DNA from: Streptosporangium becharense
GTDB taxonomy: Bacteria > Actinomycetota > Actinomycetes > Streptosporangiales > Streptosporangiaceae
Reading direction: 5' to 3'
Assembly (NCBI RefSeq): GCF_014204985.1
Contig: NZ_JACHMP010000001.1
Coordinates: 5,270,001 to 5,334,000, forward strand
DNA: 64,000 nucleotides
Part shown: positions 1-64,000 of the stretch, in pieces
Position numbering within the stretch: the stretch's first letter is position 1
How the letters are laid out: every line of letters begins with the position of its first letter
Notes under the pieces: generated by a model
Database searches by the model: none
The model's input: only the letters and a program-made list of their open reading frames with translations
Told to the model about the DNA's origin: nothing
Translations under genes and position numbers: made by a program

Positions 1-1
1 G

Positions 2-1087
2 CGCGTGGTGGACGCCCGGCACGCGGCCCTGTACGTGCCCGTCAGGGCCGGCGTCTGGGCGGGTAGCAGGCTCGTCCCGGAGAGCGGCGCGGCCTGGGCG
101 GGCGGCGAGGACGCGTTCGGCCGCGCGCGCGAGGCGCTGGGCGGCCACGGGCTCGCCGTCGACGCCTGGGTCGTGCTGACGCACAGCACGATCCTCGGCG
201 AGCGCCATCCCGAGCTCACCGTGCGCAACGCCTTCGGCGACCGCTACCCCTACGCCCTGTGCCCGTCCGATCCGGACGTCCGCGGCTACTGCGGACTGGT
301 CGTGGCGGAGGTGCTGGCGCAGGGTGCCCCCGACGGGCTCGTGGTCGAGGCGTGCGGCCCGCTCGGGATCGGGCACCAGGGCCACCACGAGAAGACGGCG
401 GGCGCCGACTGGACCGGTACGGACGAGGCGCTGCTGTCGATCTGCCTGTGCCGCGCGTGCCGGCGTTCCCTGACCGCGGAGGGGGTGGAGCCCGACCGGC
501 TCGGCGCGGTGGTGCGCGCAGCCGTCGGCGCCGGGCACGGCTCCGTCGCCGAGGCGCTCGGCCCCCTGGCCGAGCCGGTCCTGCGGGTCCGGCGGGCCGC
601 GACGGGATCGCTGCGGGAGGAGGTGATCCGGCTGGTCCGGCGGGCCGGGGTCGCCCGGCTCGTCTTCCACGCCTCCGCCGACCCGTGGGCCACCGCGCCC
701 GGCGCGGTGGTCCTCGACGCCGGGAGGCGGATCGACACCTACGTGGCCGGCTGCTGGGGAACCGCTGAGACCGGAGCCGCCACCCTGGCCGCCATGCGCG
801 AGACCATGCGCGAGGCCATGCGCGAGGCCGTGCCGGCGACCGTGCCGGAGGCCGGGCGGGCGGCTGCCCCGGGGGGTGGACGTGAGGCCGCGGGGCCCGG
901 TCCGCGCCTGGGTGCGTACGTCACCATCCTGCCGCCGCACCCGCCCGACGCCGCGGCGTTCGCCCGCGACTGGGGCCGTCTGCTGTCCGCCGGGGCGGAC
1001 GAGCTTCACCTCTATCACGCGGGGTTCGCCTCCACCTCCCGACTGACCGCCGCCGCCGGCGCGCTGGCCGCGCTCCGCGCCGGATGA
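2..1087 (+). CDS. Uncharacterised alanine-rich protein, possibly TIM-barrel enzyme; 5' end outside window
   Basis: The frame is open from the left edge of the window, so the true start is probably upstream; the first in-window candidate is a GTG at 5. About 360 residues are visible. I do not recognise a named family. The order of conserved-looking pieces (an aromatic/acidic VVEACGPLGIGH stretch near residue 113, a CLCRACRRS segment near 148, and a C-terminal ADELHLYHAGF strand-loop) looks like a barrel enzyme acting on sugars or small polar substrates. No signal peptide or membrane segment is visible, so it is probably cytosolic. Residues about 262-300 are a low-complexity insert (repeated MREAMREA and Gly/Pro runs). 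It shares its direction with the next gene, about 140 bp downstream, and they may work together. Confidence 0.6.
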   Translation, partial: RVVDARHAALYVPVRAGVWAGSRLVPESGAAWAGGEDAFGRAREALGGHGLAVDAWVVLTHSTILGERHPELTVRNAFGDRYPYALCPSDPDVRGYCGLVVAEVLAQGAPDGLVVEACGPLGIGHQGHHEKTAGADWTGTDEALLSICLCRACRRSLTAEGVEPDRLGAVVRAAVGAGHGSVAEALGPLAEPVLRVRRAATGSLREEVIRLVRRAGVARLVFHASADPWATAPGAVVLDAGRRIDTYVAGCWGTAETGAATLAAMRETMREAMREAVPATVPEAGRAAAPGGGREAAGPGPRLGAYVTILPPHPPDAAAFARDWGRLLSAGADELHLYHAGFASTSRLTAAAGALAALRAG

Positions 1088-1229
1088 GCGCCAGGCGGGC
1101 CCACCCCCACCCGGCTCCAGGCGGGGCCGTACGGCTCAATGTGGCCGCATCCGGCTCCGTGCGGCCCCGCACGCGGCGGTTCCGCGGCGGACCCGGCGGC
1201 CGGCTCCCACGACGACCCTGGAAGGAACC

Positions 1230-2435
1230 ATGACGCGTTCGCAGCCCCTTGAGGCGTGCCTGTGGATCACCCCCAAGATCTTCGACGACCTCACCGACCC
1301 CGTCCCCGGGATCGAGGCGTTCTTCGACCACCATGCCGCCTGGACCGACGGCCGTCCGGTGACCGTCGTCTTCTGCGCCTCCAACGGCGACCATGTGCTC
1401 AACTACAGCGGCGACCGTTCGGCTCGTTTCGACTGGGCCCGCTACAACTGTTTCGCGCCAGGTGAGGGCGGGCCGGCGGCGCCAGCCCGCGCGCACAACC
1501 TCGACTGGCTGGTCCGGGTGCGCGAGGGCGGGGAGCGCTCGTCCAACCCGTACTCGGCCGGGCCGATGTTCACCCTGTCGGAGCAGCCGATGGACTATCA
1601 CGTCCTGGCGGGCGTCTACACGGCGATCCGCCGGGTCGCCGCCCGGCGGGGGCTGGAGGTGCGACTGCTGGAGTACCTGGAGCCGGGGCCGGAGTTCTGC
1701 CGCAGCGAGTGGAAGACGCTGCGCCACCCCGAGGTCTCCGCGGCCGCCGCCGACGCCGGCGGGCACGTGGTGCCCGGTGTCGTCGACGTGACCCTCCCGC
1801 TCGCCGCCGACCCCCGCGCCTACGCGGCCTATCCGCAGGGCTTCGCCGCGGGGCTGGCGGCCGGGGACTTCGTGGCCGCCCAGACGGCCGCGTTCGTCGC
1901 GGACTTCGACCTCGACGGCATCCTGCTCGGCAACCAGTTCGGCCTGGTCGGTTTCTGGAACCCGCGCAACGCCCCCGAGCCCACGGCCGGGCGCCGCGCC
2001 GGGATCGAGCGGTTCTTCACCCGCCTGCGCGCGGCCATGGGGGACCGCCTCGTCTACTGGATGGACACCTACTGGCGGGCCGACGTCGAGCGGGAGGCCT
2101 GGGGCATGTCGGACGCCTGCTACGCCACGCTCGACGCGATCCTCGTCTCCACCTTCGCCGTGCTCGTCGAGCGCACCGAGATCGTGCCCAACGTGCGCAG
2201 CAAGGCGGCGCTGGACGGGCCGCGCGTGCTGTTCGGACTGGACTTCGTCGACCCCTGGTACTGGTACCGCACCCACCTGGACGACCGCCGCACCTACCTG
2301 TTCCAGCGCGAGACGCTCGCCGCCGAGGCCGCATACGTCGACGGTGTCTCCTTCTTCGCCAACGACACCTTCGGTCACTTCGTCCCGCAGGCTCCGCTGG
2401 CCGAGACCCTCGCCGTGGTGCGGGCGGCCGACTGA
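1230..2435 (+). CDS. Uncharacterised cytosolic enzyme, barrel-like
   Basis: This is a 401-residue protein starting at an ATG preceded by a GAAGGAAC Shine-Dalgarno-like stretch. There is no signal peptide or membrane segment. It is rich in Trp, Tyr and acidic residues arranged as in glycoside-hydrolase-like barrels: DFDLDGILLGNQFG near residue 225, YWMDTYWR near 275 and FGLDFVDPWYWYRTHLD near 335. I cannot assign a family or a catalytic residue. The preceding gene has a similar feel, and both may belong to a sugar or aminosugar catabolic locus that continues left of the window; that link is inference. A large antisense frame covers the same DNA and is a GC-bias artefact. Confidence 0.6.
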   Translation: MTRSQPLEACLWITPKIFDDLTDPVPGIEAFFDHHAAWTDGRPVTVVFCASNGDHVLNYSGDRSARFDWARYNCFAPGEGGPAAPARAHNLDWLVRVREGGERSSNPYSAGPMFTLSEQPMDYHVLAGVYTAIRRVAARRGLEVRLLEYLEPGPEFCRSEWKTLRHPEVSAAAADAGGHVVPGVVDVTLPLAADPRAYAAYPQGFAAGLAAGDFVAAQTAAFVADFDLDGILLGNQFGLVGFWNPRNAPEPTAGRRAGIERFFTRLRAAMGDRLVYWMDTYWRADVEREAWGMSDACYATLDAILVSTFAVLVERTEIVPNVRSKAALDGPRVLFGLDFVDPWYWYRTHLDDRRTYLFQRETLAAEAAYVDGVSFFANDTFGHFVPQAPLAETLAVVRAAD

Positions 2436-2660
2436 CGCCGGGACCGGCCCGGCACCGGACCGGAGGCCCGCGGGGGCACCGGGCCGGTGCCGGGCCGGGC
2501 GGATGCACCACGGCATGTCCCTTGCGTTGGGGAAAAGCCTATTTCTTCGCCGGTCACGTGCGGCGAGAAATGCAAAAATGGCGAGAGTCGTCGTTGACTC
2601 TGCTCCGATCACCGCGCAGATTTCCCCCATCCCCGTTTCCACGGGATGGTCGGAGGTCTT

Positions 2661-5600
2661 ATGAAAATCGCGGGACTTTCCATTCTCGCCACCGGATCCC
2701 TCCTGTTGTCCATGGTGGTGGGCTCACCCGCCGTGGCGACGCCGAGCCCACCGGCCGGCGAAGAGGGAATACACGTATACACCGGAGAAATAACACCCGA
2801 ACAACTCGGCATATTGCTGAAATCCGGCGTCGACCGGGAAGAACTGCGGATCACCAGGTCCGCCGACGGTAAGAAAGTCGCCGTCCAGGCGATTCTCGGC
2901 GCCGTCCAGGCGGAACAGCTCCGCGGCGACGGTCTCGACCTGCGGGCACAACAGCCCGCGGCCGACCGGAGGGCCGCCAAGGGCGACGGCGTCTTCAAGC
3001 CGTACGGCGGCGCCGGGGGCATCCGCGAGCAGATCGTCGCCGCCGCGAACGCCAGGCCCGGCATCGCGAAGGTCGTCGACTTCGGCACCACGCTCAAGGG
3101 ACAGCCCCTCACCGCGATCAAGGTCACCAAGAACGCGCGGCAGCTCAGGGACGGCACCCGCAAGGCCGTGCTCTACGCCTCCGCCCAGCACGCCCGCGAG
3201 TGGATCACCCCGGAGATGACCCGCAGGCTCCTGCTCCACTTCCTCAACGGCTACGGCACCGACCCCGAGCTCACCAGGCTGGTCGACACCACCGAGCTGT
3301 GGTTCGTCCCGGTGGCCAACCCCGACGGCTACGACCACACCTTCACCGAGGGCAACCGGCTCTGGCGCAAGAACCTGCGCGACAACGACGGTGACGGGCG
3401 GCTCACCACGGCCGACGGCGTCGACCTCAACCGCAACTTCGCCTACAAGTGGGGCTACGACAACGAGGGTTCCTCCGCCAACCCGGCCAGCCAGACCTAC
3501 CGCGGCGCGCGTCCGCAGTCGGAGCCGGAGACCCGGGCCATGGACGACCTCACCAAGAGGGTCCGCTTCACCTACATGCTCAACTACCACTCGGCCGCCC
3601 AGCTGCTGCTGTACGGGATCGGCTGGCAGCAGGCCACCCCCTCGCCCGACGACCTGATCTTCGAGGCGCTGCTCGGGGACGACGCGAAACCCGCCGTCCC
3701 CGGGTACGACCCCGACCTCGGCGCCGAGCTCTACACCACCAACGGTGAGACCGACGGCCACATGACCAACAGGCGGCACATCCTGGCGGTCACGCCGGAG
3801 ATGAGCACCTGTGAGGTCGCGGTGGAGAGCGTCCCGGACGACGAGTGGACGCTCGCCGACTGCGAGGGCGGCCTCGGCTTCACCTTCCCCGACAGCGAGG
3901 CGCTGGTCCAGGCGGAGTTCGCCAAGAACATCCCGCTCGCGGTCGCCACCGCCGCGTCGGTGAAGACCCCCGACCGGCCGGTCTCCCCGGTCGGCGGCAC
4001 CGTCCCCGACTTCGACCCCGACACCTTCTCCGTCTCGTACGGCGACCCGCAGCCGGTCGCCGTGGTCGCCCGGCGCTCCCTGTCGGCCAAGCGGATGCGT
4101 TTCCGCGTCAACGGCGGCCCCGTGCGGACCCGCGCGCTCACCGAGTGGAACGGTGGCGAGAGGTACGGCGACGAGAACGACGAGTACTTCGCCGAGTACC
4201 GCGCCAGGGTCGAAGGCGCCGAGCCGGGCGACGAGGTCGAGGTGTGGTTCACCGGTCGCAGGGCCGGCACCGGCACCGTGGAGAGCGAGCGCTTCACGTA
4301 CAAGCTGGAGAAGAAGTCCAAGGCCGGGGTGCTCGTCCTGGCCAACGAGGACTACACCGGCCTCAACCCCGACTACCCGCCGTCGGTGACCGCGCCGAAG
4401 TACGCCGCGCAGTACGCGCAGGCGCTGGAGAGCGCCGGCTACGCCTCCGAGACATGGGACGTCGACGCCCAGGGCGTGCCGCACCACCTCGGGGTGCTCA
4501 GCCACTTCAAGGCGGTGGCGTGGTACCTCGGTGACGACCGGCTGGCGATGGACACCCAGGACGTGGCAACCCAGACCCCGCTCGGCCCGCTGCCCGACCT
4601 GGACGTCAGACGCTCGCAGCAGGACCTGACCATCTCGGTCCGCGACTACCTGAACGAGGGCGGCAAGCTGCTGCACACCGGCGAGACCGCCGGATACTTC
4701 GGCCTGCTCGGCGACACGCTGGGCGGCGTCTACTACGGTCTGGACGGTGCCCCGGACGCCGACTGCGTCATCACCACCTCGGCCGGCTTCTACGAGGAGT
4801 GCCTGATCCTGGCCGACGACTTCGCCCAGTACTACCTGGGCGTCGACGGCCGCAGCCCGCGCAACGGGCCGACCGGGTTCACCGGCACCGGAGACGTGCT
4901 GAAGGGCACCGGCGGCACCTTCGGCGGCCCCGCGGTCGCCGACAACCCGCTGAACGAGGCGGGCAGCCTGCAGGTGACGAGCGACACCCTGCCGCCGGAC
5001 AGGTTCCCGCAGTTCAGGAGCGAGGCGTCGGCCGAGTACATCGGGGCGACCGGGCCATTCGACCCCGTCGAGGGCGAATGGCACATGGCCGGCGAGCACA
5101 CCGACGACGCCTACATGCGGCTGACGCGGACGATCGACCTGACGTCGGTCACCGCGGGGCAGCAGCCCAAGCTCGGGTTCCAGCTCTCCTTCGACACCGA
5201 GCAGGGGTACGACCACGTCATCGTCGAGGCGCACACGACCGGGCAGGACGACTGGACAACGCTGCCCGACCTGAACGGCCGGACCTCCACCGCGGTCCCG
5301 GCCGACTGCGCGGCCGGCTACCTGCTGCGGGGGCACCCGTGGCTGCTGCGCTACCTGACGCCGGGCACCCCGTGCACGGCGACCGGGACCAGCGGCTCGT
5401 GGAACGCCTTCACCGGCGACTCGGGCGGCTGGCGGCAGGTGGCCTTCGACCTGTCCGCGTACGCGGGCCGGCAGGTCGAGGTGTCGGTGAGCTACGTGAC
5501 CGACCCGGCCACCGGCGGTGCCGGTGTGTTCGTGGACGACACCAGGGTCACCACCACCGGCGGCGAACCGGTCGCCGAGGGCTTCGAGTCCGGCCTCGGC

Positions 5601-5792
5601 GCCTGGTCGGTGCCCGGGCCGCCGCAGGGCAGCCCGGCGGGTTCCGGTGACTTCACCCGGGCACGGGCCGACAAGACGGCGGCCGTCTCGACGAAGGACA
5701 GCGTGTTCCTCGGCTTCGGCCTGGAGCAGGTGGCGGACCCGGCGGAGCGGGCCGCGACCATCAAGAAGATCATGAAGCACCTGATCGGCTGA
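2661..5792 (+). CDS. Secreted zinc carboxypeptidase (peptidase family M14)
   Basis: The start is the ATG at 2661, which sits 5 nt behind GGAGG and begins a clear signal peptide (MKIAGLSILATGSLLLSMVV). The mature protein has a short propeptide-like region and then the M14 catalytic domain. Zinc ligands are visible as HAREW (His177, Glu180) and NYHSA (His310). The substrate-side VDLNRNF motif is near residue 256 and the general-base Glu lies in VTPEMS (about Glu380). Residues beyond about 430 form a large extension typical of actinomycete and Bacillus M14 proteins. It contains a beta-rich segment and a region with repeated Gly/Asp strands like those in immune-inhibitor-A-type extracellular proteases. 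At 1043 residues it is far longer than a minimal carboxypeptidase. Role: extracellular removal of C-terminal residues from peptides. It appears to be a single-gene unit. Confidence 0.9.
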   Translation: MKIAGLSILATGSLLLSMVVGSPAVATPSPPAGEEGIHVYTGEITPEQLGILLKSGVDREELRITRSADGKKVAVQAILGAVQAEQLRGDGLDLRAQQPAADRRAAKGDGVFKPYGGAGGIREQIVAAANARPGIAKVVDFGTTLKGQPLTAIKVTKNARQLRDGTRKAVLYASAQHAREWITPEMTRRLLLHFLNGYGTDPELTRLVDTTELWFVPVANPDGYDHTFTEGNRLWRKNLRDNDGDGRLTTADGVDLNRNFAYKWGYDNEGSSANPASQTYRGARPQSEPETRAMDDLTKRVRFTYMLNYHSAAQLLLYGIGWQQATPSPDDLIFEALLGDDAKPAVPGYDPDLGAELYTTNGETDGHMTNRRHILAVTPEMSTCEVAVESVPDDEWTLADCEGGLGFTFPDSEALVQAEFAKNIPLAVATAASVKTPDRPVSPVGGTVPDFDPDTFSVSYGDPQPVAVVARRSLSAKRMRFRVNGGPVRTRALTEWNGGERYGDENDEYFAEYRARVEGAEPGDEVEVWFTGRRAGTGTVESERFTYKLEKKSKAGVLVLANEDYTGLNPDYPPSVTAPKYAAQYAQALESAGYASETWDVDAQGVPHHLGVLSHFKAVAWYLGDDRLAMDTQDVATQTPLGPLPDLDVRRSQQDLTISVRDYLNEGGKLLHTGETAGYFGLLGDTLGGVYYGLDGAPDADCVITTSAGFYEECLILADDFAQYYLGVDGRSPRNGPTGFTGTGDVLKGTGGTFGGPAVADNPLNEAGSLQVTSDTLPPDRFPQFRSEASAEYIGATGPFDPVEGEWHMAGEHTDDAYMRLTRTIDLTSVTAGQQPKLGFQLSFDTEQGYDHVIVEAHTTGQDDWTTLPDLNGRTSTAVPADCAAGYLLRGHPWLLRYLTPGTPCTATGTSGSWNAFTGDSGGWRQVAFDLSAYAGRQVEVSVSYVTDPATGGAGVFVDDTRVTTTGGEPVAEGFESGLGAWSVPGPPQGSPAGSGDFTRARADKTAAVSTKDSVFLGFGLEQVADPAERAATIKKIMKHLIG

Positions 5793-5893
5793 CCCGTACC
5801 GGGTCCGCCCTCGCGAGGCCGGGTGCCGCCCCCGCGGCGCCCGGCCTTCGCGCGCACCCCCTGGGTGCGGGTCGCCCGCCGGTCCGTCCGCGC

Positions 5894-5947
5894 GTCTTCG
5901 GTGTCCTCCGTGTCCTCCGCGTCTTCGGTGTCTTCGGTGTCTTCGGT
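5894..5947. repeat. Six tandem copies of a 9-bp unit (GTCTTCGGT)
   Basis: Copies 1, 4, 5 and 6 are GTCTTCGGT, and copies 2 and 3 differ at two or three positions. The array lies in the 449-bp gap between the carboxypeptidase and the LPMO gene. The rest of that gap is GC-rich DNA without a gene, except for the AT-rich promoter region near 6150. Confidence 0.85.
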
Positions 5948-6157
5948 GTGAGGTGACGATCCCTGAGGCGGCCGAGGGGCAGGTGCGCCTCTACCCCCTT
6001 CCCCGTCCGGCGGACCTGCCCGCTCCACCGGGTCGCGGACGCCCACCGCGAGGTCGAGACCCGGCACGGGCGTGGCAAGGTCGTGCTCACGACCGGGTGA
6101 GGGACCGGGCCGCGATGTGCCGAATCGGGCTGGGGTCTGGTCAAACCGCCTTAATTC

Positions 6158-6177
6158 TTAGTAAGGTTTCTTGTTAA
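6158..6177. promoter_or_regulatory. AT-rich inverted repeat in the LPMO promoter
   Basis: TTAGTAAG-gttt-CTTGTTAA is an imperfect inverted repeat (6 of 8 positions match) in an AT-rich island that is otherwise absent from this region. It lies about 65 bp upstream of the LPMO start. It looks like an operator or promoter element. Which regulator would bind it is not evident from the sequence. Confidence 0.4.
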
Positions 6178-6241
6178 TAACGTGCTATCCGTCGGCCGTT
6201 GGACATGTTCCGCCTCCCTTTCCCCCTAAGGAGGAGTCCAC

Positions 6242-7111
6242 GTGCACAAGCGACACAGGGCGGCCGCCGTCGGCGCCGCCGCGATCACCGCGGGTTCCGT
6301 GCTGGCGCTGCTGCCGTCCGCGCCGGCCGTCGCCCACGGCTCCATGTCGAACCCGCCGAGCCGGGCCTACGTCTGCAAGAGCGAAGGCCCGGAGACCCCG
6401 AAGTCCGCCGCGTGCAAGGCGGCCATCGCGGCGGGCGGCACCCAGGCCTTCTACGACTGGCACGAGGTGTCCCGGCTGGAGGCCGGCGGCAACCACCGTG
6501 CGATCATCCCGGACGGCCAGCTGTGCGGCGCCGGACGGGAGAAGTACCGGGGGCTCAACCTCACCCGGACCGACTGGCCCGCGACCAGGGTCTCCCCCGG
6601 CGCGCTGACGATCACCTACCACGCGACCGCGCCACACGCGAACAGCAACTTCGAGTTCTACATCACCAGGGCGGGCTACGACCCGTCCCAGCCGTTGCGC
6701 TGGTCCGACCTGGAGCACATCAGGACCTTCACCAACCAGAACCCGACCACCTTCACCAACTGGACGATCAACCTCCCGCAGCGCAGCGGACGCCACATCC
6801 TCTACTCCATCTGGCAGCGTGTGGTGGGCAGCACCGAGGCCTTCTACACCTGCTCCGACGTCGACTTCGGCGGCGGCAACAACCCCGGCCCGTCACCGAC
6901 CCCGACCGTGACGCCCACGCAGAACCCCACGCAGAGCCCCACCCCGACCGTGACGCCCACGCAGCCGAGCGGGACCTGGGCGGCCAACACCGCCTACCAG
7001 GTGGGTGCTCTGGTCACCTACGGCGGCGTGACCTACCGGTGCCGGCAGGCGCACACCTCCCTGCCCGGCTGGGAGCCGCCGGCCGTCGCAGCGCTGTGGG
7101 AAGCCGTCTGA
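6242..7111 (+). CDS. Secreted AA10 lytic polysaccharide monooxygenase with C-terminal CBM5/12-like module
   Basis: A GTG start lies just behind AAGGAGGAG. The signal peptide ends at AVA, so His32 (HGSMSNPPSR) becomes residue 1 of the mature enzyme. It would form the copper histidine brace with His132 (TAPHANSNFEFY). This is the arrangement of AA10 chitin/cellulose monooxygenases, copper enzymes that oxidatively cleave crystalline polysaccharide. After the catalytic domain comes a Pro/Thr linker with TPTVTPTQ repeats (about residues 218-240). A roughly 45-residue chitin-binding-type module follows (WAANTAYQVGALVTYGGVTY, then WEPP and LW). The N-terminal sequence type suggests chitin activity, but this cannot be decided by eye. 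The gene stands alone behind an AT-rich inverted repeat. Confidence 0.93.
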   Translation: MHKRHRAAAVGAAAITAGSVLALLPSAPAVAHGSMSNPPSRAYVCKSEGPETPKSAACKAAIAAGGTQAFYDWHEVSRLEAGGNHRAIIPDGQLCGAGREKYRGLNLTRTDWPATRVSPGALTITYHATAPHANSNFEFYITRAGYDPSQPLRWSDLEHIRTFTNQNPTTFTNWTINLPQRSGRHILYSIWQRVVGSTEAFYTCSDVDFGGGNNPGPSPTPTVTPTQNPTQSPTPTVTPTQPSGTWAANTAYQVGALVTYGGVTYRCRQAHTSLPGWEPPAVAALWEAV

Positions 7112-7295
7112 CCCGATGAGTGCCGACCGGGACGGCCCGCGCGGTCCCGGTCCGACGGCTCGCACCGTTCCGGCCGAGGCGGCCCGCCCCACCCCGGCCG
7201 GAACGGCCTGCGTCGTTCCTGTTGAAGGCCCATGCCCTTCCACCCGGAAGAACCCACGTCGTTCCGGGTGGAACGGCCCCGCCCGAGGAGTCACG

Positions 7296-7952
7296 ATGAG
7301 ACGCATGGTTCCGGCGGCGCTCCTGGGCGTCCTGCTGCTCGCGGGCTGCGGTGCCCACAGCATCCACGAGCTGCGCGGTGGCGCCGGTCACGGAGCGCAC
7401 GGCGCCGCCGGTCGGGGGACGTCCGCCGGCACCGGCCACGGGGAACACGGTGGCGTGCCGCCCGGTTCGCCCGTGCGGACCGCCGCGGGGGCGGTGTTCA
7501 ACGCCGCCGATGTGATGTTCCTGCAGATGATGGTGCCCCACAACGGCCAGGGGGTGGAGCTGGTGCGGCTGGCCCGGGAACGGCCGGTCCGCCCCGAGGT
7601 CCGGCGACTGGCCGAGGCGATCGGCGCCACCCAGGAGCATGAGGCCGCCTCGATGGCCGGTCTGCTGCGTACCTGGGGCCGGCCCGCCACGGCCGAGGAT
7701 GACGAGCACGCCGCCCACGGCGGGATGCCGGAGATCAGCGAGGAGGAGATTGCGGCGCTCACCGGGGCGCCGCCGGCCGAATTCGAGAGGAGGTTCCTCA
7801 ACATGCTGATCGCCCAGCAGGACGACGCCGCCCAGATGGCCAGGGCCGCGCTGGCGGGTGGGCTGAACTCGCAGGTCAGGGAGATGGCCGGGAGGGTCGA
7901 CGCCTCGCGTACGGCGCAGATCTCGCAGATGATCGGCCTGCTGGGCCGATAA
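7296..7952 (+). CDS. DUF305-family lipoprotein
   Basis: The chosen start is the ATG at 7296 (MRRMVPAALLGVLLLAGC), which gives a clean lipoprotein signal with lipobox LLAGC and follows CGAGGAG. The frame is open further upstream, but that part is GC-rich repeat-like DNA and not protein-like. The mature part has a His/Gly-rich linker. It then has two similar four-helix halves typical of DUF305 (formerly ferritin-like) proteins: FLQMMVPHNGQGVELV and FLNMLIAQQDDAAQMA, with paired Met/His residues that suggest metal binding, probably copper. It is extracytoplasmic and membrane-anchored. There is no obvious partner; the neighbouring gene encodes another lipoprotein. Confidence 0.88.
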   Translation: MRRMVPAALLGVLLLAGCGAHSIHELRGGAGHGAHGAAGRGTSAGTGHGEHGGVPPGSPVRTAAGAVFNAADVMFLQMMVPHNGQGVELVRLARERPVRPEVRRLAEAIGATQEHEAASMAGLLRTWGRPATAEDDEHAAHGGMPEISEEEIAALTGAPPAEFERRFLNMLIAQQDDAAQMARAALAGGLNSQVREMAGRVDASRTAQISQMIGLLGR

Positions 7953-8019
7953 CGGTTTGTCCACTGACTCCCCCCTGTGAGATATTTCCTACCTGACATA
8001 AGGGAAATAGGGGAGAGTC

Positions 8020-8856
8020 ATGCGTAAGTTCCTCGGGGTCGTCACCGGACTGGTTCTGGCCGGGACCCTCGCCGCGTGCGGCGGCGCGTCGACCGACGCG
8101 ACACAGGCCGGTTCCGCGACCCCGGCGGCCGACGCACCGATCAAGGTCGGGGTCAACCCCGTGCCCCACGGCGAGGTGCTCAAGTACGTCAAGGACAACC
8201 TCGCCGCCAAGGCCGGGCTGAACCTGGAGATCGTCGAGTTCACCGACTACGTCCAGCCCAACACCCAGCTCGACGAGGGAAACCTGGACGCCAACTACTT
8301 CCAGCACATCCCGTACCTGGAGGAGTTCTCCAAGGGCAAGGGCATCACGCTGAGCTGGGTCGCCCCGGTTCACATCGAGCCGCTGGGCCTCTACTCCAAG
8401 AAGATCAAGAGCATCGGCGAGCTCGCCCAGGGTGCCCAGGTGGCCCTGCCCAACGACGCGAGCAACCTCGGCCGCTCGCTCAAGCTCCTGGCCGACAATG
8501 GTGTGATCACCCTCAAAGAGGGCGTCGGCGTCAAGGCGACCGAGCGCGACGTGGCGGGCAACCCCAAGGAGCTGAAGTTCCAGCCGCTGGAGGCGGCCCA
8601 GCTGCCCCGCTCCCTGGAGGACGTCGACGCCGCGGTCATCAACGGCAACTACGCCCTGGAATCGGGGCTCCAGCCCGCGACCGACTCCCTCCTCCTGGAG
8701 AAGGGCGAGAACAACCCGTACGCCAACGGCCTGGTGACGGTGCCCGCCAAGGTCGGCGACCCGCGCGTCAAGAAGCTCGCCGAGGTCCTTCAGGGCCCCG
8801 AGGTCAAGAAGTTCATCGAGGACAAGTACAAGGGTGCGGTGCTGCCCGCCCAGTGA
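8020..8856 (+). CDS. metQ: MetQ/NlpA-type substrate-binding lipoprotein
   Basis: An ATG follows GGGAGAG. The lipoprotein signal has lipobox LAAC (Cys20). The body matches the NlpA family: IKVGVNPVPHGEVL at the start of the mature domain, the DANYFQHIPYLEEF motif near residue 90 and the AAVINGNYAL hinge region near residue 205. The family binds methionine or related amino acids for an ABC importer (MetNIQ). No metN ATPase or metI permease lies next to it, so it is an orphan binding protein in this window. The nearby AT-rich stretch TTTCCTACCTGACATAAGG just upstream is a candidate promoter region. Confidence 0.9.
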   Translation: MRKFLGVVTGLVLAGTLAACGGASTDATQAGSATPAADAPIKVGVNPVPHGEVLKYVKDNLAAKAGLNLEIVEFTDYVQPNTQLDEGNLDANYFQHIPYLEEFSKGKGITLSWVAPVHIEPLGLYSKKIKSIGELAQGAQVALPNDASNLGRSLKLLADNGVITLKEGVGVKATERDVAGNPKELKFQPLEAAQLPRSLEDVDAAVINGNYALESGLQPATDSLLLEKGENNPYANGLVTVPAKVGDPRVKKLAEVLQGPEVKKFIEDKYKGAVLPAQ

Positions 8857-8898
8857 GAGGCCGCCGGGAGGAGGCGCCCGCCGGGTGCTCGTGAGGCG

Positions 8899-9417
8899 TC
8901 ACCGCTCGTCGAGGGACGAGAGCACCGCGGCGGCCACCTCCTCGGGGGACGTCGACGACACGTCGAACGTCAGGTCCGCCACCTCCGCGAACAGCGGTCC
9001 CCTGCGCGTCCGCTGCTTGGTCAGCATCGCCTCCAGGTCCGGTTCGAAATGCGGCCGGTGCGCGCCGGAGCGCATCCGCTCGGCCAGCACCGCCGGTGGC
9101 GCGTCCAGCCACACCACCAGCGCCGGGCCCATCGCGGCCCGGCTCTCCGGATCATCCACCACGCTCGCCGCCGCCGCGACCACCACCGGGGGACGCTCGG
9201 CCAGGGACTCCCGCAGGTGCGAGGCCTCACGCGCGTGAAGCACCCCGGCCCCCTCGCTCGCGACGGTCTCCGCCGCCGTCGCACCGCCGTACCGCGCCGC
9301 GATGTCGGGGTCGCTGTCGCGGAGCTCGCGGCCGAGCTCCTCCGCCAGCAGCCGCCCCACGGATGACTTTCCTGAGCCCATCAGGCCCGTGACGACGATC
9401 GGGCGGTCATACTCCAC
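8899..9417 (-). CDS. P-loop kinase of the shikimate/gluconate kinase type
   Basis: The start is the GTG at 9417, placed 5 nt after GGAGG on the reverse strand. Any longer frame would run antisense through the next gene. The 172-residue protein has a Walker A loop GLMGSGKSSVG at its N-terminus, a SDPDIAARYG segment at the position of the DxD substrate motif, and an LID-like stretch with TKQRTRRGPLF. This is the fold of small-molecule kinases such as shikimate kinase and gluconokinase. The substrate is not identifiable and there are no aro or gnt neighbours. It is divergent from the DUF6458 gene. Confidence 0.8.
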   Translation of the reverse strand: MEYDRPIVVTGLMGSGKSSVGRLLAEELGRELRDSDPDIAARYGGATAAETVASEGAGVLHAREASHLRESLAERPPVVVAAAASVVDDPESRAAMGPALVVWLDAPPAVLAERMRSGAHRPHFEPDLEAMLTKQRTRRGPLFAEVADLTFDVSSTSPEEVAAAVLSSLDER

Positions 9418-9493
9418 TGCTGCCTCCGGCGGGTGACGTTTGAGATTCGTATGGGGGATAGGGGTGATGCGTTGGCTCGAAGGAGGAAATCCC

Positions 9494-9751
9494 ATGACCA
9501 TCGCAGGCGGCATCATTCTCATCATGCTCGGCGCCATTCTCGCGTGGGCCGTCGAGTTCGACATCGCCGGGTTCGACATCAACATCGTCGGTGTCATCCT
9601 GATGCTCGGCGGCCTCGTCTGGCTCTCGTTCGCGATCTACCGTCTCAGGATCGCCCGCCGGGCCGTGGAGCCCACCACCGTGGTCGAGGATCCGGTGACC
9701 CACCGCCGCGTCTACGAGGAGCGTCACTACAACGACCCGCCGGTGATGTGA
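9494..9751 (+). CDS. DUF6458-family small membrane protein
   Basis: The ATG at 9494 is preceded by AGGAGGAA at ideal spacing. The 85-residue protein has two membrane segments (GGIILIMLGAILAWAV and IVGVILMLGGLVWLSFAI) joined by a short FDIAGFDIN loop, then a basic/acidic cytosolic tail. This is the DUF6458 pattern, common in actinomycetes, often near stress-response genes, with no known biochemical role. The probable promoter overlaps the start of the divergent kinase gene. Confidence 0.85.
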   Translation: MTIAGGIILIMLGAILAWAVEFDIAGFDINIVGVILMLGGLVWLSFAIYRLRIARRAVEPTTVVEDPVTHRRVYEERHYNDPPVM

Positions 9752-9958
9752 CCGCGGGACACCCCACGCGAGAACGAACAGGGTCGACACTGTGTCGTAG
9801 CAGTGCCGAAGCAGTGCCGGAGCAGTGTCGCAATCACGCCGGAGCCGCGTCCGCCTACGGACGCCGCCCGCGGCTCCCCGGACACAGGCGAATCCGTTAG
9901 AGCCCACCCCTGACGGGTAGTCGTGCCCCCTTGGTAGACGCGAATGGAGGACGGGACG

Positions 9959-10210
9959 TTGAGCAGGGCCGTATCCCGAAGTGCGAGCGCCGTGAGCGGA
10001 ATGATCGGCGGTGCGATCGCCGGGGCCATCTTCAAGCAGATCTGGAAGGTCGTGTCGGGCAAGGACGACGCGCCGCAGGCGACATCGGAGGAGTACGGGT
10101 GGCGCGAGATCCTGCTCGCCTCGGCCATCCAGGGTGCGATCTTCGGTGTGGTCAAGGCGGCGATCGACCGTTCCGCGGCGCGCAGCATCCACAGAGCCAC
10201 CGGTAAGTGA
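9959..10210 (+). CDS. DUF4235-family membrane protein
   Basis: I place the start at TTG 9959, because GGAGG (9946-9950) lies 8 nt upstream. The in-frame ATG at 9944 overlaps this ribosome-binding site and has none of its own. The protein of about 83 residues has the DUF4235 layout: a glycine-rich first helix (GMIGGAIAGAIFKQIWKVVSG), a polar loop with DDAPQAT, and a second helix (REILLASAIQGAIFGVVKAAIDR). It is probably an inner-membrane protein of unknown role. A strong hairpin lies downstream. Confidence 0.82.
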   Translation: MSRAVSRSASAVSGMIGGAIAGAIFKQIWKVVSGKDDAPQATSEEYGWREILLASAIQGAIFGVVKAAIDRSAARSIHRATGK

Positions 10211-10341
10211 CACCGGGACGCCGGAACTCCCGGACGTCGAAACTTCCGAACTTCCGGACGCCGGAGCTTCTGGACGTCGCAACTTCCGGACGCCGGAGCT
10301 CCAGGACTTCCGGGCACCCGCCCCCGGGTTTGCGCACACCG

Positions 10342-10371
10342 GGACCCCGGCCCCATGAGGGGCCGGGGTCC
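10342..10371 (+). terminator. Hairpin terminator after DUF4235 gene
   Basis: A perfect 13-bp stem (GGACCCCGGCCCC / GGGGCCGGGGTCC) closes a 4-nt ATGA loop. It is followed by CTTCG rather than a long T-run, as is usual in high-GC actinomycetes. It follows a stretch of degenerate repeats (about 10210-10330, with GACGCCGGAGCT and ACTTCCGGAC themes). Confidence 0.75.
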
Positions 10372-10380
10372 TTCGCGTGT

Positions 10381-10500
10381 GGCGCTGTCCCGTGCCGTCC
10401 GTTCGTGTGTGGCGCCGTCCCGTGCCGTCCGTTCGTGTGTGGCGCCGTCCCGTGCCGTCCGTTCGTGTGTGAGGCCCTCTCGTACCGTCAGGTCTGTTCA
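10381..10500. repeat. 30-bp tandem repeat, about four copies
   Basis: The unit begins GGCGCCGTCCCGTGCCGTCC and ends GTTCGTGTGT. Copies at 10381, 10411 and 10441 are nearly identical (the first has one C-to-T change), and a fourth at 10471 is degenerate. The array fills the gap up to the 3' end of the convergent glycosyltransferase gene. Confidence 0.9.
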
Positions 10501-10522
10501 CCGGGCTCGCTTCGGGAGAGGC

Positions 10523-11743
10523 TCATGCGGCGCCTGCCCGCGTCCGGCCGCGGCGTGACCGCCGCGTCCCGGCCCGGGAGGAGAGCACGTCCGCGTAGAC
10601 GGCGAGGGTCTCGGCGGCGACCCCGTCCCAGCCGTAACGGGATCGTGCCCGCTCCGCGGCGGCGGCGCCGTACGCCGCCGTCAGCAGCGGGTCGGCGAGC
10701 AGGTGCCGTAACGCGCACCCGAGCGCCTCCGGGTCGCGCGGCGGGACCAGCAGGCCGGTGACGCCCGGCAGCACCGTGTCCAGGTGCCCGCCCACGGCGG
10801 AGGCGACCACCGGGACACCGCAGGCCATGGCCTCCAGCGGCACGATGCCGAACGGCTCGTACCAGGGCACGCTCACCACCGCGCTCGCCGCGCGCATCAG
10901 GGCGGGGACGGAGTCGCGGCCCACCCTGCCGAGGAAGCGGACGCGCTCCACCACCCCGTGGTGCCCGGCGATCCGCGACAGCCGGTTCACCTCCGGGTCG
11001 CCCGGCTCGCCGCCGGCGACGACCAGAGTCGCGTCCGGGACGTGGCGCAGTGCCCGGATCACGGTCTCCACCCCTTTGCGCGGCACCGGGCGGCCGATGG
11101 ACAGCAGCACCGGCCCCGGGCCCAGCTCCTCCCGCGGGCCCACCGGGGTGAAGGCGCGTACGTCCACCCCGCACGGGACGATCGCTGTACGGTTGCGGGA
11201 GACGCGCATCCGGTCCAGCTCGGCCACCTCGTCGGTGCAGGTGGCGACGACCACGTCCACGTGCCGGGCGAGGAACGTCTCGATCTCGACGCGCTCGCGC
11301 GGGCTGGTGTCGGCCGTTCCCTGGTGACGGCGCTTGACCGTGCCGAGGGCGTGGAAGGTGTGCGCGACGGGCACCGCGGTGTCCCGGGCGGCGGCCAGGG
11401 CGGCCAGCCCGCTCATCCAGAAGTGGCTGTGGGCGATGTCGGGCGGCGTGGCCGTCCAGCGGGTGGCCAGCCAGCGGCTGAAGTCGGGCATCCAGGGGAG
11501 CAGGTCGTCCTTGGCCAGTACCATGGCGGGCCCGGCGGGGACGTGCACCACGGTCACGCCGGGTGCGAAGACGACCTCGTCCTGCTGGAAGGGGGATTCC
11601 CGGCGGGTGTAGACGGCCACCTCGTGGCCCTGCGCGGCGAGTGCGAGGGACAGCGCGGCGACATGGACGTTCTGACCCCCGGCGTCGGTTCCCCCGACGG
11701 TGGCCAGGGGACTGGCGTGCTCGGACACCATTGCGATCTTCAT
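10523..11743 (-). CDS. GT4-family glycosyltransferase
   Basis: The start is the ATG at 11743, 8 nt after a GGAG on the reverse strand; a GTG two codons upstream is the alternative. The protein of about 406 residues is a GT-B glycosyltransferase. The N-terminal domain opens KIAMVSEHASPLATVGGTDAGGQNVHV, as in MshA and sucrose-phosphate-synthase-like enzymes. The C-terminal domain has the nucleotide-sugar signature SIGRPVPRKGVETVI near residue 240 and the E-x7-E motif YEPFGIVPLEAMACG near 320. It transfers a sugar from an NDP-sugar; the acceptor is unknown. The gene is monocistronic, convergent with the DUF4235 gene and divergent from the BON-domain gene. Confidence 0.88.
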   Translation of the reverse strand: MKIAMVSEHASPLATVGGTDAGGQNVHVAALSLALAAQGHEVAVYTRRESPFQQDEVVFAPGVTVVHVPAGPAMVLAKDDLLPWMPDFSRWLATRWTATPPDIAHSHFWMSGLAALAAARDTAVPVAHTFHALGTVKRRHQGTADTSPRERVEIETFLARHVDVVVATCTDEVAELDRMRVSRNRTAIVPCGVDVRAFTPVGPREELGPGPVLLSIGRPVPRKGVETVIRALRHVPDATLVVAGGEPGDPEVNRLSRIAGHHGVVERVRFLGRVGRDSVPALMRAASAVVSVPWYEPFGIVPLEAMACGVPVVASAVGGHLDTVLPGVTGLLVPPRDPEALGCALRHLLADPLLTAAYGAAAAERARSRYGWDGVAAETLAVYADVLSSRAGTRRSRRGRTRAGAA

Positions 11744-11911
11744 AGGCACGGCTCCGCCGACTCTGTGGAAGAGAGCGTGCCTGCGTCCTAGGCATCCGAT
11801 CGGGTTTCATTCCCCCGGCCACTTTTTCAAACACGTTCCGCGCCGGGTCAACCGCGTTTCACCTCGGACATCACGGGAAGGCGATCTGTTTTGGATGGAA
11901 GGAGTTCGACG

Positions 11912-12157
11912 ATGGAGGCTCCGCAGTACATCGCGGCGCGCGTCCAGCGCGCGCTCGCCGAGGATGACAGAACCACGGAACTCGGCATCCGGGTGGATGT
12001 CCGGGGCGACCAGCTCTACCTGCGCGGCCAGGTCAACTGCGCCGAACGCTGCCGCCTGATCACCGAGGTGGCCCGCGAGGCGGCTCCGGGGCTGGTGATC
12101 CACAACGAGATCGACGTCGTGGACGTCCGCGAACCGGTGGGGGAGGAGAAACTGTGA
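11912..12157 (+). CDS. BON-domain protein
   Basis: The ATG at 11912 follows AAGGAG. The 81-residue protein is a single BON domain: YIAARVQRALAEDDRTTELGI, then VDVRGDQLYLRGQV, then a valine-rich final strand (LVIHNEIDVVDV). BON domains bind phospholipid or protein surfaces in osmotic-shock and secretion proteins. This one has no signal peptide, so it would act in the cytosol or on the inner membrane face. Its stop overlaps the start of the metallophosphoesterase gene (GTGA), so the two are translationally coupled. Confidence 0.82.
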   Translation: MEAPQYIAARVQRALAEDDRTTELGIRVDVRGDQLYLRGQVNCAERCRLITEVAREAAPGLVIHNEIDVVDVREPVGEEKL

Positions 12158-12867
12158 GAGAGCTGCGGATCGCGGCGGTCGGAGACGTACACCTGGACGA
12201 GAGCCTCAGGGGGAGTTATCGCGAACGGCTCCGCGACATCCAGGACCGGGCCGACGTCCTGCTGCTCGCCGGAGACCTGACCCGGCACGGCACCCTGGAG
12301 GAGGCGAAGGTGGTGGCGGACGAGTTCCGCGACCTGCCGGTGCCCGTGGTCGCCGTCCTGGGCAACCACGACCACCACTCCGACAGACCCGCTGAGATCG
12401 CCGCCCTGCTGCGCGACGCCGGCATCCAGGTCCTGCACGACGACGCGACCGTGCTGGACATCGACGGCGTGCGGCTCGGCGTGGTCGGCGGCAAGGGTTT
12501 CGGCGGCGGGTACGCCGGAAAGTGCGCCAGTGACTTCGGCGAGCGGGAGATCAAGGCGTTCATCGGCCACACCAAGCGCATCGCGGACCGCTGGCGGGTG
12601 GCGCTGAAGGAACTGCAGGCTGACCGGCGGGTGGTGCTGTCCCACTACTCCCCGGTCAAGGACACGCTGCACGGGGAACCGCTGGAGATCTACCCCTTCC
12701 TCGGCAGCTACCTGCTGGCCGAGGCGGCCGACGCCGAAGGCGCCGACCTGATCGTCCACGGGCACGCGCACGCCGGAACGGAGAAGGGCATGACCCCGGG
12801 CGGCATCCGGGTGCGCAACGTGGCGCTGCCGGTGCTGGGCCGGGCGTACGGGGTGTACTGCCTCTGA
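12154..12867 (+). CDS. Calcineurin-type metallophosphoesterase
   Basis: The GTG start overlaps the BON gene's stop. All metal-binding motifs of the calcineurin-like superfamily are present in order: GDVHLD (residues 10-15), GDLT (near 43), GNHDHH (near 70), LSHYSP (near 165) and HGHAH (near 203). There is no signal peptide or membrane segment, so it is cytosolic. The substrate could be a nucleotide, phosphodiester or phosphoprotein; the family is too broad to tell. Coupling with a BON domain suggests recruitment to a membrane or protein partner, which is inference. Confidence 0.9.
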   Translation: MRELRIAAVGDVHLDESLRGSYRERLRDIQDRADVLLLAGDLTRHGTLEEAKVVADEFRDLPVPVVAVLGNHDHHSDRPAEIAALLRDAGIQVLHDDATVLDIDGVRLGVVGGKGFGGGYAGKCASDFGEREIKAFIGHTKRIADRWRVALKELQADRRVVLSHYSPVKDTLHGEPLEIYPFLGSYLLAEAADAEGADLIVHGHAHAGTEKGMTPGGIRVRNVALPVLGRAYGVYCL

Positions 12868-12949
12868 GGACGCCGTGGTGGCCACGGGCGAAATCGACGA
12901 CGACACCCCCGCAGGGTGCTGCACTGCCTCCGAGGGCGCCGTGGTGACG

Positions 12950-13066
12950 CCGCGGCGCCTCGGCCCCGGAATCCGAGGGAGCCCCGCCCCGGAACCCGGG
13001 AACCCCGCTCCGGAACCCGGGGAGCCCGGCCTCGGAATCCAGGGAAAGAGGAGAACGCCACCCGGA
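12950..13066. repeat. GC-rich degenerate tandem repeat in a 513-bp gene-free gap
   Basis: Repeats of about 21 bp are built on CGGAACCCGGGGAGCCC variants and lie between the metallophosphoesterase gene and its terminator. Nothing protein-like is seen in the gap 12868-13380 on either strand. Apart from the array and the terminator at 13119-13150, I see no feature there. Confidence 0.6.
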
Positions 13067-13118
13067 ATCGGGGAGAGCCGGGAGCCAAGGAGAAGCGGGC
13101 CGCTCGATGCAAGAAGAA

Positions 13119-13150
13119 GCGGGCCGGGAAACCCGGCCCGCGAAGCTTCT
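13119..13150 (+). terminator. Intrinsic terminator
   Basis: A 10-bp stem GCGGGCCGGG / CCCGGCCCGC with an AAA loop is followed by GAAGCTTCTTTTTTG, which provides a true T-tract. It is the most classical intrinsic terminator in the window. It lies about 250 bp beyond the metallophosphoesterase stop, so read-through RNA would include the repeat array. Confidence 0.85.
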
Positions 13151-13380
13151 TTTTTGTGATTTTTCGGGGCGACTTTTGTTTCCGGCGGTGGCTGTTCGCC
13201 TTCGCCGGAGGTTTTCCGGGCACTTGGCCGGTTTCGGTCTCGGGTCGCGGGCACGAGGCCCGGACCGGATGGTCTGCGGAACGGCCGATGGTGACATGCC
13301 GGATACGGGCTTCAGGTCCGCGCCGGATCCGACAGGGCGGCGTTCGCGCCGGACGACGGTAGGCGGGTGGTGAACCCGCG

Positions 13381-13530
13381 TCAGACATTGAAGATGCTCA
13401 CACCCCCCGGGCCGACGAGGAATCCGAGAACGATGAGGACGATCCCCCAGAGGAGGTCGCGACGGGCCAGGATGACGTAGATCCCGGCGATGACGAGAAC
13501 CACTGCGATGATCCAGAGCAAAGTAGCCAT
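13381..13530 (-). CDS. GPGG-motif small membrane protein (49 aa)
   Basis: A 50-codon frame runs on the reverse strand from the ATG at 13530 to the TGA at 13381. The peptide is a helical hairpin: MATLLWIIAVVLVIAGIYVI, a short RRDLLWG turn, then IVLIVLGFLVGPGGVSIFNV. The GPGGVSIF ending is the hallmark of a conserved family of tiny actinobacterial membrane proteins, seen here intact. The Shine-Dalgarno is weak (GAGGG). It lies about 25 bp downstream of the DUF6328 gene in the same direction and is probably co-transcribed with it. Function unknown. Confidence 0.75.
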   Translation of the reverse strand: MATLLWIIAVVLVIAGIYVILARRDLLWGIVLIVLGFLVGPGGVSIFNV

Positions 13531-13555
13531 AACCCGGGACTGCCCTCACTTTCCG

Positions 13556-14065
13556 CTACTTAACATCCTTTTGGTGCTTGATCCGGTACAGATCAATAAT
13601 CGGCTGGATAAACCAGAGCCAGGCGCTGGTCAGTGCCACGATTCCGCCGAACAACGCGGCCGGCCAGGCATTGATGACGGTCTCCGCCACGAGTGCGACC
13701 GAGCTGGTCATCGAGATGGCGAGCCCGATGGCTCCCACGACGCCGATCTCGTTGGCGCGGTGCAGCATCTTCTCCTTCAGCCCGGTCCGGAACAGCAGGC
13801 GGTGCTGGGTGGCCGGGGTGATGAAACAGACGGAGGCCAGGGCGGCGCTGAGCAGCGCGATGAAGAACAGCCAACGCCCCAGGGAGTCCACCTTGGTGAA
13901 ACCCGGCGCGAACGGCACGGTGAGCAGGAAGGCGAACAGCACCTGCACCCCGGTGACCGCCACGCGTAACCCCTGCAGCAGTTCACCGAGTTCCCGGTCC
14001 ACACGTTCCTTGTGGCTCTCGCCGGGCTGTCCCTCTTCCATTTGGGTGGGTTCAGGGTGAATCAT
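13556..14065 (-). CDS. DUF6328-family membrane protein
   Basis: This 169-residue protein starts at an ATG with GGAG 4 nt upstream. After a hydrophilic N-terminus (HKERVDRELGELLQGLRVA) it has four membrane helices, including VQVLFAFLLTVPF and FFIALLSAALASVCFI, with an intervening HRLLFRTGLKEKML loop. This is the DUF6328 pattern. The family often occurs beside stress and general envelope genes, and its role is unknown. It is divergent from the nucleotidyltransferase-like gene; the two starts are only 68 bp apart, so their promoters must overlap. Confidence 0.85.
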   Translation of the reverse strand: MIHPEPTQMEEGQPGESHKERVDRELGELLQGLRVAVTGVQVLFAFLLTVPFAPGFTKVDSLGRWLFFIALLSAALASVCFITPATQHRLLFRTGLKEKMLHRANEIGVVGAIGLAISMTSSVALVAETVINAWPAALFGGIVALTSAWLWFIQPIIDLYRIKHQKDVK

Positions 14066-14132
14066 GAGCTCCGTTTACCCCGGCCGGGGTTTGCTATGCC
14101 TACCTGGGGATCTGCGGGGTAGGCGTCTGCTC

Positions 14133-14729
14133 ATGGGAAGCCACAGCCATGAGGTCACCGACGCCATCTTGGAAACGCTCAAGAAGGCAAGCACCGGGTT
14201 GAAGGACGCGGACGTCAGGTTCGCGCTCGCCGGGGGATGCGCCGCGTACGCGCGGGGAGCCGCTCCCTCCCTGCACGACGTGGACTTCGTCCTTCCGCAG
14301 GAGGATGTGCCGCTCGCGCTTGAAGCACTGGACAAGCTGGGGTTCAAGACGGCCAAGCCTCCGGAGGACTGGCTGGTCAAGGCGTACGACGAGGGCAGGC
14401 TGGTCGATCTGATCTTCCGGATATGCGATCGCCCGGTCACCCCGGAGCTGCTCAAGCGTGCCGAACCGCTGAAGGCCTCGGCGGTCATCCTGCCCGTGTT
14501 GGAAGCCACCGACCTGGTCATCTCCTGGCTGATGCCGCTCTCGGAGCACAGCTGCGACTACAGCGGGCTGCTGCCCCAGGTCAGAGCGCTGCGCGAGCAG
14601 GTCGACTGGAACCGGGTCGCCGCGGTCGTCCAGGACTCCCCGTACGCCGCGACATTCCTCGTCCTGCTGGAACGCCTGGATGTCGTCCCCGGCCCGCTCG
14701 ACTCCTCGGGCGATCCCTCCTGGCCCTGA
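14133..14729 (+). CDS. Nucleotidyltransferase-family protein
   Basis: I use the ATG at 14133 (MGSHSHEVTDAIL); the frame extends upstream, but those codons overlap the divergent gene's start and are not conserved-looking. The 198-residue protein has the minimal nucleotidyltransferase core: an AGGCAAYARG helix-turn near residue 33 and HDVDFVLP (the DxD-type metal pair) near residue 48, followed by LVDLIF. This matches small NTases used in nucleotide or aminoglycoside modification and in toxin-antitoxin pairs. No antitoxin-like partner is adjacent. A bidirectional hairpin follows. Confidence 0.75.
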   Translation: MGSHSHEVTDAILETLKKASTGLKDADVRFALAGGCAAYARGAAPSLHDVDFVLPQEDVPLALEALDKLGFKTAKPPEDWLVKAYDEGRLVDLIFRICDRPVTPELLKRAEPLKASAVILPVLEATDLVISWLMPLSEHSCDYSGLLPQVRALREQVDWNRVAAVVQDSPYAATFLVLLERLDVVPGPLDSSGDPSWP

Positions 14730-14766
14730 ACCGGTCCGGAGGAACCGGCCCCGAACCGGAAAGCAG

Positions 14767-14798
14767 GGGAGGGTCCCGCCGAGTGGCGGGACCCTCCC
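14767..14798. terminator. Bidirectional terminator between convergent genes
   Basis: A perfect 14-bp stem GGGAGGGTCCCGCC / GGCGGGACCCTCCC closes a GAGT loop. It sits midway between the convergent nucleotidyltransferase and PRC-barrel genes, and a second small palindrome (GTCCGATCAGATCGGAC) lies just after it. Confidence 0.85.
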
Positions 14799-14836
14799 TG
14801 TCCGATCAGATCGGACCCTGCCGGTACGTGCCCGGA

Positions 14837-15208
14837 TCAGTACGTGCCCGGCCCCCCGCCGAAGGGGAAGCGGCCGTAGTACTCGCCGACCCGGTCACGG
14901 TAGGCGGGCTCCTTGAAGGTCGCCTCGTCGAACTCCGGAGCGTCCTTGATCTCCTGCTTGGTCCGCGCGAGGTAGACCTTCTTGTCCTGCGGGTCGATCT
15001 GGGTCACCGTGCTCGCCGGGAGGAGGACCTTCTTGCCGAAGATCCACGGCCCGGTGTCGACGACGATGTAGCTCTCACCGACCTCGTACGTGGCCTCGTC
15101 GATGCTACCGATCTTCCCGTCGGTGGCCTCGACGTGGTATCCGGCCAGATCGAGCGTCTTGCCGTCGCCGTACACGTCGGCACGGTAGTTCCAGAGCTCA
15201 GGCTGCAT
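14837..15208 (-). CDS. PRC-barrel domain protein
   Basis: The start is the ATG at 15208 (MQPELWNYRADVYG), 9 nt after AAGGGAG; an ATG three codons upstream overlaps that site. Residues 1-75 form a PRC-barrel beta domain (GYHVEATDGKIGSIDEATYE, IVVDTG, LLPASTVTQID). The tail of about 45 residues contains YLARTKQEIKDAPEF and ends in a Gly/Tyr-rich segment. PRC-barrel proteins occur in RNA processing and membrane-associated stress roles. There is no membrane segment. It probably forms a single-gene unit. Confidence 0.85.
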   Translation of the reverse strand: MQPELWNYRADVYGDGKTLDLAGYHVEATDGKIGSIDEATYEVGESYIVVDTGPWIFGKKVLLPASTVTQIDPQDKKVYLARTKQEIKDAPEFDEATFKEPAYRDRVGEYYGRFPFGGGPGTY

Positions 15209-15365
15209 GGTTGACATCTCCCTTTGGCTTGATTCTCTGGTCGACGAGTGCACTACCCAGGAGAACATCGTTAAACGGACCACTCTGCCGACGTTCCGGT
15301 CATCACACCTCAACCAGTCGATGTGCGGACCATGTCATCGAGTCCGGTAGTCTTGTCGAGGTCAA

Positions 15366-15439
15366 GCGCCGCTAGCTCAGTTGGTTAGAGCAGCTGACTC
15401 TTAATCAGCGGGTCCGGGGTTCGAGTCCCTGGCGGCGCA
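15366..15439 (+). tRNA. tRNA-Lys (anticodon CTT)
   Basis: It folds as a full cloverleaf. The acceptor GCGCCGC pairs with GCGGCGC and the D-arm is GCTC...GAGC. The anticodon stem GCTGA/TCAGC has loop CTCTTAA, giving anticodon CTT. The T-arm is CGGGG-TTCGAGT-CCCTG. The discriminator is A at 15439, followed by a genome-encoded CCA (15440-15442). A hairpin terminator follows immediately. Confidence 0.97.
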
Positions 15440-15444
15440 CCACA

Positions 15445-15481
15445 GGAAACCCCAGGTCGGCAGGTCCGGCCTGGGGTTTCC
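15445..15481 (+). terminator. Terminator of tRNA-Lys
   Basis: A 12-bp stem GGAAACCCCAGG / CCTGGGGTTTCC closes a 13-nt loop. It begins 3 nt after the encoded CCA of the tRNA. Confidence 0.85.
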
Positions 15482-16043
15482 GCATTCTCCCGGAGTGCCC
15501 GGCCCCGGGACGCTCCCGGCCGCGTGACGCTCCCGGCCCCGGGATGCTCCCGGCCGCGCGGCGGGCTCCGGCCCGCACGGGGGCTGCCGGTCACATGACA
15601 CCCCGACCGGTCGGGTCCAAAGACCACTCGTCAGAGGGCCGAACGGCCCTGCCGGGGGCGGGCTCGTGACGTGATCATTGTGTTCGGGCGCCCACCGGGG
15701 GAGGCTGAAAGGCCGAACGCACCGTCCCACGGCAGTCACCTTCCACGGCGACGGCTCGCTCGGTCTTCCCGGCGGGCGCCCCACCTACCTCCCCAACGGG
15801 GCGCCCGTGGTCTCACGGGCGTCCCACACCCTCGCAGGTCATCGTTCTCCCGGCCGGGCTTCCCGTTCTCCCGGCCGGGTTTCCTGCCCTCCGGGCCGGA
15901 GTTCCCGTTCGGCGCGGTTCCTTCGGTTCTCCCGGGTGAAGGTCCGGTCCTTCGGGACGGTCTCCGGCGGGCCCCGGCTCTACCGGAGAAACGAAATCCG
16001 GCGCAGAGTGGACTCCAACGTTGTGCGGGTCGAGGGGGACGGC
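15482..16043. other. Gene-free region with GC-rich repeats
   Basis: I see no gene on either strand. The stretch at about 15840-15920 repeats TTCTCCCGGCCGGG(C/T)TTCC two to three times with degenerate relatives. Open frames across the region are Pro/Arg/Ser low-complexity translations of these repeats. The archease promoter should lie between about 15960 and 16040. Confidence 0.5.
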
Positions 16044-16526
16044 ATGGGCAACGGAGAGGTAGGGGACCGGGCCGCGGCGGTGGGATACCGGGTCCGTTTT
16101 CGCGACGACCGCCTCGTGCTGGACGCCTGGTCGCCCAACAGGGCCGAGTGTGTGGCGCAGGCCGTGCGCGGGCTGGTCGAGGGGGTCGTACGGTCCGGCG
16201 TCACGGCACCCTGCGAGCAGACCGTCGAGTGGATCAGACCGGAGTCGGATCCGGACCTCCTGGCGGGTGCGCTACGCCGGGTGATCACACGGCTGGAGAC
16301 GTGCGGGCAGGTGCCCGCGGACATCGAGATCGTGGAGGATGCCGACGGAGGCGTCACCCTGGTCATGGTGATGGTGCAGGTCGCGGAGGTGAACGTGCTG
16401 CCCGTGGCGGCTCCCGTAGCCGACGACGTCGTCTTCGAGCATGTGGGAGGCGGGTGGAGATGTCATGTGATCGTGGACGTCCGGGCCGGCGAACACGCTT
16501 GGCGGCGGATACCCGGCGGGGAGTGA
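16044..16526 (+). CDS. Archease-family protein
   Basis: The start ATG at 16044 follows CGAGGGGGA. The 160-residue protein matches the archease fold: an N-terminal strand (VGYRVRFRDDRLVLDAWS), a helix AECVAQAVRGLVEGVV where archease has its conserved AA-x-G-hydrophobic helix, and a C-terminal FEHVGGGWRCHVIVDV segment. Archease activates the RNA ligase RtcB. The canonical N-terminal HTAD metal/acid motif is not present in the usual form and no rtcB is adjacent. It may therefore act on a distant RtcB or be a divergent actinobacterial subfamily. The last dozen codons (GEHAWRRIPGGE) lie at the edge of a repeat array. Confidence 0.72.
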   Translation: MGNGEVGDRAAAVGYRVRFRDDRLVLDAWSPNRAECVAQAVRGLVEGVVRSGVTAPCEQTVEWIRPESDPDLLAGALRRVITRLETCGQVPADIEIVEDADGGVTLVMVMVQVAEVNVLPVAAPVADDVVFEHVGGGWRCHVIVDVRAGEHAWRRIPGGE

Positions 16527-16532
16527 CGGCGG

Positions 16533-16668
16533 GATGCCCGGCGGGGAGCGGTCCGGCGGGGATGCCCGGCGGGGAGCGGTCCGGCGGGGATGCCCGGCGA
16601 ACGTGCTCGGCGGCGGATACCTGACGGGAGCGGTCGTGCTCGGCGGCGGATACCTGACGGGAGCGGTC
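16533..16668. repeat. Nested tandem repeats: 28 bp x2 then 33 bp x2
   Basis: Two exact copies of a 28-bp unit (GATGCCCGGCGGGGAGCGGT...) lie at 16533-16560 and 16561-16588. They are followed by two exact copies of a 33-bp unit (GTGCTCGGCGGCGGATACCT...) at 16603-16635 and 16636-16668. Related sequence GGCGAACACGCTTGGCGGCGG occurs both at the very end of the archease gene (about 16490) and again at about 16682, so the array appears to be seeded from the gene's 3' end. Confidence 0.9.
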
Positions 16669-16711
16669 AGCGGGAATGCCCGGCGAACACGCTTGGCGGC
16701 GGACAGGGAAG

Positions 16712-16746
16712 GGGCCCGGCCGGGCCCTCGTCGGCCGGCCGGGCCC
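16712..16746. terminator. Hairpin between convergent genes
   Basis: GGGCCCGGCC pairs with GGCCGGGCCC across a loop that can itself pair partially. It lies between the archease array and the 3' end of the secreted protein gene on the other strand. Confidence 0.6.
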
Positions 16747-16767
16747 GATGGCCCCGTATGGGTGGGA

Positions 16768-17151
16768 TCAGCTGACGTTGGCGCAGATCACGAAGACGCT
16801 GATGCCGACGTCGTTGTGACCGGGCTGGCGGCCGAGCCCGATCCAGCCGAGGCCGTCGTCCGTCGGGAAGGACCCGACCAGGATGGCCTCGTTCCCCTGG
16901 GCCTCGGCGCCGCCGCCGATGGCCCTCTTGCCCGAGGGGCACCGCACCGTGCGGCGCTGGAAGTTGGGGACATTGGCGTTGGGCAGCTTGATGAGCTGGT
17001 ACCCCGTGAAGTCGGCGGCGGGAGCTGCGGCCTCCGGAACCGGCGCGGGCACCGAGACCGTCGCCGAGGCGGCGACGGTCATCGTCGCGAACCCGGCGAG
17101 CCCGACGGCCGCGGCGATCGCCGTGAAGGTCATGGGCTTCCTGTGACGCAT
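16768..17151 (-). CDS. Small secreted protein with one Cys pair
   Basis: The start ATG at 17151 has GGAGG 4 nt upstream. The first ~30 residues are a signal peptide (MTFTAIAAAVGLAGFATMTV core, cleavage near VAASA). The mature protein of about 90 residues has a Pro/Ala spacer and then a small beta domain. That domain carries RRTVRCPSGKRAIGGGAEAQ and ends VFVICANVS; the two cysteines probably form a disulfide. This Cys-P-x-G-(K)-x-A-(I/V)-G-G-G motif recurs in many short secreted actinomycete proteins of unknown function. It is a single-gene unit. Confidence 0.78.
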   Translation of the reverse strand: MRHRKPMTFTAIAAAVGLAGFATMTVAASATVSVPAPVPEAAAPAADFTGYQLIKLPNANVPNFQRRTVRCPSGKRAIGGGAEAQGNEAILVGSFPTDDGLGWIGLGRQPGHNDVGISVFVICANVS

Positions 17152-17473
17152 GTTGCCTCCTGGGGCTGAGGGTGCCGATCTGGTCACTGAAAGTAAAAGT
17201 AACATCACGCTCGGTGTCCAGTCCTGGTTTTGCCGCCGCGAGGTGGATTGCGTCCGGCTCTTCGGCCGGGCATGCGTGCGGGGTCGCGGGGTGAACGCGG
17301 CCGGGGCCGGGGCTGTGTGCGACCCGCCGGGCCTGGGGGAGTGCGACCCACCGGGTCGAGGTGATGTGCGATCCGCGGGGCTGGGGCCCGAGGTCGGCGT
17401 GCGGAGTGTGTGCGATCCGCGGGACCGGGACCGGGACCGGGGCCGGGGTCGGCGTGCGGAGTGCGAGCTGCCG

Positions 17474-17485
17474 GAGAGCGCTCTC
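17474..17485. promoter_or_regulatory. LacI-type operator-like palindrome (distal)
   Basis: GAGAGCGCTCTC is a perfect 12-bp palindrome with the central GCGC step typical of LacI-family sites. It shares its core with the operator at 17687 about 213 bp downstream, so the pair could support looping. The surrounding stretch 17212-17640 is GC-rich with CGACCCGCCGG-type repeats and holds no gene that I can see. Confidence 0.4.
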
Positions 17486-17650
17486 ACATTTCTGCGGGCG
17501 GGCTTGTCGTCGGGCCTGCGTGCGCTCGCCCGGGAAAGCTGTGCCGTGTGGCGCACGAAGGACTTCGGGCTAAGTGAAAACCCCTGATTTCCCCACGTCC
17601 GTAATCGTCTTCCCTCACTCCCTCCCCCTCCTCGCCGCCGACGGGAAATA

Positions 17651-17700
17651 TTGACGACCACCAAGCCGCCGGTTACCTTCTGGCTCAGAGAGCGCTCTCT
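17651..17700 (+). promoter_or_regulatory. GH81 promoter with overlapping LacI-type operator
   Basis: A TTGACG -35 box (17651-17656) and a TACCTT -10 box (17674-17679) are separated by 17 bp. Just downstream, where transcription should start, is the perfect 14-bp palindrome AGAGAGCGCTCTCT (17687-17700). The position is right for repression by a LacI-family sugar-responsive regulator. The start codon follows 50 bp later. Confidence 0.6.
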
Positions 17701-17749
17701 CGGATCGGTCCGCCTCGGATCCCTACCCTTCCGTTCGGAGGCACCCCCC

Positions 17750-20695
17750 ATGGACCCCTCGATCCGGACCGCAGGCCCGGACAACCCGTACCCTCGTGAA
17801 ACACCGAGCCCCTCCCGCCGCGGAGCGCGGCCCCCCGGCCTCCTGCGCCGGCGAGGTCTCACCGTCGCGGTGATCGTCGCGGTGGCGGCCGGGCTGCTCG
17901 GCCTCGGCGTCGTCCGGTCCGCCGACGCCGCCGTGGTCGGCGCGGGCGGTTACGCCGACACGCTCCCCGCGGGGCGCTCGCTGCCCACCGGCTGCGGGTC
18001 CGTCACCACCAACCCGCGCCAGTGGGTCACCGCCAACGCCCCGGCAGGGGCCGTCCCCACCAACGACTGGTGGTCGTCGATCCTGTTCAAGCGCACCGAC
18101 TGCGCGTACGGGGAACCGCTGCACGCCCACCCCGTCTCGTACGACACCTTCGGCGACGGTCTCGGCTTCTCGTACACCACCACCCCCGCGATCAGCGGCT
18201 CCGCGACCGGGGTCGGGGAGTTCCACTACCCGTACGTCCAGGACATCCGCGTCGGCGTCACGGGCCTGAACTCGCCGGACGTCAAGGTGGACGGCTGGAG
18301 CGACTGGACCGTCACGCCCTACTGGAGCGGCAACGGGCGGACGATGAAGGCCACCATCGGCCACGGGCTGCCGTTCGCGTACTTCCAGGTCACCGGGGGC
18401 GACGCGCAGATCACCACGTCGGGGAGCCCCGCGGTGTGGTCCAACGGCGGCGCGACGATCGGTTTCACCGCGGGCGGTCACGACTACGTCGCCTACGCCC
18501 CGACCGGCGCGACCTGGACGGTCAGCGGGACGACGATCCGCTCGTCCCTGGCCGGGCGGGGCTTCTTCTCGGTGGCGGTGCTGCCCTCCGGGGGCGATCG
18601 GGCCGCTCTGGCGAACACCTACGGCCAGTACGCGCACGCGCACGTCACCGGCACCCGGGTCTCGTACTCCTACACCCCGTCGAACGCCACGCTCACCACG
18701 ACGTACGCCTTCACCACCACGGCCAGGCAGGGCGGCGCGACCGGCACGGTCATCGCGCTCTACCCCCACCAGTGGAACCACCTGACCGGCTCGACCCCGC
18801 TCGCGCAGACGTACGTCTCGGCGCGCGGCCCGATGAAGATCATCACCGGTACCCAGTTCAGGACGTCGATGAAGTACACCGGTGTACTGCCGGAGGTCCC
18901 CGCGGTCGGTGACGGCTCCGGCGCCGACCTCGCCACGATCACCGGCCACCTCAACGCCGAACTGGCCGACCCCCTGGACATCCGCGGTGACGACACCTAC
19001 TGGACAGGCAAGGGCCTGGGCCGGGCCGCCCGCATCGCGGAGATCGCCGACCAGCTCAACCTGACGTCGGTGCGCGACGCGGCGCTCAACGCCATCCGCG
19101 GCCGGCTCAACGACTGGTTCACCGCCTCGCCGGGTGAGACCAGCCGGCTCTTCCACCTCGACCAGGCGTGGGGCACCCTGATCGGCTACCCGGCCTCCTA
19201 CGGCTCCGACCAGGAGCTCAACGACCACCACTTCCACTACGGCTACTACATCGCCGCCGCCGCGACACTCGCCAAGTTCGACCCGGCCTGGGCCAAGCCC
19301 GCCCAGTACGGCGGCATGGTCGACCTGCTGATCCGCGACGCCAACAACTACGACCGCTCCGACACCCGCTTCCCCTACCTGCGCGACTTCGACATCTACG
19401 CCGGGCACGACTGGGCCTCCGGGCACGGGGCGTTCGGCGCGGGCAACAACCAGGAGTCCTCGTCGGAGGGCATGAACTTCGCCAACGCCCTCATCCAGTG
19501 GGGCCAGGCCACCGGCGACACCGCCGTCCGCGACGCGGGCGTCTTCATCTACACGACCCAGGCGGCGGCGATCCGCGAGTACTGGTTCGACGTGCGCGAC
19601 CAGAACTTCCCCGCGGCCTTCGGCCACCGCACGGTCGGCATGGTCTGGGGCGACGGCGGCGCCTACGCCACCTGGTTCAGCGCCGAACCGGAGATGATCC
19701 AGGGGATCAACATGCTGCCGGTCACCGGCGGGCACTTCTACCTGGGCGAGAACCCGGGCTACGTGCTCACCAACTACAACGAACTGGTGCGCAACAACGG
19801 CGGCCCGCCCACGGTGTGGCAGGACATCATCTGGGAGTTCCTGGCGCTCGGCGACGGGGACGCCGCGCTGGCCAACCTCCGTGCGGGGGGCGGCTTCACC
19901 CCCGAGGAGGGGGAGAGCCGGGCCCACACCTTCCACTGGATCCGCAACCTGGCCGCGCTCGGCACGGTCGACACCTCCGTCACAGCCGACCATCCGCTGG
20001 CCAAGGTCTTCGTCAAGAACGGCGCCCGCACCTACGCGGCGTCCAACACCACCCGCGGGCCGCTCACGGTGACCTTCTCCAACGGCACCGTCCTCAACGT
20101 GCCGGCCGGCAAGACGGTCACCTCCGGCGCCCACACCTGGAGCGGTGGCAACGCCTCCGGCGGTCCGGGGCCGTCGCCCACCCCCACGGTCTCCCCGACG
20201 ATCTCTCCGACGCCGACCTCGGGACCGTTCGCGGCGACGCGCTACCTGCGGTCCGACGGGACGCTGCCGGGCACGGCGGGCACACCGGGCGGTGTCACGG
20301 TGGCCGCCGCCAACGGCAACCACGACGGCACCCCGGTGAACGCCCAGGTGTTCACCACCGCCGGCCTCACCGCCCCCTACCGCGGCGGCTCCACCGCCTT
20401 CGACCTCTTCGTGGACGCGGGCACCACGGTCGCCAACGGCACCCAGGCGCGGATCTCGTACGACCTGACCGGTGACGGGAGCTGGGACAGGGTGGAGACC
20501 TACCGTTACTTCGCCACCGATCCGGTGGCGGGCTGGGAGCACTACACCCAGGCCGCCGGCCTGTACTCCTCCTCGGGGACACTCGGCGACCTGTCCGGCG
20601 GCCGGGTACGCGTCGAGGTGTGGAACGCCATCGGCGGCGGCACCACCACCCTCGGCGTCGGCGACAGGTCCCTGGTGAGGCTCCCGTTCGGCTGA
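17750..20695 (+). CDS. Secreted GH81 endo-beta-1,3-glucanase with CBM56-like module
   Basis: The start is the ATG at 17750 behind CGGAGG; an upstream in-frame extension would overlap the promoter. Residues 1-65 are a basic N-region and a hydrophobic signal segment (GLTVAVIVAVAAGLLGLGVV). The catalytic part (about 70-800) carries GH81 hallmarks: PTNDWWSSILF, NDHHFHYGYYIAAAA, GNNQESSSEGMNFANAL with the catalytic glutamates, and the late WQDIIWEFLALGD. A Pro/Ser/Thr linker (about residue 825) leads to a ~150-residue beta domain resembling CBM56. Role: hydrolysis of laminarin, callose or fungal beta-1,3-glucan outside the cell. At 981 residues its length is normal for modular GH81. The LacI-type operator suggests glucan-inducible control. 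A long antisense frame here is a GC artefact. Confidence 0.92.
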   Translation: MDPSIRTAGPDNPYPRETPSPSRRGARPPGLLRRRGLTVAVIVAVAAGLLGLGVVRSADAAVVGAGGYADTLPAGRSLPTGCGSVTTNPRQWVTANAPAGAVPTNDWWSSILFKRTDCAYGEPLHAHPVSYDTFGDGLGFSYTTTPAISGSATGVGEFHYPYVQDIRVGVTGLNSPDVKVDGWSDWTVTPYWSGNGRTMKATIGHGLPFAYFQVTGGDAQITTSGSPAVWSNGGATIGFTAGGHDYVAYAPTGATWTVSGTTIRSSLAGRGFFSVAVLPSGGDRAALANTYGQYAHAHVTGTRVSYSYTPSNATLTTTYAFTTTARQGGATGTVIALYPHQWNHLTGSTPLAQTYVSARGPMKIITGTQFRTSMKYTGVLPEVPAVGDGSGADLATITGHLNAELADPLDIRGDDTYWTGKGLGRAARIAEIADQLNLTSVRDAALNAIRGRLNDWFTASPGETSRLFHLDQAWGTLIGYPASYGSDQELNDHHFHYGYYIAAAATLAKFDPAWAKPAQYGGMVDLLIRDANNYDRSDTRFPYLRDFDIYAGHDWASGHGAFGAGNNQESSSEGMNFANALIQWGQATGDTAVRDAGVFIYTTQAAAIREYWFDVRDQNFPAAFGHRTVGMVWGDGGAYATWFSAEPEMIQGINMLPVTGGHFYLGENPGYVLTNYNELVRNNGGPPTVWQDIIWEFLALGDGDAALANLRAGGGFTPEEGESRAHTFHWIRNLAALGTVDTSVTADHPLAKVFVKNGARTYAASNTTRGPLTVTFSNGTVLNVPAGKTVTSGAHTWSGGNASGGPGPSPTPTVSPTISPTPTSGPFAATRYLRSDGTLPGTAGTPGGVTVAAANGNHDGTPVNAQVFTTAGLTAPYRGGSTAFDLFVDAGTTVANGTQARISYDLTGDGSWDRVETYRYFATDPVAGWEHYTQAAGLYSSSGTLGDLSGGRVRVEVWNAIGGGTTTLGVGDRSLVRLPFG

Positions 20696-20840
20696 TCCCG
20701 GAACCGGGGCCGCCCTCGGTTCCGGGGCCGGTTCCGGGGGCCGGGACCGGCTCCGGGCCGCCCCGGCTTCGGACCCGGACCCGGGGCGGTCTCCGGAACC
20801 GTGCCGGACCTGCTCCGGGCCGTGCCGGGGCGTCACCGGC

Positions 20841-21815
20841 CTACGGGGCGTCGACCGCCTCTCCGGCGGTGTCACGGGCCTCGCGGACGCCGCCGTTCAC
20901 CGGGTGGCCCCCGGCATCCCTGGCCTCCCTGGCGTCCCCGGCGGACGGCCGTGGCAGGCCGATCGGGTTGGCGGGCGGGAAGGCGTCCGACTCCATGATC
21001 GTCTGGGTCATCGGACGCAGCAGCCGGGCGAGCGCCGCGGTGCGCTCCTCACCCAGGGCCCGCCACGGCTCCGCCGCCGCCTCGTCGGTCAGCCGCTCGA
21101 TCCGGTCACGCCATCGGGCACCCTCCGCCGTCAGGCGGCCCGAACCGTCGGTCCAGCCCCGCTCCCGCAGGGTGACGGCCGCGGCGTCCCACTCCTCGTC
21201 GTCCCAGCGCCGCGCCAGCCGCAGATGGGCCAGGCCGGTCTCGCCCGCCGCCACCTTGAGCAGGTGCGCCTCGACGGGGGCGACCCCGTGGACGACGAGG
21301 GCGGCCACATGGCCGTCGCCGCGGTGCTCGCGCAGCGTGGTCGCGGCCTGCCAGAGCCGTAGGTGCGGCTCCCCGGGGTCGGGCAGTGCCCGGTTCGCCG
21401 CGGCCAGCACCCGGCCCGCGATGTCGGTGTGTCCCGCGGCCTCCCAGGCGAGGTCGGCGGCGGCGCGCATGGCGTCCGACTCGACCGCCGCATCCGTGAG
21501 CAGGCGTCGCAGCGCAGCACCCGCCCCGTCGAGCCGGGCCCGCAGAACGTCGCCGGGCGTCGCGAACGTCCAGGCGTCGGGAAGTGCCCGCGCGACGTGA
21601 GCCCGGGGGAAACCGTGGAAGGCCGCCATGACGACGTCGGGGCCGACCGGCCCCAGCGGGGCCGCCCGCATCGCGAAATACCCCATCCAGAAGCCGCGCA
21701 TGCCCACCGCGTCGGCCGCGGCCTTCCCCTCCGGGGCGAAGTGGATGACCGCGTGCAGCGGCTCCAGCAACTGCCACATGGTGCGGGGGATGTTCGAGGA
21801 GTCGGACTCCGGCAC
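20841..21815 (-). CDS. SCO6745-family protein
   Basis: The GTG start at 21815 follows AAGAAGGGG. The protein of about 324 residues has the features of the actinobacterial SCO6745/SalK-related family: an N-terminal MWQLLEPLHAVIHFAPE segment, RGFWMGYFAMRAAPLGPVGP, and a C-terminal helical region with WDDEEWDAAAVTLRERGW followed by DRIERLTDEAA, which resembles a degenerate winged-helix. No enzymatic activity is established for the family. The last ~35 residues are a repeat-like Ala/Arg/Asp/Gly tail that merges with GC-rich repeats at 20700-20840. Convergent with GH81. Confidence 0.8.
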   Translation of the reverse strand: MPESDSSNIPRTMWQLLEPLHAVIHFAPEGKAAADAVGMRGFWMGYFAMRAAPLGPVGPDVVMAAFHGFPRAHVARALPDAWTFATPGDVLRARLDGAGAALRRLLTDAAVESDAMRAAADLAWEAAGHTDIAGRVLAAANRALPDPGEPHLRLWQAATTLREHRGDGHVAALVVHGVAPVEAHLLKVAAGETGLAHLRLARRWDDEEWDAAAVTLRERGWTDGSGRLTAEGARWRDRIERLTDEAAAEPWRALGEERTAALARLLRPMTQTIMESDAFPPANPIGLPRPSAGDAREARDAGGHPVNGGVREARDTAGEAVDAP

Positions 21816-22159
21816 GGTCTTACACCCCTTCTTGTGGATCTCGACGGATCAGCCCGTCCATGTTCACACCGTACGTGGCGAAACACGCCGATGATCTCGT
21901 GGCGTGAGGCGACCGGAAGCGCTCGGCGGACCGGGCCGGGCCCTGGAACGCGACTGGGCGGAACCCTGACACAGTCAGGAACACCGAGTCAATATCGAAT
22001 GTGATGTTGGGTCTTCTCAGCGGGTGGCGGAGGGGTTATCAAAGGCTCAGAACGGATCGAGACTCCGGACCCCCGCCCGTGCGCCCGTCTTCCCTCTTCC
22101 GTCGCCGGCGCCGCGGTCGCGTCCGGCCGCCCCGCCGCCCCGAGCCGATGGAGAACGGC
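21816..22159. other. Divergent intergenic region
   Basis: This gap should hold the promoters of the SCO6745-family gene (leftward) and the secreted repeat protein (rightward). I see no convincing gene or strong palindrome. An AT-richer patch at 21970-22040 is the best promoter candidate for the rightward gene. Confidence 0.4.
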
Positions 22160-23242
22160 ATGCGTCAGTTACCAAGAGTGATGTCCAGATTGCTTTTCGT
22201 CGCCATGATGCTCCTGGCCGGTCTCGCCTCGGTGGCGCCGGGCGCCCAGGCGGCGGTCCCCGACAAGTGGGGCTTCGCCGTCGTCGACGTCACCTCCGGC
22301 GTCCCCGACCCCAACCACCAGGCCGGCAGCTGGGCACCCGGGTTCACCGTCAGCGTCTCCCCCGGCGTGGCGGGTCAGACGTTCGTGAGGTTCCCGCAGA
22401 TCGCGACCGCCGGAGGGGTCGTGCACGTCACGGCGATCTCCCAGAACGCCCACTGGTGCCAGGCGCAGAAGTGGGGACCGTCGGGAACCGACCTGATGGT
22501 GGCGGTGCAGTGCTACCGGTACGGCGGGGCCCCGGTCTTCACCCCGTACTCGGTCCTCTTCGAGACGAGCAGCGGCACGCTGCCCGCGCCGAAGGCGTTC
22601 GGCTACGTGCACTACAACGGCGCGGCGGTGGTCACCCAGTTCAACTCCGCGGGCGCCGCGAACGTCGTCGCCGGCGGCGGCGGGGTCTGGACGGTCACCC
22701 TGCCCGGCCTGGGTTCGACGGGACCGGCCGGAAACCTCCAGGTCACCGCGGTCGACCCCAACCAGCCCGCCCGCTGCAAGGTAGGCGGCTGGAGTTCGGC
22801 GCCCGGCGGGCAGACGGTCCAGGTACGCTGCCACAACGCCACGAGCGCTCCGCTCAACACCGGGTGGACCCTGACCTACCAGCGTGAGCGTTCCGTCATC
22901 GGGGCGGCGCTCCCGCCGAACAACTTCGCCTACACCTTCGACAACAGCCCGGCCAACCCCGGTCCGTACGCCCCGCTGCCCGCGCCGCTGAACTACAACT
23001 CGCTGGGCGGCGTCAACACCGTGCAGACCGCCGGTACCGGCCAGCGCCTGATCGTCTTCCCCGCGGTGGGTGTGCTGCAGGACCACGTCCAGGTCACCGC
23101 GTACGGAACCGGGCCGGAGTTCTGCAACCTGGGTGCCCTCTGGAACACCAGCGGCAACGCGATCGTCCGCAACGTCATCTGCTACAACGCCACCACCAGG
23201 GTCGACCGGACGTCCCTGGTCAGCTACACCTCGGCTTTCTAG
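22160..23242 (+). CDS. Secreted protein made of three ~100-residue repeats
   Basis: The start ATG at 22160 lies 6 nt after GGAG; longer in-frame starts exist but lead into Arg/Pro low complexity. The signal peptide (LLFVAMMLLAGLASVAPGAQA) is followed by three related beta-rich modules. Each opens with an aromatic strand (WGFAVVDV, FGYVHYNGA, FAYTFDNS). Each continues through a hydrophobic (V/L)-x-(F/L)P core and a (V/L)-x-VTA strand, and closes with a Cys-containing CYRY / CHNAT / CYNAT strand. Paired cysteines in each module suggest one disulfide per repeat. I cannot name the family. It is probably an extracellular or wall-associated binding protein. Confidence 0.75.
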   Translation: MRQLPRVMSRLLFVAMMLLAGLASVAPGAQAAVPDKWGFAVVDVTSGVPDPNHQAGSWAPGFTVSVSPGVAGQTFVRFPQIATAGGVVHVTAISQNAHWCQAQKWGPSGTDLMVAVQCYRYGGAPVFTPYSVLFETSSGTLPAPKAFGYVHYNGAAVVTQFNSAGAANVVAGGGGVWTVTLPGLGSTGPAGNLQVTAVDPNQPARCKVGGWSSAPGGQTVQVRCHNATSAPLNTGWTLTYQRERSVIGAALPPNNFAYTFDNSPANPGPYAPLPAPLNYNSLGGVNTVQTAGTGQRLIVFPAVGVLQDHVQVTAYGTGPEFCNLGALWNTSGNAIVRNVICYNATTRVDRTSLVSYTSAF

Positions 23243-23477
23243 AGCACGCGGACGGGGTGTCGTGGCCGCTGTCCGGCGGCCCGCGAACATGACGGCCGCA
23301 CGACCGGCGCGACACCGGATGTGACGGCCGGGGACCGAGGATGACGACCCGCCCGCCACGGGATCCGGTGGCGGGAGACGCGGCCGCGTCTCCCGCCACA
23401 CGTCCGTCCGGGAGCGCCGCTCGGGAACACCGTCCGGCGTCCCGACTGGACCGGCGCCGTGCGGGTAGCCGGGAGAC

Positions 23478-24434
23478 ATGACGACCTACGGCTTCCACTC
23501 ATCACATGAGCAGATCCATCCGGCAGAGCTGCTGAAGGCGGTGGTCCGGGCCGAGCAGGCGGGGTTCGGGGCGGCGATGTCGTCGGACCACTTCTCGCCG
23601 TGGAGTGAGCGGCAGGGACAGTCCGGGTTCGCCTGGTCGTGGCTGGGAGCGGCGCTCCAGGCCACCGATCTGGCGTTCGGCGTGGTCAACGCCCCCGGCC
23701 AGCGCTACCATCCGGCGATCATCGCTCAGGCGATCGGCACCCTCGGCGCGATGTACCCGGGGCGGTTCTGGGCCGCCCTCGGCACCGGTGAGGCGAGCAA
23801 CGAGCACATCACCGGTGACCGCTGGCCGCGCAAGGACCTCCGCACCCGGCGGTTGCGCGAGTGCGTGGACGTCATCCGGGCGCTGCTGGCGGGGGAGGAG
23901 GTCAGTCACGAAGGCCTGGTCACCGTCGACCGGGCACGGCTGTGGACCCGGCCGGAGACCCCGCCCAAGCTGGTGGGCGCCGCCGTCAGCCCCGAGACGG
24001 CGCGCTGGTGCGCGGAGTGGGCGGACGGTCTGATCACGGTGAACGCCCCCGCCGACCGGCTCCGCGAGGTCCTCGGCTCCTACCGGGACGCGGGCGGCCG
24101 GGGCAAGGCGGCCCTGCAGGTGCATCTGAGCTGGGCCGAGACCGACGAGGAGGCGACGGCCATCGCCCACGAGCAGTGGCGCAGCAACATCTTTCCGCCG
24201 CCGGTCTGCTGGGACCTCGACACCGCCGAACTCTTCGACGCCGTCTCCGCGGAGGTCCCGCCGGACCGGGTCGCCCGGGTGGTCAACGTCTCCTTCGATC
24301 TTGGCCGGCACGCCGCGCTGCTCAACGAGTACGCGGAACTGGGCTTCGAAGAGATCTACCTGCATCACGTGGGGCAGGAGCAGAGCGCCTTCATCGACGC
24401 CTTCGGCGCGAAGGTGCTGCCGCAGCTGCGCTGA
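23478..24434 (+). CDS. LLM-class flavin-dependent oxidoreductase (TIGR03885-like)
   Basis: The ATG at 23478 starts a 318-residue luciferase-like monooxygenase-fold protein: YGFHSSHEQIHPAELL, GFGAAMSSDHFSPW, LGTGEASNEHITG and SPETARWCAEWADGL are the expected beta-barrel landmarks. The SSHEQ opening and the NEHITG motif fit the probable non-F420 TIGR03885 subgroup rather than F420-dependent glucose-6-phosphate dehydrogenase. The cofactor (FMN or F420) is an inference, and the substrate is unknown. Single-gene unit; it is not next to the lux-like cluster and is not a LuxA/LuxB homologue in any specific sense. Confidence 0.85.
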   Translation: MTTYGFHSSHEQIHPAELLKAVVRAEQAGFGAAMSSDHFSPWSERQGQSGFAWSWLGAALQATDLAFGVVNAPGQRYHPAIIAQAIGTLGAMYPGRFWAALGTGEASNEHITGDRWPRKDLRTRRLRECVDVIRALLAGEEVSHEGLVTVDRARLWTRPETPPKLVGAAVSPETARWCAEWADGLITVNAPADRLREVLGSYRDAGGRGKAALQVHLSWAETDEEATAIAHEQWRSNIFPPPVCWDLDTAELFDAVSAEVPPDRVARVVNVSFDLGRHAALLNEYAELGFEEIYLHHVGQEQSAFIDAFGAKVLPQLR

Positions 24435-24728
24435 CGGTGCGCATGGAGGTGGACGTCTCCCCGGGCCGCAGGCGCGGGTCATGGCCGGGCCGGTGCTGGA
24501 AGACCGGCCCGGTCCGGCCCGTCCGGGACACGGCCTCCGGGTCCGCGCAGGTTCGAGGGGGCGAGCTGGTTTCGAGAAGTCGGCCCGGTTCTGGAGGGCC
24601 GGGCCGGTTCAGCCCTTCCGGGATGCGGTCTCCGGCTAGGCGGCTTCCCGTCGTACCTGTGAGACGTAGCGGCAACAATTACGCCATATTGGATTCACAC
24701 CACTAGGCAAATGTTCTACATTTAGTTG
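24435..24728. other. Gene-free region with duplicated GC-rich segments and a promoter
   Basis: 24480-24640 contains two related copies of a CTGGAAGACCGGCCCGG / CTGGAGGGCCGGGCCGG theme. The final 60 bp are AT-rich, with TTCACA-N17-TACATT as a plausible promoter leading into the operator at 24729. No gene is seen. Confidence 0.45.
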
Positions 24729-24742
24729 TGGGAGCGCTCCCA
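24729..24742. promoter_or_regulatory. Perfect CelR/CebR-type operator
   Basis: TGGGAGCGCTCCCA is a perfect 14-bp palindrome. It is identical to the site bound by the LacI-family cellulose/cellobiose regulators CelR (Thermobifida) and CebR (Streptomyces). It sits just downstream of the likely -10 region and 15 bp before the start codon of the HATPase gene. Confidence 0.75.
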
Positions 24743-24757
24743 TATTGAGGAGGCGCA

Positions 24758-25231
24758 GTGTCTCTCCACCACGGTTCACCGATGGCCCCTCTGGACGTGG
24801 CCCCCGAGTACGCGACCGAGTGCCTGCTGTCCGCGGCCCCCGCGAGCGTCCGCGCCGCCCGCTCGCTGGTCCGCCGGGAACTCTCCATGTGGGGAGCCCA
24901 CGACCTGGTGGACGACTGCGTGCTGATCGTCAGTGAACTGGTCACCAACGCGATTCGGCACGGAGGAGCCGCGTGCGCGCTGAGAATCCGCGGCGGCGAG
25001 GGTTTCGTCCACGGCGAGCTCTTCGACCCCGGCGCGGGCACCCCCCGCGTGCGTGTCCGTGACATGGAGGCCACCGGCGGCAGGGGACTCCAGATCGTCG
25101 GTTCCCTCGCCGACGACTGGGGGGTCACCCACCCCGCCGCAGGCGGGAAGACCGTGTGGTTCGTCCTCACCCTCCCCGGCCCGTTCCGCCGCCCCCCGAT
25201 GTTCCCCGTCCCCCGGCACAGCGGCGAATAG
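24758..25231 (+). CDS. Anti-sigma-factor-type HATPase (RsbW/SpoIIAB-like)
   Basis: The GTG start follows GAGGAGG. The 157-residue protein is a lone GHKL ATPase domain: an N-terminal SVRAARSLVRREL helix, the N-box helix VSELVTNAIRHGG (conserved Glu and Asn), a G1-box-like DPGAGTPRVR segment and a glycine loop TGGRGLQIVGSLA. It ends in WGVTHPAAGGKTVWFVL. Such proteins phosphorylate anti-anti-sigma factors or bind sigma factors and are numerous in actinomycetes. The perfect CelR/CebR-type box in the promoter suggests cellooligosaccharide-responsive expression, which would be unusual for this class. Confidence 0.88.
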   Translation: MSLHHGSPMAPLDVAPEYATECLLSAAPASVRAARSLVRRELSMWGAHDLVDDCVLIVSELVTNAIRHGGAACALRIRGGEGFVHGELFDPGAGTPRVRVRDMEATGGRGLQIVGSLADDWGVTHPAAGGKTVWFVLTLPGPFRRPPMFPVPRHSGE

Positions 25232-25400
25232 GGGCGGGATCTTCCCGGTGCCTTCCCGGTGCCTTCCCGGCGGGGTCGCGGACGGAAAGCGGATCGGCCG
25301 CCCATCGGGAGACTGGACCCGTCGTCCCCTGGGAGACCGGACCGGCCGTCCGTCGGGAGGTCGGATCGGCCGTCCCCCGGAAGGCTCCCGGCAGCCGCGT

Positions 25401-26279
25401 TCACGGCCGCCGCTCCTGCGGGACGAGGTGTTCGAGGAACCGGGCGCTTGCCGGGGTCTGGGCCGACGCCGGGTTCCAGGCGAGACCGATCGGACGGCGC
25501 TGCGACGGGCCGAGGGGGCGGTAGACGGGGTCGTCGTGTTCGAGCACTGTGGGGCGGGGCAGCACGCCCACGCCGAGGCCCGCGCCGATGAGGCTCCGCA
25601 TGGTGGCGATCTCCTCGCTCTCGAAGGCGATCACCGGTGTGAAACCGGCCTCCCGGCACAGGACGTCGACGACCCGGCGCAGGTCCGTGGTGGAGGCGAA
25701 CGCGATGAACGGCTCGTCCCGCACGTCGGTGAGCGTCAGCTCGGTGGCGCCGGCCAGCGGGTGCCCGGCCGCCAGGGCGATGCACAGCTGCTGCTCCCGC
25801 AGCAGGTGCCAGCGTGCGTTCGCTCCCTCCGGCGGCGGGGTGACCAGCGCGGCATCGATGTCGCCGTGCTCCAGCCACGCGTACAGGTCGCGGCCGAGGC
25901 CCTGGTGGAGCTCGAACCTGATCCCCGGTCTCGCGGCCCGGTAGTCGCGGAGGATCTCGGGGACCAGCCAGCGTCCCACCGAGTACAGGAACCCGAGGCG
26001 GATCAGGCCCGTCCCCGGGTTGGCCAGGGCGTCGATGCGACGGCGTGCCGCGTCGAGCTCGCCGACGGCCCGCGCGGCGTGGTCACGGAACAGGGCACCG
26101 AAGCGGTTGACGGCGAGCCTGCGGCCGTGCCGGTGGAACAGTTCGGCGCCGAGCTCGGCCTCCAGCCGGGCCAGGGACCGTGACAGCGTCGACTGGTGGA
26201 CGCCCTCCAGCGCCGCCGTGTCGCGCATGTTCTCCGTGTCACAAAGTGAGAGGAACCAGCGCAGGGTTTGCACGTCCAC
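25401..26279 (-). CDS. LysR-family transcriptional regulator
   Basis: I favour the GTG at 26279, which starts the helix-turn-helix domain at the usual distance (DVQTLRWFLSLCDTENMRD, HQSTLSRSLARLEAELG). The frame extends to 26333, and ATGs at 26303 and 26324 are alternatives; none has a good Shine-Dalgarno. About 292 residues. The effector domain carries IRLGFLYSVGRWLVPEIL and AGLGVGVLPRP. It is divergently arranged with the MFS transporter gene, about 80 bp between starts, the usual set-up of a LysR regulator and its target efflux pump. Confidence 0.88.
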   Translation of the reverse strand: MDVQTLRWFLSLCDTENMRDTAALEGVHQSTLSRSLARLEAELGAELFHRHGRRLAVNRFGALFRDHAARAVGELDAARRRIDALANPGTGLIRLGFLYSVGRWLVPEILRDYRAARPGIRFELHQGLGRDLYAWLEHGDIDAALVTPPPEGANARWHLLREQQLCIALAAGHPLAGATELTLTDVRDEPFIAFASTTDLRRVVDVLCREAGFTPVIAFESEEIATMRSLIGAGLGVGVLPRPTVLEHDDPVYRPLGPSQRRPIGLAWNPASAQTPASARFLEHLVPQERRP

Positions 26280-26359
26280 CCTGCGATGATGCGTTCTGCG
26301 CATCAGCTCCGTCAAATACTTCATTTTGAGCATCAGGGGCGTGAGGTCAGCATCGAACG

Positions 26360-27922
26360 GTGACTTCGCTCCTCACGCCGTGGGCCGCCGATACGCGCCG
26401 AGCCGACGAGACGCACCAGGCCGACGACGCGTGCCGGACCACCGAGACGCGCCAGGTCGCCGGTACGCATCGGACCGCCGAGACGCAGCCTGCCGCAGGG
26501 CTCCAACCGTCCGCCGGACGCCGGCCGCCTGCCGGTACGCAGCCGGCCGCCGTCTCCGGGTACCGGCCGGGAGACGGGGCCTACCGCCGGATCAGATACG
26601 GCCTGATGCTCGGAGGGCTCGCCAACTTCGTGGCCCTGTACTACGTCCAGCCGTTGCTGCCCCGCGTCGCCGAGGAGTTCCACGTCTCGGCCGCCGCCTC
26701 GTCGGCGGTGCTGTCGTTGTCGACCGTCACCATGGCCGTCGCCATGCTGTTCGTCGGTCCGATCTCCGACATGGTGGGGCGGGTGACGATCATGCGGGTC
26801 TCCCTCGTGGGCTCGGCCGTGCTGGGCATCGCGTCCGCGTTCGCTCCCACCTGGCACAGCCTTCTCGTCCTGCGGGGCCTGGAGGGCGTCGCGCTGGCCG
26901 GCCTGCCCGCGGTCGCCCTGGCATACCTGCGTGAGGAGATGCACCACGGCGCCCACCTGCGCGCGAACGCCACCTACATCACCGGCACGGCGCTGGGCGG
27001 GGCGGCGGGCAGGCTGCTCCCCGGCCCGCTGGACGCCCTGTGGGGGTGGCAGGGGGCGACCCTCGTCGTCGGCGGACTCACCCTGGCCTGCGCCGGCGGC
27101 CTGTGGGTGCTGGTGCCGCCCTCCCGCCGGTTCGTACGCTCCAGCCCGCGGCCGGGGGAACTGCTGCGCACCACCCGGCTGACCCTCCGGGACCCGGCCC
27201 TGGTGGCGTTGTTCCTGGTCGGGGCGGCCGGAATGGGAGCCTTCGTCGGCCTGTACAACGCCATGGCGTTCCGCCTCGAGGCCGCCCCCTACCTGCTGGG
27301 CGGTGCGGCGGCGCTGGTGTTCCTCGCCTACCCGGTGGGCGTGGCCGCGCCGCTGGCCGCCGGTCGCCTCGCCGCCCGGCTCGGGCGAGGCCGGGTCGCC
27401 CTGATCGGCGTCGCGCTCCTGCTCGCGGGGGTGCTGCTCACCGCCCCCTCCCCGCTGCCGCTGATCGTGGCCGGGCTCGGTGTGCTGACCTTCGCCTTCC
27501 TCGGCACCCACTCCCTGGTCAGCGGCTGGGTCTCCGACCGTGCCCACCGGCTCGGCGCCGGCGTCGGTCAGGCCTCGGGGCTGTACCTCCTGGCCTACTA
27601 CACCGGCAGCTCCGTCTTCGGCACGCTGGCCACCCACCGGTGGCAGGCCGGAGGGTGGCCCGCGGTGATCGCCGTCTCCGCGGGGCTGACCGTGACCGCC
27701 GGAGTCCTCGTGGCGGTGGCCCACCGGTTCGACACCGCCCCCCGGCCCACTGGCGACGGGTCCGCCGCCGCCCGGACCACCGGTGACGGGTCCGCCGCCG
27801 TCCGGGTCACCGATCCGAAGCCCGCCGGCGATGGGTCCGCCGTCCGGGGCGGCGCCCCGAAGCCCGCCGGCCCCGAGTCCGTCGGTGGCGGGGGCACGTC
27901 CCTGCGTGCCGTCCTGCGGTGA
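26360..27922 (+). CDS. MFS transporter with repeat-rich N- and C-terminal tails
   Basis: The core (about residues 78-455) is a 12-helix major-facilitator transporter: YGLMLGGLANFVALYYVQPL, then the loop 2-3 signature VGPISDMVGRV, and later ALIGVALLLAGVLL. It resembles YnfM/YdhP-type drug exporters. The GTG at 26360 has no clear Shine-Dalgarno. The first ~75 residues are a degenerate Thr/Ala/Arg/Gln repeat unlike an MFS N-terminus, so the true start may be later. The last ~55 residues repeat GDGSAA units. The divergent LysR gene suggests substrate-induced control. Confidence 0.82.
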   Translation: MTSLLTPWAADTRRADETHQADDACRTTETRQVAGTHRTAETQPAAGLQPSAGRRPPAGTQPAAVSGYRPGDGAYRRIRYGLMLGGLANFVALYYVQPLLPRVAEEFHVSAAASSAVLSLSTVTMAVAMLFVGPISDMVGRVTIMRVSLVGSAVLGIASAFAPTWHSLLVLRGLEGVALAGLPAVALAYLREEMHHGAHLRANATYITGTALGGAAGRLLPGPLDALWGWQGATLVVGGLTLACAGGLWVLVPPSRRFVRSSPRPGELLRTTRLTLRDPALVALFLVGAAGMGAFVGLYNAMAFRLEAAPYLLGGAAALVFLAYPVGVAAPLAAGRLAARLGRGRVALIGVALLLAGVLLTAPSPLPLIVAGLGVLTFAFLGTHSLVSGWVSDRAHRLGAGVGQASGLYLLAYYTGSSVFGTLATHRWQAGGWPAVIAVSAGLTVTAGVLVAVAHRFDTAPRPTGDGSAAARTTGDGSAAVRVTDPKPAGDGSAVRGGAPKPAGPESVGGGGTSLRAVLR

Positions 27923-28126
27923 TCCGCCGTCGTGGGGCCGGTGCCGTCACTCGTCCGCGTTCCCCGTACGCTTGCTGCCCGATACGGGAGGCGACGGCCG
28001 GGACGGGGCGTCCCGCCGCGTCATGGAGGCGAGGGCCGGGGCGGACCGTCCCGGCGTGTCATGGACTGCTGCGGGCGTGCCCCGGCTGATCGCAGAACAT
28101 GATCGCAGGAAGAGGCGCGCACCCCC

Positions 28127-29404
28127 ATGACGACCTTCGACCACACCCGTCGTGCCTGTTACACCGGATTTGTGACACAGGCCATCGTCAACAACCTCGC
28201 CCCGTTGCTGTTCATCGTCTTCCAGACCCGGTACCAGGTGCCGGTGGAGATGCTCGGCCGCCTGGTGTTGCTGAACTTCGCCACACAGTTGGTCACCGAC
28301 ATCGTGGCGGTGCGGTTCGTCGACCGGATCGGCTACCGGATCCCGCTGGTGCTGGCCCACGTCCTGTCGGTGCTGGGGCTGGCGCTGCTGTCGGCGGCGC
28401 CGGCGATCCTGCCCTCCCCGTACCTGGGGTTGTGCGTCGCGGTCGTGATCTACGCCGTCGGCGGCGGCCTGCTGGAGGTTCTCGTCAGCCCGGTGGTCGA
28501 CGCCCTGCCCAGCCCGCAGGAGGGCAAGGCCGCCGCGATGAGCCTGCTGCACTCCTTCTACTGCTGGGGCCAGGTCGCCGTGGTGGCGGGCAGCACGCTG
28601 CTGCTGGCCTGGATCGGTCAGGACGCCTGGCAGGTGCTGCCCCTGGTGTGGGCCGCCGTCCCGCTCGTCAACATGGTGGCCTTCCTACGGGTTCCGCTGC
28701 CCGCGACCGTGCCCGACGAGCACCGCACGACGCTGCGGGCGCTCTTCACCGCTCCCGCCTTCGTCGCCGCCGTCGTGCTCATGCTCGGTGCGGGTGCCGC
28801 CGAGCTGACCATGTCGCAGTGGTCGTCCCTGTTCGCTGAGGAGGGATTGGGCGTGTCGAAGGTCTGGGGTGACCTGGCGGGCCCGTGCCTGTTCGCGGTT
28901 CTGATGGGCGTCGGCCGCTTCGCCTACGGGATGTGGGGCGAGCGGATCCCGCTGGCGCCGACGATGGCCGCCTGCGGGACCCTGGCGACCGTCTGCTACC
29001 TGGTCGTCTGCCTGTCCGCGAATCCGGTCGTCAGTCTGGTCGGCTGCGCGGTGTGCGGCCTGGCCGTCAGCCTCCTGTGGCCGGGAACCTTCAGCCTCGC
29101 CGCCGCCCGCTTCCCCTTCGGGGGTGCGGCCATGTTCGGGGTGCTGGCCGTCTTCGGTGACGCCGGTGGTGCGATCGGACCCTGGGTCGCCGGGGCCGTC
29201 GCGGACGCCGCCGCGACCGCCGACGGGTTCCTGGGCGGTCTGCCGGCGGCGCTTCCCGGCGACGGCGGCTCGGGGTTGCGCACCGGGCTCCTCGTGGTCA
29301 CCGTCTTCCCGTTGGCCGTCGCCGCCGTCGCGCTGGCGTACGGCATCCGTTCCCGGCGTACGACCGGTCTTCCGGCCGGTGAGACCACCGCCGAGACCCG
29401 ATGA
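28127..29404 (+). CDS. MFS transporter
   Basis: The ATG at 28127 opens MTTFDHTRRACYTGFVTQAI. The 425 residues form about 12 membrane helices with VDRIGYRIPLVLAHVLSV at the loop 2-3 position and LHSFYCWGQVAVV in the first half, a pattern found in the FucP-like sugar/proton symporter branch. There is no sugar catabolic gene nearby, so the substrate is unknown. It follows the other MFS gene after about 200 bp and has its own upstream region. The C-terminal end runs into a 12-bp repeat array just past its stop. Confidence 0.82.
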   Translation: MTTFDHTRRACYTGFVTQAIVNNLAPLLFIVFQTRYQVPVEMLGRLVLLNFATQLVTDIVAVRFVDRIGYRIPLVLAHVLSVLGLALLSAAPAILPSPYLGLCVAVVIYAVGGGLLEVLVSPVVDALPSPQEGKAAAMSLLHSFYCWGQVAVVAGSTLLLAWIGQDAWQVLPLVWAAVPLVNMVAFLRVPLPATVPDEHRTTLRALFTAPAFVAAVVLMLGAGAAELTMSQWSSLFAEEGLGVSKVWGDLAGPCLFAVLMGVGRFAYGMWGERIPLAPTMAACGTLATVCYLVVCLSANPVVSLVGCAVCGLAVSLLWPGTFSLAAARFPFGGAAMFGVLAVFGDAGGAIGPWVAGAVADAAATADGFLGGLPAALPGDGGSGLRTGLLVVTVFPLAVAAVALAYGIRSRRTTGLPAGETTAETR

Positions 29405-29427
29405 GGAGACCGCCGCCGAGGCCCGAT

Positions 29428-29497
29428 GAGGAACCTGGTGAGGAACCCGAGGAGGAGCCCGGGGAGGAGCCCGGGGAGGAGCCTGGTGAGGAACCCC
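29428..29497. repeat. 12-bp tandem repeat (GAGGAGCCCGGG), about six copies
   Basis: Units start at 29428, 29440, 29452, 29464, 29476 and 29488 and read GAGGA(A/G)CC(T/C)(G)G(G/T). Two frames cross it as Glu-Glu-Pro-Gly repeats, but neither has a plausible gene context. The rest of the gap between the MFS and Ohr genes holds no other feature. Confidence 0.85.
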
Positions 29498-29708
29498 GCT
29501 CCGGACATGCGGCGGAGGAACGGGCGGGGGCCCTCGTCCCGCGCCGTGAGGCCGTTCCGCCGGTCCGGGCGGTCGGGGAGATCCCGGAGTCGTGTCGCTT
29601 CTGCCCTGCCGGGTAGGTATCCAGGGCTTTCAGATCATGGTTGACGCGGCACCGGGACGGGGACGCACCGGGAGCCGCGTGCCCGCAGGGGAACCGGGGG
29701 ACGGACTC

Positions 29709-30281
29709 ATGGGCCAGGATGCGCGAACAGGACCGGAGAAGCGGGGGACCACGGCACCCGAGGTGCAGGGCCGGGGCGTGGGCCCGGACTACTCGGGGCC
29801 CGGAGTCGAGGCCGAGCTCCGCGGTGCCGGACCCGACACCGGAACCGGTTCCGGCGCCGGAGACTACGAAACCCTCTACACGGCGCGGGCCTCCTCCGGA
29901 GGTGACCGGACGGGCCGCGTGACGACCGACGACGGGCAGCTCGACCTGGAGGTGCGGGCCCCGGAGCAGCTCGGTGGCCCGGGAGGCGCACCCAACGCCG
30001 AGCAGCTTCTCGCCGCCGCCTACGCGGCCTGCTTCCACAGCTCCCTCGAACTGATCGCCGGTCGGTCCGGGGTGGACACTTCAGGGGCCCGCGTCGACAC
30101 CGCCGTGGAGCTGCGCAAGCGCGGTAAGGGCGACGACTACGCGATCGCCGTCGACGTGACGGTCCACCTGCCGGAGGCGGAACGGGACACGGCAGCCCGT
30201 CTCGCCGGGCAGGCGCAGGAGCACTGCCCGTACTTCAAGGCGGTCCGGGGCAACGTCGACGTCGGCGTGCAGCTCGCCTGA
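29709..30281 (+). CDS. Ohr/OsmC-family organic hydroperoxide reductase
   Basis: Start chosen at the ATG 29709 (MGQDARTG), behind GGGGGA; an ATG at 29637 is possible. Residues 1-48 are a hydrophilic low-complexity extension not found in typical Ohr (about 140 residues). The catalytic core then follows: YETLYTARASSGGDRTGRV, LGGPGGAPNAEQLLAAAYAACFHS with the peroxidatic Cys, and EHCPYFKAV with the resolving Cys. Ohr detoxifies organic (lipid) hydroperoxides using lipoyl thiols. A MarR-type OhrR regulator, a common neighbour, is not adjacent. Confidence 0.9.
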   Translation: MGQDARTGPEKRGTTAPEVQGRGVGPDYSGPGVEAELRGAGPDTGTGSGAGDYETLYTARASSGGDRTGRVTTDDGQLDLEVRAPEQLGGPGGAPNAEQLLAAAYAACFHSSLELIAGRSGVDTSGARVDTAVELRKRGKGDDYAIAVDVTVHLPEAERDTAARLAGQAQEHCPYFKAVRGNVDVGVQLA

Positions 30282-30458
30282 CCGGGAGGCTCTTGGGTGC
30301 CTGACCGGGAGGCTCTTGGACGCTCGCCGCCCCAATCTTGCCCCGGAGAGGGCGTTCCGCGTGTGACCAGGGGGTAGTCAATCGCCCATAGAGGTGACAG
30401 AGGGACAACGTTCATCGCGGTACTGCGTATCCATCATCGGGGGACAGAAGGAGAACGC

Positions 30459-31055
30459 ATGAGACGCAACACCGTTGTGCGCAGCATGCACGACGTCGGG
30501 CTCGCCATCTGGTTCGGCGGTTCGCTGATGGGGGCGGTCGGCCTCAACGGCGCCGCCTCCACAGTGAACGACCAGCGGCAGCGTGCCCAGGTGGCGAACA
30601 CCGGGTGGAAGATGTGGACACCGGTCAACGCGGCGGGCATCGCCGTGCATCTGGTCGGCTCGGTCGGTCTGCTGCTGGCCAACAGGGGACGCGTGGGGCA
30701 CCAGAAGGGGGTGGCCGCGAACACCGTCGCCAAGACGGTGCTGACCGGTGTGGCGCTGGCCGCGACCGCCTACAGCAGGGTCCTCGGCGCCAAGATCGAG
30801 GAGGCCGGCGAGGTGATCGCCGAGGGTGCGACCAAGCCCGACGAGGCCACCCCCGAGGAGGTCGCCAAGGCACAGCAGCAGCTCAGCGTGCTCCAGTGGG
30901 TCATCCCCGGGGTCACGGGCGCTCTTGTCGTCCTGACCTCCCTGCACGGGGAGCAGCAGCGGCCGGGTGAGGTGTTCCGGGGCATCGTGAAGGACACGTT
31001 CTCCTCCGGCAAGGGCCGCATGCACTCGGTGGGGAAGCTGGTGGGAACCGCTTGA
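30459..31055 (+). CDS. Actinobacterial four-helix membrane protein of unknown function
   Basis: The ATG follows AGAAGGAGAA. The 198 residues contain four membrane segments: GLAIWFGGSLMGAVGLNGAA, GIAVHLVGSVGLLLAN, VLTGVALAATAYSRVLG and VIPGVTGALVVLTSL. A soluble acidic loop (KIEEAGEVIAEGATKPDEAT) lies between helices 3 and 4, and the tail is basic. Similar proteins are widespread in actinomycetes without an assigned role. The stop overlaps the possible TTG start of the amidohydrolase gene. Confidence 0.75.
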   Translation: MRRNTVVRSMHDVGLAIWFGGSLMGAVGLNGAASTVNDQRQRAQVANTGWKMWTPVNAAGIAVHLVGSVGLLLANRGRVGHQKGVAANTVAKTVLTGVALAATAYSRVLGAKIEEAGEVIAEGATKPDEATPEEVAKAQQQLSVLQWVIPGVTGALVVLTSLHGEQQRPGEVFRGIVKDTFSSGKGRMHSVGKLVGTA

Positions 31056-32590
31056 GTTCCGCGGGGCGGGCGGCCGGGGTTCCACCGGACCGCCCGCCTC
31101 CGGGCTGTTCCGGCCGGTCGGAGCAGGCGGTCCCGGAGCACGCGGTCACGGAGCACGCGGTCACGGAGCGGCCGGAACAGTCGGAGCGGCCGGGGCACGG
31201 GGCCCTGGAGCGGCCGGGGCAGGCGGTCCCGGAGCGGTCGGGACAGGCGGTTCTGGAGCGGTCGGGACAGGCGGTTCTGGAGCGGCCGGAGCGGTCGGGG
31301 CACGCGGCCCTGGAGCGGGCGATCGGGGCCCTTCCCCTCGTCGACCACCACGTCCACGGGGCCACCTCCCGTGATCTTCCGCGTGGGGAGTTCGAGGAGC
31401 TGATCACCGAGTCCGACCGGCCGGTGCCCGCCTGGATGACCCAGTTCGACTCCCAGCTCGGCTTCGCCGTCCTGCGGCACTGCGCGCCCGTCCTCGGCCT
31501 CGACCCGCACCCCGACCCCGGGGCGTACCTCGCCCGCCGCGCCGAGCTCGGCGCCGGGGAGGTGAACCGGCGCCTGCTCACCGCCGCCGGGTTCGGCCGT
31601 CTCCTGGTGGAGACGGGCTACCGGGGGGAGGAGGTCCTCGGCCCGGCGCGGATGGCCGCCGCGGCCGGTTGCCCCGCCGACGAGGTCGTCCGGCTGGAGG
31701 CGGTGGCCGAGCGGGTCGCCGCCGAGGGAGGTGACGCCGCCGGGTTCGCGGCCCGCTTCGAGGCCGCCCTGTGGGAGCGGACCCGCGAGGCACGTGCCCT
31801 GAAGACCGTCGTCGCCTACCGCCACGGGTTCGACCTCGACCCCACCCGGCCCGCCCCGGCCGAAGTGACACGGGCGGCCGGTCGCCTGCTGCGGGCGGCC
31901 GAGCGGGCCGGGGCAGCCGAGCGGACGGGGACGGCCGAACAGACGGGGACGGGGACGCGGGCCGGGACGGTCCGCGTCGACGACCCGGTGCTGCTGCGCC
32001 ACCTCATCTGGACGGGCATCGACCGGGCGCTGCCGCTTCAGTTCCACGCCGGACTCGGCGACCCCGACGTCGACCTCCGCCGTGCCGACCCGCTGCTCCT
32101 GCGCGGCCTCATCGAGCTCGCCGAGCCGAGCGGTGTCCCGCTGCTCCTGCTGCACTGCTACCCGTTCCACCGCCATGCCGGTTTCCTCGCCCAGGTCTAC
32201 CCGCACGTCTACTTCGACGTCGGGCTGGGCGTGAACCACACCGGTGCGCGCAGTGTGGCCGTGGTCGCGGAGAGCCTGGAGACGGCGCCGTTCGCGAAGG
32301 TCCTCTTCTCCTCGGACGCCTGGGGCCCGGCGGAGCTGCACCATCTGGGTGCTCTGCTGTGGCGCCGTGCGATGACCCGGGTCCTGGCGGGCTTCGTCAC
32401 GGACGGTGAGTGGAGCCAGGAGCAGGCGGTACGGGTGGCCGTCATGGTCGGCGCGGAGAACGCCCGCCGCGTCTACGGCCTAGAGGCGCCGGAGTGCCCC
32501 GGGAGGACCCCGGAGTGCCCCGGGAGGACCCCGGAGTGCCCCGGGAGGACCCCGGAGTGCCCCGGGAGGACCCAGGACGATCCTGGCTGA
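31052..32590 (+). CDS. Amidohydrolase-family protein with tandem-repeat tails
   Basis: The catalytic part begins near residue 88 (ALERAIGALPLVDHHVHG) with the metal-binding HxH of amidohydrolases. It continues through PLQFHAGLGDPDVDL (His), LLLHCYPFHRHAG (His) and KVLFSSDAWGP (Asp), the complete ligand set of the metal-dependent amidohydrolase-2/FluG-like group. The substrate is unknown. The longest start is TTG 31052, overlapping the preceding stop, but residues 1-85 are a 24-bp repeat translated as ERSGQAVL units. The true start may be later. The C-terminus is four copies of PECPGRT encoded by a 21-bp repeat. Both tails look like recent repeat expansions into the gene. Confidence 0.8.
   Translation: MSSAGRAAGVPPDRPPPGCSGRSEQAVPEHAVTEHAVTERPEQSERPGHGALERPGQAVPERSGQAVLERSGQAVLERPERSGHAALERAIGALPLVDHHVHGATSRDLPRGEFEELITESDRPVPAWMTQFDSQLGFAVLRHCAPVLGLDPHPDPGAYLARRAELGAGEVNRRLLTAAGFGRLLVETGYRGEEVLGPARMAAAAGCPADEVVRLEAVAERVAAEGGDAAGFAARFEAALWERTREARALKTVVAYRHGFDLDPTRPAPAEVTRAAGRLLRAAERAGAAERTGTAEQTGTGTRAGTVRVDDPVLLRHLIWTGIDRALPLQFHAGLGDPDVDLRRADPLLLRGLIELAEPSGVPLLLLHCYPFHRHAGFLAQVYPHVYFDVGLGVNHTGARSVAVVAESLETAPFAKVLFSSDAWGPAELHHLGALLWRRAMTRVLAGFVTDGEWSQEQAVRVAVMVGAENARRVYGLEAPECPGRTPECPGRTPECPGRTPECPGRTQDDPG
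31207..31278. repeat. 24-bp tandem repeat at the 5' end of the amidohydrolase frame
   Basis: Three units (GGAGCGGTCGGGACAGGCGG + TTCT and variants) start at 31207, 31231 and 31255; the last two are identical. Shorter degenerate copies flank them (31130-31320). The period is divisible by three, so the reading frame stays open. Confidence 0.85.
32489..32572. repeat. 21-bp tandem repeat x4 at the 3' end of the amidohydrolase gene
   Basis: Four perfect or near-perfect copies of a unit starting CCGGAGTGCCCCGGGAGGAC are translated as PECPGRT. The repeat ends directly before the stop codon. Confidence 0.92.
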
Positions 32591-32784
32591 AACCGGATAC
32601 GGGGTGACCTAGGACGACCCCGGAGGAAACGGTGATCGCGGATGGGAGGGCGACCCCTCGGAAGGCCGGAGCCTCAGCACCGCGTTCCATCCCGATGATC
32701 ACGCATGACCGAAATGTCCGCGTGAACCACGCCGTTCGGGGAACCCGGAGAAGATGCGAACGTCCCCCGACCCGGAGAGGTTGT

Positions 32785-33978
32785 ATGACCACCCCGTACG
32801 AGATGGCCGCCCTGTACGAACGTCTCCGTGCCGCCCTGCACGCCGAGCTGCCCGCCGCCTGGGAGCTGCGCCGGGAGTTGCACGCCGAACCGTGCGTGTC
32901 CGGCAGTGAGGAGCCGACCCTCAAGACCGTGCTCGACGCCCTGCCCCCCGGTGACGCCCTGGAGCGGGTCGCGGAGACCGGCGCGGTCCTCCGCGTCGGC
33001 GGCGACGGCCCGGCCGTCGGGGTACGCGGTGAGCTGGACGCCCTGCCCATCATCGAGGAGACGGACGTCCCGTGGGCCTCGTGCAACGGCGCCATGCACG
33101 CCTGTGGCCACGACGTCCACCTCGCGGCGCTCGTCGCCCTGGCCAGGGCCGTCGACCGCGTACGGCCGCCGGTGCCGATGGTCGCGGTGCTCCAGCCCCG
33201 CGAGGAGAAGCACCCCTCCGGCGCCCGCGACGTCGTCGCGTCCGGCGCGCTGGCCCGGCAGCGGGTCGGCGCGATGGTCGCGGCGCACGTCCAGCCGGTG
33301 CTCCGCGCGGGCGAGACCTCCTGCGACCCCGGCGCGGTCAACGCCTCCTCCGACGAGTTCACGCTGACGGTACGGGGCCGCGCCGGGCACGCGGCCTACC
33401 CGCACCTGTCGCGTGACCCCATCCTGGCCCTCGCCCAGACCGTCGTCGCCGCGCAGCAGCTCGTCAGCCGTGACGCCGACCCGATGCTGCCCACCGTGGT
33501 CACGTTCGGCACGCTCACCGCGGGCACCGCCCCCAACGCCACCCCCGGCGTGGCCGTCACCCGGGGCACGATCCGCACGATGTCGGAGGAGTGGCGCCAT
33601 GACCTGCACGACCGGTTCCGCGAGATCGCCCAGGCCATCGCCCGTGCCCACGGCTGTGAGGCCGAGGTCGAGGTCTCCCTCGGAGAGCCGGTCCTCGTCA
33701 ACGACGCCCGCCTCGCCGAGGAGACCGCCCGCTTCCTCACCGACGTCGTGCACCACGACCCGGCCACCCTCCGCTCCTGCGGCGCCGACGACTTCGCGCA
33801 CTTCGCCACGGTCGTTCCGTCCCTGATGATGTTCGTGGGGACGGACACGGCGTCGGGTCTGCACAGTCCGTGTTTCCTGCCCGGCGACGAGACCGTGACG
33901 GCGGTCGCCGAGAGCCTGCTCGCCGCCTACCTGGGTGCGGCGCGCGTCATCGGCGCGGACACGGGTGCCGTCGCCTGA
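32785..33978 (+). CDS. M20-family amidohydrolase/aminoacylase
   Basis: The start is the ATG at 32785 (MTTPYEMAALYERLRAAL) behind GGAGAGG; longer frames are not protein-like. The 397 residues match the HipO/AbgB-type M20D group. Metal-site motifs are GELDALPIIEE and MHACGHDVHLAAL (near residue 105), the catalytic Glu pair lies in QPREEKHPSGA, and a dimerisation (lid) domain begins GRAGHAAYPHLSRDPI. Its role is hydrolysis of N-acyl amino acids or related amides in the cytosol. It is convergent with the leftward biosynthetic operon and separated from it by a hairpin. Confidence 0.9.
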   Translation: MTTPYEMAALYERLRAALHAELPAAWELRRELHAEPCVSGSEEPTLKTVLDALPPGDALERVAETGAVLRVGGDGPAVGVRGELDALPIIEETDVPWASCNGAMHACGHDVHLAALVALARAVDRVRPPVPMVAVLQPREEKHPSGARDVVASGALARQRVGAMVAAHVQPVLRAGETSCDPGAVNASSDEFTLTVRGRAGHAAYPHLSRDPILALAQTVVAAQQLVSRDADPMLPTVVTFGTLTAGTAPNATPGVAVTRGTIRTMSEEWRHDLHDRFREIAQAIARAHGCEAEVEVSLGEPVLVNDARLAEETARFLTDVVHHDPATLRSCGADDFAHFATVVPSLMMFVGTDTASGLHSPCFLPGDETVTAVAESLLAAYLGAARVIGADTGAVA

Positions 33979-34086
33979 GCCGCTCGGAGCGCATGGCTTT
34001 CGGGCGGCCCTTCCATGACCTCATGAGGGCTGAGCTTCATGGTCGGCGGGTGCGACCGCACAGTCTCCGTGCGGGCCCGCCGTCGT

Positions 34087-34110
34087 GGCCGGTCTCACCG
34101 GAGACCGGCC
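34087..34110. terminator. Bidirectional hairpin between M20 gene and biosynthetic operon
   Basis: A perfect 10-bp stem GGCCGGTCTC / GAGACCGGCC closes an ACCG loop. It lies 109 bp past the M20 stop and 43 bp past the last gene of the leftward operon. Confidence 0.8.
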
Positions 34111-34152
34111 GGATCGGCGTCCGGCGGCCGGTATCGCGGGCGTTTCCCGAGA

Positions 34153-35187
34153 TCAGAAGACCGCCGGTTCGAGCAGTGTGACGTCGGTGCCGGAGACCTC
34201 GACGGGCACGCCGATGGGCAGGGTCAGCATGGGGTCCGTGTGACCTGTCTCGAACTCGGTCACCACGGGGTATGACGTCCCCTCCAGCACCTCGCCGAGG
34301 ATCACCCGCAGCTGTTCACGGGCATGGGCCTTCCAGAGCCGAGGACGGCCGACGACCAGGGCGGCGATTCCGTCGAGAAGGCCGGCGTGTCGCAGCTGCC
34401 ACAGATCCTTGTCGGCCTGCGCGGGGCCGTAGTCGACGTCGGGGAACTCCAGCACCAGGACATGGTCGCGGTAGTCCGGCTGCCAGGGGGTGCCCAGCAG
34501 CTGTAGCGCGCTTGGAAGGCAGCCGGCGAGAAGGGGCCCCGCCGACGTTCCGCCTCGCAGGGCCTCCCGCGGCGGTGCGGTGTCCACCCGCCGGGGCTGC
34601 GTGGAGTCGAGTGCCCAATCCACGTACTCCTCGATGAGGTCCTCGCATCGCGGGAAGAGGCCGTGTCCCGCCTCCATGACCACACGTTTGAACTCGTTCA
34701 CCGTGAACGGATGAGGTGCGGGACATTCCCCCATCTGGGTGAGGACCGCCGGGCCGTAGAACGTCACGCAGCCGCTGACCGCGTACAGGGCATGATGCAG
34801 CACCGTGGCGTCCGAGTAACCACATATGACCTTGGGGCTGCGGCGGAAGGCATCGTAGTCGAGCAGGTCCAGGATGTGCGTGGCCGCGTAACCGCCCACC
34901 GCCCAGAGGACACCGGCGACGCCTTCATCGCGCAATGCGTTGTTGAACTCCTGCGCACGTTCTCGTCGTGTTCCCGAGCGCCACTCCATGGAGTTTGTCC
35001 TCCGGTCGGCGGCCTCGGCCCGTAGGCCGAACTCACCGCGCACGTTCGCGATGCCCCTCGCGAAGCGCCGGGGGAAGACGTCGCCTCCGCCCCAAGACGG
35101 TGATACCACTCGCACGTGGTCGCCCGGACGTAGCCGGGGCGGACGTCGTACCGGGTCGTGCTCGCCACGTCGTATCAGCTCGTTCAT
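34153..35187 (-). CDS. MccF-like S66 peptidase (LD-carboxypeptidase family)
   Basis: The ATG at 35187 follows GAGAG. The 344 residues carry the S66 layout: an N-terminal RLRPGDHVRVVSPSWGGG, the nucleophile Ser in CGYSDATVLHHAL (about residue 126), a Glu in LEFPDVDYGP (about 248) and His in ETGHTDPMLTLPIG (about 318). Within S66, the compact form with PSWGGG fits MccF-like proteins, which cleave aminoacyl-adenylate-like toxins (microcin C) as self-immunity, better than muropeptide LD-carboxypeptidases. That reading is inference strengthened by the context. It is the last gene of a nine-gene operon with two tRNA-synthetase-like proteins and starts 7 bp after the ProRS-like gene. Confidence 0.82.
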   Translation of the reverse strand: MNELIRRGEHDPVRRPPRLRPGDHVRVVSPSWGGGDVFPRRFARGIANVRGEFGLRAEAADRRTNSMEWRSGTRRERAQEFNNALRDEGVAGVLWAVGGYAATHILDLLDYDAFRRSPKVICGYSDATVLHHALYAVSGCVTFYGPAVLTQMGECPAPHPFTVNEFKRVVMEAGHGLFPRCEDLIEEYVDWALDSTQPRRVDTAPPREALRGGTSAGPLLAGCLPSALQLLGTPWQPDYRDHVLVLEFPDVDYGPAQADKDLWQLRHAGLLDGIAALVVGRPRLWKAHAREQLRVILGEVLEGTSYPVVTEFETGHTDPMLTLPIGVPVEVSGTDVTLLEPAVF

Positions 35188-35194
35188 CGGTCTC

Positions 35195-36370
35195 TCACAT
35201 CCCGTTGCCGGAAAGCATGCCGGGCAGATCTCCCAGAGAGACGGTCTGCGGTCCGTCCAGGGGAGATCTGACGACGATCGCCGTCCCCTCCTCCAGCTCT
35301 CTCTTGCCGATGACGACCACCAGGTCGCAACCCAGCGCGACGGCCCGATCCTCCCTCATGCCGAAACTCTGCCGTACCGCATCATCGAGAAGGCACGCCA
35401 CGTCGCCCGAAAGGGTGCGTCCCAGGACGTCGCGCAGGCCGCTGATCTCGTCCCTGCTGAGGGATGGGTGGGCCAGAACCGCGAACTGGAACGGCCTGAG
35501 CGGACCGGGCATCGAACGGAAACCCGTTCCGCACGCGCGGTCCAGGACAAGATTGATCAGGCGCTCGATACCCCACCCGTAGGAGCCGGCGATCGCGTGC
35601 TCTTCCTGCCGGGAGGTGGCGACCTCCATGTACATGGCAACGGTGCTGGTCCGCCCGACGTCACGAAGGTCACCGAACGACTCGGAAGCGCGGATGGACA
35701 CCCCGCGCTCGTCCAGCCGCTCCTCGCCGCCCGCGTCGTGTACGACGAACTGCACGTACGCGAGATCGCGTTCCAGCACCTCCACTCGCGCGTAGGGGAT
35801 GCCCATCCAGTCGAGGAACCTTTCGAAGGTTCCCTCCACCTCGGCATGTATCTTTCGCAGGTCCTCCCGGGTTCGGGCGGAGGCGTAGAGGTCGCACATG
35901 ATGAACTGGCGCAGCCGAATTAGCCGCTTGGGGCTGTCGACGTGCCGGAACTTCGGTCCGATCTGGAACAGCCGGATCTCGTCGCGGGTGAACAGACCTC
36001 GGCCGGCGATCCAGTGCTCGAAGGTCTCCTCGTATGTCGCGCCCAGGCCGACGACCCCGCTGATGGGCGCCTGCGCTCTGTACATCTGGTGCTGGTGCGG
36101 ACGCAGGCGTTCCACCTCCAGTGACAGCTCCGGCGGCAGGAGGAGCGGGAACTCGATTTCCTGGAAGTGGGCCGCCGCGATCTCGTACCGCAGCCGGTCG
36201 CACAGCGCCTCGCGTATCCGCAACCCGACGGGCGACCATGTCAGCAGTCCGGCACCGATGCTCTTGTCGGCGATGAGCGCTTCCAACCGGGAGCGATCCA
36301 GCGTTCCGGAGGAGAAGTCGGAAAACGACGGCCACAGCCACGGGTCCGAACGCAGAACAGTTATTCCCAC
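35195..36370 (-). CDS. Prolyl-tRNA-synthetase-like protein (class II)
   Basis: This 391-residue protein starts at a GTG behind AAGGG. The N-terminal part resembles ProRS motif 1 (GAGLLTWSPVGLRIREAL ... FPLLLPPELSLEV). Motif 2 is FQIGPKFRHVDSPKRLIRLRQF-type: its Arg is kept, but the acidic residue usual in FRDE is not. Motif 3 is GSYGWGIERLI. The C-terminal ~90 residues (FQFAVLAHPSLSRDE ... LGCDLVVVIGKRELEEGT) are an anticodon-binding-type domain. There is no editing insertion, and the protein is shorter than bacterial ProRS (about 565). It could load proline or an analogue for biosynthesis, or be a resistant synthetase protecting the producer. It lies between the radical SAM and MccF-like genes. 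Confidence 0.82.
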   Translation of the reverse strand: MGITVLRSDPWLWPSFSDFSSGTLDRSRLEALIADKSIGAGLLTWSPVGLRIREALCDRLRYEIAAAHFQEIEFPLLLPPELSLEVERLRPHQHQMYRAQAPISGVVGLGATYEETFEHWIAGRGLFTRDEIRLFQIGPKFRHVDSPKRLIRLRQFIMCDLYASARTREDLRKIHAEVEGTFERFLDWMGIPYARVEVLERDLAYVQFVVHDAGGEERLDERGVSIRASESFGDLRDVGRTSTVAMYMEVATSRQEEHAIAGSYGWGIERLINLVLDRACGTGFRSMPGPLRPFQFAVLAHPSLSRDEISGLRDVLGRTLSGDVACLLDDAVRQSFGMREDRAVALGCDLVVVIGKRELEEGTAIVVRSPLDGPQTVSLGDLPGMLSGNGM

Positions 36371-36449
36371 ATTATCACCCTTGCCCCTGATATTCGCTTG
36401 GTTGAAAATGAAGTCATTTTTTCGTATTTGTGTGGGGAAGAATGATTTG
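36371..36449. other. AT-rich spacer inside the operon
   Basis: This 79-bp gap between the radical SAM and ProRS-like genes is clearly AT-richer than its surroundings (TGAAGTCATTTTTTCG-type sequence). It could hold an internal promoter or processing site for the last two genes, which are the putative immunity part. Confidence 0.4.
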
Positions 36450-38096
36450 TCACTGGTGGAACAGTGGTCGGTCGGTCATGCGGGCCTCCGGGCCGGCCAC
36501 GAAGACACCGTATTTCGCGAGCGTGTCCAGCTGGGTCCGTATGTTGGCGACCCCGCGGTCGACGTCGCGGAAATCCTTCGGTGTCATCCCTATGCGCTCG
36601 ACCGCTTTCTCGACGGCGATGTTCTCCCACCTGCCGAGCTGAGGCATGAGCAGATGCTGGTACTCGGCCTGCCACAGGCGCAGTACGGCGCGGTCGTTCG
36701 TATGGCGGACCAGGTCGAGCGTGTCGTGGTTGAGCCTGCGCGCCTCGTGGACGTCCATTCCGATGTGCGACCACGAGTAGTCGGGATTGTCGGGGTCATG
36801 GACCTCGATCTTCAGACGCTCCCGGTCCTCCCACAGAGGCATCGTCTCGTCCGAGATGCTGAAGACGCTCAGCATGAAGTGGCCCGCGTACTCGTTTGCG
36901 AGGAAGTCACGGGTCAGCGCGAAGTCGTCGGGCGTCTCACCGGGGTATCCGGCCATGAAGGAACAGCGGTAACCCAGCCCTCCCTCCGTCAGAAGGCGGA
37001 ACGCACGGAGGTTGTCATTGCGCGTCACCTTCTTGTTCATGTGCTTCAGCGTGCTGTCGCTCATGGACTCGAAACCGATCGAGAGGAACTGGCAGTGGCT
37101 CGCTGCCAGCTGGTCGATCAGCTCCGGCGTCTTCAGGACGTTGGCGCGGCTGTAGGCCTCCCACCCGACTCCGACGTCGGGCAGCAGCTTCATGAGTTCA
37201 CGCAGCCGGGTCGGAGGCACGGTGAACGTGCTGTCCATCGCCGAGATGTACGTCGCGTTGTTTATCTCCGCGTATGACGCCCAGTCGTCGCGGATCTTCG
37301 TAGCGGACTTGTACCTCCACTTCGGGCTCGCCGCCGGAAACGAGCAGAATTTACAGCTGAACGGGCACCCGCGCATGGACTCGTAGGGGATGACCCGCCA
37401 CTTCCCGTTCGGATGGGGCGATGGATACCCCTCCAGATCCAAGTAGGCGAAATGGTTGACCCGGTAGCCCATGAGGTCCCGGGGCTCGCGATAGACGAGG
37501 TTCGGTACGGCGCCGAGGTCCGTGCCCTTGCGCAGGGCTGTCAGGAGGGTGGGGAGCGCCTCCTCCCCGTCACCCCGGACGATGAAGTCGACGCGCGGCA
37601 TGCTCCGCATGATCGATGCGTATTTCAAGTTGCTGTACTGGCCGCCCAGGATCAGCGGGACGTCCGGAAGTGCCGAGCCGATCCAGTCGACGACCCGCTG
37701 CAGGTCGCGATCGCTCCAGATGAAGCTCGTGGAGAGCAGCACGGCGTCATAGGCGCCGTGTCGCAGTGGAGGCGGTGTCTCCGTATCCCACAATTGAGTC
37801 GTGTCGTAGTGCTCGGCGGTCACACCCGCGCGTTCGAGGATGCGTTCCAGAGTGAAGGTCGTCAGGTGCGGGACGTTGTAGTAACGCGGGCGGAGCAGAG
37901 GGTAGTCGTCACCTTGGTGATGGAAGGCGAGGCGGCCCAGTCGGAAGCCTTCCAGGGCCGTCCCCGCCAGGTATTCCGCAGCCACGGCATCACCGTTCCT
38001 CGATTCGAGGAAGGTACCCGTGAGGTAATCCGAGTTTTTCAGTGTCGGGCCGAGTCCTGATATCAGTAGAACGTTCATCCCACCGTCTCGTTTCAT
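36450..38096 (-). CDS. Radical SAM enzyme with B12-binding-like N-terminal domain
   Basis: The start is ATG 38096 (GGAG 10 nt upstream) or ATG 38078 (MNVLLISGLG). The 548 residues begin with a Rossmann-like region, with DAVLLSTSFIWSDRDLQRVV near residue 118 and ILGGQYSNLKYA near 150, as in cobalamin-binding radical SAM proteins. The iron-sulfur motif CPFSCKFC (Cys244, 248, 251) follows at the start of the radical SAM barrel. The barrel continues with FLSIGFESMSDSTLKHMNKK and CSFMAGYPGETPDD. The C-terminal ~150 residues are of unknown role. The B12 DxHxxG motif is not obvious, so cobalamin use is uncertain. It probably performs a methylation, cyclisation or rearrangement in the cluster's pathway. 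Confidence 0.85.
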   Translation of the reverse strand: MKRDGGMNVLLISGLGPTLKNSDYLTGTFLESRNGDAVAAEYLAGTALEGFRLGRLAFHHQGDDYPLLRPRYYNVPHLTTFTLERILERAGVTAEHYDTTQLWDTETPPPLRHGAYDAVLLSTSFIWSDRDLQRVVDWIGSALPDVPLILGGQYSNLKYASIMRSMPRVDFIVRGDGEEALPTLLTALRKGTDLGAVPNLVYREPRDLMGYRVNHFAYLDLEGYPSPHPNGKWRVIPYESMRGCPFSCKFCSFPAASPKWRYKSATKIRDDWASYAEINNATYISAMDSTFTVPPTRLRELMKLLPDVGVGWEAYSRANVLKTPELIDQLAASHCQFLSIGFESMSDSTLKHMNKKVTRNDNLRAFRLLTEGGLGYRCSFMAGYPGETPDDFALTRDFLANEYAGHFMLSVFSISDETMPLWEDRERLKIEVHDPDNPDYSWSHIGMDVHEARRLNHDTLDLVRHTNDRAVLRLWQAEYQHLLMPQLGRWENIAVEKAVERIGMTPKDFRDVDRGVANIRTQLDTLAKYGVFVAGPEARMTDRPLFHQ

Positions 38097-38130
38097 GGTG
38101 ACTGGTCTCCGCCGTGTCGTCGGCGGGGAA

Positions 38131-39054
38131 TCAGCGCCACCCCGTTCGTTGCTCCGTCCACGCGCGCGCCGTTTCGGCCATCCGCGCCTGGAAGGGACGT
38201 AGCGTCGGCAGTCCCACCGGGCTGGGCTGACGCGCCATCGAGGAGAACCAGCCGGCGAAGCCGGCGATTATGGCGGTGACGTCCTCGGGGTTCGCGGCGT
38301 AGTCCGACGTGATCCGGCGAGTCGCGTCCTCCGGTGCCGTGCCGTTGTCGGCGGCCACGCTGAGCAAGAAGTAGACCACGTCCACCAGAGCGTTCCCGCG
38401 GCACGCGTAAGCCCAGTCGACGAATACCGGCGGCCTCCCAGGCGTCACGATGATGTTGTCGGAGCGCAGATCAGCGTGAAGCAGCTGGGAGCCTCGCAGG
38501 AGCTTGACGGCCCGCTGTTCGAGGTCGATCAGCGCATCGAGCCATCTGGCCGACCAGGGGTGCAGAACGCCGATGTCGAGTGCGGAGAGCGACCGCCACG
38601 ATTCGAACGCCGCGGCGAAGTGCACGTCCGCCTCGGGCAGGTCGTAGGACGCGTCCAACCGCTGACCCCGCATGGCGTCCAGGGCACGGAGGACGGCGTC
38701 GACGTCCTCCGTGGACCATGGGGTGGGCGGGTTCCCGCCCGGGACGACGGGGAAGGCCAGCACCACCCAGTTCTCCCACTCCAGCGTCCATGACAGCGCC
38801 GGGCCCGTCAGTTCCGCCGGGAGGGAGAGATGTACGCGGGCCTCTTGAAGGTAGAGATCCCTGGCGTACGCGTTGAGGCCGCTGGACGTCGCCTTCACGA
38901 ACGACTTCCGAGCGTCCGCATGGGTGAGTACGCCCGCGAAGCCCGGGGAGAATCCGCCGTGGGCGACGTCAGCTGTGGTTACCCGTGTGCCCGATCGCTT
39001 CTCGATGGACGCGCGTAGACCTGGGGGCAGCTCCTCCCAGGAGATCCGTGGCAT
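38131..39054 (-). CDS. APH-family phosphotransferase
   Basis: The ATG at 39054 starts a 307-residue aminoglycoside-phosphotransferase-fold protein. It has a nucleotide-loop-like HGGFSPGFAGVL, an FVKAT segment with the ATP Lys, the catalytic loop LLHADLRSDNIIV (H-x-D-x4-N) and the metal-binding VFVDWAYACRG. Family members phosphorylate small hydroxylated or aminated metabolites. In this operon it could phosphorylate a pathway intermediate or inactivate the product as self-protection; nothing in the sequence decides. It lies between the LuxD-like and radical SAM genes, all leftward. Confidence 0.85.
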   Translation of the reverse strand: MPRISWEELPPGLRASIEKRSGTRVTTADVAHGGFSPGFAGVLTHADARKSFVKATSSGLNAYARDLYLQEARVHLSLPAELTGPALSWTLEWENWVVLAFPVVPGGNPPTPWSTEDVDAVLRALDAMRGQRLDASYDLPEADVHFAAAFESWRSLSALDIGVLHPWSARWLDALIDLEQRAVKLLRGSQLLHADLRSDNIIVTPGRPPVFVDWAYACRGNALVDVVYFLLSVAADNGTAPEDATRRITSDYAANPEDVTAIIAGFAGWFSSMARQPSPVGLPTLRPFQARMAETARAWTEQRTGWR

Positions 39055-39153
39055 TGCCCAACCTTCGTGTGGTCGTTCCGGCTACCGGTGATTCACACCT
39101 CGGGAAGGTCCCTCGTTCCCGTGGTGGTGCCCACGCGGAACGAGGAATACCGA

Positions 39154-40062
39154 TCAGCCCGCCGGTTCCAGCCGGTATCGCGTCTCACGCCGGCGCTCAC
39201 GGCCGTTGATTGCGATCAGTTCCGCGATGGTGGGTTCCATCAGGGGTTGGTCGCTCATGCCGTAGAACTCGCGCAGAGCGCGGGTCGCGGCGCGCAGCGC
39301 GGACTTGCTCGCTTCCGGGTTCTTGTGCAGCTCGTGGCCGGCGCCGGGGATTCTGTAGGTGTGACGTAGGACTCCGGGATTTCCGCCGTACGCGACCGAG
39401 TAGTCGTCGATGTCGACCCAGTCGTCCGCCTCGGCCACGATCAGGTAGGTCGGCGTGGTCATCCGGTCGATGTCCTGCCGCGTTCCGGACAGGGAGTGCC
39501 ACCCGTTCTGCAGGAGGTCACGCATCCAGGAATCCCCGTCGATCATGTAGTTGAGCGCCTTCTGCCGGCCGTAGAAGTGATCCGGATCGTCGATCAGCAG
39601 GTCGATGTCTTGTCCCGTCGCCGCTCGTACGGTCGAGCCCATGTCGACGACCCCGAGCATGGAGACCAGCGCGTCGACCCCCGCCGGTTGCTCGGCCAGG
39701 TGCCGGAGGGCGATCCGGCTGCTGATGCTTCCCGCGAACAGCGACAGGCCGTTCCCGAAGGCGAGCGACTTGCTGACGGTGCCCAGCACCGCGGCCAGGT
39801 CGGACCGGGCCGAGGAGGCCGTGAAACGATCGAACTCGCCCTCGCTGTTGCCCCGGTGGTTCGTGTAGTCGAACCGTACGACCTGGAATCCGTTGCTGAC
39901 CAGGTAGAGCATCGGCAGCAGGCCGTGCCGTACGGTGCCTTCGAACTGGGGTGCGATGACGATGATCGGTGCGTCCGGTGCCGCGATGCTGTGAACGCAG
40001 TGGATCCGCCTGCCCTCGGGGCTTTTGACCTCGAAGACTTCTTCCTGATACTCGGCGTGCAT
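39154..40062 (-). CDS. LuxD-like acyl transferase/thioesterase
   Basis: The 302-residue alpha/beta hydrolase starts 4 bp after the LuxE-like stop. It matches LuxD more closely than generic esterases. The nucleophile motif is LFAGSISSRIALRHLAEQ (LuxD has A-S-x-S-A), the Asp is in IVAEADDWVDIDD and the His in PGAGHELHKNPEAS. The N-terminus has APQFEGTVRHGLLPMLYLVSNGFQVV, corresponding to LuxD's AxGFARRMDHFAGLAEYLSxNGFHV region. LuxD releases fatty acid from acyl-ACP/CoA to feed LuxE. Its presence directly after LuxE and in one operon with LuxC argues for a functional fatty-acid reductase complex. Confidence 0.85.
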   Translation of the reverse strand: MHAEYQEEVFEVKSPEGRRIHCVHSIAAPDAPIIVIAPQFEGTVRHGLLPMLYLVSNGFQVVRFDYTNHRGNSEGEFDRFTASSARSDLAAVLGTVSKSLAFGNGLSLFAGSISSRIALRHLAEQPAGVDALVSMLGVVDMGSTVRAATGQDIDLLIDDPDHFYGRQKALNYMIDGDSWMRDLLQNGWHSLSGTRQDIDRMTTPTYLIVAEADDWVDIDDYSVAYGGNPGVLRHTYRIPGAGHELHKNPEASKSALRAATRALREFYGMSDQPLMEPTIAELIAINGRERRRETRYRLEPAG

Positions 40063-40066
40063 TGGA

Positions 40067-41224
40067 TCACCTATTCAGCTGTGCGCGGTCGAGTTTGAGC
40101 GCGCAGCCGCGCGACTCGACTTTCTCGACACGACGGGTGAACTCGATTCCCTGACCGCGCCGCCCGCACCGGCACTCCCCGTCGAGTACGGTGCGCGCGT
40201 AGTCGTCGGTCAGGATGAATCCCGGATAGCTCGTCGCGGTGGGGTCCACGAACGCCAGCAGTCCCTGCCGCCCGTTGGCGACCGGCTGTAACGTCCGCGG
40301 GTCGAGCGTGAGGACGTGGATCCACGGCGGAACGTGCTTCACGTGGAATTCGCATTCCGCCAGGATGCTGTTCAGCTCCACCATGTTGAAGAAGTCCCGT
40401 ATGCGGCTCGGGTCCAGCCCCTGGAACCTCTTGGTCAGGTGGCCGACGAACTCCTCGCGCGGGATGGAGGAGCCGCGGAACCGCTTCCAGCCGCCCGCCG
40501 TGATGACGAACAGGTTCTCGCAGTCTTCGAGGAGAATGCCGTTCTCCGTCATGTACTCGTCCAGGTGCAGGAACATGATCGGAGCGCCGACCAGGAGGAC
40601 GTTCTCAGCGTCGCCGCGCGCCTCCTGGATCCGCCTGACGACCTTCGCCGGGTCGAACACGCCGTCGACGACGAAGTTCTCGGTCGGGAAGAGCATGTCC
40701 GTGACGGCCATGGCGTAGGAGAACCACAGGTCTCCGGCCTCTTCCTTGGAGGGCCCCAGATGCAGGCAGAAGGCGTCGTCGAGGCCCAGGAGCTGGTCGA
40801 CACTCCCCTGGATCGAGCCGAGGAACCGGCACAGTGTCGTCTCGTCGCGATGGACGAGGCTCATCGAGCCCTGGGTACCGGAGCTGGTGCAGACCTTCAC
40901 GATCGCTTCTTCTGGGCCGGTGCGCACCTGGCTGATCTTGAACTGGGATGACGTGATCAGCGGGATGCGGGCCAGGTCCTGGAGAGTGTTCAGCTGGTCG
41001 GGCTCAAAGCCGGATTTCTGGCAGTACTGGCGGTAGGTGGGATTGTGTGTGAAATGGTGGTCCACCGCGTTGCGTGCCATCGTGAGCTTCAGCGTCTCGA
41101 TCTCCGCGGCCGAGGCGTGGTAGATGTCACTCCGCTGGAACACCCAGTCGTCGAGCACGCTCACCGCTTCGAGCGGGTCCCAGAGAAGGGATGCCCCGGT
41201 GTCTCGCGTGATGGGTTCGTTCAC
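40067..41224 (-). CDS. LuxE-like acyl-protein synthetase
   Basis: The GTG start overlaps the methyltransferase stop (GTGA). The 385 residues show the LuxE pattern: YRQYCQKSGFEPDQLNTLQD, IPLITSSQFK near residue 95, the ATP/adenylate motif CTSSGTQGSMSLVHRDE near 113 and ITAGGWKRFRGSSIPREEF near 243. The C-terminal SRGCALKLD (residues 370-378) has the Cys that in LuxE carries the acyl thioester. LuxE activates a fatty acid as acyl-AMP, acylates itself and passes the acyl group to LuxC. An additional GECRCGRRGQG motif precedes the C-terminus, as in related adenylating enzymes. Confidence 0.88.
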   Translation of the reverse strand: MNEPITRDTGASLLWDPLEAVSVLDDWVFQRSDIYHASAAEIETLKLTMARNAVDHHFTHNPTYRQYCQKSGFEPDQLNTLQDLARIPLITSSQFKISQVRTGPEEAIVKVCTSSGTQGSMSLVHRDETTLCRFLGSIQGSVDQLLGLDDAFCLHLGPSKEEAGDLWFSYAMAVTDMLFPTENFVVDGVFDPAKVVRRIQEARGDAENVLLVGAPIMFLHLDEYMTENGILLEDCENLFVITAGGWKRFRGSSIPREEFVGHLTKRFQGLDPSRIRDFFNMVELNSILAECEFHVKHVPPWIHVLTLDPRTLQPVANGRQGLLAFVDPTATSYPGFILTDDYARTVLDGECRCGRRGQGIEFTRRVEKVESRGCALKLDRAQLNR

Positions 41225-42075
41225 CTGGCCAGCTTCCTTCCCAGCACGTAGAGGTTGTTGCTCCGTGGGGCGATTCCCGGCTCTTCCAGGACCGCGCGCT
41301 CAAGCCGGTAGATCCGCTCAAAGGAGTCCGCGTCACCGAGGATGCTGGCGAGGGTCTCGGTCTGCCCGCGAAGCTGCGTCTCCTGGTATCCGGGGTAGAT
41401 GAGGTTGGGGAAACCGGTCGTGAGGACGGGTTCCAGGTCCAGCCGCCGGTAGACGTTCTCCAACTGGGCCGGGGTGAAGACGTGCATGTGGGGCATCGTG
41501 GTGGTGAACCGGCCCCGGCGGCTGACGGTCGGATGTTCCGCCTCGTCCAGCTGACGGGTCATGATGTTGAAGAACATCACGTGGTAGCGGTTGGGGACGA
41601 ACGACAGGAGATAGCCGCCCGGGGCGACGAGAGTGCTCAGGCGCCTGAGCACATCCTCCACGTCTTGCACGAACCCGAGGACGTTGTGGAAGTTGAAGAC
41701 GATGTCGAAGGGCCCGGTGACGGGTGAGCAGTCGATTTCCTCAAGGCGCCCGTTGACGACCTCGAACCGGTCTGACCAGCCGTTCCGCTCGGCCTTCTCG
41801 CGGGCCTTCTGCGACATCTCGACCGACAGGTCGAACAGGACGCCCCGCGCTTTCGGGTACGCTTCCAGGATTTTCGAGCTCCAGCGTCCCGTCCCACCTC
41901 CCGCGTCCAGGAAGCGGAAGTCCTCCGGCAACTCGTCAAGCGTCCTGCTGAACACCGACCACAACAGGCGGTCGGACAGGTTCCAGTATTCTTGCTGGTC
42001 CACCAGGTCGTACTCTTCGGCCTTGTCGGCGAAGTATTCTTTGACGCTGTCCTCGTAGGCGAGGTCATAAGTCAT
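41221..42075 (-). CDS. Class I SAM-dependent methyltransferase
   Basis: Start chosen at the ATG 42075 (MTYDLAYEDSVKEYFADKAEEYDL); the open frame upstream runs antisense-like into the LuxC gene and is not conserved. The 284 residues have the SAM-binding motif I FLDAGGGTGRWSSKIL near residue 55, an acidic VLFDLSVEMSQKA at motif II, and the post-motif region FDIVFNFHNVLGFV. The acceptor could be O, N or C; it cannot be told from sequence. It is wedged between the LuxC-like and LuxE-like genes and overlaps the latter by 4 bp, so it surely acts in the same pathway. Confidence 0.85.
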   Translation of the reverse strand: MTYDLAYEDSVKEYFADKAEEYDLVDQQEYWNLSDRLLWSVFSRTLDELPEDFRFLDAGGGTGRWSSKILEAYPKARGVLFDLSVEMSQKAREKAERNGWSDRFEVVNGRLEEIDCSPVTGPFDIVFNFHNVLGFVQDVEDVLRRLSTLVAPGGYLLSFVPNRYHVMFFNIMTRQLDEAEHPTVSRRGRFTTTMPHMHVFTPAQLENVYRRLDLEPVLTTGFPNLIYPGYQETQLRGQTETLASILGDADSFERIYRLERAVLEEPGIAPRSNNLYVLGRKLAR

Positions 42076-42143
42076 GGATGGGCACCGCTTTCCGTTCGAT
42101 CTGAGTGCTTGTCGTGTCGTCGGGCCGTCCGACGTGGCGGGCT

Positions 42144-43670
42144 TCAGCCGGTGACGGCGGTCTCGGGCAAGCCGGCGCCGTCGGCCGCCGGGAGCGTGTC
42201 GATGTCCTCGGTCAGGGTCTCGTGCACCATGAGGAACTTTGTGGTGTCGATCGGGCCGTTCTCGATGTACTTGCCCCAGTAATCGAGCCCGCGTTCGACG
42301 CCGACCCAGCGCAGCAGGCTGTGCATCGGATAGATGTTGTCGTGCGGGATCCCGATGCGGTGCCACTCGGCGAGCCCGACCTCCGTGATCTTGGAGGCGC
42401 CGCGCAGCGTCGCCTCGTCGCGGATCTCGGGGTTGCGGTTCCACGGCGAGATGATGATCGTCTGTGTGTCCGGAGTGCAGTGGTTGACCGCGTCGCCGAT
42501 GTCGTCGACGGGGATCACATAGATCGTGCGGCTCAGCGGATGCTCGTTGATGTGGCCGGGGTCGGGAACGACCGTGACGGTCCAGGCAGTGCCGCCCTCG
42601 GGTGAGGTGTGCACGTCGTTTCCGGAGTAGAGAGCTTCGAGCCGGGCCCGAGACACCAGGGCGTGGGCGTCGTCGGAGACGAAGCCCTTCGGCAGCAGCC
42701 GGTCGTAGAGGTTGAGCGCTTCGATGAGGTTGGCGGTGAAACCCGCCGTGTTCTCCCGCCCTTCGACGAACACCATCTGCGGGGAGAAGCAGGCTTCCTG
42801 GTTGTAGATGGCGATGTCGTGTGCGAGATCGATCGCGACCTTCTTCGACCCGGCGGATTCCGCGCCGATCAGGGCGAAGCTGCTCTTAGGCCCGAACTCC
42901 AGGACGCTGACACCGGTGCGGACCAGTTCCTTGACCCGCTTCACCGGCTTCTCGCCGCCCCAGACGCAGGCCACGTCCGCCAACCTGATGAACTTCTCCT
43001 CAGCGGGGTCGCCGCCGGGCCAGTAGAGGACGTTCATCGACTGGGTCACCGGGTGGTCGGGATCGATCTCGTGCATCGAGAGCGCGAAGTACAGCGCCGT
43101 GATGGGGTCGCGCTTCGGCAGCTTGGCGATGGTCGTGTTCTTCGTGATGATGCCCCGGATGAGCGACATGATGCTGGAGGCCGGGACGTTCCCCACCATC
43201 ACGTGAAGCGCGTTTCCCCACGGATGCGCGTGGACCAGTGCGTCGTTCCGCACGAGCCAGTCGTCCAGGTAGAAGCGGCTGCCGATCTCCGCGTCCAGCA
43301 TGTCGTACAGGGCCGCGCCATAGGTGCACAGGACATGGATGAGGTTGAACTCACGCTGGGCCATCTTCCGGCTCATGCCGGAGATCGCCGACATCTGATC
43401 GAGCGCACGTCGGTACAGTGGGTGATCCATGTTCTCGATCGCCCAGAACCGGCCGACCTTCTGGAGGAAGGCGACGATTTCCTGGATGTGCAGTCTCGCG
43501 AGGCCGAACCTGTCGTGCGCTTCGAGTTGGGCGATCTCCGCCTGCGTGATGACCGGGATCCGGGCCCGGGCCGCGGTCTCGTAGCTGAGGACATGCGCCT
43601 CGCGGTCGGGGGCGAGGAAGATCGGCCGCCCACCCAGGAAGATGGGGAGGTCGATGTCGGTGTCCGTCAC
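42144..43670 (-). CDS. LuxC-like acyl-CoA/acyl-protein reductase
   Basis: The start is the GTG at 43670, 6 nt after AAGGAG; an upstream extension is not supported. The 508-residue protein is a LuxC-family reductase of the aldehyde-dehydrogenase superfamily. It shows HAHPWGNALHVMVGNVPASS (near residue 155), IIRGIITKNTTIAKLPKRDP-type nucleotide-site sequence (ITKNTTIAKLPKRDP) and VLEFGPKSSFALIGAES. The catalytic Cys lies in IYNQEACFSPQMVFVEG (about Cys291). It reduces enzyme-bound acyl groups to aldehydes with NADPH. No luxA/luxB luciferase gene is present in the window, so the aldehyde presumably goes into a metabolite. Confidence 0.9.
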   Translation of the reverse strand: MTDTDIDLPIFLGGRPIFLAPDREAHVLSYETAARARIPVITQAEIAQLEAHDRFGLARLHIQEIVAFLQKVGRFWAIENMDHPLYRRALDQMSAISGMSRKMAQREFNLIHVLCTYGAALYDMLDAEIGSRFYLDDWLVRNDALVHAHPWGNALHVMVGNVPASSIMSLIRGIITKNTTIAKLPKRDPITALYFALSMHEIDPDHPVTQSMNVLYWPGGDPAEEKFIRLADVACVWGGEKPVKRVKELVRTGVSVLEFGPKSSFALIGAESAGSKKVAIDLAHDIAIYNQEACFSPQMVFVEGRENTAGFTANLIEALNLYDRLLPKGFVSDDAHALVSRARLEALYSGNDVHTSPEGGTAWTVTVVPDPGHINEHPLSRTIYVIPVDDIGDAVNHCTPDTQTIIISPWNRNPEIRDEATLRGASKITEVGLAEWHRIGIPHDNIYPMHSLLRWVGVERGLDYWGKYIENGPIDTTKFLMVHETLTEDIDTLPAADGAGLPETAVTG

Positions 43671-43718
43671 GGTGTTCTCCTTAACAAGATGTACGGGCTT
43701 GGAAACGGGGCCCATCCG

Positions 43719-44756
43719 TCAGGGGATCGTGACAACGCCGTTGTACCGCTCGAGCAGCTGGCTGTCCCTGATGTCCGCATGGTTGAGCAACCAGCAGATG
43801 TAACGCTCGACGCCGAGACCGAATCCGGACGTCCGCATCGGGAACTGCTCGCGCATCTTGATGTACCACTCGTACGGGGCAGGGTCCACGCCGTGACGCT
43901 TGAGCGCTAGACGAACGTCCTCGGCCGTCGTGTGACGTTCGCCCGAGCCGACGGTCTCACCCATCCCGATCAGGAGATCGGCCGCCAGCGCCTTCTTCCC
44001 GTCGGCGTCCGCGAAAGCCTGGTAGAAGGGGACCGACAGGTGGTCGGGCTTGACCACCCAGCAGAACCCGCCGAGCCTGCCCATCAGTTCCTTCTCACCG
44101 GCACGGGTGAGCACGGGGAAACCGGATTCGTGCCATCGGACCAGCGAGTCGTCGGCACCCAGCAGTTCCACCGCCTCGTCCATGGTGATCTGCGGGATGT
44201 GGTCCGACTCCAGGAAGTCGGTGATGTGCTTGGTGCCGCCCTTGATCCTGCCGCCCAGCTTCTTGAAGATGTTGGCGGTCATCGTACGGAGGTAGCGCTC
44301 GACAAGCGCCATGACGTCGTCGATCCCGCCGGGAATCTCGGCCTCGCTGTGAAAAAACTGGCACAGGTGCGTCGCGTCGGCGTCCTCACCGCGGAAGCTC
44401 GGCATCAGGTAGTAGGCACCCGCCTGGTTGAGGCGGCATCCGTACTCGAGCATGAACTGCATCGAATCCGCGAGATAGGTTCGCACGTTGAACAACTCGA
44501 TCTCCACGGGCAGCGAGTCGCTTCCCAACCCCATGGGGCTGGAGATGGAGTGCGTCGTGATCGGCAGGTGCAGGTTACGAAGGCCCGCCGCCGAGAAGAT
44601 CTCGACGGTGTTCTGGGTGACGAGGTCCTGTACCTCGGTGAGCAGCGCATACCACGGATCACCGATGATCTGGAGAAACCGGTCTTTGGCCCCGGCGCCC
44701 TCTCGCTTCGAGTCGCCCGTGGAGAACGACGAGGCGCGTTCCGTTGTGCTGGTCAC
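43719..44756 (-). CDS. Asparaginyl-tRNA-synthetase-like catalytic protein lacking anticodon domain
   Basis: The GTG at 44756 follows AAGGGAG. The 345 residues cover only the class II catalytic core. The N-terminal helix region (LTEVQDLVTQNTVEIFSAAG) leads into motif 1, with HLPITTHSISSPMGLGSDSL. Motif 2 is PSFRGEDADATHLCQFFHSE with Arg and Glu intact, and motif 3 is SGFGLGVERYICWLLN. AsnRS and AspRS normally have an N-terminal OB-fold anticodon domain of about 100 residues, which is absent. Such stand-alone cores (for example archaeal asparagine synthetase A-like proteins) act on free amino acids or other acceptors instead of tRNA. It is the first gene of the operon. Confidence 0.85.
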   Translation of the reverse strand: MTSTTERASSFSTGDSKREGAGAKDRFLQIIGDPWYALLTEVQDLVTQNTVEIFSAAGLRNLHLPITTHSISSPMGLGSDSLPVEIELFNVRTYLADSMQFMLEYGCRLNQAGAYYLMPSFRGEDADATHLCQFFHSEAEIPGGIDDVMALVERYLRTMTANIFKKLGGRIKGGTKHITDFLESDHIPQITMDEAVELLGADDSLVRWHESGFPVLTRAGEKELMGRLGGFCWVVKPDHLSVPFYQAFADADGKKALAADLLIGMGETVGSGERHTTAEDVRLALKRHGVDPAPYEWYIKMREQFPMRTSGFGLGVERYICWLLNHADIRDSQLLERYNGVVTIP

Positions 44757-45519
44757 GATGTACTCCCTTGGTTCTCAGAGCCGACTGCCGATCAGGCCGA
44801 TCACACGGCAGTCGCTTGCATAACGCTGATCTTCGAATTCACTGGATCCGTGCCGGTCTCGTTCGCCCGCGGTCCGTCTCGCGCGACGTCGCGCCGCGTT
44901 CACCGATCAGGCGGAACGGTGGTAATCGATCGCGACCATCACTGTTCGTCTTCACCGGGTCACGTCTCCCGGCCCGGGCTCCTTCGGGGATGGCGCCGGC
45001 GTGTCCGGTCTCGGACTCGGTGACCTGGTGGTCGCGTCTAGTAGGAGTAGGAGTAGGTCGCTACGCAGACGGTCCACTCGTAGACGTCGCGAAGCAGGAA
45101 TCCGGTCGGCTCTCCTCCGAAGCGGAGAACGTATCGAGAGCTCCACATTGAGTTCCGTGTGGTTATCCGTTATGGAGGATTTTCCGGAAAGCGGTCCCTT
45201 ACGGGTGGCCCCATCACCTCTGGCTGACATCACCTACGTCCTGTATCGGATCAGGAATTTACGGATGGCAGAAGATCCATGAATAGGATCATCCGGATCG
45301 CTTGGGGTTGCCTTGTGATCGGCCGAAGACTCGGCAAGGGGCGCTTACGGTCCTCCCGCCGCAGGCCGCGTGGAGGCTGGGACGTGCGGAGAGGCTGCAA
45401 CAGAGACGGCGTGGCACGGCGCTTGTGGTTCGGGTGCTGTGGGACGACTGTTCAAGGCATTTCAAAGGTCACTAGGAAACGGCAAGGGGGGCCGGGGAGT
45501 CCCGCCACGACAGGAGTCC
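44757..45519. other. Gene-free upstream region of the lux-like operon
   Basis: About 760 bp without a convincing gene. It should contain the leftward operon promoter. A short GTAGGAGTAGGAGTAGG run of 6-bp repeats lies near 45040. A leftward frame at 44952-45233 (93 aa) is Arg/Ser-rich and not supported. From about 45270 the sequence looks like decayed mobile-element flank leading into the transposase remnant. Confidence 0.5.
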
Positions 45520-45905
45520 GTCGACCCCACCCAGACCGCGGCCCTGGTCGCCAACGCGCTGGGCATGGCCGTTCACAACCGAACCTCGCAGTTCGGGGCG
45601 GTGATCCACTCCGATCACGGGTGCAGTAGACCTCGTGGGCGTTCACCGATCGGGCCGAGGTCTCTGGGCTGGTCTCCTCGATGGGGTCGGTCGGCGACTG
45701 CTTCGCAGGCGCCGTCATCGAGTCGTTCTGGGGTCGGATGCAGACCGGGCTGCTCAACCACCGACGGTGGAAGACCCGCATCGAACCCGCCAACGCGATC
45801 TTCGATTACCTGGAGACCTTCCACAATCGACGACGACATAGCGCCCTGGGGATGCGCACCCTGATCGGATACAAGATCCTCTACGCGAACAACCAGTCGG
45901 CATGA
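45520..45905 (+). pseudogene. IS3-family transposase (orfB) remnant
   Basis: The 3' part of an rve-type integrase domain is recognisable: TAALVANALGMAVHNR, IHSDHG (second catalytic Asp), TSWAFTDRAEVSGLVSSMGS, VIESFWGRMQ (catalytic Glu), LNHRRWKTRIEPANAIFDYL and HNRRRHSALGM. Right after IHSDHG the frame shifts and a TAG stands where a Tyr codon would be (the usual motif is SDHGSQYTS). The N-terminal half with the first catalytic Asp is missing. It is therefore a dead, truncated copy. It sits between the lux-like operon and the next gene block, marking past mobile-element activity. Confidence 0.85.
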
Positions 45906-46086
45906 CAGTCAAGTAAGCGAGCTCCACGCAACTCGGGGAACATCGGGAGCCTCCACCGCAGCCGGAGCGGTTCACTCGACGGCCTCGAATTCATTGTCGA
46001 ATTGCAATCTGAAAGCACTTCCGATATTTTTATTTCTGTGTTACCATGTCGGCAGTGCTGAAATTATGCCAATAGTGTCTGTTGTC

Positions 46087-46959
46087 ATGGTGAACAACGG
46101 ACAGCCGAGCCAGACGGCTCTCATGTCGGCCGCCGCGCGTGCGGCACATCTCCTTGTCGATGACGCCCCTCCGATCTTCGCCGACACCCTGGCGCGGACC
46201 TTCCTGGGGGAGCGCGCCGAGGAACTCCTTGGTTACCACCGGTCCTATGGCGGCCACCCCGTCCTGTCCGGTGCGCGGACGACGGCCGTCACCCGCAGCC
46301 GCTACACCGAAGATCGGCTGGCCGAGCTGGCCGGCCGGGGCGTCGACCAGTACGTGATCCTCGGCGCAGGGCTGGACTCCTTCGCCTATCGGTCGAAGCC
46401 GGTCGGCCGCGTCCGGGTGTTCGAGGTCGACCAGCCCGCGACCCAGCGCTGGAAGCAGGCACTGCTGATTGAGACGGGAACAGAGGTGCCACCGTCCACC
46501 TGCTTCGTCCCGGTCGACTTCGAGCAGGAGTCCGCCCGATCACTTGCCGACCACCTCGTCCGAGCAGGCTTCGATCCAGGCAGGCCCGCCTTGGTCAGCT
46601 GGCTCGGAGTCACGATGTACCTCACCCGGGAGGCCATCGGGCAGACCCTGGACGTCATCAGCGGCTTCGCACCCGGCACCGAGCTCGTCGTGGAGCACCT
46701 CCTGCCGGCCGAACTCCGCGACGAGGCAGGCCAGTCCTACGCGGAGCTGGTCATGGCCGCGGCGGCCGGGCATGGCGAGCCCTGGCGCACCTTCCTCAGC
46801 GCCGAGCAGATGAACACCCTCCTGCTCGAGCACCGGCTCCAACCGGTCGAGTCCGTCCGGCAACGCGAGACGATCCCCCCTGCGGAGTGGGAACGTACCG
46901 ACTCGCTCCGCCCGTTCGAACTGTCCGTGCTCGCCCGCGCACGCGTCCCCGTCGCCTAG
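46087..46959 (+). CDS. SAM-dependent methyltransferase of the LCMT/TIGR00027 type
   Basis: Start probably ATG 46087 or the adjacent GTG 46090; no strong Shine-Dalgarno, and the open frame upstream is AT-rich and not conserved-looking. The ~290 residues match the PF04072 family that is expanded in actinobacteria: SQTALMSAAARAAH at the N-terminus, GARTTAVTRSRYTEDRLAEL, YVILGAGLDSFAYR (motif I), VFEVDQPATQRWK (motif II) and VSWLGVTMYLTREAI. These enzymes are proposed O-methyltransferases, some for polyketides. It stands just beyond the transposase remnant and may or may not belong to either biosynthetic locus. Confidence 0.86.
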   Translation: MVNNGQPSQTALMSAAARAAHLLVDDAPPIFADTLARTFLGERAEELLGYHRSYGGHPVLSGARTTAVTRSRYTEDRLAELAGRGVDQYVILGAGLDSFAYRSKPVGRVRVFEVDQPATQRWKQALLIETGTEVPPSTCFVPVDFEQESARSLADHLVRAGFDPGRPALVSWLGVTMYLTREAIGQTLDVISGFAPGTELVVEHLLPAELRDEAGQSYAELVMAAAAGHGEPWRTFLSAEQMNTLLLEHRLQPVESVRQRETIPPAEWERTDSLRPFELSVLARARVPVA

Positions 46960-47576
46960 TGGTGCTTGGTCATCTCGGGTAGGGGGACGCCGATGTTCCC
47001 CGTGACGCCGGTGTTCTCCGCGGCGGTGCTGTTCTCCGCGACGGCGGTGTGCCCATCCTGGCGGGTGCTTGGGGTCAGGAGGACCAGGACCGTCCCCACG
47101 AGATGGAGGAGCCCGGCTGTGCCCATCAGCCAGCCGGTCGTCTCCACGTACCAGCCCGTGTACCGGTGGTCGAGGGGGTGCGGGTCCGCCGGCCCGAGGG
47201 CGAGGTGGAACACCGTGTACGGCGCGAGGGCCGACGCCGTGACGATACGGGCCCACGTCTTGCCGCCCCGTCGCCACACCAGGGCCGCCAGCGCCGCCAT
47301 GAGCGCACCGGCCACGGCGTAGCCCCACACGAAGTGCCGGAGGCTGTCCGCGATCTCCAGCAGGTCGATGTCGGGGTCGGCGTCGACCGCCAGCCCCACC
47401 TGCAGCGGGATCAGGAGACCGAGGGCCAGTGTCGCGCTCACCAGCTCGCACATGGACGCCGCCAGCAGACATGCGATGCCGGACTTCGCGTTCCGTGTCT
47501 TCAGTGCCTGCAATCTCCGCACCTCTTTCCGGGATCGATCATGGCGGAACCTTCTTGGAGGAGGCTTGTGAGTCAC
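46956..47576 (-). CDS. Four-helix membrane protein (DUF6069-like appearance)
   Basis: The longest frame starts at GTG 47576; another GTG at 47522 is possible, and neither has a clear Shine-Dalgarno. After a basic N-terminus there are four membrane segments: LVSATLALGLLIPLQVGLAV, FVWGYAVAGALMAALAALVW, IVTASALAPYTVFHLALG and TAGLLHLVGTVLVLLT. An extracellular loop contains HPLDHRYTGWYVETTGW. The C-terminal 35 residues are low complexity (AENSTAAENTGVTGNIG repeats). Function unknown. Its 3' end overlaps the stop of the convergent methyltransferase gene. Confidence 0.65.
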   Translation of the reverse strand: MTHKPPPRRFRHDRSRKEVRRLQALKTRNAKSGIACLLAASMCELVSATLALGLLIPLQVGLAVDADPDIDLLEIADSLRHFVWGYAVAGALMAALAALVWRRGGKTWARIVTASALAPYTVFHLALGPADPHPLDHRYTGWYVETTGWLMGTAGLLHLVGTVLVLLTPSTRQDGHTAVAENSTAAENTGVTGNIGVPLPEMTKHH

Positions 47577-47768
47577 TGTGGTCCGCCGGGGTCCGCCGCC
47601 GCGGGCGTGGGCGCCGCCGTCCGCGGACGTCCATGCTGCTCACAGGGGGTGAGCTTGCGCTCGGTGCTTCCCGGAAAGCGGCGGATCGCGGGTCATCCGG
47701 CGCAGGGAGACCGGGCTGCCAACCGATCACAACCAAGTTCAAAGGGGAGGGGTGGACACTGACGCCCC

Positions 47769-50045
47769 ATGCGGGTTCCAGTAGTACTTCAGCACAGCGT
47801 CGCAGAGTGCGGGGCCGCCTGCCTCGCGATGATCCTCGGCGCACACGGGCATCACCTCTCCATGCGTGCCCTGGCCGACGAGATGGGCATAGGCCGCGAC
47901 GGCGTCAGCGCGCTCACCCTGGTGCGCGTCGCACGGGCACGCGGGCTGACCACTCGCGCGTTCTCCCTGCCGGCCGAGCAGGTGCACGCGATCCCCCTGC
48001 CGGCCGTCGCGTACTGGCGATCCCGGCACTTCGTGGTGGTGGAGCGGGTGGCCGGGGAACGGATCACGATCGTCGACCCGGGGATCGGGCGGCTCAAGCT
48101 CACCCGGGAGGAGTTCGCGAAGGACTACAGCGGTGTGGCCTTCACCTTCGCCCCCTCCCCTGACTTCGAGCGGGGACGTTTCGGCGAGCAGCGCTCCTGG
48201 TGGTCGCGCTACATCCGGTTCAGCGTCCTGAACCACCGGGGCATCCTGGCCGTGCTGGTGCTGCTCAGCCTCGTCCTGCAGGGGCTCGGGCTCGTCCTGC
48301 CCGCCGTCACCGAGAGCATCGTGGACCGGGTGCTGGGACGCGGGGAGATCGACCTGCTGTCCCTGCTGGGGCTGGCCGGGGTCGCGGCGGTGCTCGCCCA
48401 TCTCGCACTGGGAGCGGTGCGGGCCTGGGCACTGGTCGTGCTGCGAGCCCGTGCCGACACCGTCCTGCTCGACGATCTGGCCAGGCGGTTGCTCGCCCTG
48501 CCGTTCCGCTTCTTCGCCCACCGGGGCTCGGCCGACCTGGTCGCGCGGATCACCGGGGCCAGTCTGTTGCGGGAGATCCTCACCGGCCAGGTGTTGTCGG
48601 CCCTGCTCGACGTCCCGCTCGCCGTCGTCTACCTGGTCGCGGTCACCGTCCGGTCGCCGCTGCTCGGCGGAGTGCTCGCCCTCTTCGCCGGTGCCCAGTT
48701 CCTCGTGGTCCTCCTCACCCGGCAGCGGATCCGCGACCTGGTCCACCGGGAGCACGAGGCGCGCAATGACGCGCAGGGACAGCTCATCGAGGCCGTCAAG
48801 GGCATCGAGACGATCAAGTCGGCCGGGGCGGAGCCTCAGGTTCTGCGACGGTGGACCCGCCTGCTGGACGTTCAGATGCGGCGGGTGCGGCGAAGCTCGT
48901 TCGCCCAGGGCATGCAGGACACCGTCCTGGCGGCGCTGAGGTTCGCCGCCCCGCTGGTGCTGCTGTGGGTCGGCGCGTGGCAGGTGGTGGAGCACCGGCT
49001 CACCGCGGGTGCGATGCTCGGTGTACTGGCATTGGCCGCCGCCGCGTTGGCGCCGCTGGCGTCGTTGACCGGCAGCCTGCGGGGTCTCCAGACCGCCCGT
49101 GCCCAGGCCGAGCGGCTCGCCGACATCTGGGAGACCGCTCCCGAGGCCGTCTCCGGCGCTGCTTCCGACGGTGGTTCCGGCGCTGTTTCCGGCGGTGTTT
49201 CCGGCGGTGGTTCCTGCGGTGTCCGTGACGGTGCGACGGGTGATGAGGGTGCGGCTCCGCGCACATCCCCCCCGGCCCCGGCCCCGGCTGACGGCTGTCT
49301 CGGCGGCACGGCGCGGGGGAGCGGAATCGAGATGAGGGGGGTCGGTTTCCGGTACGCGCCCGAAAGCCCGTGGATCGTCCGCGGGATCGACCTGAGCATC
49401 GCCCCGGGGCAGAAGGTCGCACTGGTCGGCAGGTCGGGGTCGGGCAAGACCACCCTGGCGCGGCTGCTCCTGGGGCTGTTCCCACCGGTCGAGGGTGAGA
49501 TCCGCTACGACGGGGTGCCGGTGTCCCGGCTGGATCGGGGACGGCTGCGGCGCCGCTTCGGGGTGGTCACCCAGGAGCCGGCCCTGTTCACCGGCTCGAT
49601 CGCGGACAACATCGCGCTGGCGAGTCCCGACGCGTCCCCGGACGAGGTGGAGGAGGCCGCCCGGCTGGCGTGCGTCCACGACGACATCGCCGCCATGCCC
49701 ATGGGGTACCACACCCCGCTCACCGAGGGGGCGGGACTGTCCGGCGGCCAGCGCCAGCGGATCGCCCTGGCCAGGGCGATACTGGCCCGTCCGGAGTTCC
49801 TGCTGCTGGACGAGGCCACCAGTCACCTCGACACCGACACCGAGGCGGCGCTGAGCACGAGCCTCGGCACCCTTCCGCAGACGCGGATCGTGATCGCCCA
49901 CCGGCTGAGCACGATCAGGGACGCCGACCTGATCCTGGTGCTGGACGGTGGCCGGATCGTCGAGAGCGGCGTGCACGACACGCTGATCGACTCGGCCGGC
50001 CTGTACGCGGGTCTCGTCCGTGCGCAACTCTCGGTGGGCCCCTGA
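47769..50045 (+). CDS. Bifunctional C39 peptidase / ABC exporter for a RiPP
   Basis: The 758-residue protein has an N-terminal bacteriocin-processing C39 peptidase with Cys14 (AECGAACLAMIL), His87 (RSRHFVVVERV) and Asp103 (IVDPG). It then has a six-helix ABC membrane domain (about 155-450) and an ATPase domain with Walker A VGRSGSGKTT (about 554), LSGGQRQR (about 657), Walker B LLLDEAT (about 677) and the H-loop IAHRLST. The peptidase cuts precursor peptides after a double-glycine while exporting them. It stands 152 bp upstream of a small precursor gene with exactly such a leader. The linker between membrane and ATPase domains (about 458-520) holds a Gly/Ser/Val repeat insertion. Confidence 0.93.
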   Translation: MRVPVVLQHSVAECGAACLAMILGAHGHHLSMRALADEMGIGRDGVSALTLVRVARARGLTTRAFSLPAEQVHAIPLPAVAYWRSRHFVVVERVAGERITIVDPGIGRLKLTREEFAKDYSGVAFTFAPSPDFERGRFGEQRSWWSRYIRFSVLNHRGILAVLVLLSLVLQGLGLVLPAVTESIVDRVLGRGEIDLLSLLGLAGVAAVLAHLALGAVRAWALVVLRARADTVLLDDLARRLLALPFRFFAHRGSADLVARITGASLLREILTGQVLSALLDVPLAVVYLVAVTVRSPLLGGVLALFAGAQFLVVLLTRQRIRDLVHREHEARNDAQGQLIEAVKGIETIKSAGAEPQVLRRWTRLLDVQMRRVRRSSFAQGMQDTVLAALRFAAPLVLLWVGAWQVVEHRLTAGAMLGVLALAAAALAPLASLTGSLRGLQTARAQAERLADIWETAPEAVSGAASDGGSGAVSGGVSGGGSCGVRDGATGDEGAAPRTSPPAPAPADGCLGGTARGSGIEMRGVGFRYAPESPWIVRGIDLSIAPGQKVALVGRSGSGKTTLARLLLGLFPPVEGEIRYDGVPVSRLDRGRLRRRFGVVTQEPALFTGSIADNIALASPDASPDEVEEAARLACVHDDIAAMPMGYHTPLTEGAGLSGGQRQRIALARAILARPEFLLLDEATSHLDTDTEAALSTSLGTLPQTRIVIAHRLSTIRDADLILVLDGGRIVESGVHDTLIDSAGLYAGLVRAQLSVGP

Positions 50046-50197
50046 CGGGCCCGGCATCGTGGTCGTTCCCTGACGCATGACAAGCCCCAGCGAAGTCGAT
50101 CACGACATGCGACTTCAAGCTTCACCAGACGTTCACAAGGAAAGAGCGCGATATTCGCCGTGAGATCACTTTCTCACAAGGAAAGGAGGAAGGCTTC

Positions 50198-50374
50198 ATG
50201 AGCGCGACACCGCGTACGGAACTCGGGGACATCGCCCCGGTCGGTATGGAGCTGGACGAGAGCGCGCTGGGCGCCATCAGCGGCGGTGCGGGCCCCGTGA
50301 TCGTCACGGGGGAGTACTTCGACCCGCCGGGCTGGTGCCAGGACGACAAGCCTCCGTCGAAGGTGCCGTGGTGA
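50198..50374 (+). CDS. RiPP precursor peptide with double-glycine leader
   Basis: A 58-codon gene starts at ATG 50198 behind AAAGGAGGAAGG. The leader has the classic amphipathic pattern GMELDESALGAISGG, with Gly29-Gly30 as the predicted cleavage site for the C39 exporter just upstream. The predicted core of 28 residues contains possible acceptor side chains (Thr37, Lys51, Ser54, Lys55) and donor carboxylates (Glu39, Asp42, Asp49, Asp50), as required for ATP-grasp omega-ester or omega-amide macrocycles. It also has one Cys (47), several Pro and Trp46/Trp58. The next gene encodes the matching ATP-grasp ligase. The core does not match a graspetide motif that I recognise. Confidence 0.82.
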   Translation: MSATPRTELGDIAPVGMELDESALGAISGGAGPVIVTGEYFDPPGWCQDDKPPSKVPW

Positions 50375-50451
50375 CGGCTGTCCCTGCTTGAGGGGGACGG
50401 ATCTCACCGGACACGGGGACGGCGCACGTTCCCGCGTCCGGTGACCCTGTC

Positions 50452-50492
50452 GTCCCGGGCCCGCCGCGGATTCCCCGCGGCGGGCCCGGGAC
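50452..50492 (+). terminator. Strong hairpin between precursor and ATP-grasp genes
   Basis: A perfect 18-bp stem (GTCCCGGGCCCGCCGCGG and its complement) closes a 5-nt loop. A weaker hairpin (TCACCGGAC / GTCCGGTGA) precedes it at about 50404-50444. It probably attenuates transcription so that the precursor is made in excess over the enzymes. Confidence 0.75.
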
Positions 50493-50520
50493 CCGCGCAG
50501 CCAGCTCTCGAAGGAGATCC

Positions 50521-51507
50521 GTGTCACCTCCGCATGTTCTCGTCCTCACATGTGACGACGACCCGCACGCCGACCACGTGCGGCGCCTGCTGGACCGGCG
50601 CGGCGCTCGCACGACCGTCTTCGACAATCGGGACTACCTCCTCCGGGCCCACGTGGAGCTGGCGTACACAGCCCGCGGGTTGGCCCGGCGGTTGCTGCAC
50701 ACCGAGTCCGGCACGCTCGACCTGGACTCGCTGACCGCGCTGTGGTGGCGGCGCCCCGGGTGGCCGGAGGCCCACCCGGCGATCACCGACCCCTCGGTGG
50801 CCGAGTACGCGGTCAGGGAGGGTGTGCACCTGATCAGCGACCTGTGGGAGCACCTGACGTGCCGCATGGTGCCCGCGCGCGAGTCGGTGTTCCAGCGGGC
50901 CGAGCACAAGCCGTCCCAGCTCACCCTGGCCGCGGAGCTGGGGTTCGAGATCCCGGAGACGCTGATCGCGACCCAGGCGGACGCCCTGTGGGACTTCCAC
51001 AACCGCCATGACGGGCGCATCGTCACCAAGACCCTGGGGTTGCCGCGGGTGGAGAACCTCGCGGCGGGCCACACGGTCATCCGCAAATGCGACTTCGTCT
51101 CGGCCCGCGACCTGGCGTACGCGGAGGCGCTGCGGTTCTGCCCGGTCATCGTGCAGGAGTACGTGCCCAAGCGGCTGGAACTGCGGGTGACCGTCGTCGG
51201 CCGGCGGGTGTTCGCGGCCGAGATCCACTCCCAGGACAGCAACCGGGCGATGGTGGACTGGCGCCGCTACGACCTGGGAGGCACCCCACACCTCGTGCAC
51301 CGGCTTCCGGACGAGGTCGCCGAGCGGTGCCTGGCGATGACGGACCGTCTCGGGCTCTCCTACGGGGCCTTCGACCTGGTCCTGACCCCGGACGACCGGT
51401 ACGTGTTCCTGGAGATCAACCCCAACGGGCAGTGGCTGTGGATCGAGGAGCTGACCGGCCTGCCGATCAGCGAGGCGGTCTGCGACCTGCTGCTGGAAGG
51501 AGCCTGA
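50521..51507 (+). CDS. ATP-grasp peptide ligase (graspetide-type maturase)
   Basis: The GTG start follows AAGGAG. The 328-residue protein resembles the MvdC/MvdD and SAV_5884-type ATP-grasp maturases. Its N-terminal pre-ATP-grasp domain begins VLVLTCDDDPHADHVRRLLD. The central part has KPSQLTLAAELGFEIPETLI and VTKTLG (ATP Lys). QEYVPKRLELRVTVVG and FAAEIHSQ carry binding residues, and FLEINPNGQWLWIEELTGL carries the Mg-binding Glu and Asn. Such enzymes phosphorylate Asp/Glu side chains of a precursor core and link them to Ser, Thr or Lys. It lies between the precursor gene and the PpiC-related maturation gene, 2 bp before the latter's start. Confidence 0.9.
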   Translation: MSPPHVLVLTCDDDPHADHVRRLLDRRGARTTVFDNRDYLLRAHVELAYTARGLARRLLHTESGTLDLDSLTALWWRRPGWPEAHPAITDPSVAEYAVREGVHLISDLWEHLTCRMVPARESVFQRAEHKPSQLTLAAELGFEIPETLIATQADALWDFHNRHDGRIVTKTLGLPRVENLAAGHTVIRKCDFVSARDLAYAEALRFCPVIVQEYVPKRLELRVTVVGRRVFAAEIHSQDSNRAMVDWRRYDLGGTPHLVHRLPDEVAERCLAMTDRLGLSYGAFDLVLTPDDRYVFLEINPNGQWLWIEELTGLPISEAVCDLLLEGA

Positions 51508-51508
51508 C

Positions 51509-52600
51509 GTGTCCGAGACGGTGCCCCCCGGGCTTCTCGACGACGCCCTGGAATGGCTGCGCGGACTGGACGGCGTGCCGCCGGAACGTGCCCGCGAGTG
51601 GCTGCCGGAGCTGCGTGAACGGCATCCCGGGGTGCGAATGCGACTGCTGTGGCAGCGCGAGGCCGCCGTCGACGAGTACCACTACGACCTGCTGCTCCCC
51701 TCGTCCGAGGGGACCGTCTCACTGGCCTTCGCCCCGGACCGGGTGATCCCCTGGCCGCTGCGCGGAGGCCAGCGCTCCGGCGAGCAACTCGTGCTGCGCG
51801 TCAACGGCGTCGACATCACCATGGGGCAGGCCGTCTCGGCCCTGGACGTGCTGTGGGAGGACGCCGACCTGGCCCGGCGGCTGGTGAACGCCGCCCTGGT
51901 CGACCAGGTCCTGGCCACCCGGCAGACCGACCTGTCCACCGACCGGCTCCAGCAGGCCATGGACGCCTTCCGCCGGGCGCGGGGGCTGCTGACCGCCGAG
52001 GCGACGCGGCGGTGGATGGCCGAGCGCGGTGTGAGCCACGCCCGCCTGGAGGAGATCGTGGCGGGCGAGGCGGCGGTGGCGGACCTGCGCCGTGAGGTGG
52101 TCGAGGAGCAGCCGGTGGAGGACTTCTTCGCCGCCCGTCGCGAGGAGTTCGACCGGTTGCGCGTGGTCAGGCTGCGGTACGCCGACCCCGGCCGCGCCGA
52201 CGCCGTCGCGGCCTTCCTGCGCGACGGAAGCGCGCCGCCCGACGGGGTGGACAAGGACGCCGACCCTGTCGCGCTGGCGACCGGGGAGGTGCTGGCGGGT
52301 GTGGCCACCTGCCGGATGGAGGCGAACGGCAGGGGTGACCTGACCGCGCTCTTCGGCGCTCCGGCGGCGGAGGCGCGGGCCGGTGCGGTGCTCGGGCCCG
52401 TGCGGCTCCCGGACGGCGGCTTCTGCGTCGCGTACGTGCTGGTCGTGGAACCGGCGGTGCTCGACGGGGTGACCCGCGGGCTCGTCGAGAGGCGGATCTT
52501 CGACGAGTGGCTGGAGGAGCACCGACGCCACGCCCACGTGGAGTGGTTCTGGGGCAGCAAGGCCCGCACCGACGAGATCACCGCCGAACTGCGTTCCTGA
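51509..52600 (+). CDS. PpiC-related putative peptide maturation protein (TIGR04500-like)
   Basis: This 363-residue protein starts at a GTG almost touching the ATP-grasp stop. It has an N-terminal domain (PERAREWLPELRERHPGVRMRLLW). A SurA/trigger-like helical domain follows, with NGVDITMGQAVSALDVLW, and a C-terminal PpiC parvulin-like part (VVRLRYADPGRADAVAAFLRDG ... VLGPVRLPDGGFCVAYVLVVEP). There is no signal peptide, so it acts in the cytosol. Proteins of this kind accompany ATP-grasp RiPP systems and are assumed to chaperone or hold the precursor; that role is not proven. Confidence 0.8.
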   Translation: MSETVPPGLLDDALEWLRGLDGVPPERAREWLPELRERHPGVRMRLLWQREAAVDEYHYDLLLPSSEGTVSLAFAPDRVIPWPLRGGQRSGEQLVLRVNGVDITMGQAVSALDVLWEDADLARRLVNAALVDQVLATRQTDLSTDRLQQAMDAFRRARGLLTAEATRRWMAERGVSHARLEEIVAGEAAVADLRREVVEEQPVEDFFAARREEFDRLRVVRLRYADPGRADAVAAFLRDGSAPPDGVDKDADPVALATGEVLAGVATCRMEANGRGDLTALFGAPAAEARAGAVLGPVRLPDGGFCVAYVLVVEPAVLDGVTRGLVERRIFDEWLEEHRRHAHVEWFWGSKARTDEITAELRS

Positions 52601-52714
52601 TGCGGGACGTACCGGGGGTGGGCCGGGTTGTTGACGCGGGCCGTGTCGGGGAGCGAGCTGCGTTCCCGACGCCGGCCGTGCCGGGGAGAGCACCCGGGCG
52701 CGGCTCCGCGGACG

Positions 52715-53485
52715 TCAGTCGCGCAGTGAGCCGCCGCCGTCGATCGACCAGGTCTGACCGTTGATCCACTCGGCGTCGTCGGACAGCAGGAAGGCCACCA
52801 CGGCCGCCAGGTCGGACGGCCTGCCGAGACGGGTGCTGCGGGTGCCGACCAGCCCGGCGGCCAGGAACTCCTCGCTCATGTGGGTCATGCCGGTCTCGCT
52901 GAGCACCATGCCGGGTGAGACGCCGTTGCAGCGGATGCCCTTCTTGCCCCAGCGGGAGGCGACGTGCCGGGTCAGCGCGTTCACGCCCGCCTTGGACGCG
53001 GCGTAGGCCGGGCGCAGCGGCTCACCCACGAACGCCGCGTTCGAGGAGGTGTTCACGATGGCCCCGCCGCCGCGTTCCAGCAGCAGCGGGATCACCGCCC
53101 GGCAGGAGTGCGCGTAGCCGATCAGGTTCACTTCCAGGGTGCGCCGCCAGACGGCCGCGTCCATCGCCGACAGGTCGCCGTCGTGGCCGATGGTGCCGGG
53201 TGACAGGTCGGCGCCCACGTTGAACAGGCCGTTCACCCCACCGAGATCGGAGACCGCCCGGTCCATCAGGGTGCGCACGGACGCCTCGTCGGACAGATCG
53301 AACCCGGCCGCCAAGGCCGTGCCGCCGGCCGCGATGATCCGCCCGGCGGTCTCCTCGGCTCCCGCGACGTTGACGTCACCGATCAGGACACGGCACCCCT
53401 CCTCGGCGAGCCGTACGGCGGTGGCGGCTCCGATGCCGGTGGCACCTCCGCAGATCACGATCCGTTTTCCGGTCAGACCACGCAT
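52715..53485 (-). CDS. Short-chain dehydrogenase/reductase
   Basis: The ATG at 53485 begins a 256-residue classical SDR. The cofactor loop is CGGATGIGAATA (Gly in place of the usual Thr before the G-x3-GIG motif) and an NxGAD motif reads FNVGADLSPG. The catalytic Ser is in VNTSSNAAF and Tyr/Lys in YAASKAGVNAL. The PG motif NGVSPGMV and the C-terminal GQTWSIDGGG are typical. The cofactor is probably NAD because of the Asp in IGDVNVAG. The substrate is unknown. Convergent with the RiPP operon, so probably unrelated to it; downstream of the P450 gene in the same direction. Confidence 0.9.
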   Translation of the reverse strand: MRGLTGKRIVICGGATGIGAATAVRLAEEGCRVLIGDVNVAGAEETAGRIIAAGGTALAAGFDLSDEASVRTLMDRAVSDLGGVNGLFNVGADLSPGTIGHDGDLSAMDAAVWRRTLEVNLIGYAHSCRAVIPLLLERGGGAIVNTSSNAAFVGEPLRPAYAASKAGVNALTRHVASRWGKKGIRCNGVSPGMVLSETGMTHMSEEFLAAGLVGTRSTRLGRPSDLAAVVAFLLSDDAEWINGQTWSIDGGGSLRD

Positions 53486-53582
53486 GCGTCCTCCGATCGT
53501 GTGGTGTCACCCGGGGAGGGTGACCGGGCGGGCAGATCGGGTCCCCCGGGAGGCGACCGGGTGGGCCCAGGGTGTGCATCAC

Positions 53583-53672
53583 GGGAGCGGGTGGGCGAGG
53601 GTGTGTCACCGCGGGAGCGGGTGGGCCGGGATGTGTCAGCGTGGGGGCCGGTCGGGCCGGGGCGTGTCACCG
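53583..53672. repeat. 30-bp tandem repeat x3
   Basis: Units of GGGAGCGGGTGGGC(G/C)(A/G)GGG plus TGTGTCACCGC start at 53583, 53613 and 53643, with a partial older copy upstream. It fills the gap between the SDR start and the P450 3' end. A second degenerate TTCGGGGCCGGGTCCGCG repeat follows at 53790-53880. Confidence 0.85.
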
Positions 53673-53896
53673 CGGGAGGGTGACCGGGGCGGCCCGAAGG
53701 CCGACGATCGCGTCGATCAGCCCGGTCGCGGCGTCATCCCAGGTGACTCGCGGTGTGGTGACGTTCTCGTGGCTCTCGTGCAGAGCGCGTTCGCGTTCGG
53801 TGCCGCGTCCGAGTTCGAGGCCGGGGTCGCTCTTGGGTTCGTGCCCGCGTTCGGGGCCGGGTCCGCGTTCGGGTTTCGTGGTGGTGCGGACCATCG

Positions 53897-55105
53897 TCAC
53901 CACCGGACCGGGACCTGTCGCAACCCGCCGACGACGAGCCCTTCCCGGGTGGGCAGCTCACCGGGGGGTACGGCCAGCTCCAGGCCGGGCAGCCGGCGCA
54001 GCAGCACGGCCAGCACGGCCTGCAGTTCGGTGCGCGCCAGGGCCTGCCCCAGGCAGGCGTACGGGCCGACGCCGAAGGCCAGGTGGGCGTTCGGCGAACG
54101 GCGCAGGTCCATGGTGTCGGCCCGGTCGAAGGTCTGCTCGTCGCGGTTGGCCGAGGCCATGCTGCACACCACGGTGGTGCCCGCCGGGAGCCTGCGGCCC
54201 CCCACCTCGATCTCCTCCGACAGGTAGCGGGGCATGCCGAAACCGGGGTTGGCGTCGAAACGCAGGACTTCCTCCACCGCGGTACGCACCAGGGACGGGT
54301 CGGCCAGCAACTCCTGCCAGCGCGTACGGTCGGCCAGCAGCATCGCCGTCATCTTGCCGATCATGTTGGCGGTGGTCTCGTGCCCGGCCACCAGCAGCGC
54401 ACGGGCGGTGCCCAGCATCACCATCTCGGTCAGCCGGCCGTCGGCGGCGTCCACGATCGTGATCAACTCGCTGAGCAGGTCGTCACCCGGCCGCTCGCGC
54501 TTGGCCGCGATGTGCTCCTGGAGGTACGCGGTGAAGGCGGCCTCGGACCGGTCGATCTCGGCCTGTTCGTAGCGGGTGAGGCTGAGCATGGTGTCGGACC
54601 AGTAGGAGAAGCGGTCGCGGTCGGCGTCCGGCACGCCCAGCAGGTCGCAGATCACCCAGACCGGGAGCGGGAAACCCAGCGCGCCGACCAGGTCGGCGGG
54701 CGCGCCTTGCGCCGTCATCGCGTCGACGAGCTGCTCGGCCATCGCCTCGATGCGTGGCCGCATGGCCGTCACCCGCTTGGCGGTGAACGACCGGCCGATC
54801 AGCCGCCGCCACTGCTGGTGCGCCTCCCCGCCGGCGGCGGCCACCCCCATGCGGTCGGCGCCGAACACGCCCCCGGACTCATTGGCCGTCACCCGGGCGG
54901 CGTCACCGGCGTCGAGCTGCCGGGTGAAACGCGGGTCGGACAGCACCTGCTTGACGTCGTCGTAGCGGGTCAGCAGCAGCGCCTCGTCCCCACTGGCCAG
55001 CCGGATCGGCGCCACCGGGCAGCTTTCCCGCAACCGGGCCCACTCCGGCGGAGGTTCCAGCGCGGTGGGGTTCCGGAAGGGATATTCGGGCACGGAGTCA
55101 CTCAT
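53897..55105 (-). CDS. Cytochrome P450
   Basis: This 402-residue bacterial P450 starts at ATG 55105 behind AGGAGG. The I-helix oxygen motif is LLVAGHETTANMIG (about 240). The K-helix ExxR is VEEVLRFDANPG, and the heme-binding loop is LAFGVGPYACLGQALART with the proximal Cys. The length and absence of a membrane anchor fit class I soluble P450s (CYP105/107-like), which need separate ferredoxin partners; none is adjacent. The substrate is unknown. The upstream gap includes AGTCA-AG-TGACT, a possible operator near 55160. Confidence 0.93.
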   Translation of the reverse strand: MSDSVPEYPFRNPTALEPPPEWARLRESCPVAPIRLASGDEALLLTRYDDVKQVLSDPRFTRQLDAGDAARVTANESGGVFGADRMGVAAAGGEAHQQWRRLIGRSFTAKRVTAMRPRIEAMAEQLVDAMTAQGAPADLVGALGFPLPVWVICDLLGVPDADRDRFSYWSDTMLSLTRYEQAEIDRSEAAFTAYLQEHIAAKRERPGDDLLSELITIVDAADGRLTEMVMLGTARALLVAGHETTANMIGKMTAMLLADRTRWQELLADPSLVRTAVEEVLRFDANPGFGMPRYLSEEIEVGGRRLPAGTTVVCSMASANRDEQTFDRADTMDLRRSPNAHLAFGVGPYACLGQALARTELQAVLAVLLRRLPGLELAVPPGELPTREGLVVGGLRQVPVRW

Positions 55106-55277
55106 CGCAGCCTCCTACGCGAGCTGACATCCCGATCCAAGACAGGCGACTCGGTTAAGTCAAGTGACTCATCAGACGGGATCGCGATGAGCATCCGAGT
55201 GCTCTGCCGGGGCAACCCGCCGAGGACCCCGCCGGGGTCAGCTCGCCGAGCGCTCCGCCGGAGTCCTCGGCAAGCAT

Positions 55278-55355
55278 CCCGCCGGGGTCAGCCTGTCGAG
55301 CACCCCGCCGGGATCAGCCTGTCAGGCGCTCCACCGGGATCAGCTTGCCGAGCAT
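55278..55355. repeat. 26-bp tandem repeat x3 overlapping the 3' end of the serine hydrolase gene
   Basis: Units starting CCCGCCGGGGTCAGCCTGTC lie at 55278, 55304 and 55330 with increasing divergence. Older relatives reach back to about 55210. The stop codon of the leftward serine hydrolase falls inside the last unit. Confidence 0.8.
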
Positions 55356-56308
55356 CCCGCCAGGACGACCTCCTCCAGTACCACCGAGGCGGTCGGCTGC
55401 TCGGGCAAGTTGTACTGCCCCGCGGTGACGGCGACCACCAGGTCCAGCTCGGGTGCCACGTAGATCCGCTGGCCGCCGTTGCCGAACGCCCCCACCCATG
55501 TGTCACCCACGTACCACTGGTAGCCGTAGCCGGAACCCCTGTCCGTCCGCACGCGCGGGTACAGCGCCTCCGCCAGCCAGGACGCGGGCACGACGTCGCG
55601 GCCCCCGTCGAGCACGAGCCGCCCGACCGCCAGGAGACCGCGCGGGGTGAGCCGCAGGCCGGAGGCGGCCAGCGCCACCCCGTCGGCGCCGGTCGACCAC
55701 TCGAAGCGCTCGATCCCCAGCGGCTCGAACAGCCTGGCGCGCGCGAACTCCTCCAACACCAGCCCGGTGCCCCTCTCCACGAGCCGCGCCACCAGCGCCG
55801 ACGCGCCTCCGCAGTACGACCAGCGCGTGCCGGGCTCCTCCACGACCGGCCGCTCCAGGATGTAGCGGAAGCGGTCGGGGGCGAGCTCCATCGCGATCTC
55901 ACTGTTGGCCGGGCTCGTGTAGGGGGCACTCTCGTCCCACTCCAGGCCGAGCGTCATGGTGAGCGCGTGCTCGATGGTCAGCGCGGCACGCCGGGGATCA
56001 CCGACCAGGTCCGGATACTCCGGGAAGTGCCGCAGCAGCGGCTCGTGCGGTTCCGGCACCCGGTCGTCGGCCAGGGCGATCCCGTACAGCAGGCCGACGA
56101 CGCTCTTGGTGACCGAGCGGACGTCATGGAGCGTGTCGGGGGTGAACCGCACGTGCCCGAGCGGCTCGCCCATCCTGAAGTCCTCACCCTCACCGTAGTG
56201 TTCGAGGATCACTTCGCCGTGCCGGGCGGCGACGACGGCATGCAGGCCGGGCACCCGGCCCTGTTCGACGATCCGGGCGAGACGGTCGGTGAGCGTTCGG
56301 TTGTCCAT
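55340..56308 (-). CDS. Beta-lactamase-family serine hydrolase
   Basis: The ATG at 56308 starts a 322-residue penicillin-binding-protein-like hydrolase (class C/EstB type). The active-site SxxK is RSVTKSVVGLLYG (about residue 65). The second motif position reads WSYCGGAS (Y-x-G rather than the usual Y-x-N). The third motif position is GNGGQRIYVAPELDLVVAV. There is no signal peptide, so it is probably a cytosolic esterase or D-aminopeptidase-like enzyme and not a wall enzyme. The C-terminal residues run into a 26-bp repeat array. It shares direction with the neighbouring kinase-like gene 28 bp upstream, so they are probably co-transcribed. Confidence 0.87.
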   Translation of the reverse strand: MDNRTLTDRLARIVEQGRVPGLHAVVAARHGEVILEHYGEGEDFRMGEPLGHVRFTPDTLHDVRSVTKSVVGLLYGIALADDRVPEPHEPLLRHFPEYPDLVGDPRRAALTIEHALTMTLGLEWDESAPYTSPANSEIAMELAPDRFRYILERPVVEEPGTRWSYCGGASALVARLVERGTGLVLEEFARARLFEPLGIERFEWSTGADGVALAASGLRLTPRGLLAVGRLVLDGGRDVVPASWLAEALYPRVRTDRGSGYGYQWYVGDTWVGAFGNGGQRIYVAPELDLVVAVTAGQYNLPEQPTASVVLEEVVLAGCSAS

Positions 56309-56335
56309 GATCCTGTTCTATGCCCTGCCACAGTG

Positions 56336-57346
56336 TCAGGGCCAACCCGGCCGTCGGCCGGCACCGCGCGAGAACGGCCGGCCGAGCCGGAGCCTCCTCG
56401 GACGGCCCGCTGGAGCCTCGGTGGCCGCTTCGGAGGGACGGTCCGGTGGGGTCTCGGCGGTCATCTGGGAGGGACCGTCCGGTGGTGCTCCGGTGGCCAC
56501 CTCTGAGGGGCCGTCCAGTGGCGCTTCGGTGGCCACCTGGGAGAGCAGCGCCGTCGCCTGGGCGACCGTCAGCCGTTCGGCGGGGTCCTTCCGGAGCAGG
56601 CCCTCGATCACCGGCCGGAGCCGGTCCGCGTACCGGGTGGGGGCCGGCGGTCGGAAAACGACCGCCGCGAGCGTGCCCATTGTGCTCTCCTCCTCGAACG
56701 GCCTGCGGCCCTCGACCGCCTCGTACAGCGTCACGCCCATCGCCCACAGGTCGGCGGACGTGGAGGGGCGCTGGCTGAGGATCCGTTCGGGCGCGAGGTA
56801 GGGGAGAACGTCGGTCAGATGCTCGAATGAGCAGTCGATGACCCCGCGGACGACCGCGGAGATCCAGAAACCGGTCAGCATCACCCGGCCGTCCTCGAAG
56901 AGGATGTTGGAAGGTCTGACATCCTGGTGCAGGATGCCGTACGTCTCGCTCATCCAGGCCAACGCGGTGATCACCTGTAGCCCGATCTCCGCGACCCTGA
57001 CCTCGTCCAGCCGGCCCTCGGTCTCGATCACCCGGGCCAGGGACGGCCCTTCGACGAGATCCATGACGATCCACGGCAGGCCGTCCTCCTCGACGACGTC
57101 GTGGACCGCGACGATGCCGGAATGGCTCTTCACCCTGGTCATCGGACGCATCTCGAGAGGGATACGCCGCAGCCACAACTCACGGCTCTCGGCGGGCATC
57201 CAGGCGGGCGGCACCACATCCCTGATCGCCACCGCCCGGTCGAGCGACTCGTCCCAGGCTCGTCGGACGGTGCTCGTGCCGCCTTCACCGAGCGGAGACA
57301 GCAGCCGGTACCGGCCCGCCAGCACACGCGGGAGATCTTCGGACAT
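56336..57346 (-). CDS. Serine/threonine-kinase-like protein, probable pseudokinase
   Basis: Start at ATG 57346 (MSEDLPRVLAGRYRLLSPLG); the longer frame only reads the upstream repeat array. The ~336 residues have a Hanks-type kinase fold: glycine loop LGEGGTSTVRRAW and an RAVAIRDV segment. In that segment the ATP-binding Lys of VAVK is replaced by Arg. The HRDLKPxN loop becomes ILHQDVRPSNILF (Asp kept, Arg and Lys changed), and the DFG position reads MLTGFWIS, losing the metal-binding Asp. LPYLAPERIL and SADLWAMGVTLYEA are typical kinase C-lobe motifs. No membrane segment or sensor domain. The C-terminal ~60 residues are Pro/Ser/Ala repeats (GPSEVATGAPPD). It may act as a regulatory scaffold. 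Confidence 0.85.
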   Translation of the reverse strand: MSEDLPRVLAGRYRLLSPLGEGGTSTVRRAWDESLDRAVAIRDVVPPAWMPAESRELWLRRIPLEMRPMTRVKSHSGIVAVHDVVEEDGLPWIVMDLVEGPSLARVIETEGRLDEVRVAEIGLQVITALAWMSETYGILHQDVRPSNILFEDGRVMLTGFWISAVVRGVIDCSFEHLTDVLPYLAPERILSQRPSTSADLWAMGVTLYEAVEGRRPFEEESTMGTLAAVVFRPPAPTRYADRLRPVIEGLLRKDPAERLTVAQATALLSQVATEAPLDGPSEVATGAPPDGPSQMTAETPPDRPSEAATEAPAGRPRRLRLGRPFSRGAGRRPGWP

Positions 57347-57368
57347 ACGGGCGAACCTACCGGGTGCG

Positions 57369-57476
57369 CCGGCGCTCGGAGGCGGCACCGGTTTCACTGT
57401 TCCCCGCCGGTCTGGGGGTGGCACCGGTTCCACCGCTGCCCGCCGGTCTGGAGGCGGTACCGGTTCCACCGTTCCC
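57369..57476. repeat. 36-bp tandem repeat x3
   Basis: Units begin at about 57369, 57405 and 57441 and share CGCCGGTCTGGAGGCGGTAC and CGGTTCCACCGTTCCC. The array separates the divergent kinase-like and PHP genes, so it lies inside their shared promoter region. Confidence 0.85.
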
Positions 57477-57500
57477 CGGCGTCACTGGCAGGCTGGCGGC

Positions 57501-58355
57501 ATGCGGATCGACCTTCACACTCACTCCACGGCCAGCGACGGCACCGACTCCCCCGAAGCCCTGGTGAAGAAGGCGGCCTGGGCGGGGCTCGGCGCGGTGG
57601 CGCTCACCGACCACGACACGACCACCGGTTGGGACGCCGCCGGGGCCGCGCTGCCCCCGGGCCTGACGCTGGTGCGCGGCGCCGAACTGTCGAGCCGGTG
57701 GTACGGGGAGGAGGCCGCGATCGAGATGCACCTGCTCGCCTACCTGTTCGACCCCGGCCACGAGCCGCTGGCCGCCGAGCTGAGCCGGGTGCGCCGGTCC
57801 AGGGAGGAACGGGCGGAGAGCATGGTGGCGCTGCTGAACGCCGACGGCATCGACGTCACGGTCTCCGAGGTGCGCGAGTACGCCGCCGGTGGCACCGTCG
57901 GCCGCCCCCACCTCGCGCGGGCGCTCATCCGGCGCGGCCTGGTCGCGACCGTCGACGAGGCGTTCACCCCCGAGTGGCTGGGCCGTCGCTACCGCCTGGC
58001 CAAGGCCGACATCGACGCGTTCGCCGCGATCCGCCTGGTACGCGAGGCCGGCGGCGTGCCGGTGCTGGCACACCCCAGGGCGAGCAGCCGGGGACGTATC
58101 CTGCCCGACACGGCGATCGCCGAGCTTGCGGCGGCCGGCTTGTGGGGCATCGAGGCCGACCACATGAACCACGCGGAGGCCGACCGGACGCACATCCGTT
58201 CCCTCGCCCGCGACCTGGGGCTGCGGGTGACCGGCTCCAGCGACTACCACGGCACCAACAAGACCATCGGGCTGGGCGACTTCACCACCGACCCGGACGT
58301 CTACGAGGACCTGGTCGCCACCGCGACCGGCACCGTGCCCCTCACCGGAGCGTGA
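57501..58355 (+). CDS. PHP-domain phosphoesterase
   Basis: The ATG at 57501 starts a 284-residue PHP-family hydrolase. MRIDLHTHSTASDGTDSPEAL carries the first HxH motif. VALTDHDTT (about 35), the Glu in GAELSSRW (about 66), HLLAYLFD (about 79), VLAHPRASS (about 192), EADHMNH (about 219) and SSDYHG (about 246) complete the trinuclear metal site. Members of this stand-alone group hydrolyse nucleoside 3',5'-bisphosphates or short RNA (YciV/RnaAM-like). There is a weak Shine-Dalgarno because the upstream DNA is the repeat array. It probably forms its own unit. Confidence 0.92.
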   Translation: MRIDLHTHSTASDGTDSPEALVKKAAWAGLGAVALTDHDTTTGWDAAGAALPPGLTLVRGAELSSRWYGEEAAIEMHLLAYLFDPGHEPLAAELSRVRRSREERAESMVALLNADGIDVTVSEVREYAAGGTVGRPHLARALIRRGLVATVDEAFTPEWLGRRYRLAKADIDAFAAIRLVREAGGVPVLAHPRASSRGRILPDTAIAELAAAGLWGIEADHMNHAEADRTHIRSLARDLGLRVTGSSDYHGTNKTIGLGDFTTDPDVYEDLVATATGTVPLTGA

Positions 58356-58380
58356 CGGAGTGCCCGTCGCCGCTCGCCGC

Positions 58381-58456
58381 ATGAGCCGTCGCTCGCCGCA
58401 TGAGCCACCGCTCGCCGCATGAGCCACCGCTCGCCGCATGAGCCACCGCTCGCCGC
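58381..58456. repeat. 19-bp tandem repeat x4
   Basis: ATGAGCCACCGCTCGCCGC is repeated at 58381, 58400, 58419 and 58438 (the first copy has two changes), with a partial copy before. The 19-bp period is not a multiple of three, so it is not coding in any one frame. It lies between the PHP stop and the convergent dehydrogenase. Confidence 0.92.
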
Positions 58457-58570
58457 GCGGGTCGCTCTGCTCGCCGCGCGACCGGTGATGATCGGCTTCG
58501 GGGGCCCGAGCCGTGATCGGGCCCGGACACGGGAAGGGGAACGCCACCCGCCGGAATCCCGGCCGCGCGG

Positions 58571-59545
58571 TCAGTACCCCGCGGCCGGGTCGATCGCCCC
58601 TTCCAAGGGCCGTCCCTCCCGCAGGTTGCGCACGTTCCGCTCGACCCGCTCGCAGAACATCCGGGTGACGTACTCGGCGGAGTCCGCGCAGTGCGAGGTG
58701 ATGAGGACCCTGGGGTCGTCCCAGAGCGGGTGCCCCTCGGGGAGTGGTTCGGGGTCGGTCACGTCCAGCCCGGCGGCGGAGATCGTTCCCGCGCGCAGTG
58801 CCTCGACGAGCGCGCCGGTGTCGATGTGCGCGCCGCGGGCGACGTTGACGACGGCGGCGTGCTGAGGCAGCAGCGCCAGCTCGGCGGCGCCGACGACGTG
58901 CCTGGTCTCGGCGGTCAGCGCGAGGGCCAGCACCAGGATGTCGGTCTCGGGGAGCACGGAGTGCAGGGCGGAGGACGACAGCGTCTCGTCGGCCCCCTCG
59001 ACCTTCTCGGGCCGCCTGCGGACCACGGTGAGGCGGCAGTCGAACGGTCGCAGGATCCGGACGAGTTCCGCGGCGATGCCGCCCCCGCCGAGGATCGTCA
59101 CCCGCCGCCCGCCCAGGGACACGGGATCGATCGGGTGCCAGCGCGGGGTGCGCGCCTGCCGGGCGAGGTTGCGCAGGCAGGCCAGCATCAGCATGAGCGC
59201 GTGCTCGGCGACCTGCCCGGCGAACGACCCCTTGGCGCAGGTAAACGTCACCGGCCGGTGGAACACGTCGGTCACCGCGAACCTCTCCACCCCGGCCCAG
59301 GGGAACTGCACCCACCCGATCCCCGGGTGGTCGTCCAGGAGCGACCGCAGCGGCTCCGGTTCGCCGGGGATGAGCCACACCAGCCCGTTCGCCTCACCCG
59401 GCGCGACGACGGCCCCGCCCCCGGCGGCGACGGCCTCCTCGACCCGGGCACGCAGGCGGCCGAGAGCGGGGGAGTTGGGACGGTCGTAGGCCGCCCCCAT
59501 CTCCGGGGAAGGGGCTATCGCGATACGGGCATCCATAAGGGCCAT
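58571..59545 (-). CDS. D-isomer 2-hydroxyacid dehydrogenase
   Basis: Start at ATG 59545 (MALMDARIAIAPSP) or 59536; no strong Shine-Dalgarno. The ~324 residues show the family pattern. The N-terminal substrate domain has GIGWVQFPWAGVERF and the NAD-binding loop is VTILGGGGIAAELVRIL. Catalytic Arg is in NVARGAHIDT, Glu in LDVTDPEPLPEGHPLW, and His in ITSHCADS. The short acidic-poor region after the glycine loop (CRLTVVRRRPE) suggests NADP preference. The substrate is unknown (glyoxylate/hydroxypyruvate-type or another 2-keto acid). Single-gene unit. Confidence 0.9.
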   Translation of the reverse strand: MALMDARIAIAPSPEMGAAYDRPNSPALGRLRARVEEAVAAGGGAVVAPGEANGLVWLIPGEPEPLRSLLDDHPGIGWVQFPWAGVERFAVTDVFHRPVTFTCAKGSFAGQVAEHALMLMLACLRNLARQARTPRWHPIDPVSLGGRRVTILGGGGIAAELVRILRPFDCRLTVVRRRPEKVEGADETLSSSALHSVLPETDILVLALALTAETRHVVGAAELALLPQHAAVVNVARGAHIDTGALVEALRAGTISAAGLDVTDPEPLPEGHPLWDDPRVLITSHCADSAEYVTRMFCERVERNVRNLREGRPLEGAIDPAAGY

Positions 59546-59619
59546 TGTGTCGTGGCACACCTGCCGGACCCCGGTCCGGCCGGTCTATCCTGACCAGCCA
59601 CGGTGTTCAGGTGCGTACA

Positions 59620-60225
59620 TCAGCGGATGCGCCGGCGTTGCCGGCGCGCGCTCCTGATCGACGACGACACCCCGATCACCAGGACGAGGGCCGACACCGT
59701 CCACGAATGCGGGACGTCCGCGTCCAGCTTCGGGATGGCCCACACCATCACTTCGTCGTCGGCCACCCCGAACACGTAGATCGGGACCGCCGTCGCCAGC
59801 GGCAGCACCCAGGCCAACCGGCGGCCGAACCACCGCCCCGACAGGCAGGCGATCCCTCCCCACCACAGCAGATTCCGCAGGGCGGCACTGACCGTCTCGG
59901 AGCTTCCACCGATGAACAACCCTCCGGTGAGCCCGGCCGCTCCGGCGAGCAGGAAAGCGCTCAACTGGCAGAGGTCGATCCGGGCCATGGGGCGTGCGGC
60001 GACGGACTCGAAGCCGGCCATCCGACTGTGGAGGCTCATCACGGCGACGCAGGCGAACGGAATCGGCATCAGCACCGCGACGGGAACCGGCGTGGGCAGG
60101 TGATTCCACGCCTGCGGGAAACTCACCGACAGGCGGCCCCAAGCCGCGGTCGCCACGCTCAGCACCACGAGCGAGGCGGCCAGCGGGGCGAGACCGCGTG
60201 CCCGGGCGAAGGTGCGACGGATCAC
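59620..60225 (-). CDS. ABC exporter membrane subunit (second permease)
   Basis: The GTG at 60225 follows GGAGGAG; the longer frame overlaps the upstream permease gene. The 201 residues form about six membrane helices (LAPLAASLVVLSVATAAWG, VPVAVLMPIPFACVAVMSL, LSAFLLAGAAGLTGGLFIG, LLWWGGIACLSG, LAWVLPLATAVPIYVFG and a last VSALVLVIGVSSSI) and a basic C-terminus. It lies 52 bp after the larger permease in an operon with the ATPase. It is probably an ABC-2-like subunit of the same transporter; no specific substrate can be named. Confidence 0.75.
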   Translation of the reverse strand: MIRRTFARARGLAPLAASLVVLSVATAAWGRLSVSFPQAWNHLPTPVPVAVLMPIPFACVAVMSLHSRMAGFESVAARPMARIDLCQLSAFLLAGAAGLTGGLFIGGSSETVSAALRNLLWWGGIACLSGRWFGRRLAWVLPLATAVPIYVFGVADDEVMVWAIPKLDADVPHSWTVSALVLVIGVSSSIRSARRQRRRIR

Positions 60226-60277
60226 GAACTCCTCCGGCGTTCGTGTCCTTTCCCGCGTGATCGGGACGACCGCCGGC

Positions 60278-61516
60278 CTATCCACCGCAGCCCTCCCAGG
60301 TTCTCGCGACCTGCTGCTTGACCCAGGCGAGCTGCTGGGCGTGCGGTTTGGCGAGTGCGGCGTCGACGTCACGCCCGACCTCGCCGGGAAGCAGGAAAGA
60401 CGGATCATTCGTCACAGACGTCAGGCCGCTCGCTCTGGCCGTCAGCCACACCCAGACCTTGCCTCCGACCGTCGTCCGTTCCTCCGCCTCAGCCTCGGAC
60501 GCGTCGGCGCATCCACGGAACGAGGGCATGGCTGCGATCGCCATGTCGGCGATCATGGGTTTGATCGCGCTGAGCGCGGTGAACGTCGGTTTGCCCTCGG
60601 TCAACCCTTCGTCGTAGTAGGTGGCGGGTAGGGGAACCACGCCTCCGGCGACGCTCGCGATCAGCCGCGACGCCCGTGTGGCGTCGTTCAGATAGGCGCG
60701 GTTCTCAGGCCACACGCACACCTGCGGCACGCCCGCTGCGGATTCCCCGCACAGGGGCCGGGCCACCGGAGCGCGCGGCACCTGCAGCGGGCCTGACACG
60801 GCCAACCAGCCGAGGGCGACCACTCCCGCGAGAAGAGGAAGCGTCACCTGCCGCGTGGAGCGGGACGAAACCCTGGTGGCGGGAATGATGATCGCCATCA
60901 TCACGCACGCCACAGCGAACATCGATCTCGCTGCCAGGACCGCAGGGCTCAGTTCCAGTTTGGCGGGTCCTGTGACGACCGAGAGATCGAAAGGGGAGTT
61001 CGGAGGAGCGAGGAAGCCGGCCACGAGCATGGCCGTCCCCATGAGAGGCGGGACGAGCCGCGAACCGGAGAGCCGGCCCGCGAGGTGGCCGACAGCGACG
61101 CTGAATGTGAGCGTGGTCAGGCTGAGGAGCAGGTAACTGGGCCAGAGGAAGCCCGTACCGATCTTCGACATGACGAGGAACTGGATCGATGCCGTCGTCA
61201 GCAGAAGCCCGATCCACGCGTAGGCCATCGTGCCCAGCAGGTGCACGGCTTCTACCTGCCAGGCAGGCCGGGAGGCCGCCACGAGTTGATCTTGCAGTCC
61301 CGCGCGTCGGTCCCGTTGCGCCGACCATGCGGCGACACCGGCGAGGATGACCACCGAGAACCGCGTCGCGGCGAACGAGGTGGTGGCGCTCGCCTCCGGC
61401 CAGACCAGCCAGGTCTCCGACCACCCCCATGCCACCAGCGCGCCTGCGACGAGGGTCAGGGGAAGAAGCCACAGCATTATCGAGCGGCGCAGCTCGATGC
61501 CGAACATCGTTCTCAT
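60278..61516 (-). CDS. ABC transporter permease
   Basis: The ATG at 61516 overlaps the ATPase stop (ATGA), showing translational coupling. The 412 residues contain about six helices (IMLWLLPLTLVAGALVAWGW, FSVVILAGVAAWSA, YAWIGLLLTTASIQFLVM, LLSLTTLTFSVAVGHLAG, MFAVACVMMAIIIPA, LPLLAGVVALGWLAV). A C-terminal extracellular domain of about 180 residues follows, with CGESAAGVPQVCVWPEN and other Cys residues. This large outer domain is unusual for an ABC-2 permease and could contact a substrate peptide or a partner. Confidence 0.8.
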   Translation of the reverse strand: MRTMFGIELRRSIMLWLLPLTLVAGALVAWGWSETWLVWPEASATTSFAATRFSVVILAGVAAWSAQRDRRAGLQDQLVAASRPAWQVEAVHLLGTMAYAWIGLLLTTASIQFLVMSKIGTGFLWPSYLLLSLTTLTFSVAVGHLAGRLSGSRLVPPLMGTAMLVAGFLAPPNSPFDLSVVTGPAKLELSPAVLAARSMFAVACVMMAIIIPATRVSSRSTRQVTLPLLAGVVALGWLAVSGPLQVPRAPVARPLCGESAAGVPQVCVWPENRAYLNDATRASRLIASVAGGVVPLPATYYDEGLTEGKPTFTALSAIKPMIADMAIAAMPSFRGCADASEAEAEERTTVGGKVWVWLTARASGLTSVTNDPSFLLPGEVGRDVDAALAKPHAQQLAWVKQQVARTWEGCGG

Positions 61517-62265
61517 GCCGGAACCGCCGCCGAACGCAACGCCCAGATGTATCCGGACTCAAGTGGCGTGTCACCCGGTGTGTCGGGGGTCGCGTTCGCC
61601 GCCAGCTCGGCGGGAGTTCCCGAGAAGACGATCCTGCCGTCCGTGATGACGTGCAGGCACGTGCAGACCGCCGCCACGTCCTCCACCAGGTGAGTGCTGA
61701 GCACCACGGTCGCGGTGGAGGCCAGGGTCCTGATGAGTCTCCGGAAATCGAGCCGCTGTTCAGGGTCGAGGCCCACGGTCGGCTCATCGAGAAGTATCAA
61801 TTCGACGTCGCCCACGATCGCCTGGGCGATGCCCGCCCTGCGTAACATGCCCCCGGACAGCTCCCGCATCCGGTTCTTGCGTCTGTCGGCGAGTCCTACC
61901 TGCTCCAGAGCTCTCAGGGTTGCCTCGTGTGCTTTGCGGTCGGGAACCTCGCGTAACCAGGCGCAGTAGCGTACGAATTCGTAGACGGAGAAGTTCGGAT
62001 GATAACCGAATTCCTGCGGAAGGTAACCGATTTTCTTCCGGACCTCCCGCACATCCTTTTCGCCGGTGATTCTCCTGCCGAGCAGGCGCAGTTCGCCGCC
62101 GCCGGGCGGCGTCACGGTCGCGAGTGTTTTGAGCAGCGTGCTCTTACCCGCGCCGTTCGGTCCCAGCAGTGCGACGACACCGGCGTCGGCTCGCATCGTC
62201 AGGCCGGAGATGACGGTGCGCGAGCCATAACTCTGCACCAGCCCTACGGCTTCGAGACCAGGCAT
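61513..62265 (-). CDS. ABC transporter ATP-binding protein
   Basis: The ATG at 62265 starts a 250-residue export-type ABC ATPase: Walker A LLGPNGAGKSTLLK (about 34), Q-loop GYLPQEFGYHPNFSV, signature LSGGMLRRAGIA (about 136), Walker B LILLDEPTVGLDP (about 157) and H-loop LSTHLVEDV. It resembles the ATPases of bacitracin/lantibiotic-type (CcmA) exporters. It is the first of three coupled genes and lies 15 bp downstream of a possible small secreted peptide gene in the same direction, as in some self-immunity or peptide-export systems. Confidence 0.92.
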   Translation of the reverse strand: MPGLEAVGLVQSYGSRTVISGLTMRADAGVVALLGPNGAGKSTLLKTLATVTPPGGGELRLLGRRITGEKDVREVRKKIGYLPQEFGYHPNFSVYEFVRYCAWLREVPDRKAHEATLRALEQVGLADRRKNRMRELSGGMLRRAGIAQAIVGDVELILLDEPTVGLDPEQRLDFRRLIRTLASTATVVLSTHLVEDVAAVCTCLHVITDGRIVFSGTPAELAANATPDTPGDTPLESGYIWALRSAAVPA

Positions 62266-62280
62266 TACGTGAAACCTCTC

Positions 62281-62529
62281 TCATTGCTCGTCCGTCAAGG
62301 CGGAGCACCGGACCCGGCCTCTCGGTCGGCCGGGTCCGGTGCCGGGTGCAGTCCCACACACCCTCCGCTTACCCATGCCGGTGCAGTCGACCTTGCCGTA
62401 GGTCTTACCCCCGTGCTTGATGCAGGTCGGCATCGCCGATCCCGGCCCGGCCGCGAGAGTCGCGGTTACGCCGGCGTTCTCGATCACGGTGGCGAGGCCG
62501 GCCGCAATCCGCCGGGTGCTGTTGCTCAC
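62281..62529 (-). CDS. Possible small secreted Cys-rich peptide
   Basis: An 82-codon frame starts at GTG 62529 (no strong Shine-Dalgarno). Residues 1-32 look like a signal peptide: a basic STRR start, a hydrophobic stretch with IAAGLATVI and VTATLAAG, then GPGSA, although a Glu-Asn pair interrupts the core. The rest is cationic with five Cys (PTCIKHGGKTYGKVDCTGMG, RRVCG, RVRCS). It lies directly upstream of a three-gene ABC exporter. A perfect 14-bp hairpin (62306-62341) falls inside its last codons, so the end of the frame may be untranslated leader. Evidence is limited; it may not be a real gene. Confidence 0.35.
   Translation of the reverse strand: MSNSTRRIAAGLATVIENAGVTATLAAGPGSAMPTCIKHGGKTYGKVDCTGMGKRRVCGTAPGTGPGRPRGRVRCSALTDEQ
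62306..62341 (-). terminator. Hairpin before the ABC exporter operon
   Basis: A perfect 14-bp stem CACCGGACCCGGCC / GGCCGGGTCCGGTG closes an 8-nt loop. It ends 41 bp before the ATPase start on the reverse strand. Attenuator or terminator of the upstream small frame. Confidence 0.65.
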
Positions 62530-62855
62530 ACCGGAATTCTTCGCGGGGGATCCTCTTCCCCCTGGGCGTATTCCATAGTCATAAGGATGGTTGCGAAACG
62601 ACGCCGCCCTTTCGAATCTCCCGCAGCCTACGATCGTCATCGTATGACTTGCATATAAGATTTGTACAAGCAATGCTTCAAGAAGCCCTCGATGGAGCGG
62701 CTTCCTGCTGGATATTCTGACCCAGTGTCACGAGGCGACTTTGGCCGGTGACGCGGGTCACGCCTCGGCGTCCGAGGTCTTTGTGGCCTCTACGAACGCC
62801 GGAGGTATCTGGAGAGTGAGCGTTCGCCGAGCCGGAGCTTTGGACATGGCCGTGA
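62530..62855. other. AT-richer gene-free region
   Basis: This stretch is clearly lower in GC than average, with TTGCATATAAGATTTGTACAAG near 62650. It is a likely promoter zone for the leftward exporter operon (and perhaps for the rightward decayed gene). No gene is recognised. Confidence 0.45.
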
Positions 62856-63236
62856 ATGGTAAGCGTCAGCGCGACACTCATCGATGCGGTTCAGGTGTCG
62901 AACGACACATTTCTCGTCATGGGTGAAGAAGCCCTCCTGGGCGAGGCCCCGGTCGGGACGGAGGACCCCTGGAGGATCCGTTCTTCGGCGAATGAGTAAT
63001 TCTTCCCGTCCGGCAACGGCGTCCTGGTCACCGTCGAGACCAGTGACCAGGGCGCCATTGCCATTGCCACCGATGCCATGGTCGAGCCGTATCCGCGGTG
63101 CGGCTGCTCGGGACGGCGCACGTACGCGAGTGTGAAAACCAGCCGTGAGGTTGCCGTACCGATGACCCACAACCGGACCGCAAGTTCCCCCTCCTACGGT
63201 GGTCACCGATCACAACCCGGCGTTGGAAGAGAATGA
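62856..63236 (+). pseudogene. Decayed gene with in-frame stop
   Basis: From ATG 62856 a frame with normal GC-rich third positions reads protein-like sequence: TLIDAVQVSNDTFLVMGEEA, TEDPWRIRSSANE. It is interrupted by TAA (62997-62999) and continues in the same frame with FFPSGNGVLVTVETSDQGAI and AIATDAMVEPYP, after which the translation becomes unlike a protein. A Tyr codon at the stop position would restore the frame. I cannot name the family. A leftward frame over the same DNA is less protein-like. It lies directly before the LRR gene. Confidence 0.4.
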
Positions 63237-63245
63237 GGGAACACG

Positions 63246-64000
63246 ATGACGGTGGTGAACCACGCGCTCCGGAATGCCCGGAGGCGGATCAACAAGTTCC
63301 TGCGCGAGGAATCGGACACGCTGGATCTGTCGAATCTGGGACTGGTCCGGGTGCCTGAGGAGGTGGCCGGACTTACCCATCTGCGGGTACTGGACTTGAA
63401 GGCCAACTACCTGACCGGGCTGCCTCAGTTCCTGACGGACCTGCCCGAGCTGACCGAGCTCCACCTCACGGGCAACCGCACGCTGACCGAGCTGCCCGAG
63501 TGGATCGGCGAGCTGACCGGACTGACCGGCCTCGACGTCTCGGTGACCGGGCTGCGCCGCCTTCCCGACCCGATGGGCAAGCTCACCGGCCTGGTGACAC
63601 TCGGCTTGAGCAACCTCCACGACCTGGAGGAGGTGCCCGAGTGGATCGGCGGTCTCACCCGGCTCGCCCGGCTCAAGATGTGGTACGCGGGGCCGGGCTG
63701 CTTCCCGGAGGCGATGGGTGATCTCACCTCCCTCACCAGGCTCGAAGCGAGCTATGCTCGGCCCGCCGACCTCTCTCCGTGGCTGGGCAGGCTGACCGGC
63801 CTGACATATCTCGACCTGGGGGCCATCCCGCTGGGCACTCTGCCGGAGTCGATCGGCAACCTCACGGCCCTCACCTGCCTCAGACTGTGGGGCGACCGGC
63901 TGACCGAGCTGCCGGAGTCGATCGGGAACCTCACCGCCCTCACCTCCCTCATCCTGAGCGGGAACCGGCTGACCGCCCTACCGGAGTCGATGCGGGCCCT
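63246..64000 (+). CDS. Leucine-rich-repeat protein (3' end outside window)
   Basis: The ATG at 63246 follows GAGGGA at 5 nt. The frame is open to the right edge, giving at least 251 residues. After a short N-terminal helix (NHALRNARRRINKFLREE) there are about ten 23-residue leucine-rich repeats. They follow the bacterial/plant-like consensus L-x-x-LP-x-x-(I/M)G-x-LTxLxxLxLxxN, for example TLTELPEWIGELTGLTGLDV and RLTELPESIGNLTALTSLIL. Such solenoids mediate protein-protein binding. There is no signal peptide, so it is cytosolic. A C-terminal effector domain, if any, is outside the window. The later repeats (ELPESIGNLTAL) are nearly identical, suggesting recent internal duplication. Confidence 0.9.
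   Translation, partial: MTVVNHALRNARRRINKFLREESDTLDLSNLGLVRVPEEVAGLTHLRVLDLKANYLTGLPQFLTDLPELTELHLTGNRTLTELPEWIGELTGLTGLDVSVTGLRRLPDPMGKLTGLVTLGLSNLHDLEEVPEWIGGLTRLARLKMWYAGPGCFPEAMGDLTSLTRLEASYARPADLSPWLGRLTGLTYLDLGAIPLGTLPESIGNLTALTCLRLWGDRLTELPESIGNLTALTSLILSGNRLTALPESMRA

Follow-up and report, generated by a model that had tools for sequence, protein, structure and literature searches.

An operon that couples genes for the fatty-acid reductase subunits LuxC, LuxD and LuxE to two tRNA-synthetase-like enzymes raises the question of what it might produce. It lies in a 64,000-nucleotide stretch of the Streptosporangium becharense genome (hereafter the window) and comprises nine separate genes, which the title of an earlier note had called 'fused'. 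As described in that note, all nine proteins are encoded on the minus strand and belong to the families named, with every assignment above the Pfam cut-offs (Table 1). The close spacing was also confirmed: three of the eight junctions overlap or leave fewer than 10 bases (an overlap of 4 between the methyltransferase and LuxE genes, gaps of 4 between LuxE and LuxD and of 7 between the ProRS-like and MccF genes), and the remaining five gaps measure 34-99 bases. The start codons of LuxC (GTG at 43670) and the methyltransferase (ATG at 42075) were chosen by eye, downstream of the start of the longest open reading frame.

Table 1. Genes of the operon, with positions in the window
Protein	Length (aa)	Position	Strand	Family match (bits)	Residues present
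AgnA-like protein (AsnRS/archaeal asparagine-synthetase-type catalytic core)	345	43719..44756	-	tRNA-synt_2 (94.7)	
LuxC acyl reductase	508	42144..43670	-	PF05893 (257.5)	Cys294
Class I SAM methyltransferase	284	41221..42075	-	PF13489, Methyltransf_23 (57.9)	
LuxE acyl-protein synthetase	385	40067..41224	-	PF04443 (214.4)	Cys374
LuxD acyl transferase/thioesterase	302	39154..40062	-	PF02273, Acyl_transf_2 (75.9)	Ser112/Asp213/His243
APH-type small-molecule kinase	307	38131..39054	-	PF01636 (42.8)	
B12-binding radical SAM enzyme	548	36450..38096	-	PF04055 (72.9), PF02310 (39.7)	
ProRS-like core	391	35195..36370	-	PF00587, tRNA-synt_2b (35.7)	
MccF-type S66 peptidase	344	34153..35187	-	PF02016, Peptidase_S66 (101.8); PF17676, S66C (87.3)	

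The operon probably makes an antibiotic of the agrocin 84 and phosmidosine kind. In such a compound an N-acyl phosphoramidate (C(=O)-NH-P) links an amino acid to a nucleotide resembling adenosine 5'-phosphate, and the whole stably imitates an aminoacyl-adenylate. The likely target is prolyl-tRNA synthetase. Product, target and the role of the Lux proteins are all predicted from the genes.

The starting point is the AsnRS-like protein. It had been regarded as a simple activator of an amino acid and turned out instead to be homologous to AgnA, the synthetase for agrocin 84 encoded on plasmid pAgK84 (40.5% identity over 93%). ATP motifs are retained, and Pfam finds no anticodon-binding domain in it. 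The region of the EGG-like motif of AsnRS is taken up in AgnA by a longer loop of another kind, and the structure model is poor there (residues 68-74), so that the substrate may not be asparagine. The agrocin 84 cluster (agnA-agnC7) shares with the window, besides AgnA, a neighbouring methyltransferase and an MccF-like peptidase (AgnC5). It differs in its leucine-mimic genes, in a methyltransferase of another type and in self-resistance through a synthetase (the LeuRS AgnB2), of which the window has no resistant copy; neither LuxC/D/E nor a ProRS-like match was found in the agrocin 84 stretch. The agrocin toxin TM84 contains an N-acyl phosphoramidate bond (excerpt of PMC5059758).

The surroundings of AgnA homologues were compared in 92 loci, from a scan that kept the best 80 of 189 AgnA relatives. 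L038/L072 and L039/L107 were each taken as one contig, which gives 90 distinct loci, and L041, a stretch adjoining L040 that lacks AgnA, was left out of the counts. Controls were 38 stretches of 20 kb at arbitrary round coordinates in genomes of the window's class. With queries drawn partly from the test loci, an MccF-type (S66) peptidase was detected in 65 of the 90 distinct loci and a SAM methyltransferase in 55/90, each against 0/38 controls, and an extra full-length synthetase of the six types sought (Pro, Ala, Leu, Met, Thr or Gly) in 26/90 against 2/38. Without the loci that supplied queries, these values become 62/87, 53/88 and 18/82, respectively. The synthetase count excludes L029 and L069, whose match is the ProRS-like core itself, and the type in L049, L108 and others was assigned by the best BLAST match only. 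In 21/92 loci (20/90 distinct) the search for these peptidase and methyltransferase types found neither, and AgnA homologues may therefore have other uses.

A second copy of the cluster synthetase, judged by similarity alone, is found elsewhere in 12 of the 17 genomes tested (MetRS 5/5, LeuRS 3/3, AlaRS 2/3, ThrRS 1/2, ProRS 1/4). For MetRS, and for LeuRS in the genome of L065, the second copy is a partial or 29-39% match; the genome of L079 additionally holds a 63% match. No second ProRS was found for three of the four ProRS-bearing clusters tested (L052, L053 and L062, all MAGs), where the ProRS may thus be the housekeeping gene. Because of the MccF, methyltransferase and synthetase neighbourhood and the second synthetase copies, the AgnA family looks like one that produces aminoacyl-adenylate mimics of the type of agrocin 84 and phosmidosine, with accompanying self-resistance. 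Its members have a patchy distribution across many groups of bacteria and indicate a large antibiotic family that has received little study. The window carries the features that mark such a cluster, namely an AgnA homologue lacking the anticodon domain together with an MccF-type peptidase and a SAM methyltransferase. An extra copy of the target synthetase, a frequent but non-defining companion, is not present in the operon, and the genome yields a single full-length ProRS match. The remark in the earlier note that no described pathway has this gene set stands for the whole operon, for which no matching characterised cluster was found, but not for its framework: AgnA, methyltransferase and MccF, often with synthetases, form a recurrent set. 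More tentatively, AgnA could mark a multi-phylum class of aminoacyl-adenylate-mimicking antibiotics, in which AgnA would build the P-N nucleotide, a core synthetase or another enzyme would pick the amino acid and a duplicated synthetase would reveal the target, with LuxC/D/E here supplying an aldehyde-derived group. AgnA, MccF and a duplicated synthetase would then provide a handle for mining new tRNA-synthetase inhibitors whose likely target can be read from the DNA.

The second synthetase-like protein, too, had been described as an activating enzyme. All PDB sequences matched by this ProRS-like core are prolyl-tRNA synthetases (7/7), and it is only 17-24% identical to eight aligned proteins. 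Thr and Glu of the TxE loop, which we take to be proline-binding, are kept in all nine aligned sequences (L103 included). The motif-2 Glu is lost in six of six cores, as would be expected of a transferase like AcmF, and kept in three of three cluster ProRS copies, but the Arg of motifs 2 and 3 is retained. Instead of activating an amino acid, the enzyme may act as a transferase that depends on Pro-tRNA. Core and full synthetase are of the same type in five of the eight loci in which both were identified (Ala in L032, L034 and L105; Pro in L042 and L052) and differ in the other three, where a ProRS-like core accompanies LeuRS (L033 and L103) or ThrRS (L043), so that a ProRS-like core is no proof of proline. 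Not counted among these pairs are L089 and L092, in which weak AlaRS-like matches (22-32 bits) accompany GlyRS, and L063, with its two ThrRS-like reading frames. An AlaRS-like core in L068 and L075 gives a weak match only (69-76 bits).

The closest relative of the operon, L042 from a Chloroflexota MAG (AgnA 62%, methyltransferase 61%, LuxE 59% and LuxD 53% identical), carries a ProRS-like core, a ProRS and a HIT protein, and another ProRS lies elsewhere in its genome. The cluster ProRS scores 488.8 bits against TIGR00409 (cut-off 306.7) and 537.3 against NF006625 (cut-off 558). Since this relative pairs its ProRS-like core with an additional ProRS, proline is the best guess for the amino acid and prolyl-tRNA synthetase for the target. 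In one microcin C cluster the P-N bond is hydrolysed by a HIT protein (excerpt of PMC7157772).

As in luminous bacteria, all three Lux subunits are encoded, and the residues that we presume to be catalytic are intact, as the earlier note had stated: LuxC Cys294 is conserved in 4/4, LuxE Cys374 in 5/5 and LuxD Ser112/Asp213/His243 in 4/4 sequences of small alignments that comprise the window proteins, the luxCDE-type genes of a laboratory Escherichia coli plasmid (L122; annotated as acyl-CoA reductase, acyl transferase and ligase) and related loci. Identity to the L122 genes is 26-34%, and the NCBIfam scores all lie below their cut-offs (LuxC NF052251 311.8 against 750, LuxE NF052244 257 against 550, LuxD NF052253 76.2 against 420). 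LuxC/D/E would form an apparently intact set for the reduction of an acyl group, perhaps a fatty one, to an aldehyde within a biosynthetic operon. One difference from luminous bacteria is luciferase, whose reported absence was upheld: no luxA or luxB, the genes that define a bioluminescence lux operon, was found in the operon or among the 39 window reading frames scanned with Pfam. A luciferase-like monooxygenase at 23478-24434 on the plus strand, about 10 kb away, is not LuxA/B and is assigned to TIGR03885 by NCBIfam. In the proposed pathway the Lux reductase may have a job outside light production. Literature searches on Lux genes and natural products returned no use of LuxC/D/E in an antibiotic, and one joining LuxC, LuxE and AsnRS with gene clusters returned nothing.

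The remaining enzymes fit a nucleotide product to different degrees. Homologues of the methyltransferase (42-61% identical) occur in 16/92 AgnA loci, and a P-O-methyltransferase like that of phosmidosine is proposed by analogy. The radical SAM enzyme contains CxxxCxxC, and its nearest named family is that of PhpK-like methyltransferases; TIGR04479 (PhpK) is the best of 22 families listed, at 174.9 bits below the cut-off of 600, and the protein is not assigned to the PhpK P-methyltransferases. Homologues 72-75% identical occur in the AgnA loci L068 and L075, both without Lux or ProRS-like matches, which makes the nucleotide half the more likely site of its methyl group. APH kinase homologues (33-42% identical) were found in 5/92 AgnA loci (L044, L068, L075, L079 and L080), and the kinase may serve self-protection or nucleoside phosphorylation. 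MccF-type peptidases disarm microcin C; the one encoded here is proposed to confer immunity by hydrolysing the aminoacyl-phosphoramidate amide.

The odd operon can thereby be turned into a testable pathway. The AgnA-like enzyme, as its AsnRS fold and ATP motifs suggest, would make the P-N nucleotide from ATP, the nitrogen coming from asparagine or ammonia, and the origin of the P-N bond in agrocin-type nucleotides becomes directly testable. The methyltransferase would then act on this nucleotide; its site may be the phosphoramidate oxygen, which carries the methyl group in phosmidosine. Proline, probably taken from Pro-tRNA, would be moved onto the phosphoramidate nitrogen by the ProRS-like core in the fashion of AcmF, as homology and the missing motif-2 Glu suggest. 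An acyl group released by LuxD would be activated by LuxE and reduced to the aldehyde by LuxC, to become part of the product or of its uptake handle; no aldehyde-consuming enzyme and no exporter gene was recognised among the nine genes. In the boldest form of the proposal, the aldehyde would form a cleavable N,N-acetal on the prolyl amide, a cap that would bring the drug into the cells it targets. The radical SAM enzyme would add a methyl group, and MccF, perhaps with the APH kinase, would protect the producer.

Within the same class of nucleotide antibiotics, the amino acid might be one other than proline, with the ProRS-like core re-tasked and, e.g., LeuRS or ThrRS as target. This is rather unlikely, even though ProRS-like cores stand beside LeuRS in two loci and beside ThrRS in L043, which itself carries LuxC/D/E, and the window core is so distant from the aligned proteins. 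The exclusive PDB matches to ProRS, the extra ProRS in L042 and the conserved TxE residues speak for proline, the last with the reservation that L103, with its LeuRS, keeps them too. In a scheme without a retained nucleotide, as the earlier note had envisaged, the synthetase-like enzymes would activate one or two amino acids, and their union with an acyl aldehyde would give a peptide-aldehyde-like compound. An intact LuxC/D/E set does share the operon with two class II cores, but this scheme is very improbable given the grouping of the AsnRS-like protein with AgnA, a protein from a nucleotide-antibiotic pathway, the frequent company of MccF-type peptidases at AgnA loci and the loss of the motif-2 Glu from the ProRS-like core.

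The Lux genes, finally, might be bystanders or a separate lipid pathway in a shared transcript, the antibiotic being a plain prolyl phosphoramidate like phosmidosine. This explanation, which partly overlaps the preferred one, is improbable as well. It gains from L029 and L069, which have AgnA, methyltransferase, ProRS-like protein and MccF without Lux genes, and from the 89 of 92 AgnA loci with no match to LuxC, LuxD or LuxE, in a scan that may have missed lower-ranking Lux clusters. It is opposed by the interleaved order AgnA-LuxC-methyltransferase-LuxE-LuxD, with ends that overlap or almost touch, and by the recurrence of Lux genes beside AgnA outside the host's phylum: LuxC/D/E in L043 and L094 (one Deltaproteobacterial and one Legionella MAG), LuxD/E in L042, in varying gene orders. 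The L042 contig, truncated at either end, carries no LuxC, and the best LuxC match in the rest of that MAG reaches 29% identity. The suggested tabulation of LuxE co-occurrence over actinomycetes gains little, as a close homologue (E <= 1e-50) is present in one of 396 sampled genomes of the host's phylum, the window's own; among 158 sampled genomes of L042's class it is likewise only that of L042. Because LuxC/D/E adjoins AgnA in two other MAGs and LuxD/E in a third, the Lux genes are probably a genuine module of the pathway, which would add an aldehyde-derived group.

The proposed nucleotide antibiotic can be compared with several known systems. In ascamycin biosynthesis the AlaRS-like AcmF moves alanine onto a nucleoside sulfamate, and AcmF/AcmD provide a tested pair of truncated synthetase-like transferase and more resistant synthetase copy (excerpt of PMC12945691). 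A core-only enzyme that acylates an adenosine derivative on its nitrogen is predicted for the window as well, with phosphoramidate and proline in place of sulfamate and alanine. That review makes no mention of agrocin, phosphoramidate or asparaginyl. Microcin C shares the concept of an aminoacyl nucleotide with a P-N link and the MccF-type peptidase, but the window's nine genes include no ThiF/MccB by Pfam. A ThiF gene is present in L094.

Phosmidosine, with its prolyl, O-methyl and 8-oxoadenosine parts, resembles the predicted prolyl-N-P-nucleotide with O-methyl phosphoramidate and a ProRS target, and differs in its 8-oxoadenine, which would need an oxidase that is absent from the operon. This phosphoramidate nucleotide of Streptomyces durhamensis (excerpt of PMC6429109) is listed with Pro-tRNA synthetase as its target, followed by a question mark (excerpt of PMC7689648). 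The passages on phosmidosine that were consulted do not give its biosynthetic genes. L029 and L069, with their molybdenum-hydroxylase genes, fit phosmidosine better than the window does and emerge from the survey as candidate phosmidosine genes.

The nine genes that the earlier note had claimed are real and co-directional, as judged from the sequence and from family searches, and its description of LuxC, LuxE and LuxD as intact agrees with small alignments in which their putative catalytic residues are conserved. The first gene encodes a homologue of AgnA, the AsnRS-like synthetase of agrocin 84. No close homologue of it was found in 15 other genomes of the host genus; the best match there (E 8e-15) is no stronger than an ordinary synthetase would give, which makes it probable that the host, with a genome of 7.8 Mb, acquired the operon. 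One stretch of the window shows 80% identity to Nonomuraea gerenzanensis.

Genes of the operon (window positions)
Product	Position	Strand	Transcription order
AgnA-like synthetase core	44756-43719	-	1
LuxC	43670-42144	-	2
Methyltransferase	42075-41221	-	3
LuxE	41224-40067	-	4
LuxD	40062-39154	-	5
APH kinase	39054-38131	-	6
B12 radical SAM enzyme	38096-36450	-	7
ProRS-like core	36370-35195	-	8
S66/MccF-type peptidase	35187-34153	-	9

Gene content, homology, co-occurrence relative to control stretches, second synthetase copies recognised by similarity and kept or lost residues formed the observed basis for reading the product as a nucleotide antibiotic that mimics an aminoacyl-adenylate, with ProRS as its putative target. 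The AgnA-like enzyme would carry out the P-N chemistry and the ProRS-like core the prolyl transfer, an O-methylation step would be included, and the Lux proteins are predicted to form an aldehyde, which would end up in the product or its uptake handle. The MccF-type peptidase, of a kind known for disarming microcin C, may provide producer immunity.

On annotated plasmids, the genes around AgnA homologues frequently encode a methyltransferase, an S66 peptidase and the core of a class II synthetase. Some neighbourhoods add a full synthetase, which is LeuRS in Xenorhabdus and agrocin and AlaRS in Exiguobacterium and Peribacillus; three loci (L030, L031 and L035) lack most of these companions. The census comprised 92 AgnA loci (90 distinct), with the best 80 of 189 relatives on genome contigs kept and companion genes counted by tblastn. 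MccF was found in 66 loci (65 of the distinct ones) and the methyltransferase in 56 (55 distinct), each against 0/38 control stretches. A synthetase match was present in 28 loci versus 2/38 controls, or in 26 after removal of L029 and L069, where the match is the ProRS-like core itself. By best hit, the types in these 26 are Met (7), Ala (5), Leu (5), Pro (4), Gly (3) and Thr (2), and all ten full copies checked against NCBIfam scored above one or more of the curated cut-offs of their own type. In 21 of the 92 loci (20/90 distinct), the search detected no MccF and no methyltransferase of the kinds looked for, which counts against one single function for all AgnA homologues. GlyRS occurs in AgnA loci of Clostridium- and Bacilli-type MAGs (L089:13008-14384, L092 and L101). 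On a Pantoea agglomerans plasmid (L031:14446-16041), the AgnA-like core makes up the C-terminal portion of a protein that carries the annotation GNAT acetyltransferase, and an MFS transporter gene comes next; the same annotation underlies the AgnA match in five further Pantoea records.

Phosmidosine is a prolyl O-methyl phosphoramidate of 8-oxoadenosine. Two Streptomyces loci (L029:14926-23068 and L069:10001-16929) encode AgnA, a methyltransferase, FAD- and molybdopterin-binding hydroxylase subunits and a ProRS-like core, with an MccF-type match in both, a gene set that fits this structure and makes them candidate phosmidosine clusters. The window operon shares this frame and carries genes for Lux proteins, a kinase and a radical SAM enzyme instead of the hydroxylase. 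Agrocin 84, the phosmidosines, microcin C and a few others are listed as natural phosphoramidate nucleotides (PMC6429109), and the phosmidosine target is given as 'Pro-tRNA synthetase?' (PMC7689648). A gene with a LysRS-like domain is described as required for inhibition of a fungus by a corn endophyte, and one hypothesis of the authors invokes a nucleotide antibiotic resembling agrocin 84 or phosmidosine (PMC5047915). No Lux-bearing AgnA cluster and no survey of the AgnA family appeared among the titles and abstracts found by literature searches with little coverage of subscription papers.

Among the 92 loci of the census, LuxE and LuxD matches occur in three (L042, L043 and L094) and LuxC matches in two (L043 and L094). 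The closest relative of the window operon among the loci kept is L042, from a Herpetosiphonaceae MAG and on a contig truncated on either side (AgnA 62%, methyltransferase 61%, LuxE 59%, LuxD 53%), which further encodes a NIF3-like protein, a ProRS-like core, a HIT protein and a ProRS of 406 aa whose family match is split over two stretches; a separate ProRS is present in this genome. In a Deltaproteobacterial MAG (L043), AgnA, methyltransferase, LuxD, LuxC and LuxE are joined by two synthetase-type genes, one for a ProRS-like core and one for a full ThrRS. In a Legionella MAG (L094), the companions of AgnA, LuxD, LuxC and LuxE are an asparaginase, a ThiF-rhodanese protein and a cysteine desulfurase-like protein of the aminotransferase-V type. 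Chance is an unlikely cause of this scattered association in differing gene orders, but there are only four instances, one of them without LuxC. LuxE is also found in another context (L127:7207-9990 and L123:7708-10718), ahead of genes for an Fe-S scaffold and a cysteine desulfurase, which are annotated, together with a carrier protein, in a Priestia plasmid and were read by eye in L127; AgnA has no match in L127 and is not annotated in L123.

Nine ProRS-type proteins were aligned, and all of them keep the TxE loop as well as the Arg of motif 2 and that of motif 3. The motif-2 Glu is kept in all three cluster ProRS copies (FRDE, FRNE and YRDE) and lost in 6/6 cores (FRHV in the window, FRNI in L042, FRFR in L052 and L069, YRQL in L103 and WRDL in L043). 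A tested precedent is AcmF of the ascamycin pathway, a truncated AlaRS-like protein that lacks most of the key residues needed to bind ATP and activate alanine, and that uses Ala-tRNA to place alanine on a nucleoside sulfamate; the second AlaRS, AcmD, is more resistant and the source of Ala-tRNA (PMC12945691). Because of the lost Glu and this precedent, a putative Pro-tRNA-dependent transferase is the favoured assignment for the window core. Core and full-copy types agree in 5/8 loci and differ in three (L033, L103 and L043).

Protection of the producer by the extra cluster synthetase would call for another copy in its genome. This expectation was tested in 17 genomes, and a copy elsewhere, judged by similarity alone, was found in 12 (MetRS 5/5, LeuRS 3/3, AlaRS 2/3, ThrRS 1/2, ProRS 1/4). 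The five genomes in which none was found (L043, L052, L053, L062 and L105) are all metagenome-assembled and may be incomplete, or the cluster copy may be their sole copy; uncultured assemblies are also among those with a second copy (L042, L067 and L093). Such copies could be ordinary paralogues; the role of the cluster synthetase in self-resistance is putative. Five AgnA loci carry MetRS (L044, L054, L058, L079 and L093), each in a genome with another MetRS-like match elsewhere, which suggests that such loci make methionyl-adenylate mimics.

Homologues of the window radical SAM protein (72-75% identical) lie in AgnA loci L068 and L075, in which no LuxC/D/E or ProRS-like match was found and the AlaRS-like match is weak (69-76 bits). 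By a loose argument, the nucleotide half is the more likely place for the enzyme to act, because it is common to clusters of another amino-acid type. Asparaginase_2-type genes in L094, L113 and L116 would fit asparagine as nitrogen donor; L116 has a HIT-type match too. For a HIT protein from a microcin C cluster, hydrolysis of the phosphoramide bond is described (PMC7157772).

Elsewhere in the window, a luciferase-like monooxygenase (23478-24434, +) was considered as LuxA/B and rejected, its family being TIGR03885. A probable ribosomal peptide cluster (47769-52600, +) lies upstream of the operon at a distance of about 3 kb, with a C39-peptidase ABC exporter, an ATP-grasp peptide maturase (GRASP_SAV_5884-like, 241 against a cut-off of 350) and a TIGR04500 maturation protein (319 versus 180 bits).
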